Shown here: positions 1-39,592 of the stretch, in pieces
Layout: every line of letters starts with the position of its first letter
How positions within the stretch are numbered: position 1 is the stretch's first letter
From: Acrasis kona
Lineage: Eukaryota > Heterolobosea > Eutetramitea > Acrasida > Acrasidae
NCBI GenBank assembly: GCA_026419775.2
Contig: JAOPGA020001383.1
Span: 1-39,592, forward strand
DNA: 39,592 nucleotides
Reading direction: 5' to 3'
The notes under the pieces: generated by a model
Told to the model about the DNA's origin: nothing
The model's input: the letters and a program-made list of their open reading frames with translations, nothing else
Databases searched by the model: none
Position numbers and translations under genes: made by a program

Positions 1-3000
1 AACTGCACAAATTACTGTTGTGCTGTTAACATAAAATGCTTTTTCAATAAATTGTGTTCCATTGCTCTTGATTAAGCATATTAGATTTGTACTGTTGACT
101 ATGAGTGCTCCTGTCACAACAACTGAACTGCCACTTGTTGATGCAATTATATTGTTTACAACAGGAGGGAAAACAGTTATGGAAGTTGGTACCTGATTAG
201 ATGGTACAACAGTGCTGGACGGAGGTACAGTTGATGTTGTCACAGCAATTGAGCTTGTATTCAAAGCAATTGAGGTTACAATTGATCCTGATGGACTTGT
301 TAGTATGATTTGTCCATTGTTTCCAGGTGTGATTGTAACTGTTCCACTTCCATCGTTGTTTGTCATTCCTGCTAGTGTACCTACTATTGTTTGACTACCA
401 TCTGTTGTGTTCACTTTGTATAGTATAACTGTAGATGTGTTGCTATTAGATATTGCTACAAGTATGATAGTATTGTTTGTGTACTTATCATATGTTATGA
501 TAGGTGTAACGCTTGTGGTACTTTGAGAAAAACTTGTTATATTTTTTGTACTACTAGGTGGACCCATCACTACTTGTACTAGCTGTGATGTTATCTCTGA
601 TATCAAGAAGCTGTTGCTACCTGTTGTGGTGTCTGTATATGGTGTTATAGATAGTTGTTGTGGATCATTCACTTGTCCAGGTACATTCACAACATTCTTT
701 GTTGCNCCATCACTTGTTAGCTCTGTTATTGTTACTTGTCCGTTATTGTAACTAAAAACATCGATAGTTCCATTGCTTCCACTTGTAATCTTAAATATAT
801 TGTTGTTGACATTTGTTACTACTGTTTGTGTTGCAACACCGCTACTTGTGTGTAAGTTGACGGCTACTACTGTTGACACATTTGTTACGTTGTTGTAATA
901 TGTTTGATATACAATTTGATTAATGTTGTCATAGTATGTTGAAGTCAATACAAGTCCGGTTGTAGCGTTGCTTTGTTTAACTGTTGTAGATGACAAGGTA
1001 TTATTACAACTAGCATCAACAAGCGACATTGTTGTGCTGATTGTAGATATAACTGTATATACTCCTGTACATTGTGCTACCGCTACACTGCTTGCAGTTG
1101 ATGTTGGTGTAGTAGTCATTGTAGAGATAGGAGTATTTATTAATGAAGAAGTAGGGGTATATGTATTAAGTGAAGTAGGTATTGACGAGATGATTGGAGT
1201 GGTAGGGGATACCACGGAGGTAGGTATTGGAGAAGCTGTGTCCGAGTGTGTAGCAGTTGAAGTTGTTGGAATAGAGGAGGTAGGAATATGAGTTGCGACT
1301 GATGTAGGTGTAATTGTCGAGTAAAGTGGTGTCGGCGAGCTAGTTGCAGTTGTGGTCGAACTGAAAGTGGAGGTTGATGTGCCAGTTACACTAGGAGTTA
1401 GTGTAGCAGTCATAGACTGTTGCGTTGATGTAGGCGTATATGTCGATGTGACTGTATGTGTCGGCGTAGGTGTAGAAGAAACTATTATTGTAATGGGATG
1501 ATTAGTGTTTGAAGAAGTCGATCCTCCATTATTAGATAATTGCACTGTGTAACCTACAGCACTATTATTGATACCAGAAGGTATTGGACATATAACCGTA
1601 CTACTATTTATGAAAATTCCTTGAAGTATAGTTTGAGTTCCATTACCACTAAATACACAAACCAAGTTGCTACTGTTTGTAATTAACAATCCATATACAA
1701 TAACTGTCCCCTGAGATAACTGTACATCAGCGTTGTTTACAACAGGTGGGAAAACTGTAATTGTAGGTGGGATGTTAGAAGTTGTAGGTGCTGGGTTTGG
1801 TTGTATGGTTCCTGTTGATGTAACTATATTGCTACTGTTGTCAATGACAATAGTTGTTACTATACTTCCTGATGGACTTGTTAATACATAACCGTTGTTG
1901 CCTGGTGTTATCGTAACAGTTCCACTTCCATCGTTGTTTGTCATTCCTGGTAGTGTACCTACTATGGTTTGACTACCATCTGTTGTGTTCACTTTGTATA
2001 GTATAACTGTAGATGTGTTGCTGTTAGATACTGCTACAAGTATGACAGTATTGTTTGTGTACTTATCGTATGTTATGATGGGTGTGACACTTGTTGTAGT
2101 AGAACTGAAGCCTGTTATATTTTTTGTACTACTAGGTGGACCCATCACTACTTGTACTAGCTGTGATGTTATCTCTGATATCAAGAAGCTGTTGCTACCT
2201 GTTGTGGTGTCTGTATATGGTGTTATAGATAGTTGTTGTGGATCATTCACTTGTCCAGGTATATTCACAACATTCATCGTTGCGCCATCACTTGTTAGCT
2301 CTGTTATTGTTACTTGTCCGTTATTGTAACTAAAAACATCAATAGTTCCATTGCTTCCACTTGTAATCTTGAATACATTGGAATTTGTTGTGGTCACAAT
2401 AGTTTGAGTTGCAACCCCATTGGAATTTTGTAGGTTGACACTTACAATTGAAGTGATGTTTGTTGCATTATTGTAATATGTTTGGTATATAATCTGATTG
2501 GTAGAATCATAATAACTTGATGTCAATGTAGAATGATATGTACTATTACTTTGGGCTACTACAGTAGACGACAGAGTGCTGTTACAACTAGCATCAACAA
2601 GTGACATTGTAGTGCTACCTGTGGATATAACTGTATATACTCCTGTACATTGTGCTACCGCTACAGTACTAGCAGTTGATGTTGGGTTAAGTGTAGGAGT
2701 AATGTGTGACGAAGTAGGAGTAGGTGTATGAAATGCAGTAGTTGTGGACAACATAGTTGGAGTAGCGGTAGTAGAAGACATCACTGCTGTATGTGTTGTA
2801 GTTGCAGCGGGCGAGAATGTCGGATTTATAGTTGAAGTTGGTATATTAGTTGTTGACTGCACAGTTGTAGCTGTCATTGTAGGCGTTAAAGATGATGTCA
2901 TTGCTAAAGTAGCTGTTACAGTGAAAATATTGGTACTTGTAGATACAGTTGATGTTGGTGTTGGTGTAGGTGTTGAGATGATATTTGTGCTAATGAACTG

Positions 3001-6000
3001 ACTTCCAGAAGAAGTACTTCCACCATTATTCGACAACTGTACGGTATACCCTACACTACTGTTGTTGATTTCAACAGGTATTGGGCATACCACAGTGGTA
3101 CTGTTCACAAAAATACCTTGTTGTATGGTTTGCGATCCGTTGCTGGTGAATATACAAACCAAACTACTACTATTAGTTATCAGCAGACCATTTACAATAA
3201 TGTTGTTTTGATAGGGCTGCATAATTATGTTAATTACAGGTGGGAATACAGTGAGACCAGAAGGTGGTTGAGATGTAGTTACTGAGGTATTGTTGTTTGT
3301 AATAAGAGAAGTGGAAGTAGCCACTGTGTTGTTTGGTTGTAGAATAAGTGTTGTAACAGTTGATCCAGAGGGACTGGTTAAAACTATTACTCCGTTATTT
3401 CCAGGTGTGACTGATACTACACCTGATCCATCACCGTTTGTCATACCATTTATGGTATTGATAAGTGACATGCTACCGTCAGTAGTATTCACCATATATA
3501 TGGAAACTGTTGATGAGCTATTGGTTGAGACCGCAACTAAAATAATAGTTGTATTTGTAACAACATCTAACATTGCAATAGGAGTAACGCTTGTTGTAGT
3601 AGGACTAAAGCTAGTTAAATTCTTTGTGCTACTAGGTGGACCCATCACTACTTGTACTAGCTGTGATGTTATCTCTGATATCAAGAAGCTGTTGCTACCT
3701 GTTGTGGTGTCTGTATATGGTGTTATAGATAGTTGTTGTGGATCATTCACTTGTCCAGGTATATTCACAACATTCATCGTTGCGCCATCACTTGTTAGCT
3801 CTGTTATTGTTACTTGTCCGTTATTGTAACTAAAAACATCGATAGTCCCATTGTTTCCGCTTGTAATCTTAAATATATTGTTGTTGACATTTGTTACTAC
3901 TGTTTGTGTTGCAACACCACTACTTGTCTGCAGATTAACAGCTACTACTGTTGACACATTTGTTACGTTGTTGTAATATGTTTGGTAAACAATTTGATTT
4001 GAGCTATCGTAAAAAGTAGACGTCAGAATCAAACCAACTGTCACATTACTCTGTGATATATGTGTAGAACTCAAAGTATTGTTACAACTAGCATCTACAA
4101 GAGATAACGAGTTAGAAGTGGCAGTGACAGTGTAAACTCCATTACATTGTGCATAACCATATACAGAATTATTAAAAGATGACGTGTATGAAGGAGTTGC
4201 AGTAGGGGTTGTAGTATCAGTTGGTACCATGGTAGGTGTGGTGGTCGGTGTTGATGATGAGCTATGTGTAGGCGTATTGGTTGGTGTCATCGTTGGTGTG
4301 TTTATATTAGTTGAGGTAGTTTGAGTTGGAGTGGCGATATTACTGAGAGTTGGTGTTGGTGAATGTGTAGACGTATCCGTTGGTGTAGTAGTGCCTGTTG
4401 CTAAGATGGTTGCTGTACTATTGACTGTTGGTGTGTCAGTAAAAGTCATAGTTGATGATGGTGTATTATTATATGATACTACTGGTGTTGAAGTGGGAGT
4501 ACTCGACAGAAGAGCTGGAGTTGCTGTATCACTTTGTGTTGGAGTTACAGTAGCAAGCGACGTTGAAGTTGAATTACTAGATGTAGTACTGGTAGGAGTA
4601 GGTGTATCGGACCATGAATGTGTAGCTGTAGGCGATACTGAATGACCTGTAGAGGTAGGTGTGTGTGTATATAAATTAGTTGGAGTAGGTGTAAAAGTAG
4701 AGGTAGAAGTAAAAGTGTGTGTATCTGTCTGAGTTGTTGTTGAAGTTAAAGTGGGAGATGTTGTTAAAGTTGATGCATGAGTTGGACTATCGGTGTTTGA
4801 AAAAGTGGAAGATGGTGTGGGAGTGAATGTAGCCAAGTCTGTTATTGTTGATGTTGGTGTAAATGTCTGAGTAGGTACTGGTGTTTCACTGGAAGTTGGT
4901 GTGGGTGTTGAAGTTAGAATTGAAGTAGGTGTAGAAGTGTGCGTTATGGCGGGAGTTTCAGTATGAGTTTGAGTAGGTGTAAATGTTCCTGTTGATGTAA
5001 CAGTATGCGTGTCTGAAAAAGTTGAAGTAGTTGTCAAGCTAGTAGTATCAGTTGGGACCAATGTTGATGTGACCGATGAAGATGGTGTTGACACTAATGT
5101 AGGTGCATCAGTGTATGTCAGGGTTGGTGTGTTAGTATCGACAGCAGTAGTGCTGTGTATTATCGTACTAGTGGGTGTGAAAGTAGGTAAATCGGTAATT
5201 GTTGATATTGGCGTTGAAGGATTTAAAGTAGTAGTAGGTATGACTGTGTGGCCTATTGTAGGCGTTGATGTAAGAGTAGTTGTGGGTGCATCTGTAAGGG
5301 TAGGGGTAGATGTGGAAGGTGTTGGTGTGGATGTTGGTGTCGATGCGGGTGTTAAAGCAAGCGTAGATGTGGTTACAGTAGGTGTATGTGTTGGAGTGAG
5401 TGTAGGTGAGGATACTAAAGTAGGAGTGATGTTTGGATCTGGAGTTGGTGTGGGTGTAGGCGTAGGTGTCAGTGTAGGCGTCGGTGCGGGTGTTGGCGTA
5501 GGTGTTGGTGTGGGAGTTGGTGTAGGTGTTGGCGTAGGTGTCGGTGTTGGCGTGGGAGTAGGTGTTGGTGTTGGCGTAGGTGTTGGTGTAGGCGTTGGTG
5601 TAGGTGTTGGCGTAGGTGTAGGTGTTGGCGTAGGTGTTGGCGTAGGTGTAGGTGTCGGCGTAGGTGTTGGCGTTGGTGTAGGTGTAGGCGTTGGTGTAGG
5701 TGTAGGCGTAGGTGTCGGTGTCGGTGTTGGTGTTGGTGTAGGTGTTGGCGTAGGTGTCGGTGTTGGCGTGGGAGTAGGTGTGGGAGTAGGTGTAGGTGTT
5801 GGTGTTGGTGTTGGTGTCGGTGTTGGTGTTGGTGTAGGTGTTGGCGTAGGTGTCGGTGTTGGCGTTGGACAAAATGTACCAACATGTCCACTTGTACAAG
5901 TGCATGTATTTGGAGCTGTGCAATTTCCCAACCCGCCACAAATGCCCGTACTATTAAACACTCTACCTTCGCAATTGTAAGCTTCGCACCTACCGCCATA

Positions 6001-9000
6001 ATAACCACTGTTACAATTACAAGAATCAGGTGCAGCACAAGAACCACTATTAGAGCATACAGCACTTGCGTTATGTTTTATTCCATAACAGTTATAAGCT
6101 TCACATCTTTGTCCATAATATCCATTGTTACATGTACAGACATCTGGTGAACTACAAGTGCCGTTACCAGAACATACTGTTCTTGTTGAATTGAACATGT
6201 AACCATAACAATTATAAGCTTCACACCTTTGTCCATAATATCCGTTATTGCATGAGCATGTATTAGGCGCGGTACAGGTGCCATTACTAGAGCAGACACT
6301 TGTAGCGTTATGTTTTATTCCATAACAGTTATAAGCTTCACATCGTTGTCCATAATATCCGCTGTTACATGAACAAATATCAGGTGAGCTACATGTGCCA
6401 TTTCCAGAACATACATTAGTAGAATTAAAAATAACTCCAAAACATTTGTAAGCCTCGCATCTCTGTCCGTAGAATCCATTTTTGCAAAAACATGAATTGG
6501 GTGCAGTACAACTCCCGTTACTAGAACATATGTTTGTTGCGTTATATATTGTTCCATAGCAGTTATATGCCTCACATCGTTGTCCATAATATCCATTGTT
6601 ACAGGAACACGTATCTGGTGAAATACATGTACCGTTGCTGGAGCATACAACAGTAGAATTAGAAATAGCACCAAAGCATTTATAAGCTTCGCATCGTTGT
6701 CCGTAATATCCATTGTTGCACGAACAAACATCTGGTGATCTACATGTTCCGTTCCCAGAACATACGTTAGTAGAATTATAAATACTACCAAAGCACTTAT
6801 AAGCCTCACATCTCTGACCATAATACCCGCTATTACAAGAACAAACATCTGGCAAGGTACACGTGCCGTTACCAGAGCATGCATTAGTAGAATTGAAAAT
6901 AATACCGAAGCAGTTAAAAGCCTCACATCGTTGTCCATAATACCCGCTATTACATGAGCATGCATTTGGTGCAGTGCAGCTTCCTTTGCCAGAACATACA
7001 CTTGTAGAATTATATATGGTTCCATAGCAGTTATATGCCTCACATCTCTGACCATAATATCCATTGTTACAACTACATTGATCTGGAGAACTGCATGTTC
7101 CATTTGTAGAGCACACATTAGTAGAATTATAAATACTACCAAAGCACTTATAAGCCTCACATCTCTGACCATAATATCCATTGTTGCAAGAGCAAACATC
7201 TGGCGAACTACATGTTCCGTTCCCAGAACATACGTTAGTAGAATTGAAAATACTACCAAAGCATCTATAAGCTTCACATCTCTGACCATAATACCCACTA
7301 TTACAGGTACACACATCTGGTAAATTGCAGGTTCCGTTTCCAGAGCACACTCTGGATGAATTATAAATGCTACCAAAGCAATTAAAAGCTTCACAGCGTT
7401 GTCCATAATAACCACTATTACATGAACAAGTGTCTGGATTAACACATGTTCCTTTACCTCCACAAACAGAGGTACTATTATATACAGTTCCGAAACAAGC
7501 GTATCCGTCGCACTGTTGTCCATAAAAACCTGCATTACACGTGCATACATTAAATGAACTACAATCACCATTCGAAGAACAAACACTAGTGTCGTTATTC
7601 CATTTACCATAACATTTATATTGGTCGCACTCGGCACCAAAATAATTCGTTTTACAGTTACAAGTATTCATGCTTGGGCAAGTACCTTGACCCGAGCACA
7701 CATTAGAGGCGTTGTTTGCGATTCCATAACAACCATATATACAGTCTCCGGGTATAGCTACAAATCCATCTGCACACCCTTGTTCGCCATGTAGCATCAA
7801 CGTGTGAGCTCTTCCAGCCGCTAAATAAATGATATTCAAATTTGATATCGTAGATAACTGCCCAGTGGCTCCCAACACCCATGCATTTCTTCTGGTGCTG
7901 AATGTACCTATACCCAACGCTCCAGTTGATGAATCACCGACGCCAAAGAATTTATCGGTTACATCAACAACTATGCTGTGAGTATAACCAGATGCATAAA
8001 AAGGCGTAAAAGTAGATTGAGTGTAGGCACCTCTGTTCGATGCGGTCATGAGTTGGGGATCAACGAATGAAGCAGTGGCGCTATTCACACCTATTTGACC
8101 TTGGGAATTTATCCCCCTATATTAATTAATTCCTGTTCGTGTGTTTATAAGTATAACCATACCATGCTAGCAGAGATCCATCGGAGCATAATGTTGCGAA
8201 ATTTTGGTAACCGGCGTAAACTGCAACTACAGTTTTAGACGCATAGGTACCACCACTAGCGAAAGCTTTCACACCGGCTGGTGTTGTAAGAGGATTTGTT
8301 GTGGATGTCGTTCCAAGTAATCCGTTGAGATTGTAACCCTAATCAATCAAAACAATAAAACTGAGAAGTAAACTTACCCAAACGTAAATACCGACTGTAG
8401 TGATAGCTATTCCCATTCCATATCCTGCTGTAGCTATATAAGTAGCGGTATAGTATTGAGCGTTGCTTCCACCCACAATCACGGGCGTCATTCTATTTGT
8501 GGTGGTTGCATCTCCTAACTAATTTTAAAATCAGACCTGCATTACAAAATGTGAAAAACGTACCTGACCATATACATTGGATCCCCAACAATATACCTTT
8601 CCGGTTGTTGTCAATGCGCATCCATAATTATCTCCTGCTGCTATTTGTTTAAATGAAAGTGTCCCAGCTGGCCATACTTGCACCGGCGTTGTTCTCTTCG
8701 TTGTAGTTGTATCGCCGCATTGTCCTACCGAATTGATACCGTAGCATGATATTTTTCCATCGGTTGTGAGAACTAGAAAAATGAATGTGAATGAATTCTT
8801 GATGTGATGAATTACCAATTGTTGTTTGAGGCATTAGTGCTAGCTGCATAACTGTTCTTCCGACAAGATATCCTGACTTGGGGAACTGTGTCCATGTTGC
8901 AAGATTTGTGCTGACTGCAGACGTTATTTGGTTATCGGTGTTAACTCCAACACCATAAATGTTATTGTCCGTCCCTATGGCCATCGACCGGTCATAACTG

Positions 9001-9369
9001 TCTGACGAGGTAGTGACCGCATAGACAGAGGTGAAATTTACAGCTGTGGGGTATAAGTTTGTTACGACCGGGGATGATTGTGAGGTTGTCCCTCCTATTC
9101 CAACTATTTACGTTAACGATTGTTTCGCCTACGAGAATAACATTACGTTGATAATTTGAGTTATCTCCAAAGGATATTAATGTTAGATTTCTATTTTGAT
9201 ATTGACATCTCCCCCCGAACGTATTTATTGGACATCCTACCGTCTGTATTTGAGAGATACAAAAACGTATCAAATATACAACTATGAGCTTTACATTACG
9301 AATCAGATTTGATTACATACCTAAGCATATAAGGGGAGCTATTTTGTTTAGCCTCCAACTTGTTGACAT
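1..9369 (-). CDS. Giant RCC1-EGF-(Thr/Pro)-TIG surface protein, 3' end off window
   Basis: Minus-strand gene, read right to left, open to base 1. Exons (inferred from GT..AG and conserved repeat sense): 9369-9321, 9236-9147, 9103-8816, 8772-8564, 8518-8378, 8338-8163, 8116-<1, giving at least 3023 codons. The last exon (2705 codons) is stop-free where I checked it triplet by triplet and by translation. Domains in order: short leader; RCC1-type propeller repeats ([35 protein letters not shown]); 16 EGF-like repeats of about 39 residues (VCSGNGTC...[12 protein letters not shown]); a Thr-Pro/Ser-Thr linker; then at least three repeated modules, each with a CxGVYTV...DASC beta domain followed by an IPT/TIG-like domain (VVNN...ICPIP...VQLSNNGG). 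Rich in N-x-S/T sites, so probably secreted or cell-surface and adhesive (inference). The first exon and its 84-nt intron are the weakest part: the encoded leader is only weakly hydrophobic and no other in-frame ATG was found. One N lies at 706. Confidence 0.85.
550..761 (-). repeat. 212-nt homogenised block, copy 3 (near-identical)
   Basis: This block matches those at 2129-2340 and 3629-3840 except for three bases and the N at 706. It encodes the region around [30 protein letters not shown] and [12 protein letters not shown]. Identity at silent sites exceeds that of the flanking module sequence, which points to recent conversion or unequal exchange. Confidence 0.85.
2129..2340 (-). repeat. 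212-nt homogenised block, copy 2
   Basis: By eye this is base-for-base identical to 3629-3840, at an offset of exactly 1500 nt. Flanking sequence on both sides differs between the copies. Confidence 0.85.
3629..3840 (-). repeat. 212-nt homogenised block, copy 1
   Basis: Identical to 2129-2340. Downstream on the plus strand (3841-4010) the sequence resembles copy 3 (762-935) more than copy 2. Confidence 0.85.
5440..5870 (-). repeat. Thr-Pro dipeptide array on a degenerate GTNGGN hexamer
   Basis: About 430 nt of near-pure hexamer. On the coding (minus) strand it reads ACN CCN, i.e. about 70 Thr-Pro dipeptides with few interruptions. Wobble bases vary freely while the dipeptide is kept. A higher-order unit (GGCGTAGGTGTCGGTGTTGG) recurs near 5531 and 5749 and close to 5840. 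The array joins the last EGF repeat (ending TFC-PTPTPT) to the Ser/Thr-rich linker, so it probably acts as a stiff, O-glycosylated stalk (inference). The plus strand is almost free of C apart from wobble positions. Confidence 0.9.
5876..7755 (-). repeat. Array of 16 EGF-like repeats (117-nt period)
   Basis: The repeated unit reads roughly [17 protein letters not shown], then [17 protein letters not shown], with six cysteines in EGF spacing. The centres of the CSGNGTC-like motif fall near 7683, 7564, 7450, 7332, 7214, 7098, 6984, 6865, 6747, 6634, 6514, 6400, 6283, 6160, 6040 and 5925. The period is 117 nt in most steps and 120 nt in at least one. The two edge repeats are the most diverged. 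Confidence 0.9.
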
Positions 9370-9712
9370 AGACAGTAGTTTGTTGAAATTAAAAATTAGG
9401 AGAATTGGGAATGAACCTTTCCCAACCGATATTATACAAATATGTATTTTATTTTTATTCAACGGTCAAATTATTTGCGAAAGGAACTGTGTTTTGGAGA
9501 GAATCCCCTTCTACCATGTAACAGGGCGTCAGGTACTACACTCCACGTACGGGAAATTTTATAATTCTTTGTACAAGTTTCCGCAGTAACCGCCACCTTC
9601 TAAGAAACAAACGCCGCAAAATTGAAAGGTTTGAAAGCATAACACTATTGTTACAAGAAGACTTTGAATATAAAAATTTATGGTTTTAGTTTATAGATGT
9701 ACTGAACAACAT
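9370..9712. other. Intergenic, probable promoter of the giant surface gene
   Basis: There are 343 bases between the inferred ATG of the surface-protein gene and the stop of the upstream dioxygenase gene, both on the minus strand. Open frames on either strand here have no recognisable sense. I see no RNA gene. Upstream exons of the surface gene cannot be excluded. Confidence 0.5.
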
Positions 9713-10895
9713 TTATGTACTACTTTTAACATCTGGCATTCCCAGAGCACAAACAATTTGTCGTTGTCCAAAGTATGGTAACCTTCCATGACTGACTCTG
9801 TCGTTATCAATATAGATTACATCTCCCTTCTTCCATTTAAAGGTGACCATATTGTCCCAAATAATGTCTTCTATTTTGAATAATTCCTCAGTTCTAATTG
9901 GAACTCCATTACCATAGGTCACATACAATCCGCACTGTGTATCTGGTATAAAAAGTCTTCTCAAGCTCTCTATTACGATCCATAAAAGGTACATTAAATA
10001 GTACCACCAAGTTCCAATTGTTTGGATCATTTTTCTAAATCTAAAAGATTAATTACAAGCGGTTAAAAGGCACATACTCATAAGTCCTCATTCTTGGGTA
10101 AAAAACTGGTACAGCATTGGACCAGACCTCATCACCAGTTTCGGGATGTTTTCTAATGGCAGGGAATTTACTTACGAGGCTGAGTGCATCGCCATGCCAT
10201 ATACACTTTTTAAAGTTGGACGATGTAAAAAATACTACAACTCACCTCAATGTCGTCTTTCGCACATACTTTTTCTACCTCCGTCTTGTCTGTGGTTTTA
10301 TAAATATCTGGCCAACTTCGTACCTCGGCAATGTCTTTCACTTTGGTACCAGGAGTGGAGTAGTTTCGGTAATATGTGAGGCCGTGGGCTTTGAATTGTT
10401 TTAGGAGATTGGGGTCGTGCTTGTCGGCATCTAGTACTACTTGTCTCATATCTGTTATGGGGGTTTCGCCACCGTGTTTGGGCTCTTTTAAACAGCAGAA
10501 GAAAATTCTATTGGGTCTGTTGGTCATGTACGCCATTTCAGTGTGTTGACCGATCGGTGCAATGTTGGTAACCTCGGTTGCTGATGGTTATAGTAACTCG
10601 AAAATAAGTACTTACACGTAAAGACATACTTAGTTCTGTTTGTGCGTGCAGTTACTCCAAGATAGCCGTCGTTCAGGTTAGGGTGGATAAGATGGGCTAC
10701 TTGTTCAAAGTCGCTCGCGTTTTCAATATCGAAGTCTCTGAATAGGATCGCGCCGTTTTTGAGCCTGGTGTCCTCAATAAATTTTTTGTTGCCCTTAATG
10801 TACCCAAGCAGGGATGATAGAGTAGCCTCAGACTTTGATGAGGGTCTCACAACTATTGGGATAGGTCTATCTGATCTCAGTGGTTCCACAATCAT
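9713..10895 (-). CDS. TauD/TfdA-type Fe(II)/2-oxoglutarate dioxygenase
   Basis: Four exons: 10895-10616, 10580-10246, 10205-10078 and 10040-9713, giving 356 residues. Introns are 35, 40 and 37 nt, all GT..AG, and frames join cleanly. The enzyme belongs to the family that couples 2-oxoglutarate decarboxylation to substrate hydroxylation at a mononuclear iron. The facial triad is visible: H106-T-E108 in IGQHTEMAYM and the distal H332 in NDRVSHGRLPY, with R341 in GQRQIVCAL as the expected 2-oxoglutarate anchor. The N-terminal NGAILFRDFDIENASDFEQ is typical of the family (GxxLFRGF). It resembles SyrP/TauD-like proteins more than gamma-butyrobetaine hydroxylase because no N-terminal zinc domain is seen. 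The substrate is unknown. ATG 10895 was chosen because the frame upstream has no other ATG before an ambiguous base (N at 10969). Confidence 0.88.
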
Positions 10896-11420
10896 TTTGT
10901 TCCTGAAATATCTTTTATTTTGATTCGTTGTATTACAATCCCTATCGTCGACATCAACCAAACTTGCTNGATCGTTTCAGCTCAATATTTTCCTATCGCC
11001 AACATTATGTATCAAGTAGTTGACAGTCATACCAGAAACCAGGGAAAATACCGTACAAGATGATTTGGGGGGCGTTAAGCATCAAAATGTGAAGCCTACA
11101 CCAAAGCCAGAATCTCTAACAATCAACTGGTAACGTGGTTCCATACACGAAGGATTGAGCAAATTTTTGACCATTCTTGAACATAAATTTGGATACTTAC
11201 TTATCAATTCAATAAACTGTAGTTTATTTTTCTAATGTCATTTTAGTTGTTGGAAATTTCACCAATTTGACTTCATCTACACTATCGCTCCTCTTGGTCC
11301 TAGTTGACCATGTTACAAGAAATTCCACTTTCCTTCCACGAAGGCATGGTTTCCTTCGAATTTTTTATCATTTCAAATTTCAATTTATTGGACGCCTGAG
11401 ATAATTTTAAGAAAACAACA
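10896..11420. other. Divergent intergenic region, dioxygenase / Dicer
   Basis: These 525 bases lie between two divergent start codons and must hold both promoters. It is moderately AT-rich. I found no convincing coding segment, RNA gene or long inverted repeat. Base 10969 is N. Confidence 0.6.
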
Positions 11421-14400
11421 ATGGAAAAGTTCAATCCCTACGACTTTCAGATAAAAGCAGTACAGGAAGCAGTGGAAAAGAACATTATTTTGGTTGGTGA
11501 TACGGGTACGCATCGCATCTTTATTTTATCTAATTCAAAAAGGATGTGGTAAAACTATGGTATCTGTGATGTTGATAGACCGATTAATAGCCAACAACAA
11601 GTTGCCACAACCTGAAAAATGCAAACTACAAAAAAAGATTTTCTTCATTGTAGACAAGGTACTGCTCGTCGCGCAGCAGGCACAAGTAATAAAGGACAGT
11701 TTGTGTCCAATCCACAACATCACCGTCGGTCAATACACTGGAGGCTACACAAGAGGTGATCTTGGCACTGATCAACAAATCAATGCCACCGTACATGATG
11801 AAGATTACGCATTCATAAGCAAAGCATCATCATGGAAAAGAGAATTGAGCGTTATTGATGTGTTCGTTCTTACAGCTCAAATCTTACTTGATGCCTTGAG
11901 ACATGGATTCATCGACATGAAAAATGATTCCATGCTTCTAATATTCGACGAATGCCATCATGCGACAAAAAATCATCCATTCAATTGCATCATGTTGGAA
12001 CATTATCACGGCATTAAAGACCCTTCATCAAGACCCAAAATCTTTGGAATGACAGCGTAAGTTGACCTCTTTAAATTTCCATCTCACATCGTTAGTTCAC
12101 CATTTAATTTGAAAAATGCAAATCATTCGGAAGCGGATTTGAAGATGTCCATTTTGCGCGAGAGTTTAGATTGTTATGTTCATGCAGCTAATACGACAGT
12201 GAAATCAAAGCCACACACTTGTCTAGAAGCTCTCGAATATAGTCTCCTGTGTGACGATCTTAACAATTACATTCCAGACATTGAAGATGACAAAATGAGA
12301 ATGTTACATGAAAGATTGAAATTGTTAAAAAAAGAATGTGGTGGTGACCGTAATAAAGTTAGGTGTATTGTTTTTGTCCAAAGAATTGTTCATGTCCGTT
12401 ATGTTGCAGAAATTATAAGCAACGACATGCAAGATTTGTCTGATTTTATAAAATGTGAATTTATAACGGGTAGAGCCAGAGAAGGCAAACAAGAGTTTAA
12501 GATGGACCACAAAACTCAAAAAAATATACTTGATCAATTTAGATCGGGTGAAATAAATTTATTGGTGTCTACAAATGTAACCGAGGAGGGCATTGACGTT
12601 CCTTCTTGTAATCTTGTTATTCGTTTTGATTTGTTTAATGATTTGACTTCTTATATCCAATCCAGAGGTAGGGCTCGTTTTAACGACTCACAATATGTCA
12701 TTATGGTGAACAAACTTGACATTAAGGATATGGATTTCTTGCGAGAAGTCAGTGCTAAAGAACAAGTCATGAGAAATAGCTGCAAGTCAGCTTTTGTTCC
12801 TCATTCAAAAAAAGAGCCTTACGAAGGGGATCGCTACACTGTCAAAAAATCAGGTGCTTCTGCGACACCTAACAGTAGTGTTTCTTTATTGTCTAATTAT
12901 TGTTCTACTCTTCCGAGAGATCGTTATTGTAAAGTGTTCAAACCAGAGTACATACTCACTTCCGACAGACCAGAATGCTTCAGTTACAGATTGGTCATGC
13001 CCGTTAATAGTCCTTTGAAGGAGATGCTTGAATATGGACCAGTTAGTAGCAAGAATAGTGCTAAACAGCATGTCTCTTTAATGGCAGTTAAGAGATTGCA
13101 TGAATTGGGTGCATTAGATGATAATCTAATTCCAATAACAAGTGACAAGTCATCTTTGGTACAAGAATTCAAGGCGGTGAAAGTTGAAAAAATATTAAAT
13201 ATGAATAGAACCATTCCAGAAATTCTGCAATGCAATCAGAATCATTCTAATTTTCTAACTGAGCTTGTGCTGGTATACATTTACCGATTTGTTGTTGTTA
13301 ATGGTCCACCTATAAATTTTAGGTTTGGCTTACTTACCACGAAATTACTTCCTGATATTCCATCTCCATTCTGCATTTATGCCCAACCAGGTGAAGTTTC
13401 TCAAGTTTGTCTTGTAAAAGTCAACCGCATCAGAATCAGGATCAGTACAATCATAGACTACCACCGCGAAATCTTCTCAAGACTATATCACACCAACATA
13501 GATGCTCAGTTCGAAAATGAAAGAGATTATGTAATCATTCCTTTAACCGAAAATGGTATGACTGATCATCAAGAGATTCAATTGAATCTACCAAAAATAA
13601 AATTTGATCCGGGCACTGGTTTGAATAAAGTATTGTATTCTGATCATAGTAGATCAATAATTCGTCCAATAAAAATGGACACCACGACACCGTTACAAGA
13701 AAAGTATGAATTTGTTAAAAAATATAAGAGTGAAAGAAAAATCAATAAAATGTGTGGCCCTGAAATTGTTTTAACGCGTTCAGTCACCAAGCACAAAACT
13801 GATTATCTTGTTGATAGATTTGCATCCTTATCTACCGACCAGACTGAGGAAACAGATTATCCTGCACCAGCTGATCTTTTTTATGAATGGGATCGTGCAA
13901 TGTATGAGAATTTGTGTTTAATTCCTTGTTTGATATGGCAACTTGAAAAATATCTTCTCTCAGAGGAGTTGCTAACGAAAATATTAAAAGAAAAAGAAAT
14001 TTCAATAAATTTATTTGACAGGATGAGAGAGGCAACTCTGACTCCTTCTGCTGGTGATATTGTTAATTACGAACGATTAGAATTTGTTGGCGATGCTGTT
14101 TTAAAAGCTGCAGTGTCCACTAGTCTTTATCTTGAATTTCCTCACCAACATGAAGGTTGGTTATCTCAACTAAAATCATACATGGTCAGTAACAAAGTCC
14201 TTGCTAAATCATGTATTGACAATAATCTCGTAAATTACATTACAAGTGAGAGGTATTATTTCAAATCACTTCACCTTCCGCATCTGAAGTGTATTAAACC
14301 AGTTGACCATAACAAAAGCTTGTCTTTAAAGACACAAGCTGATGTAGTGGAGAGCATCACTGGTGCCTACTTTGTAACAAGTGGTTTTGAAAGGTCATTG

Positions 14401-15300
14401 CATTTTCTGCATCAAATCAAACTTCCGAAATTTAGACTCGATCTAATTCTTGAAAATAAAAGACCTCAACCCACTAACACCAAACCAATATCCAAGAATT
14501 TATTCAAAGTAGAGAAATTGATCAAGTACAAATTTAGAAATCATAATTTGCTGGATGAAGCCCTGACTCACGCTTCTTGTGGTCAAAAGCCAAATGCAGC
14601 CAATAAAAAATGTTATCAGAGGTTAGAATTCATTGGTGATGCTGTTCTTGACATCATCATCACCGAGCTTTTGTATACAAAATATTCTTCTTCAAAACCT
14701 GGTAAGTTGACCGACATGCGTATAGCAATGGTCAACAATGGTACGTATGCTTATCTTTCAGTGCGTACTGGTCTTGCTCCTTTTGTCGAATATTACAGCG
14801 AAGAAGTCTATGAAGATATTGATGACTTTGTATGTGAAGTTGAGAGTAACGAATGGAATCCAATAGAAGATGAAGATAAAGCTCCAAAGGTCCTTGGAGA
14901 CATCTTCGAATCCATAGCCGGTGCCGTCTATGTAGATTGTGGTTTTGATCTTGATGTTGTTAAAAAAATATTTTGTCCTTTGTGGAAAAACTTTATGGAT
15001 AAGTACATTTCTCCAACTAAAGTCAGAGTTCACCCTACCAGAAAGATTCTTGAGATGATTGATGAAATATGTCCACATGGCAAATATGACATCTCGGTTG
15101 ATGACCAGCAAATGGACAACGCAGATTACATCTCTAGACTGAAAATACATGAGATAGAAGTATGTAGTGCTGGTGGAGACTCCAAAAAGAAATCAAAGCG
15201 TGAATTGTGCATAAATTTAATAAGAGAACATCCTGGTGAAGATAATTTGAAAAAGTACTTGTCTTCATTTTGTAAGTGTAATTTGATTTGCATCGAATAA
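11421..15300 (+). CDS. Dicer: helicase plus tandem RNase III ribonuclease
   Basis: Three exons: 11421-11505, 11543-12056, 12096-15300 (introns 37 and 39 nt), giving 1267 residues. The first intron splits the Walker A motif GDTGCGKT (residues 26-33) and the second splits motif III (GMTA^SP). Domains: DExD/H helicase with DECH (164-167) and helicase C (VSTNVTEEGIDVPSCNLVIR, QSRGRAR); Dicer dimerisation/dsRNA-binding fold near 455-545; a platform-like segment; RNase IIIa with ERLEFVGDAVL at 859-869 and ADVVES; RNase IIIb with RLEFIGDAVLD at 1042-1052 and GDIFES at 1134-1139; a C-terminal dsRBD-like tail (GGDSKKKSKREL). The acidic catalytic residues are present in both RNase III domains, so it should cut dsRNA into siRNA-size pieces. 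I could not recognise a PAZ domain. Animal, plant and fungal Dicers share this helicase-first layout; many protist Dicers lack the helicase. Confidence 0.95.
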
Positions 15301-15314
15301 AAATAGAATTTATT
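15296..15314. terminator. Interlocked poly(A) signals of convergent genes
   Basis: AATAAA at 15296-15301 overlaps the Dicer stop (15298-15300). TTTATT at 15309-15314 is the minus-strand AATAAA of the F-box GTPase gene, whose stop is at 15318-15320. Cleavage 10-30 nt downstream of each signal would put each 3' end inside the other gene's coding region. Confidence 0.65.
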
Positions 15315-15317
15315 AAA

Positions 15318-16180
15318 TTATGCTATCATACACTTCTGAACTTTCGTAAGTGGTTTTTTGTTGTTCAACATTTTTATTAATTTTTCATCAATTAGAATGC
15401 TACATTGTACAACAAACTGGAGGGTTGTATCAATGTTGATGCCATCCTTGGCACTTGTTGATACAAAGTACATACCTTGCTCTTTCGCATACTTTCTGGC
15501 GATATTCTGATTAATGTAATTTTTATAATCCAAATCGCGTTTGCATTCAACAAGAGTTATTGGTTTTTCATAGCGTTTTATGATGTTGAGATAATACTTT
15601 GCCTTTTCAAAGGACTGCTCATCTCTACAATCGTAGCACAAAAGCATGTGATGAGCTGATTGAAATCGTTGTCTTAACAAATTGGCGCTATCTTCAAACA
15701 TTTCGCTATCAGTATCTATCTTTTGTTAGAAACGAGTACAGTGTTGATACCTAAAAAATTAATGCAAACCAGATTTCCAGCACTCCTTATTGTTTTTATG
15801 AATCGGTCTTCAACAGAAGCGGGGTCATAGTTTTTATCATAGAAACCGTGAATGAATCGTGTTGATAAGCAAGTCTTTCCAGAACCTTGGCTCCCCACTA
15901 GGCAAACTCCAACTTCCTTATCAGAAATCTCATTTGTATATTTTCTGCTCCTCTCATAAAGATGCATTTGTTTAAAGCAGAATTTAAAATCGACAACTGC
16001 GTCTTGTTGTAGGGGATACTTCGATTTCCATAATTGCGACCACATCCTGTCATGATTAAAAAAGGCATTATATTTCCAACAGACAAGTGAGAGGGAGACA
16101 AAATCCATAACAGTAATATCACCGATGTACGATAGCAGTATATGCAAAATGTAATCACTTGTGAACAAATCTGAGTTCAT
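15318..16180 (-). CDS. F-box / Ras-like GTPase fusion with CaaX end (short form)
   Basis: Two exons, 16180-15751 and 15715-15318 (35-nt intron), 275 residues. Residues about 8-56 read as an F-box (ILHILLSYIGD...SLVCWKYNAFFNH..MWSQLW), which in known proteins binds Skp1 in SCF ubiquitin ligases. A Ras-superfamily domain follows: G1 GSQGSGKT (96-103), G3 position FLDTDSEMF (D144), G4 position ECKRD (201-204 is CKRD), G5 TSAKDG (near 231). G3 lacks the DxxG glycine and the catalytic glutamine, and G4 lacks the usual Asn of NKxD, so GTP hydrolysis and guanine specificity are doubtful. The last four residues, CMIA, fit a CaaX prenylation box. The gene converges with Dicer (17 bp between stops) and diverges from the 2H phosphoesterase (51 bp between starts). 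The fusion is read directly; SCF membership and prenylation are inferred. Confidence 0.82.
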
Positions 16181-16231
16181 GCTCTTCTCTTTCTAAATTA
16201 TTGTAAAAGTTCAATCAAAAGAACAAAGAAC
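16181..16231. promoter_or_regulatory. 51-bp divergent promoter interval
   Basis: Only 51 bases separate the ATG of the minus-strand F-box GTPase from the ATG of the plus-strand 2H phosphoesterase. Both 5' UTRs and the core promoters must fit here or overlap the coding regions. It is AT-rich with no clear TATAAA. Confidence 0.5.
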
Positions 16232-16813
16232 ATGACAAAGAAGCAAGCAAAGAACACGGACCAGACTAAACTAATCAAGCCGTCAATGCTGTCTGCTGCG
16301 TGCATAGTTCCTCCAAAATCAGTATGGGACCAGATTCAGCGCATACGGTCCGAGCATGATAAGAGCTATAATAGGTGGATGCCACACATAAACCTGTTAT
16401 ACCCATTTGTTCCCCCGAACTGCTTCGAAGACGCAGTAAAATCATTAGAATCAGACCTTACATTTAAACAACTCAGACCATTCAATGTTATAATGCAAAA
16501 CATTCAATACAAGGATGACGCAAAGTACTTGAATGTATTTCCTCAAGAAGTCGAGCAAACTAGTACAACAATAATCAAGGTGCAATCTACACTACAAAAG
16601 TGTTTTCCTCACTGTTCTCATACAGGTGGCAGTATTTTCTCTCCCCATCTTACATTGGGACAATTTGAAAAAGAGGAAATATCATTCCACTCAAGATCCA
16701 TCCAAGAAGAATGGATACCAATTGAATTTCTAGTCACTGAAATACACTTTTTGAGCCGTAAAAGTACTTCTGATCCCTTCCAAATAACAAAGGTTATAAA
16801 ATTACCGTCATGA
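16232..16813 (+). CDS. 2H phosphoesterase (2'-5' RNA ligase-like)
   Basis: Single exon, 193 residues. Two H-x-[T/S/N]-x motifs define the 2H superfamily: H52 in PHINLLYPF and H139 in PHLTLGQF. The second histidine motif is canonical. In the first, Asn stands where Thr or Ser is usual. Known members hydrolyse or form 2'-5' or cyclic phosphodiester bonds in RNA and nucleotides; which substrate applies here cannot be told. There is no signal peptide or membrane segment, so it is probably cytosolic or nuclear. A plausible AATAAA lies at 16882-16887, about 70 nt after the stop. Confidence 0.85.
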   Translation: MTKKQAKNTDQTKLIKPSMLSAACIVPPKSVWDQIQRIRSEHDKSYNRWMPHINLLYPFVPPNCFEDAVKSLESDLTFKQLRPFNVIMQNIQYKDDAKYLNVFPQEVEQTSTTIIKVQSTLQKCFPHCSHTGGSIFSPHLTLGQFEKEEISFHSRSIQEEWIPIEFLVTEIHFLSRKSTSDPFQITKVIKLPS

Positions 16814-16909
16814 TGTTGTTGTTCATTCATTGATTTAACTTTACAAAAGTTGATGATGCAACACGCACATGTCGACAACATAATAAATAAACATAATAAA
16901 TATATTGAA

Positions 16910-19114
16910 TCAAGTTTTTATTTCAATTAAATCTTTTTTAGTCACCACTCCCACTAACTTTCCGCGTTTAGTTACCCAAGCATGACTCATACCCAACATG
17001 CTGAACAAGAAATAAATTTTTGTGAGAGGAGTCAAATAATTAATATAAAAGGGCGCAGGATCAACAAGTAATATTTGACTTCTCTCCTCGTCATCAATCT
17101 TTAAAAACAAGTTTCTATCAAATAAGAAATTCGGTTTCACATTCTCACTCATGGCATCCTCTCCCTTCTCGCTCGCAATTCTCTTATACTCTTCACACAC
17201 AATTTCGACCTGACCTCGACTCACACTACCAATCAAAGTCATATTGGTCGAATCATTTACAACAGGATAAGAAAAATGAGTGGTACTTTTCGTACCTTCA
17301 ACAATACTCTTTAGAGAAGAATCAACAGCGATGTATTGAATATCCTTTCTCATAATATCTTGTGCCGTTTTATTATACGTTTTAGCAGTTGGCTTTATGG
17401 TACTAAGATAAGGTAACCCTCTCAACTTCATGATCGTATCGTAGATGCTTAGATTAAATAGATTACCGACGGCGGTAGCAACTACGGTAGCGATCATGAC
17501 AGGTACCATATAGTTTAGTTGACCAGTAAGCTCAAAGAGAATGACTGCAGTCGATAATGTCCTGGTGCACCCACTAGCTAAACTAGCTGCACCCACTACA
17601 GCATAACCGCCAGGACGCACAGCAGTATCTACAAACAAGTGCACAAACTCTCCCATGAATCTACCTACTCCAGCGCCCACTGCATAGACGGGAGTAAAGA
17701 GACCACAGCTGATCGGAAGCACTACGGTAATAGCAGTCAATAAAAACCGAGCAACAACAAATATAAACAAAGATAAAAGAGGTCTACGAGTCGGCAAAGG
17801 ACTCGTATCGAATAATATATTAGTAACTTCGCCATTCGATTGCTTTAAGAGTGGATCCATCGGAAAAGCCAAACAAGAAGTGACCACCGCCACCAAAGCC
17901 ACAATCAAGTACCTCGACTCCCTTAGTTTCGGTCTCGAGCGCACCAACACGATCTGATTCACCACTCGATTAAATAAAGCACCCAATGCACCACAAATAA
18001 CGCCCAATAGAATGAACAACAAGTATTCGTAGGGGTCGTAAGGTAGCGGTGGGAATTTGGTGGTGATTGGATTGTTTAAAAGGTAAAACAATAAACTTCC
18101 GAACAATGTGGTAAAGATGGATCTCCAAAGATTACCGACGGGGTAGTACGTCGCCGTGACTTCGATGCTGAAGAGCACTCCTCCGAAAGGTGCTCCGAAT
18201 GTGGCGGCCATGCCTGCTGCACAAGCGGCTGCCAACATGTTGTTTCTCATGAAATCGCTCCTCTGTATGGAATTAAAGATGGGAAGTCTCATGACCTGAT
18301 AAGCGACGCATGAGGCAATGTGCACGAGCGGTCCCTCTTTTCCAACGGATAGACCTAATCATGGGTGAGATGATTATATAAATGTACTAACCTGCTGCAT
18401 AGGCTGCTACGAGTCCTAATGCTTTGGCAATACCGCAACGGAATCCTAAAAATCTATTCATGATGACGCCACTTAGGATGCTCTTCATTTCTGGTATACC
18501 GCTCCCCACTATGTTCCGGTGAGTTTTAATCAGGAATAATGTACTTACCGCTATGTGGTGATATTAAATGTACACACGACGCTGAGAGTAGGGCAAACGT
18601 GGTACTGTAAATGATGAATAATAGATAGTTGGAAGCAAAAAATGGAGTCAAGCTACTGAATTTATCTCTTGCTATTCAAGTTATTGCATGGTGATGAATT
18701 ATCTACTCACCTCTACTTAAATTAATAATAAAGTAGTCGATTCCAATTGAAATCGCAGCAGTTATTGTTCCTAATAAGGCTAGAAAAACTATACTGCTTA
18801 AAGTTATATTTTGAGTGATGCGCCACAGTAATTTATAATTATTTAAAAGGAACACCCCAAACTTTGTTTTTCGTAACTCTGTTCGTAAGCGCCTCCCTAT
18901 TGTGTTTTTTCTTCGTATCCTTGGCGTTGGTGCCCCGGGATCAATTCTAAAAATGAGAATGATGAGTAAGCGGAAGAACTAACGTTGTTGTTTGATAATA
19001 GTTCTCATCCTCTATATGGAACTCTTCATTACTTGTGCCCATATAATCAGCGCTCTCGTATTCGCTCATCTTCCGCCGCTCATCCTTGTATGTGACGTCC
19101 AAGGTGACGGACAT
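16910..19114 (-). CDS. CLC chloride channel with C-terminal CBS pair
   Basis: Five exons: 19114-18984, 18946-18711, 18671-18549, 18508-18392, 18354-16910 (introns 37, 39, 40, 37 nt), 683 residues. Selectivity motifs are intact: GSGIPE (165-170), GKEGP (207-211, with gating glutamate E209) and GLFTP (near 420). At the proton-glutamate position the sequence is LFSIEVTATYY, with Val following the Glu, as in animal ClC-1/2-type channels. Exchangers usually have Glu-Glu there. This predicts a chloride channel rather than a Cl-/H+ antiporter (family knowledge plus inference). Two CBS domains follow the membrane part (TAQDIMRKDIQYIAV...; LTPLTKIYFLFSMLGMSHAWV...GVVTKKDL). An AATAAA on the coding strand (16917-16922) ends just before the stop. 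Confidence 0.95.
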
Positions 19115-19442
19115 TGTTCTAATTTACTAGCATTGTAATTATTGTTGATTACAATAGTTCTTTTTTTTTAATAATGGTAAGGTGATCAGGCGATCAAAAT
19201 TATAAGAAAAGGTATGTTATAACCTGAGTAGGTGATGGACTTTTTTCCATCATAATGGACAATAGTGCACGCCTTTGTGATTTGGTGATATTTATAGTAT
19301 GTATAGCGAGCTGTGTACAGCTTCCTACTCCAGACGAAGTCAATAATAATTAACAACAACTAAATCTATAATTACGCTTTAAAAGTGCCCAACAAGTTTG
19401 ATATAAAATGAAACTAATTAGATATTATACAATAATATATTA
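19115..19442. other. Intergenic, upstream of the CLC gene
   Basis: These 328 AT-rich bases lie between the CLC start and the relic Arf stop. They include a T8-9 run near 19160 and several TATA-like strings. No gene or structured RNA was recognised. Confidence 0.5.
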
Positions 19443-19973
19443 TTACATGTTTGAACAGACCCAGTTTAATCCCTCAAAATGACCATTCCCACTGGCGCAA
19501 CACAAGGTTGAATGTACTTTTGTTGTTTGATTTGAGCTAGTTTAAGTTTATTTGCTAAACTAGCCGCTTGTACGGCACCAGGTAAATCCTGTTTGTTAGC
19601 ATAAACAAGTAGCATAGCATTTCTCAATCTATCATCCGACATGACGTGATGTAGTTCTTTTCTGGCTTCCACGGTGCGCTCAAAGTCACATGAGTCGACA
19701 ACGAAAATGACTGAATTGACATTGTCGTAGTAATATCTCCATAGTGATCTAATCTTATCTTGTCCCCCTATATTCCACACGACATATTGATGTTTTTATA
19801 TTGTATAGTCTCAATGTTAAATCCAATAGTAGGGATGGTGGTCACTGTTTCATCCAACTTCAATTTAAATAGCGCTGTTGTTTTCCCCGAAGCATCAAGC
19901 CCCACCATCACAAAGCGAGCATTTTTTCAGTAAGTAAGAGTCTGCCGAATATTGATGTGATTGCGTTTCCCAT
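19443..19973 (-). pseudogene. Arf-family small GTPase with three one-base losses
   Basis: Start 19973 (MGNAITSIFGRL, an Arf-like N-terminus with Gly2). Homology then runs to the stop at 19445-19443 but changes frame three times. Pieces in order: the N-terminus; then [17 protein letters not shown] with [11 protein letters not shown]; then [41 protein letters not shown] and YIQPCVAP; then FEGLNWVCSNM. Breaks lie at 19922-19927 (a run of six T on plus), about 19785-19787, and about 19488-19491. Each behaves as one missing base, so 531 nt covers what would be 177 residues. All Arf motifs (P-loop [15 protein letters not shown]) are otherwise intact, so decay is recent, or the assembly has errors here. 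There is no clear AATAAA after the stop. Confidence 0.8.
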
Positions 19974-20170
19974 TGTTTTTTTGATTTCACCGAGTGACAG
20001 AAATATTTTATATACAACATTCTTGGAACGATGACAAAACACCTTCTATTTCAAATTGTAAGCATTGTAATCTCAGATTTTTCCAATTTAGAGGCTTTTG
20101 ATATGATTATTTTTCAAGTTGAGTTGATTTACATATTTGGTGTTTTTTATTTGTAGAGGTTTATATTTAG

Positions 20171-20190
20171 ATCAGTCGACTGATATAAAA
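20171..20190 (+). promoter_or_regulatory. 14-bp perfect palindrome overlapping a TATA box
   Basis: ATCAGTCGACTGAT at 20171-20184 is its own reverse complement. Its last base is the first of TATAAAA (20184-20190). The start codon of the CsbD-like gene lies 44 bases past the TATA element. The position suits a dimeric regulator site at the core promoter (inference). Confidence 0.5.
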
Positions 20191-20233
20191 AGAATGATTG
20201 TATACTCACGTTACGACATAAAAAAAACACAAC

Positions 20234-20644
20234 ATGGAAGTCAGCACTGGAGATAAGATTTTAGGAAAAGTTAAGGAGGGACTCGGAAAGATTACTGGCG
20301 ACAAAGATTTGAAGGAAGAGGGAAAGGCAGTCCACAAAACAGAGAAGGACTTGGAGAAGGTTGAAAAACAACAAGAGAAAGTTGCTAAACAAAGCCAAGA
20401 GGTTTATGAACATGCCTCCAAGGGAGGAGTTAGCGATCCATCTAACATTACAGTCGGTGAGAAGCTCACTGGTGCAATCAAACAAGGCGTTGGAGCTTTG
20501 ATTGGTGATAAGAATATGGAAAAGGAAGGAAAGGCAGTAGGCAAAGCAGAGGAGGCTTATGAGAAACTTGAAAAGAACAGCGATAAACTAGCAGACAAGC
20601 AAGGAGACCTAGCCAAACACAGTGCTCAAGCCAAATTAAATTAA
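20234..20644 (+). CDS. CsbD-like stress protein, two repeats
   Basis: Single exon, 136 residues, very hydrophilic and Lys/Glu-rich. Two CsbD-like units: GDKILGKVKEGLGKITGDKD with LKEEGKA, and GEKLTGAIKQGVGALIGDKN with MEKEGKA. Each is followed by a charged helical segment. CsbD family proteins are small general-stress proteins of bacteria also found in fungi and protists; their biochemistry is poorly known. No signal peptide. Poly(A) signal AATAAA at 20654-20659, ten bases after the stop. The upstream TATA and palindrome suggest tight, perhaps stress-linked, control (inference). Confidence 0.85.
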   Translation: MEVSTGDKILGKVKEGLGKITGDKDLKEEGKAVHKTEKDLEKVEKQQEKVAKQSQEVYEHASKGGVSDPSNITVGEKLTGAIKQGVGALIGDKNMEKEGKAVGKAEEAYEKLEKNSDKLADKQGDLAKHSAQAKLN

Positions 20645-21001
20645 ATTATGTAGAATAAATGTATTAACATTGGAAACAAAACGCGTAATCTATCTATTAA
20701 CGACGCCATAACAAACATCTTCAACTAGGCAAATCTGCCTAAAGTGCACGTATACCTTCTGCTTCAAATTACTCCCCTTAAGCAGGATAATCCTATAAAT
20801 CTAATTACAGGGGCTGTGAAGTTAATTCATTTCTGGAATCAAAGGTCAAGAACTGTTTTCGGCTCCATTTGCTCTCCTCTTATAGCTTTTTGCAAAGCAT
20901 GGCCTTGGATTTGGCCACACAAGCAGTTTATTTGTCGGTAATGTAATTCCATCATGTCCTTCTGATGATGTATGATGAAGATCGTTGTAATCTAAACTAA
21001 G
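20645..21001. other. Intergenic, with CsbD 3' end and a small hairpin
   Basis: 357 bases. It holds the CsbD poly(A) signal (20654-20659) and a short hairpin at 20726-20741 (stem TAGGCA/TGCCTA, loop AATC). Short open frames near 20744-20941 on the plus strand show no recognisable domain and lack an ATG; I do not call them. Confidence 0.5.
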
Positions 21002-22784
21002 ATGTCAAACGTCGGCGAGCTGTACCAGGACCATCTCATTAACTCTCAGCTTAAGAGAACATATGATGGATCCGAGATTCTTATACATATATTTCAGTTT
21101 CTACCTCCTCATGACATACTAAGAATGTCGCTCGTAAACAGTCTATGGAACGAACAAGCAAGTAGTAATTTTTTGTGGAAGAACATGACTCAGAGAGCTA
21201 TTAAGGTACTTATAATACAACTATTTATTCACAATTTTAGATGAGATTTAACTTTGATGGTTCTGATGTTGAAGAGGATTTGACTTCAAAAGTATATCAA
21301 AACCAGGTTATGGATTGGCGAAAGCTTTACTTCGCAATAGTCGGTTCAAGGTGGAGGTGGCGCAGGGGTATCAGAAACTCAACGGACAGACATGACCACC
21401 TGTTCAAAGTGATGATACTCGGAGATAAAAAAGTTGGTAAGAGCACCTTGCTGTAAGTTAAATAAGAAAGTATTATTGAATAATCACAATAGTCTGCGAA
21501 TGGTCAAGGAAGATATTAAAAAAGATGTAATCAGCGAACAAATTAGCAAGTACGAAATGTCTCACAAAACTTGTACAGTAGTAGATGTACTTCCTCCCCA
21601 TTCTGCCGTCAAACTACAAATATACGACTCAAACATTATTGACATGGCCCAATACGTCAAGACTTGTCGCAAATATTCATGCGTGTGTCACGCTGTAGTC
21701 ATTGTATACAATGTCGCTCAAAAGCGCACATTTTTCAATGCCATCAACAAGTGGCTGAACATGGTAAGAAATCAGAACTTGTCTTGTAACGTCTTCCTGG
21801 TAGCCAACAAGAGTGACTTTAAAGAGATGAACCATCAAGTCAACACCACCGAGGCCGAAGCCATCGCTCAAAGCAAAGGTTTATAATTTTTTACAAGTTA
21901 GCGCCATCAAAGCATCAGGAACAGAAGATCTCGTAGCCGCCATCACTAACGTCATACATCGACGAGTCGTGCAAAATGAAGATTACGAAACGAGATGGCC
22001 AGACATACTTGCCGCCAAACATTCCCTTCACATTCGATTCTTTTTCACATTGATGCAGGTCCCCAAGAAGAACGCCATTCAAAATGACGAACACGCCGAA
22101 TACACCGAAAGTGCCATCAGCGCCCCAAGTACGGAAACAAATGACAAGAACGTAGGAAGTTATGATGAAGAAGAAGTCACCGCCATTATTGATGACGATG
22201 CAGATGAAACAGAAAACGATTACAACGACGGAGAATTTTATGATGTAGAAGACCCAGAAGTGAATGAATTTGTTTCATTAACAATGTTCAGAAAACAGAA
22301 ACCATCCGATAAGGATTACTTTAGTTCGTTGGTGATTGGCGGAACCAACTCTCCGACCAGTCCCCATAAAGGTCCACGAATTGTAAGAAGGTTGAGAACA
22401 GGAAGCTTATCCCATCCAAGCACCGATCAAGACGAATTCAGTCTGGCCGAAACCGAATCACATCAACCTACGATTCATTTGGCTTCTGTGCAGCGCGCCG
22501 GTAAACGTCAAACGAAAAAGTATACGAACGATGTGTTGTGGTTGAGCGAAAATCCTGATGCGTCGACGGAGGATAATTTGAATTCGTCGCGTGCCAGCAC
22601 TACAATGACGGATACTACTCCTCACCATGCTGAAGTAAAATCTGACGAACTTGATGGAACGGGTTTGACTGATGCAATTATTATCGAGGCCATGAATAAA
22701 GAAAGCGAGGTTGTTGCGAGTAACGTTGAGAATAATACTCCGAAGAATTTGAAACACAACGGCAAGCAATGCCGGGTCATGTAA
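21002..22784 (+). CDS. F-box / Ras-like GTPase fusion with acidic tail and CaaX end (long form)
   Basis: Exons 21002-21205, 21241-21452 and 21493-22784 (introns 35 and 40 nt), with one frame break at about 21880; roughly 568 residues. Residues about 22-60 form an F-box (SEILIHIFQFLPPHDILRMS, then LVNSLWNE...LWKNM). The GTPase domain has G1 GDKKVGKS (129-136), a degenerate G3 (QIYDSNIIDM, no DxxG glycine or Gln), G4 NKSD (244-247) and G5 VSAIKASGTEDL. A tail of about 270 residues follows, acidic then Ser/Thr-rich, ending in QCRVM, a possible CaaX box. Break: after AIAQSKG the frame stops at TAA, but the frame one base later reads YNFLQVSAIKASG, just as a Ras domain should. One extra T in GGTTTA explains it. 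A 19-nt intron (21879-21897) is the alternative. It is a paralogue of the fusion at 15318-16180. Confidence 0.78.
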
Positions 22785-23233
22785 GAATATATTTTCCTTG
22801 TTTTTTGTAATTAGCTTTATTAATAACCTGAGTGACACCATTTTATGTGATTGTTCAACAGTCCTCATCGGAGAAAATCAGTTGAACTTGTTGTTATTTG
22901 ACCAAATTATTTGCATCAAAAAACAACGCAGTTTCCTTCATGTATCTCTGCTAACAATAACCATTTTTAAGGTCTACCTTATTGAAAGAATTTTGAATAA
23001 AAAAAAACCGCATCTAAATGACCTTGTTGAAAACAACCTTATTTTGTTTCTGAAATCCGACTCATTTCTGATGGATGAAGCCGAGGGACGGCTAATTACA
23101 TAACAAGGTATTACTTTATCTTCTTCGGGAAAAACTGTTATTTTTAAATGACGCCAGCAACTGCTGTGAATTGTATTTTTATAGAGAAAATTAATATTGC
23201 ACACCCCGTCAAACTTCAAAACAGAATAAGAGC
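22785..23233. other. Intergenic, F-box GTPase / RGS-START
   Basis: 449 AT-rich bases between two plus-strand genes. Open frames on both strands lack recognisable features. There is no clear AATAAA for the upstream gene, no tRNA and no repeat. Confidence 0.5.
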
Positions 23234-24564
23234 ATGTCCACGATAAAGGGTCGTTTCTCCTTCTCATTAGAGGATGTACTTGACGACGCATCCACGCGTG
23301 AGCACTTTATCAACTACTTGAAAAGGAGCTTCAATGACGACTGTCTAATCTTCTTACAGGAGTGCAAAGCTTATCAAACCCTCCCCATAGAGTCTAGATT
23401 TAGCACAGCACAGAACATCATCAACAAATACATAAAACTTGATAGCTCAAACGAGATCAACATTTCTGGGCCCCTTAGGACGAGCATAGTCGAGGAAATA
23501 GACAAGTTTAGCACTGCCCAACAAGACGTGCCCGAGTCTCTGTTTGGAAACGCCTACTATGCCGTGATGAGAGAACTGAAGGAAGACGCTTTCGCTAGTA
23601 AGTACTTCTACCTTTTCAAGACATTCTAACAAACCAAGGGTACACTCGTTCGCGGGATTTTGAGGAGTTTATTAATAAGAAGGACAAGACGTTTTTGAGC
23701 AAATACGTCGCCACCAAGAGAAAAGAGACCATCTTGAATATTAGTCAACAAGATTTCAACCAAAAATGCATTCATGAAAAGGTAATCCATACAACTCTAC
23801 TGTTTTCTTACTTCTAGGATGTTAAACTCATGATGCGGCTCAGTGAGGACTCACACGTGTGGGATGCCTTGAGAAAAACAAAGCTCAACGAAAAGGAGCA
23901 CTCGGCCTACACCTACATTAGTAACCCCATAAAGACCCTGGATGGAAGTAAAGTCCTTTTGGTCAAGTACACAGGTCTAGTACCATATAGTGCAGAGAGA
24001 ACGGTGAACCAAATGATGGTAACCTCCACCAAGAAGAAGTACTGGCTAAAGGGTCAAGTAAAGGACGAGTTCATGGAGTACCATACCTTTGAGAACCCAG
24101 ACGAGTATGCAATCTCACTAAGCTTATACTCTTACAGCATGATGAAGCTCTTGAAGCCTTTTGAGTGCGTCAAACTAAATACCGTCGTTTATGATACCAA
24201 GAGGAGGTGTTACATGTACATTATGAAGAGCACAACAGCATACGGTAGGCACAAAGACATGAAGAGAAGCACTCCCATGACATATTTATATTCGGTACAG
24301 GTTAACCAAGTTGCGGAAAACATGTGCCGTTATAACATTGTGTTGTTGTATTACATGAAGAAAATGGACCATCCTTTTGTATTGAAAATGGCAGTCAGTC
24401 ATGCTCCCTACGACGTTCAGAACGGTATCATTGCCATGATGAAGGAAGCCGAATCGAAGGGATTCCCACATGAGGACGATAACAGAGTTTCAGAAACGCT
24501 TCAAGATTACCTCACCAGAAATAATGGCGGTAAAACTTGGGATGTGAGTGATGTTGTTTTATAA
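23234..24564 (+). CDS. RGS-START fusion protein
   Basis: Three exons: 23234-23597, 23639-23781, 23818-24564 (introns 41 and 36 nt), 417 residues. Residues about 14-140 are an RGS domain (DDASTREHFINYLKRSFNDD, LIFLQECKAYQ, the ISGPLRTSIVEEI helix, FGNAYYAVMRELKEDAF), which in known proteins speeds GTP hydrolysis by G-alpha. Residues about 180-410 look like a START lipid-transfer domain (WDALRKTKLNEKEHSAYTYI, AERTVNQMMVTSTKK, YLYSVQVNQVAENMCRYNIV). The second intron sits between them (HEK^DVKLMM). No signal or membrane segment, so cytosolic or membrane-associated through the lipid pocket. The likely job is G-protein signal shut-off tuned by a lipid (inference). AATAAA at 24564-24569 overlaps the last base of the stop. 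Confidence 0.8.
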
Positions 24565-24751
24565 ATAAATAAAATTTTGTACGTATCGAACGAACATTGT
24601 TTAATTCTTTCGAAAGTTATTTTGCGTTTGTTTATCGGTTTGGTTGTTGGTTTCTCGTCCTACTTCTGTGTTGATGTGCGCGCCATCAAGATTACAATGA
24701 GTTAAAGCGCCAAATTTTAAAAATCAAGCCCAATTATTGACAACTTGAATA

Positions 24752-27700
24752 ATGCTTCAGAAGGACGATGCCAGGATAAAGGCTATTTTGAACCTGGTAG
24801 CTTGTGTCTTTCCTAAAGATATTGCTCAGAATTGTGCTTCACAATTAAGCGCTAGTCCAGAGACTGAGAAGTTTATTGAGGATAGCAACTGCACCATTCT
24901 GGAATTTTGTATTGTCGATAAGAAACTAGTTATATCGAATACAATTTCATTTCCTCCAAATTGCACCCATGAGTACCATATTATCAAATCAAAAACAAGT
25001 GGAGCGCTAGAGGAATCCGATTTTACAAGTGGGAATTGTATCCAACATGGATCATTAAAGCACAGTTCACCCAGTGATAATCTGTTGAATCAGCTACACA
25101 ATGTATATGGTCCTCTACTGTTGGCCAACAAGAACTACTCTGGAGACTTTAATCCACTTTTACAAAACCTTCTCACAGAACTCGAATCTGGACTTGAGTC
25201 GTTCGTTCACAAACAGAACACATCCAAAAAGATCTCGGAAGAGTTTTTCTTTTTAACTCCCCAAGAGGAATTACAATACTGGACGGAAGCGAGCGACACA
25301 AACGACTATGCTTCAGAAATTGATAACACGTTCAGGAACTACAAGTTATATGAAAAGTTTTCCCGTCTAGAACAAATGAAGTTAGAGGAGATCACTCAGG
25401 GAACCGAGAATATCGTTTCCGACATTCAATCAGCACTAGAGATAGTTTGGGACCTGGAGGTTTCTTCTGGAAAGAAGTACCCCCAATCAAGAATGGAGCA
25501 TTTGCTCTCGGTCGTTAGTAGTTCCTTTGGAAGATTGATCCAGTTAAAATTAGGACAGCTTAACTTTTGGTCCGAAGACTTTCCCACTGTAAAGAAATCA
25601 CTCGAGCAAGCATTAGAGATATGTTACGATTGGAGGCACTCTGTACAGACACTTATGTTTTCATTCACTCAAAACATGGATCACAAATGGAAAGGAGAAC
25701 CACATAGTGATTTATTATTGGATCAACTTTCACAACGAATGGAGCAGATTTTGAGCATTAGATCAAGTCACGAACAAATCATACAAAACTTGACTGATCA
25801 AGAGTTGGCTGACGTTAATGTCAAAAAATTATTCTTACCCTTTGCGGACATTGTAGCCCTGCACACTTCCACCTATACTGAGAAGTTATGGAACATGGCA
25901 GTCCAACAATATGAAGCAAGTTTAGCACCACTCGAGCGCAGAATTTCAGATAAACTCCGTGCAAGATTATCACAAATATCCGATCAGCCACAACTACTAG
26001 TCATTGAATTCCAACGCAATAAGGAAATCATCAAGAAACCAAACGTAAAGAAGGACTTATCGCAAGAGAGAAGTATCTTTTTGGGACATTTAAGATCATA
26101 TGTAAAAACGTTACGAAATGAATTCGAGAGCATCAGTTACAACGACAAGAGCACTCCCACTCAAGTAGAGGTTGGAAAGATTATGACTTTAATCATCAAC
26201 AAGATCATGTCCACCAAACAAATACAAGACAAGTTAGCATCCATCAGCTCAACAGCAAACACATTCTTGGACGATCTCCCCAACGCAGACGTCCTCACCA
26301 AAGAATGTCAACAATTAGAAAATGACCTCGAAGAATTTTCCACACTCCAATTCGAAAAATGGAAACGTCAAGTCAAAGAAAGCATCGACAAGAACAATTT
26401 ATCGGCCGATCTCAAAGGAAACATGATTAAGATGGACGAAGGAAAGAGTTTGATGGTCGTTAATTACAACGAACGATTGGTCAGCCTAATTAGGGAATCT
26501 CGTCAGTTGACCATTCTTGGATTCCGAATTCCGGACGAAACACAACAATTATGTAACGAAGCATTAGAGTTCCACGCACAAGCAATGACTTTGAAACAAA
26601 TTGCGAATTTTTACAATAACGTTCACACGCAAATCATCAAATCACAATCTGCAATGCTGGTCCAATCCGCCTCCGAATTCGAAAGAGTCATCAAGACATT
26701 CGACAGCACCATCAAATGGAACAAGAAACAAGGAGATAAGTACATTGATAGCTTAAAAAAAGCAGCAGATAAATTCACATCAGAAAATCGCAAATTACGA
26801 AAATATCACCTGATGATCAGCGAACGAGTTTCTCAGTTATTCAATATTGATTTGTTACGCGATCGCGAAAAATGGTTAGATCAAATTTCCACCATCATTC
26901 GCATCTTTTCCACATTGTCTCAGAGTTACCAAAACATGGAGAGTTGGCGCATACATTGGGATTATCAAATTTATAGAGCATTAGAACATCAGTACCAATT
27001 AGGATTAGAAAATTTGAACGAAAATTTACCAGAGATCAAAGCAGATGTGATCTTCAAAAACAAACAAATTCAGTTCAATCCATCGTTCGAAAGGATTAGA
27101 GAGATTTATTTCGAGAGGATGAGCGAATTCATTTCGTTCCCGGAACATTTCGAAGGAGTTCACTCGACCACTAGTGATGGAATGTGTCCGAGTGGAAGAA
27201 CTGCGAACAAGAGTAGCATCTTTAGACAAATGATTTATAGAAACGAATCTAGTTTGTTGAGTGTTTACAAAAAAGCAGGTCAACTGTTCGCTAGATTACA
27301 ACAAGCTCAAAAAAGATTCGTAAACTACGTCGTATTGGGCACCGTCGATTCGCTATCTCAATTAGTGGAAGAACAGTTACAAGATACGAACCAATGGGAA
27401 GCCAATTTCAAAATGGTGAAGGAAAAGGGAAAGGAAGTGGAAAGAATCGAAAATCAGATCAAGTACAGTTGCATCACATTGTCGACTCAACCCATCAAGG
27501 CATCCATAGATGACCAATTACAAAAATTAGGTGATGTATTGGTTAGATCTCTTCGGTTATCTGCTCAAAGTCATTTGAACAAAATAGAAGAGTTTACAAA
27601 AAAAGCACAGTCAGAGTTGACCACCGAACCACAAACCATGGAAGACATTGGAAAGTCACAACAATTCGTTCGAGAGCTATCCATTGATAAAAAAAACGTT

Positions 27701-30700
27701 TATACCGAGTTCGACAAATTCGAATCCAAAAATAAACTTTTGCGGAGCGTGTCGGGAAATTACATTGATGTCACGAGTTACAAAGATAAATGGAATGACT
27801 TTGAAGATACGCTCATGGCACACGAACAATTCTTACAAGAAAGAACGGTCAACCTAAGAAAAGACGTCGAGGGCAAATTAACAATTTTCCGCAACGACGT
27901 TACAAAGTTTTCGGTCACTTGGCATGCCGTCAAACCCAAAAACAATCAATTCGAAGGTCACACAAAATCAAAAGAGAACATTACAAAAATAAAAGAAAAG
28001 CGATTGGAGTGCGAAGAATTGAAAGCTAGAGCCGATCAGATACAAAGAGAATGTGAATACTTTGGCGTCAAGAAACAAAACATGGATGATCTCGACGAAG
28101 TTGATGCTGACATTTCGAAATTCGAATCCATTTGGAAGGTATACGAAGATTACGTGGGCGACTTGGATAAGTATTACAAAGAGGAATGGATCGTCTTCAA
28201 AAAGCGTTATTTCGAATTTGAAGATTTCATTCAAAAATGGTCAACCCAACTCAAATCAGAAGATTCGAATTCGAGCGTCGTATTATACATTCACAACCAA
28301 ATCGACACCTTCAACACATTTAAGGACAATTTGAAATTCATTCTTGGTGATTCGTGGACCACTGATCACTGGATTCAATTATTCAGAATGATTGGAATCG
28401 ATCACAACGCCATCCAATACGATAAATTGTTATTCGGTCACTTGTTGGATAGCAGCGATAACATCATAAGAGAGAAACAATCCATCATGGACCTCAATAA
28501 CAGGGCAAGAGAAGAGGAACAAATCAGAAGCGAATTACACGAAATCAGAACATGGGACGCCAAAACAAACTTTGCGTTATTCGAATACACTTCCAATCCA
28601 AAGAAGAAATTAAGTCTCATTAAGGAATGGAAGGATATCTTATCAAAGGTTGGTGATTTCATATCAGTCATTCAAACCTTAAAAGACCATCACTATGCTT
28701 CATTATTCGCTGCAGAAATTGCATCGTGGGAAGATAAATTGGGTAAATTAGATTTGTACCTCACTGGTTTGAATCAAATTCAAAGAAAGTGGTTATATTT
28801 GGAACCAATTTTTAGTAAAGGTTCGTTACCGAGCGAAACGGCTCGCTTCAATCGAATCGATAAGGACTTTATCGAAATTATGCAAAATGTGGAACATGAC
28901 CCTAGGGTAACCAAGTTGGTCAACCAAAACGGACTCAATAAAGAAAAACTCAAAATGTTACAAAGTGGTTTGGATTTGTGCCAAAAGGCTCTAAACGACT
29001 TTTTGGAAGAAAAGAGAATGGCATTTCCGAGGTTTTACTTTATTGGTGATGACGACTTGTTAGAGATTTTGGGACAAGCTCAAAATCCAAATATCATTCA
29101 ATCTCATCTGAAGAAGTTATTCGCTGGTATTCATTCGGTGAAATTCAACGAGTCTCAAACGACAATTGTTGCCATTTGTAGCGCAGAGGGAGAACAAGTA
29201 CAATTGAAGAATGGAGTAAATGTCACCGATAAGGTGGAAAGTTGGTTAAGTATTCTAGACGCCGAAGTAAAGAGCACATTACAGCGTCTCTTGTACGAAT
29301 GCGACCAATCAAAAGAATTTAGTTTGGAATCATATCCAAGTCAAATTCTATGTTTATCGGCTTATATAACCTTCTCTAGAAAAGCTTTACATGGCATCTG
29401 TTCCAATTCTCTTCATAAAGTACACGAAGAGATGAAACAACAATTAAATGAATACGCATCCATTAATTACGGTTCTGATTTGGTTCTGGAATTAAAAATA
29501 AAGAGCTTGATGATGGATTTGATTCATAACATAGAAGTAGTGGAGAATCTAATCGATAAAAACATTACTTCGCCCGATCATTACGAATGGGCAAAGCAAT
29601 TCAAGTACCAATTGGGAGGTAAGGACTACGAAGGAGAATATCCATCCTGTTACGTACAAATGTGCAACACTGAATTTTATTATTCTTTTGAATATCAAGG
29701 AAATGTTCAAAAGTTGGTTCATACGCCCTTGACCGATAAATGTTACTTGACGTTAACTCAAGGTATGCATTTAGGATACGGAGGTAATCCATATGGACCA
29801 GCAGGTACTGGTAAAACTGAATCCGTAAAGGCACTCGGTCACTTATTCGGTCGTCAAGTTTTAGTTTTTAATTGTGACGAAGGAATTGATTTTAAGAGCA
29901 TGGGTCGTATATTCATGGGACTCGTCAAGTGTGGAGCATGGGGTTGCTTTGATGAGTTTAATCGTTTGAAGGAGGACCAGTTATCAGCGGTGAGTCAACA
30001 AATTCAAATCATTCAAGCGGCAATAAAGGAAAAGAAATTGGAAGAGATTGATTTGTTGGGAAAGAAAGTCAAAGTGAATATGGATGCTGGTATTTTCGTA
30101 ACGTTGAATCCAGCAGGAAAGGGTTACGGAGGTCGTTCTAAATTACCAGATAACTTGAAACAATTATTTAGGGCAGTGGCGATGAGCGTTCCTGACATTG
30201 AACTCATTTCTGAAGTCATGTTGTACTCTGAAGGGTTCGAACACGCAAAGTACTTGGGTAAGAAATTAGTTTCGGTATTCATGCTTTGTAAACAACTCAT
30301 GAGTCCCCAACAACACTACGATTGGGGTTTGAGAGCCCTCAAAGCGGTACTAAGAGTCGGTGGTGGTCAAATCCAACAAATCAAGAGATCTGGTTCTAAA
30401 AACGTGAGCAGAGAAAAGGAATCACAAATGATCATAAAGGCATTGCGAGTCAATACTCTATCGAAATTAACTTATGACGATACGGAGTTATTCCATGGAA
30501 TCATCAACGATGTATTCCCGAACATGTCCACTCCAGATTTAACCTACGCTGATTTGGAATCAGCAATACGACAAGTCCTGGAGGAACAAAATCTAATTTA
30601 CATTGAATCACAAGTAAAGAAGATTTTACAATTTTACGAAGCTGCCAAACAACGTATGGGTGTAGTATTGGTCGGTCCATCTGGTAGCGGAAAGAGCACG

Positions 30701-33700
30701 GTATGGAACGTTTTGTTAGAGGCTGAAAAGAAATTGGGACATGTGATTAAAACATATGTAGTGAATCCCAAAGCTATGCCTCGTCAACAATTACTGGGAC
30801 ATATGGACATGGACACTAGAGAATGGACCGATGGTATCATCACATCTAATGCACGTTCTGTATTTAAAGAACCTCTCACCACTCATTCATGGATCATTTG
30901 TGATGGAGATATCGATCCGGAGTGGGTAGAGAGTTTGAATTCGGTACTCGACGATAATCGGTTGTTGACTATGCCTAGCGGAGAACGCATTCAATTCAGC
31001 AACAATGTGAATTTCATTTTCGAAACTCATTCGTTGAGATATGCATCCCCAGCAACTGTTTCTCGCATGGGTATGATCTTCTTGTCACAAGAGGATGTCG
31101 ATACGGAGAGCATGATTGCATCATGGATCAAGGAACATCCAGAGGAACATCAAGAGGTGATCAAACAACTCATCGATACTTACTTTTATCAAGCAATCGA
31201 TATACTGATGAGATATCACGAAGATTTTGTAATGGACATCACAAAAACAGGTATTGTAAAGTGCGGACTATCTCATTGCTATCACGTATCGAACAGAGGC
31301 GAGCTCGTTTGTGCGTTGATTAGGGGCTTAGGTAGTTTATTAAACGTAGAGGCATGTAACACTTACGCACTCGATATTTTCTTAATGATGGGAGAAGAAC
31401 CAGTGGATAGACGTTCGCCACTCGATTGTTATTACGAACCGAGTCAAGATTCATTCGTGCCGTATACATTCGATGCTAATGTTGATTTATCGATCGAAAC
31501 GCTAAAGAAGAATCCAATGATTAAAACCATTGATGTACAACGCATCAAAAACATATTGTTACCGTGGTTAGATCAATGCGAACCTTTTATATTGGTGGGT
31601 CCAGAGGGTTGTGGAAAGGACATGATCCTTCGTCATTTATTCGAAGAGCACTTCTCAAATACTCAAATCGAAGTGATTCATTGTAACGCGCAGACGAGTG
31701 CAATGAACGTTGTTCAAAAATTGAATCAATCTTGTGGCGTGTTTACAACGAATCATGGAAAGGTGATGAGACCTAATAGTGGCGAACGGTTGATTATTTA
31801 CCTAAAGGACATTAATTTACCAAAACCAGATGAGTACGGTACTACTCAACTGATTAGCTTTTTACAACAATTGATCACTCATAATGGATTCTATGATAAG
31901 GATCTAGAGTGGATCATGTTGGAGAGGATACAAATCGTATGTAGCATGAATCCATCTACATCAGTCGGTAGATATCCATTAACTTCCCGCTTCACATCTA
32001 CGGTCAGAATAGCTAGTATTTCTTATCCTAGCAAAGCTCAGCTATTAAGCGTCTACAACGAAATTGTAAGAGCTGCTTTAAATTCCAATCCAAAAATAAC
32101 AGCGCATCCCTTCTGGAGTCAACCAGCTAACATTACAACGTTGACAGAAGCCATGATCGAGCTATACGAGCGAATCAGAAACAAATTCACGCTAGATGAC
32201 CACCCGCACTACTTATTCACTCCACGTGATTTAACCAGATGGACGCTAGGAATACTCAACTACAATTTCAGCGGCGGAGGAAAGAAGGCCAATGAGCTAA
32301 TAGATATTTGGCTGTACGAATCCAGAAGGTTATTCAGGGACCGTATCGTCGGTGACTCCTCTCTAGCGACCTATAACTCTATCGAAAATAGCGTGATTGA
32401 TAAATACTTTAGTAACTTTGAATACAAGAACATGTTGGGTGAGGTATTGTTTGGAATTCATCCTAGCAAACCAGCGCTCAATCCACACAAGATCCCCACT
32501 TATACCAACAAGATTATTGCGCCACAAAGTCAAAAATACATTCGCGAGCATCGTAATTTGGATTTGTACATGATACAGGAACAAAGCATTTATATAGCTA
32601 ATTTAGAAAGAGTGCTATTACAGCCCGGCAGTAGTTTATTATTGATCGGTAAACCAGGCATCTGTCGCAAAAACGCATTAGCTCTAGCTTGCTTTAATGC
32701 CAAAATACAATTATATACGCCAAAGATGACCATGGGATACGACCTCAAACAATTCAAAGCTGATTTACGAGTTGTATTAGCTACCGCTGGTTTACAAAAC
32801 GAATCCATTTGCTTATTGATCGAAGATTATCAAATTGTGAATTCGACCTTTTTGGAATACATTAATAGCTTGTTAAGCTCTGGAGAAGTACCTGGATTGT
32901 ATTTACCAGAAGAAATCGACCAGATGGTCATGCCCATTAGAGACGAAGCTAGAGATGCTTACATGACGCCATTTGCTTACTTTACGTGGCGCATTCGACG
33001 CAATTTACGTATCGCGCTCATCATGGATCCAGCTAATCCATTATTCAGCGTTAGGTGTCAATCCAATCCAGCTATTTTCACTCAATGTACGATCCTATGG
33101 AAGGAATCATGGTCCAGCGAAGGCATCAATGCCATTCCAAAACTAATCATTGGCGATTCCATCATGAAAGGGTTATCAATGAACGAACACGATTTGACAA
33201 AATATCTAGTTGCCATCCACAACTCCATTCCTGGGTCCACACCCATGTTGTTCATTCGTTTGTTACGTACATTTGATTCCATTTATCAACAAGTCAAATC
33301 AAAGAGAAGCGAACAACAAAATCACTTGTTGAAGGGTTTAAATAAATTGAACGAAGCTGCTTCTAACGTAGATACGCTAAGCAAGAATGCACAAGTCAAA
33401 CAAAAAGAGCTGGTCGAAGTAAAGAAGGAAAAGGATCAAAGCATGACCGATATCGGAAAGAACATGAAATTATCATATGCCGAAAGTGCGAAGATTAAAA
33501 AAATAAAAGAACAAATCACGAAGGAAGACGAGGCATTGAAGGTTAAATCAGAAATGATTGATTCGAAATTAGGAGGTATCCAACCAATACTCGAAGCTGC
33601 TAAAAAGGCAGTAGAAGGTCTCGACGCAAAATTCTTGACCGAAATTCGATCGCTAAACGTCCCACCAGATGCCATCAGAGATGTATTGGAGGGAGTGATG

Positions 33701-36700
33701 AGATTGATGGGCCAAACTGATGTTTCGTGGAAAGGAATCAAAGCGTTCCTGGGCGTTCGTGGTGTAAAGGACAGCATCGTTAATTTCGACGCTCGTTCGA
33801 TTCCCGCTTCGGTTGTTTCCAAAGTAAACGACTACATCACAAAAGAAAAACCAGAGGCCTTCCAAGACGAATACATTAAAAAGAAATCATCAGCGGCACT
33901 TCCATTAGCAAAATGGGTCAAAGCAAACGTACAATATGCAACTGTTATTGTACAGGTCGAACCATTAGAGAAGGAGAAGAAGGAAGCAGAGGAAGCAAAA
34001 GCAAATTCTACAAAATTACTTAATCAATTAGAATCCAAAATGACTCAATTAAATAAAAGAGTGGATGCTTTGAAGAGTGACTATGAGAGAAAAACAAGCG
34101 AGTCGGTCTTGTTGGAAGCAGAAGTAAAGAAACAAGAAGATACGTTAGTAGCTGCAGAGAAATTATTAGGTGCACTAGGAGGCGAAAGAGAGAGATGGGA
34201 CAAACAAGTAAAAGAAGAAGTAGAGGCTTTAAAGTCGCTTCCCTATTACGCTCTCTTGGCCAGTTCTTTCATTACCTATTTGACCAAATTCGACGAAAAT
34301 CAACGCAGCTCTTATATCAAGCAATGGAGCTCCATTTTAAATTTAAAAGAAGAATTCGACTTGACCAAGTTCATGAGTACCGAAAGCGAATTGTTAACGT
34401 TCAAAAAAGAAGGTTTACCCGGCGATAAACTATCCATGCAAAATGCAATTTCCATTTTGAATTGTACTGGATTTACTTTGATTGTAGATCCTTCGAAACA
34501 AGCCACAGAGTGGTTAACGGCTCATTTGATGGGTGGTGCCATCGAACAAACGAATCCTCAAGAACCAAGATTTACAAACACTTTGGAATTAGCTGTAAAG
34601 TTTGGACGTACGTTGATCGTCAATGAAGTGGATCGAATCGATCCAGTGCTATATCCTCTGTTAAGGAACGAAATAAGCATCACTGGAAGCGTTAAAAATG
34701 TTTTGATAGGAGACAAAGTCGTTCCTTATAGCGAAAACTTCAAATTATATCTCATCACTCGTAATCCCAATGTAGTATTAGCACCCGATGCCGAACCATT
34801 GGTCACCGAAGTTAATTTCACGGTGACTCGTTCTGGACTAGAAGGACAGTTACTAGGAGAGACTTTACAGCACGAAAATCCACAATTAGAGACTAAAAAG
34901 AGTGAGCTATTAAAAAAGGAAGAATCAGATAAAATACAAGTGGCCAACCTCGAAAAAACACTTTTGGAAGAGTTGGCAAATTCTCAGGGAAATCTACTAG
35001 AGAATACGGCGTTGATTACGAAACTAAACGAAATCAAAAGAAAAGCAAAACAATTCGAAACAAGTCTTGCCGAAAGTGCAACCATTAAATTGGAACTAGA
35101 TGCTTCTAGAAATGCATATCGACCATTGGCTCAAAGCGGCAGTAACTTGTTCTTTTTGTTAAGTGATTTGAAGAGAGTTAGCAACATGTATCAATTCAGC
35201 TTGAATATCTTTTTGAAATTATTCAAACAAGCGTTAACCACCACCAAACACTCTGATCAGTCCAGTAACGAACTAAGCGTCAGGATAGAAACGCTCAAGG
35301 AGGAATTACAACGAATCGTATACGAATACACGAGCAGATCGTTATTCAAACAAGATCGTTTGTTATTCGCTCTTCACATGTGTTTAGGAAAACAAGATTT
35401 GGTATCAAAAGCAGAGTGGGATTTCTTGATGGGCGTTTACAAAAAATCGAATTCTTCTTCTGGTGCTATCGACTCGAAACTAAGCAAGTGGATACCTGCA
35501 GATAAACAATCTAATGTAGTCAACTTGATGCAAATCTTACCTACCTTTGCTCAACAATTAAATTTTGAGAACGAAGCAATGTGGAGCAAATGGATCAAGA
35601 ATGGAGATTCTACCAATATACCAGCATCTTCTAGAGGAATGACTCATTTACAACAAATGGTGATCATCAAGTGTTTGAAACCTGATCAGCTCTATAACGC
35701 ATTGGGTTCGTTCGCTTGTAATGAATTACGATTGGATTCCATATCGCCACCTACTCTCAAATTGGAAACGATTTACAAACAAGATTCTACGTGGGACGAA
35801 CCCATATTGATCATCAGCACGCCTGGTAGCGATCCCACTCAAGAAATTCAAGATTTGGCCTCTGCAGAGGGTGTCATCCTTCATCAAGTGGCCATGGGTC
35901 AAGGTCAGACCGATCGAGCGGTCGAATTGCTCGAAAAATGTGTAATCAATGGAGAGTGGCTCCTGATGAAGAATTTGCATCTGGTCGTATATTGGTTACC
36001 CATTTTAGAGAAGAAATTATCGACGATACTCACGCCAAATGAAACAGATAAGGAATATGTGAAATTTAGGTTATGGCTCACTACTGAACCACACGACATG
36101 TTCCCCGTCATTTTGTTACAAAGAAGTTTGAAAATCACGTTAGAAGCTCCTCCGGGAATCAAACAAAACTTATTGCGTACGTTTGATTCGTGGGACTCTG
36201 AGTTTTTGAAGGGCACCGACGATAATGCTTATAATCACGTTCGTTCTCAGCTCATGTTCATATTGGCTTGGTTCCATGCGGTCGTACAAGAGCGTAGAAC
36301 TTATCAACCACAAGGATGGACCAAATTCTATGAATTCTCCACTTCTGATTTGAGATCAGCTGGAGATGTCATTAGCGCTGCTATTTTAGCTAATAAACCA
36401 GATTGGCCGACCATCTACGGTTTGTTAGAAAATGCAATTTATGGAGGTAGAGTCGATAATGAATATGATGGTAGAATACTTCGTTCCTATTTACATAAAT
36501 TCTTTAACGATAAAATACTCAACCGAACCGAATTTTTGGCGCGAAGTTTGAATGCACCTGCTGGAAATGATTCCTATAGCGATCACTTGAAATTAGTTCA
36601 TTCCATCGCACCCACCGATTCTCCCGAATTGTTTTATTTACCACCAAATGCAGATCGCGTGGTGCAAACATCTCGTGCGAACAAGGTGCTCGATTCGCTG

Positions 36701-37651
36701 AGGATATTAGCACAATCCACTAGTTCGTCACATGCAGAACGCAGTGGACACTTTAATAGAGAGGAATGGACCACTTTGATCGGTCCAATCATTTTGAATT
36801 GGAAAAAAATGACTACTTTGGATAATGGTTCGCAAAATCCATTGTTGTTCTCTTCGTCCTCTTCACAAAAGAGTAATAATAATAATCAAACGCCAATTGA
36901 TGTGTTTGTGTCGCTAGAGTACCAAAATGCAAAATCGATAGTAAAGTTCATCGATGCTGCTCTTAATGAATTGAATGATGTGATGAGGGGAGCCATTTTG
37001 CTCAATTCTAGAATTGAAAAAGCTGCAAGCGCATTGCTCGTAGGCGAAGTACCGCTCGCGTGGCAAGATAAATGGCCTCAAGGACCAGAATTCAAATCAG
37101 AGTTGTGGTTAAGCGAGGTTATCAATAAAACACTATCTCTCGCTAATATCTGGACCAAGAAATCACAAGAGGGAACGTTGCTAACTGACGCTTTGGAGTT
37201 GCGTCAGCTATTTAGACCAGATATCTTATTGAATGCACTCAAACAACAAACGGCTCGCGTTGGTAAACAACCGGTGGACGAATTGACTCATTTGGTATCG
37301 ATTTGGAGAGATAGTGGCAACGTGAAGGTTGCAATGTCTGCTAAAATTAAGGGTTTGATGCTACAGGGAGCTGGATTTGATGATTTGATGTTGAGTGAGT
37401 TGAGCTCTGATGATGCTCCTGCTTTGTTGAGTTTACCGGTGTGCCAATTGGCGTGGGTCACAAAGAGTGATTATGAGAAGATGGTGGATCATACGGATGC
37501 AATGTTGAAGGTGCCAGTGTATTTCTCAACAACCAGAGAATACACGTTGACCGAAATTTATTTACCTTGTGGAAATAATGCAAGTGGTAAGCAGGATGCA
37601 AGTACTTATATTCTTGGAGGTGTGGCTTTGTTTACAGAATCTCAAATGTAA
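24752..37651 (+). CDS. DYNC2H1: Cytoplasmic dynein-2 (IFT) heavy chain
   Basis: One uninterrupted 12.9-kb exon, 4299 residues, close to the human dynein-2 heavy chain (about 4300). It is the motor that carries IFT trains from tip to base of cilia. Tail about 1-1600; AAA1 P-loop GPAGTGKT (1682-1689) with Walker B CFDEFNR (D1734-E1735); AAA2 GPSGSGKS (from 1975); AAA3 GPEGCGKD (from 2283); AAA4 GKPGICRK (from 2633), degenerate; coiled-coil stalk and microtubule-binding domain about 2855-3160 (EIRSLNVPPDAIRDVLEGVM, GVRGVKDSIVNFDAR); AAA5-6 (TLIVDPSKQATEWL, NPNVVLAPDAEP, NFTVTRSGLEGQLL); C-terminal domain (GWTKFYEFSTSDLRSAGDVI, NAIYGGRVDNEYDGRIL). The AAA3-AAA4 segment (YLKDINLPKPDEYGTTQLIS, FLQQLITHNGFYD, NSLLSSGEVPGLY) matches dynein-2 rather than dynein-1. 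The lack of introns stands out beside its intron-bearing neighbours. Confidence 0.96.
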   Translation: MLQKDDARIKAILNLVACVFPKDIAQNCASQLSASPETEKFIEDSNCTILEFCIVDKKLVISNTISFPPNCTHEYHIIKSKTSGALEESDFTSGNCIQHGSLKHSSPSDNLLNQLHNVYGPLLLANKNYSGDFNPLLQNLLTELESGLESFVHKQNTSKKISEEFFFLTPQEELQYWTEASDTNDYASEIDNTFRNYKLYEKFSRLEQMKLEEITQGTENIVSDIQSALEIVWDLEVSSGKKYPQSRMEHLLSVVSSSFGRLIQLKLGQLNFWSEDFPTVKKSLEQALEICYDWRHSVQTLMFSFTQNMDHKWKGEPHSDLLLDQLSQRMEQILSIRSSHEQIIQNLTDQELADVNVKKLFLPFADIVALHTSTYTEKLWNMAVQQYEASLAPLERRISDKLRARLSQISDQPQLLVIEFQRNKEIIKKPNVKKDLSQERSIFLGHLRSYVKTLRNEFESISYNDKSTPTQVEVGKIMTLIINKIMSTKQIQDKLASISSTANTFLDDLPNADVLTKECQQLENDLEEFSTLQFEKWKRQVKESIDKNNLSADLKGNMIKMDEGKSLMVVNYNERLVSLIRESRQLTILGFRIPDETQQLCNEALEFHAQAMTLKQIANFYNNVHTQIIKSQSAMLVQSASEFERVIKTFDSTIKWNKKQGDKYIDSLKKAADKFTSENRKLRKYHLMISERVSQLFNIDLLRDREKWLDQISTIIRIFSTLSQSYQNMESWRIHWDYQIYRALEHQYQLGLENLNENLPEIKADVIFKNKQIQFNPSFERIREIYFERMSEFISFPEHFEGVHSTTSDGMCPSGRTANKSSIFRQMIYRNESSLLSVYKKAGQLFARLQQAQKRFVNYVVLGTVDSLSQLVEEQLQDTNQWEANFKMVKEKGKEVERIENQIKYSCITLSTQPIKASIDDQLQKLGDVLVRSLRLSAQSHLNKIEEFTKKAQSELTTEPQTMEDIGKSQQFVRELSIDKKNVYTEFDKFESKNKLLRSVSGNYIDVTSYKDKWNDFEDTLMAHEQFLQERTVNLRKDVEGKLTIFRNDVTKFSVTWHAVKPKNNQFEGHTKSKENITKIKEKRLECEELKARADQIQRECEYFGVKKQNMDDLDEVDADISKFESIWKVYEDYVGDLDKYYKEEWIVFKKRYFEFEDFIQKWSTQLKSEDSNSSVVLYIHNQIDTFNTFKDNLKFILGDSWTTDHWIQLFRMIGIDHNAIQYDKLLFGHLLDSSDNIIREKQSIMDLNNRAREEEQIRSELHEIRTWDAKTNFALFEYTSNPKKKLSLIKEWKDILSKVGDFISVIQTLKDHHYASLFAAEIASWEDKLGKLDLYLTGLNQIQRKWLYLEPIFSKGSLPSETARFNRIDKDFIEIMQNVEHDPRVTKLVNQNGLNKEKLKMLQSGLDLCQKALNDFLEEKRMAFPRFYFIGDDDLLEILGQAQNPNIIQSHLKKLFAGIHSVKFNESQTTIVAICSAEGEQVQLKNGVNVTDKVESWLSILDAEVKSTLQRLLYECDQSKEFSLESYPSQILCLSAYITFSRKALHGICSNSLHKVHEEMKQQLNEYASINYGSDLVLELKIKSLMMDLIHNIEVVENLIDKNITSPDHYEWAKQFKYQLGGKDYEGEYPSCYVQMCNTEFYYSFEYQGNVQKLVHTPLTDKCYLTLTQGMHLGYGGNPYGPAGTGKTESVKALGHLFGRQVLVFNCDEGIDFKSMGRIFMGLVKCGAWGCFDEFNRLKEDQLSAVSQQIQIIQAAIKEKKLEEIDLLGKKVKVNMDAGIFVTLNPAGKGYGGRSKLPDNLKQLFRAVAMSVPDIELISEVMLYSEGFEHAKYLGKKLVSVFMLCKQLMSPQQHYDWGLRALKAVLRVGGGQIQQIKRSGSKNVSREKESQMIIKALRVNTLSKLTYDDTELFHGIINDVFPNMSTPDLTYADLESAIRQVLEEQNLIYIESQVKKILQFYEAAKQRMGVVLVGPSGSGKSTVWNVLLEAEKKLGHVIKTYVVNPKAMPRQQLLGHMDMDTREWTDGIITSNARSVFKEPLTTHSWIICDGDIDPEWVESLNSVLDDNRLLTMPSGERIQFSNNVNFIFETHSLRYASPATVSRMGMIFLSQEDVDTESMIASWIKEHPEEHQEVIKQLIDTYFYQAIDILMRYHEDFVMDITKTGIVKCGLSHCYHVSNRGELVCALIRGLGSLLNVEACNTYALDIFLMMGEEPVDRRSPLDCYYEPSQDSFVPYTFDANVDLSIETLKKNPMIKTIDVQRIKNILLPWLDQCEPFILVGPEGCGKDMILRHLFEEHFSNTQIEVIHCNAQTSAMNVVQKLNQSCGVFTTNHGKVMRPNSGERLIIYLKDINLPKPDEYGTTQLISFLQQLITHNGFYDKDLEWIMLERIQIVCSMNPSTSVGRYPLTSRFTSTVRIASISYPSKAQLLSVYNEIVRAALNSNPKITAHPFWSQPANITTLTEAMIELYERIRNKFTLDDHPHYLFTPRDLTRWTLGILNYNFSGGGKKANELIDIWLYESRRLFRDRIVGDSSLATYNSIENSVIDKYFSNFEYKNMLGEVLFGIHPSKPALNPHKIPTYTNKIIAPQSQKYIREHRNLDLYMIQEQSIYIANLERVLLQPGSSLLLIGKPGICRKNALALACFNAKIQLYTPKMTMGYDLKQFKADLRVVLATAGLQNESICLLIEDYQIVNSTFLEYINSLLSSGEVPGLYLPEEIDQMVMPIRDEARDAYMTPFAYFTWRIRRNLRIALIMDPANPLFSVRCQSNPAIFTQCTILWKESWSSEGINAIPKLIIGDSIMKGLSMNEHDLTKYLVAIHNSIPGSTPMLFIRLLRTFDSIYQQVKSKRSEQQNHLLKGLNKLNEAASNVDTLSKNAQVKQKELVEVKKEKDQSMTDIGKNMKLSYAESAKIKKIKEQITKEDEALKVKSEMIDSKLGGIQPILEAAKKAVEGLDAKFLTEIRSLNVPPDAIRDVLEGVMRLMGQTDVSWKGIKAFLGVRGVKDSIVNFDARSIPASVVSKVNDYITKEKPEAFQDEYIKKKSSAALPLAKWVKANVQYATVIVQVEPLEKEKKEAEEAKANSTKLLNQLESKMTQLNKRVDALKSDYERKTSESVLLEAEVKKQEDTLVAAEKLLGALGGERERWDKQVKEEVEALKSLPYYALLASSFITYLTKFDENQRSSYIKQWSSILNLKEEFDLTKFMSTESELLTFKKEGLPGDKLSMQNAISILNCTGFTLIVDPSKQATEWLTAHLMGGAIEQTNPQEPRFTNTLELAVKFGRTLIVNEVDRIDPVLYPLLRNEISITGSVKNVLIGDKVVPYSENFKLYLITRNPNVVLAPDAEPLVTEVNFTVTRSGLEGQLLGETLQHENPQLETKKSELLKKEESDKIQVANLEKTLLEELANSQGNLLENTALITKLNEIKRKAKQFETSLAESATIKLELDASRNAYRPLAQSGSNLFFLLSDLKRVSNMYQFSLNIFLKLFKQALTTTKHSDQSSNELSVRIETLKEELQRIVYEYTSRSLFKQDRLLFALHMCLGKQDLVSKAEWDFLMGVYKKSNSSSGAIDSKLSKWIPADKQSNVVNLMQILPTFAQQLNFENEAMWSKWIKNGDSTNIPASSRGMTHLQQMVIIKCLKPDQLYNALGSFACNELRLDSISPPTLKLETIYKQDSTWDEPILIISTPGSDPTQEIQDLASAEGVILHQVAMGQGQTDRAVELLEKCVINGEWLLMKNLHLVVYWLPILEKKLSTILTPNETDKEYVKFRLWLTTEPHDMFPVILLQRSLKITLEAPPGIKQNLLRTFDSWDSEFLKGTDDNAYNHVRSQLMFILAWFHAVVQERRTYQPQGWTKFYEFSTSDLRSAGDVISAAILANKPDWPTIYGLLENAIYGGRVDNEYDGRILRSYLHKFFNDKILNRTEFLARSLNAPAGNDSYSDHLKLVHSIAPTDSPELFYLPPNADRVVQTSRANKVLDSLRILAQSTSSSHAERSGHFNREEWTTLIGPIILNWKKMTTLDNGSQNPLLFSSSSSQKSNNNNQTPIDVFVSLEYQNAKSIVKFIDAALNELNDVMRGAILLNSRIEKAASALLVGEVPLAWQDKWPQGPEFKSELWLSEVINKTLSLANIWTKKSQEGTLLTDALELRQLFRPDILLNALKQQTARVGKQPVDELTHLVSIWRDSGNVKVAMSAKIKGLMLQGAGFDDLMLSELSSDDAPALLSLPVCQLAWVTKSDYEKMVDHTDAMLKVPVYFSTTREYTLTEIYLPCGNNASGKQDASTYILGGVALFTESQM

Positions 37652-37972
37652 AGGATAATAAATATTTTGTAAATTCAATCTTTATTTTGGCTTATTCATC
37701 TTGGATGGTAGCGAGTCTAAAGGTTGTATGTAATTCTTGAAAGGTTGACTCTATCAAGATAACCTCTGTTTTCAACAAATTTTGCTGTATTGTGAGATTT
37801 TTCGAAAGCTTTTTATACGATTTGTATGCCTCAATAATTAATTATGTGTGGATCTTCTGTTTTCATTTGAATAGTTTCAGAGACACAAGAAGCTTTGACC
37901 ATAATTATTTATTCATCTTTTTGAACATGTTTTTTGATAATCAAATAAGTTTGGTATTTTTTAATGCAAAAT
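37652..37972. other. Dynein-2 3' flank
   Basis: 321 bases. AATAAA at 37657-37662, six bases after the dynein stop, is its probable poly(A) signal. The rest is AT-rich and I see nothing else in it. Confidence 0.55.
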
Positions 37973-38800
37973 TTATTTCTTGCGCTTTCTTCCTCTCAAA
38001 TCCCTATTTTGAAGGACAGCGTTGTGGGTTTGAAGACGTGCGACTTCCTTTTCCGCTTCTATGCGCCTATCCATCTCTCGGCGCAAAGCATTCCAAATCT
38101 CTTCTTTGGTTGGTTCTTTTGTCGATCCAGTCTTTATAAATGAAGTAAGAGTCATTTTGGTTGAGTACTAACTAAATTCGCTTCACACAAAGCAATAAAT
38201 AGTAACTTTTTCGCTTCGCACGTTGTCTGGATTATTTCTCTGGGTACATCAAACATACAGCACACATCGTGGATATCTGGAGTTTTAACGCATTCATTAT
38301 GTCTACTTCATCAAACATACAGCACACGGGCTACCTTTCTTACATATTGTTTTTGTTCATCAAATTCGTAAATTATTTTGAAGGCATGAGAATGGAGACC
38401 ATTTGCAATCAACTTTGCAATATAATTAACAGTTCTGGTATTAATGTTCTTCGCTCTTCTTTTTGATTGAGATACAATATTAACTCTATTTTCAGTCAAG
38501 CAGCTCTCAGCTGGCATTTTATTTAGAAAATGTAAATCAACATGTGATATTTTATCTTGGTTCATACATCCTCCTTTACGGAATATATAAACCATTTTAC
38601 CAAGTTCACGCACTCAATATAACTTGTACAGTCAGATTTGTTTGTTCTGCGACTGTTGCAGCAGCTCTATCTCTGATTCGATTTTTTGCTTCGTATTTTC
38701 ATGCAATTTAATCACTGTCTGAATCGTTTTTCTTCATCACTTAACTTCTTGTTTTTTATTTCCATAACAAATGCTTGCTGTTGCAATCCCAGAGATCTTT
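37973..38800 (-). pseudogene. Decayed coiled-coil gene in shifting frames
   Basis: Coding-like pieces follow each other on the minus strand but in different frames. Near 38790-38715: EIKNKKLSDEEKRFRQ. Then a one-base shift, with TVIKLHENTKQKIESEIELL. In the same frame after two stops, 38613-38311 (KISHVDLHFLNKM, AKNINTRTVNYIAKLIANGL). Then another frame (CCMFDEVDIMNALKTPDIHD, EIIQTTCEAKKLLFIALCEA) ending in a TGA that overlaps the ATG of a 60-residue ORF at 38155-37973 (EEIWNALRREMDRRIEAEKE, ending RGRKRKK). Together they look like a gene broken by at least three small indels. I do not recognise the family. The 60-residue ORF could still be expressed. Undetected introns are another reading, but most junctions lack GT..AG pairs of suitable length. 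Confidence 0.4.
38247..38327. repeat. 19-nt direct repeat, 62-nt period
   Basis: CATCAAACATACAGCACAC occurs at 38247-38265 and 38309-38327. On the minus strand it encodes the twice-seen VCCMFD in the decayed gene. A 62-nt step is not a multiple of three, so such a duplication would itself break a reading frame. Confidence 0.75.
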
Positions 38801-38892
38801 ATTTTTTTAATGGGTTTTTTAGTGGATATTACCTCTGTGTTTGTATTATGCTAGACCTTTATTGCTCCATTGCGTTCGTAAGATTGTATAAT

Positions 38893-39075
38893 ATGGTGAA
38901 TCAAGTTTTGCAGATTTTACAACAGATGAGTGATAATGAAGAAGACGAAGAAGTTGGTGAATATGATAGCACTGCCCAAGAATACTCATCTATGGGTCAA
39001 GACGCAACAATAAATAGCAATGATTCAAATTTAGATCTTGAACATACCGAGTTTTGCTGGAAAGAATGGATATAA
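38893..39075 (+). CDS. Small acidic hypothetical protein (doubtful)
   Basis: 60 codons from ATG 38893, with acidic, low-complexity sense (LQQMSDNEEDEEVGEYDSTA, NSNDSNLDLEHTEF). No family recognised. It ends at TAA 39073-39075, inside a TATAAAAG string, right at the border of rDNA-like sequence. It may be the broken remnant of a longer gene, or chance. Confidence 0.25.
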   Translation: MVNQVLQILQQMSDNEEDEEVGEYDSTAQEYSSMGQDATINSNDSNLDLEHTEFCWKEWI

Positions 39076-39079
39076 AAGG

Positions 39080-39163
39080 TCAAACGCCGGAGGGGACTTC
39101 GAGTCTTCATGGCCTCTGGCTTGTCGGTGTGGTTGGGTGCTTGTCATTGGGGTCTTTGACCCA
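39080..39163 (+). other. Presumed ITS1 remnant before 5.8S
   Basis: GC-rich sequence unlike the AT-rich flank to its left, ending in a perfect hairpin at 39150-39162 (GGGTC TTT GACCC) just before 5.8S. The conserved 3' end of 18S rRNA (the GGATCATT region) is not present to the left, so the rDNA begins inside ITS1 or at a junction. Confidence 0.5.
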
Positions 39164-39318
39164 CAATCTTCATAATGGATGACTCGGCTCTTGTATCGAT
39201 GAAGAACGCAGCGAAAGGCGAAACGTAATGTGAATCGCAACTAACAGTGAATCATCGAATCTTTGAACGCATACTGCACCCTCAGGCACCACTTGTGTTG
39301 CTTGTCGGTATCAACTTA
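39164..39318 (+). rRNA. 5.8S ribosomal RNA
   Basis: Conserved eukaryotic 5.8S blocks are read directly: GATGAAGAACGCAGCGAAAG (39199 onward), TAATGTGAATCGCA, and ATCATCGAATCTTTGAACGC. The ends are estimated from the usual length of about 155 nt. The core is well conserved and shows no obvious damage. Confidence 0.9.
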
Positions 39319-39408
39319 AGAGTGTCGGTTAAGGAAGGCCTTCGGGCCGTGGGTTATGTCGAAGGCTACCACGGCTACTCCAGACTCACGTCACCCCCCC
39401 TGTAAATA
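39319..39408 (+). other. ITS2
   Basis: Spacer of about 90 nt between 5.8S and 28S, short for ITS2. It contains a helix with stem GCCGTGG (39346-39352) and CCACGGC (39369-39375) and a 16-nt loop. Confidence 0.75.
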
Positions 39409-39592
39409 ACCTACGGCCTCGTTTGTTGAAGAATACCCGCTGGATTTAAGCATATTATTAAGCGGAGGAAAAGAAACCAAAAGGGATTTCCTTAGTAGTG
39501 GCGAATGAAGAGGAAAAAGCCTATCCTGAATCGGGTCGTATGACTTGAGATGTGGGGTCTGGATGTTACTCCTGGTGGTGGCATGGACTAAA
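39409..39592 (+). rRNA. 28S ribosomal RNA, 5' end (cut by window)
   Basis: Conserved start of the large-subunit rRNA: TACCCGCTGGATTTAAGCAT (39434 onward), TTAAGCGGAGGAAAAGAAAC, and GTAGTGGCGAATGAAGAGG. The 5' boundary is approximate. It continues past the right edge. Confidence 0.92.

Follow-up and report, generated by a model that had tools for sequence, protein, structure and literature searches.

The window analyzed in this study, a stretch of 39,592 nt on contig JAOPGA020001383.1 of the heterolobosean amoeba Acrasis kona (assembly GCA_026419775.2), contains two genes, A (15318-16180, - strand) and B (21002-22784, + strand), each with the order F-box, Ras-fold domain and CaaX-like end, in gene B only across a frame break (Table 1). 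The spliced product of gene A is 275 aa long and ends in CMIA, and the splice model is identical to the public predicted A. kona protein AKO1_008902 (P0001). Pfam matched the Ras family at 91.8 bits in gene A (cut-off 21.6) and at 65.2 bits in exons 1-3 of gene B, and the F-box-like family at 46.3 bits in those exons and 15.2 bits in gene A (cut-off 24.3); neither a FYVE nor a BTB domain was found in A or B by Pfam at E<=1. The sequence-only reading that preceded this analysis had described both genes as F-box/Ras-fold/CaaX fusions and proposed a Pfam check. The architecture, the Ras scores, the F-box of gene B and the CMIA and CRVM ends agree with it, whereas the F-box of gene A stays under the Pfam cut-off and gene B does not form one frame.

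Table 1. Features of genes A and B, in positions of the window
Feature	Position	Strand	Basis
Gene A exon 1: F-box, linker helix, P-loop, switch I	15751..16180	-	splice model, identical to AKO1_008902
Gene A F-box, about residues 6-55	16016..16165	-	Pfam, family profiles, helices in predicted model
Gene A P-loop GSQGSGKT, intact	15872..15895	-	alignment
Gene A intron, 35 nt, splitting the G3 aspartate codon	15716..15750	-	splice model; position common to eight paralogous fusions
Gene A exon 2: remaining Ras fold; G3 DTDSE, G4 ECKRD, G5 STSAK	15318..15715	-	splice model, alignment
Gene A CaaX box CMIA; 4 Lys/Arg among the ten preceding residues	15321..15332	-	splice model
Gene B exon 1 with F-box (21071-21196)	21002..21205	+	splice model, Pfam
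Gene B exon 2, to P-loop GDKKVGKS (21421-21444)	21241..21452	+	splice model, Pfam
Gene B exon 3: GTPase core; G3 DSNII (21626-21640), G4 NKSD; alternative 5' end 21535	21493..21883	+	splice model, Pfam
Gene B frame break	21883..21884	+	profile-guided alignment; stop after AQSKGL
Gene B second-frame remainder: G5 SAI, last helix, acidic tail	21888..22784	+	alignment; no Pfam match at E<=1
Gene B CaaX-like end CRVM; Arg at a1	22770..22781	+	sequence

The F-box of gene A is supported by family-based profile tests, though it misses the Pfam cut-off. An HMM built from the N-terminal regions, F-box plus linker, of eight paralogues excluding A scored gene A at 83.1 bits, against 12.4 for the best of 2000 shuffles, and an HMM from 11 F-box regions of Rac-type fusions scored it at 21.0 bits (best shuffle, 9.1). 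Comparison by hhalign of the paralogue N-terminal profile with the F-box profile of the Rac-type fusions gave a probability of 96.8% and an E-value of 2.3e-10, and a chance F-box in gene A was ruled out by these tests together. The full-length predicted model has helices at residues 9-19, 24-35 and 44-54, at the F-box. Folded by itself, this region reached a pLDDT of 64, which is low confidence, and a PDB search with it gave no match at E<=0.001; the rows shown in a second look at the structure search with the full gene A model span the Ras part only. The F-box usually starts with Leu-Pro, and this start is missing from gene A. The possibility that F-box and GTPase are separate genes was rejected as well, since gene A is interrupted by its intron within the GTPase part and the public prediction has both parts in a single protein; an intron in the G3 aspartate codon occurs in nine fusions, A among them. 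Two more copies of gene A at about 98% (C797 and C233:67142) are each broken by a repeat, and gene A may therefore be dispensable.

Gene B is harder to interpret. Once the introns at 21206-21240 and 21453-21492 are removed, the frame runs to the stop after AQSKGL, and a different frame encodes what remains of the GTPase fold together with the CaaX-like end. For the second intron, Rab-profile alignment places the 3' end at 21534, against 21492 in the splice model. The break could be an assembly indel, a 19-nt intron whose removal would delete the beta-6 strand, or a sign that the gene has decayed. The adjoining Arf gene (19470-19990, - strand) carries two similar frame breaks. Gene B was found nowhere else in the assembly by protein search, so that the break has no second copy for comparison. 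Its GTPase part is perhaps Rab-type.

The family anticipated in the earlier reading extends well beyond the window, and genome scans ruled out its confinement to A and B. At least 23 F-box/GTPase fusions were modeled in the A. kona genome, a lower bound from which C72 (a truncated near-copy of C279), C894 (a near-copy of C303), C952 (a copy of C230), C673 (a copy of C569) and the two interrupted copies of gene A were left out. In the genome scans, 14 of the 23 passed no F-box cut-off. A pooled F-box HMM, run with the HMMER filters off, gave 34 to 90 bits on the fusion loci, which are partly its training set, and reached E-values of 0.21 to 0.94 on some control frames, at best 5.1 bits. An exact public counterpart exists only for the models of A, C422 and C85, the others being putative models of this analysis; for C229 the agreement is complete but for two residues ahead of the start, and the public prediction for C586 retains an intron as coding. 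C880 was rejected as a fusion, its F-box match belonging to a different ORF of LRR-like appearance by eye, as was C751, which has no F-box, and an F-box match upstream at C422 proved to be part of another ORF. One paralogue, C849, carries an additional 2-oxoglutarate oxygenase domain. A protein search with the A-type alignment scored 7984 candidates and listed 120, mostly ordinary Ras proteins; among the matches listed, the four rows with 96-100% query coverage are Acrasis proteins and the others reach at most 75%. The genome also contains Skp1 (C849:38957) and cullin loci and three loci matching PF00432 (prenyltransferase family).

A cysteine at position -4 is present in 20 of the 23 modeled fusions, which is more than chance, as Cys makes up 2.9% of the family residues; it is absent in C87, C896 and C230, all of which stay in the count.

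As the earlier reading had claimed, the P-loops of both genes are intact (GSQGSGKT in A, GDKKVGKS in B) and their G3 motifs are replaced by DTDSE and DSNII, respectively. The Ras fold and a P-loop of the form GxxxxGK[ST] are thus accompanied by loss of both the DxxG glycine and the catalytic glutamine (Gln61 of Ras). The DxxG glycine is the residue through which Ras proteins sense GTP, and it is also lost in other fusions besides A and B. By these motifs, A and B are Ras superfamily members by fold, atypical ones, and not canonical switches. The G4 motif of gene A is also altered, to ECKRD instead of NKxD, a change absent from the earlier reading.

The catalytic glutamine is absent in 20/23 fusions compared with 15/60 other Ras-type loci of the genome, these controls being the listed non-fusion loci from the top of the list, biased to canonical sequences and including the near-identical L088/L089, L053 with stops and a few doubtful automatic gene models. 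With the 47 of the 60 controls that the tree set took, the raw Fisher p was 4.7e-7 (absent in 20/23 versus 11/47, two gaps being counted as not Gln), a value that ignores kinship. After kinship correction, no link between F-box and Gln61 was found in a powerless test of only two independent starred pairs (median p 0.5). Within the score range of the controls, one of seven fusions has the glutamine (counted by eye). Among the matches listed, F-box/Rac fusions from other sources also lack it, in 11 of 11 readable cases. The four BTB-bearing matches in the same listing keep it in three cases and have Pro in one (P0027); matches in that listing were taken as F-box-free from their Pfam labels, under which weak F-boxes could hide. 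Gln61 is retained in C849, C632 and C995, and DTAG in C422, C561, C586, C85 and C849; the G3 motif of C156, DTAAG, is ambiguous, and no clear G3 is present in C569 or C808. The change at the Gln61 position in 20/23 makes loss of normal hydrolysis likely, as the earlier reading had proposed for A and B.

We consider it about an even chance that A and B, as divergent members of the A. kona F-box/small-GTPase fusion set with CaaX-like ends, are membrane-anchored SCF adaptors in which a non-cycling G domain serves as a docking module. The N-terminal F-box would recruit Skp1-Cul1, and the CaaX cysteine, if prenylated, would place the complex on a membrane. The G domain may then act as a state-locked or nucleotide-insensitive docking surface, for example for proteins recognizing related normal GTPases, and so bring substrates or site the ligase, with turnover presumably governed by synthesis and self-ubiquitination, not by GEF and GAP. 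Support at the sequence level comes from the architecture, the family, the Cys at -4 and two losses, that of Gln61 in most members and that of the DxxG glycine in A and B among others. Counting against this explanation are the F-box of gene A, with its sub-threshold Pfam score, missing Leu-Pro start and low-confidence fold, the 14 fusions under every F-box cut-off, the control-frame E-values down to 0.21 and the dependence of the Gln61/F-box link on related sequences; moreover, gene B may be broken and gene A dispensable.

The earlier reading had instead proposed that nucleotide state sets substrate capture, so that the G domain loads GTP or GDP and capture or Skp1 binding follows the bound nucleotide. 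The retained P-loop, G5 and (in B) NKxD fit this proposal, as do the five members with DTAG and the three with Gln61. The proposal is not supported: the missing DxxG glycine of A and B speaks against it and makes a locked or pseudo-GTPase domain the likelier state, and Gln61 is gone in 20/23. We regard nucleotide gating as quite improbable. It is also unlikely that the F-box works in cis, keeping the fused GTPase short-lived through self-ubiquitination while the GTPase part is the effector. The available portions of the literature offer precedents, in that cleavage of TbFRP is rapid and a possible coupling of the F-box to its proteolysis has been suggested by its authors (PMC3593210), and RhoBTB proteins count among the substrates of the ligase to which they belong (PMC4931677); the change of G3 in most members would be odd for an effector under turnover control.

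A and B might also be drifting duplicates of little function, their altered switch II reflecting relaxed constraint. Pointing this way are the broken frame of B, the interruptions in the further copies of A, an in-frame stop in C896 and the long branches of several members in the tree. Against it, gene A is intact at 275 codons with Ras fold, CaaX and intron phase kept, drift would not retain the Cys at -4 in 20/23, and Gln61 is absent too in the otherwise well-conserved Rac-type fusions of other sources among the matches listed; decay appears distinctly unlikely. A broader and still speculative reading, which we think unlikely to hold, is that SCF adaptors were joined more than once to small GTPases (Ras-, Rho- and perhaps Rab-type), with loss of the hydrolytic Gln on every occasion. 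In that case the G domain would serve as a membrane bait permanently in a GTP-like state and would capture effectors, GAPs or whatever else its normal relatives bind for ubiquitination by Skp1-Cul1, with more than 20 genes for such decoy-GTPase degraders in a social amoeba. If the fusions are adaptors as proposed, SCF would be coupled directly to small-GTPase surfaces, as Cul3 is by RhoBTB, together with hydrolysis loss, and the family is a compact natural set of fusions for asking whether a locked G domain can select degradation substrates at the membrane.

The view that no such system had been described does not stand, because TbFRP (PMC3593210), Arf/F-box fusions (PMC8358228) and RhoBTB (PMC4931677) are published; the comparisons with them below follow the portions of these papers that were available. 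TbFRP, a FYVE/F-box/Ras-like GTPase of Euglenozoa that according to its authors has no orthologue in Naegleria gruberi, resembles A and B in having the F-box N-terminal to a Ras-superfamily domain and in its membrane placement, which is only predicted for A and B. Unlike them, it has a FYVE domain, no CaaX (it ends in VLLD), a single gene and a G domain nearest Rab18/Ypt6 (PMC3593210). FBXL2, according to the part available, is a geranylgeranylated F-box protein, prenylation being only predicted for A and B, and unlike them it has an LRR substrate domain and no GTPase (PMC7729025).

The earlier reading had proposed a search of related genomes for the fusion; among the matches listed, F-box/Rac fusions occur in Naegleria lovaniensis (P0012), Willaertia magna (P0009) and other sources, some with Kelch repeats. 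Like A and B, they combine an F-box with a small GTPase, here Rho-type, and among the matches listed they have Cys at -4 in 10/11 complete ends and DTAGP or DTAGS instead of DTAGQ. Their P-loop and DTAG are intact, whereas A is Ras-type and B perhaps Rab-type, both without the DxxG glycine. Arf-family fusions with F-box or BTB also indicate that small GTPases were repeatedly joined to ubiquitin-ligase domains, in a GTPase family other than those of A and B (PMC8358228). RhoBTB proteins, which are cullin-3 adaptors, likewise fuse a small GTPase with an atypical G domain to a cullin-RING adaptor module; the text available gives no known GEF or GAP for them and a CaaX in RhoBTB3 only, and their BTB/Cul3 module is C-terminal to the G domain, whereas the F-box of A and B, expected to bind Skp1/Cul1, is N-terminal (PMC4931677). 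The A. kona fusions would act like a Cul1 counterpart of RhoBTB-Cul3 and are not themselves a RhoBTB; fusions of the A/B type vary an already published theme, the joining of small GTPases to ubiquitin-ligase adaptors.

Searches of the assembly of Acrasis kona, a heterolobosean amoeba (37.35 Mb, 1021 contigs, the window being contig C713), bore out the family of F-box/GTPase fusions suggested in the sequence-only reading, with 23 distinct fusions modelled. Genome profile scans revealed many sites at which Ras and F-box matches adjoin on the same strand, and further fusions came from protein searches using gene A and the first exon of the fusion C422 as queries; six copies were left out of the 23, a number that is a lower bound because the searches score the best candidates only. 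The Pfam F-box cut-off was passed by nine of the 23 in the genome scans (one of them, C561, scores 23.7 against a cut-off of 24.3 as a whole protein), and for the others the F-box assignment comes from family profiles. A profile HMM trained on the F-boxes of Rac-type fusions, whose GTPase is of Rho type, matched 17 of 18 non-Rho-type fusion loci. Of 60 other Ras-family loci, none was matched at E<=1 by three F-box HMMs run with default filters; with filters off, the best control frame reached 5.1 bits (E 0.21).

The CaaX-like ends noted for genes A and B recur across the family, as Cys at position -4 in 20/23 (exceptions C230, C896 and C87), and Cys makes up 2.9% of residues in the family; some of these 20 ends, such as CRVM, CKIM and CLYT, are atypical as CaaX, and their prenylation is a prediction. 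Among the matches listed, 11 fusions from other sources are complete at the C-terminus, and Cys stands at -4 in 10 of them; the sole exception, P0118, carries its GTPase at the start and its F-box at the end. P0118, P0019, P0045 and P0094 are Kelch/F-box/Rac proteins, one with the domain order reversed. The fusion L018 (C849) starts with a 2-oxoglutarate/Fe(II) oxygenase domain (PF03171, 37 bits), followed by F-box, Rac-type GTPase and CaaX; its sister L019 (C230) is similar by sequence, without CaaX.

After splicing, gene A encodes exactly the public A. kona protein AKO1_008902. In nine fusions including gene A, the G3 aspartate codon holds an intron, and the six of them that were aligned share an identical G4 motif, VECKRD. 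As their G3 motifs grade from DTAGP to DTDSE, gene A is the extreme of a series and no special case. In the public model P0125 (C586), named rasC, a 39-nt in-frame stretch at G3 is read as coding where paralogues have the intron. Two more copies of the gene A region, ~98% identical, are both broken at one point by a repeat with 23 matches in the genome search; the interrupted copies are perhaps the other allele.

Features of the window, gene A copies on other contigs, and G3 motifs of the intron-sharing fusions
Feature	Position	Strand	Remarks
Dicer-like gene	11494-15300	+	helicase, Dicer dimerisation and RNase III domains
Gene A	15318-16180	-	G3 DTDSE
Region matched by gene A copies	15458-15758		L031, L032
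Break in both copies	15758/15759		repeat
2'-5' RNA ligase-type protein	16232-16813		near Dicer-like gene
Arf-type GTPase gene	19470-19990	-	three frames, two breaks
CsbD-like repeats	20234-20644	+	stress-protein type
Gene B	21002-22784	+	G3 DSNII, G4 NKSD
Dynein heavy chain	24752-37651	+	4299 codons, single open frame; matches cytoplasmic dynein-2 AAA model
Gene A copy L031 (on C797)	1490-2589
Gene A copy L032 (on C233)
Fusions C422, C561, C586			G3 DTAGP
Fusion C229			G3 DSAGP
Fusion C504			G3 DTSGN
Fusion C463			G3 DTSGL
Fusion C279			G3 DTTCK
Fusion C303			G3 DMAES

The CsbD-like family is known mainly from bacteria.

Concerning the altered motifs, loss of Gln61 impairs hydrolysis in Ras proteins, and the GTP-driven change of switch II runs through the DxxG glycine. 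The Gln61 position is non-Gln in 20/23 A. kona fusions (5 Pro, 3 Ser, others), and the DxxG glycine is present in 14/23. In the best 120 of 543 matches of the C85 search, Pro or Ser occupies this position in 11/11 fusions from other sources, while Gln is kept in 100/101 proteins labelled with neither F-box nor BTB and in 3/4 BTB-labelled ones. Control Ras loci of A. kona have Gln in 45/60 (36/47 in the tree set). Fusions and controls differ in Gln61 loss with a raw Fisher p of 4.7e-7, kinship ignored; since just two independent pairs with good support remain after correction for kinship (median p 0.5), the link between F-box and Gln61 loss is suggestive only.

The GTPase tree, computed without the G3 columns (84/86 rows kept), grouped the A-type fusions (gene A and its paralogues) with C156 within its Ras part (SH-aLRT 89, not starred). 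Fusions of Naegleria and Willaertia grouped with C85 inside the Rho part (99, starred); C849 and C230 are also Rho-type, and gene B lies among Rabs on a long branch of unsure placement. On the best tree the F-box label must change 10 times, and because starred branches alone force 2 (non-fusion label) and 3 (Acrasis fusions), the fusion likely arose in more than one event.

By Pfam profiles, gene B carries the F-box (46.3 bits) and most of the Ras-type domain (65.2 bits) that had been read from its sequence. The splice model has two introns (35 and 40 nt), and the frame then stops at AQSKGL*; what remains is encoded in the next frame, namely the final strand (which bears SAI), the final helix, a tail rich in acidic residues and CRVM. 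Rab-profile alignment, allowing introns from 18 nt, put the break at 21,883 and the end of intron 2 at 21,534, versus 21,492 in the splice model. A 19-nt GT..AG intron would mend the frame at the cost of the beta-6 strand, and the predicted introns of 9-95 bp that the A. kona genome paper reports (PMC11589745) indicate that tiny apparent introns occur in that genome's models. The break may instead be an assembly error or gene decay, which look alike here because a protein search of the assembly found no second copy. The two breaks in the Arf-type gene resemble that of gene B, which points to a contig affected by indel errors or by decay.

The A. kona genome contains a Skp1 gene (101 bits; a second, weaker match has 57.6 bits), several cullin loci and three loci matching the prenyltransferase family PF00432. 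The architecture, the family, the Cys at -4 and the altered motifs are established at sequence level. We propose that the F-box part would recruit Skp1-Cul1, the CaaX-like end would be prenylated and the G domain would act as a fixed docking surface. Substrate capture gated by nucleotide, as suggested earlier, fits genes A and B least well, since both have lost the glycine needed for GTP sensing, but it could still apply to members that keep DTAG, C849 for example. The main rivals to the fixed docking surface are turnover in cis and decay of the genes.

The statement that no such system had been described did not hold. TbFRP of Euglenozoa joins FYVE, F-box and a Ras-like GTPase, although without CaaX (PMC3593210), fusions of Arf-family GTPases to F-box or BTB domains are in print (PMC8358228), and in RhoBTB a Rho domain is linked to Cul3 (PMC4931677). 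Because its G4 and G5 are changed, RhoBTB3 uses ATP (PMC4931677), which calls for caution over the changed G4 of gene A. The N. fowleri genome paper has F-box and BTB reviews among the references for its small-GTPase supplement, so the Naegleria fusions may be described there (PMC8296547). The A. kona genome paper (PMC11589745) does not use the word F-box in its main text, and no F-box/Ras family with CaaX ends is described in the titles and abstract openings among the matches listed, which argues only weakly that none has been published. FBXL2 is an F-box protein that carries a geranylgeranyl group (PMC7729025). The family is real and fairly surprising; the joining of a small GTPase to a cullin adaptor is of a kind already known.
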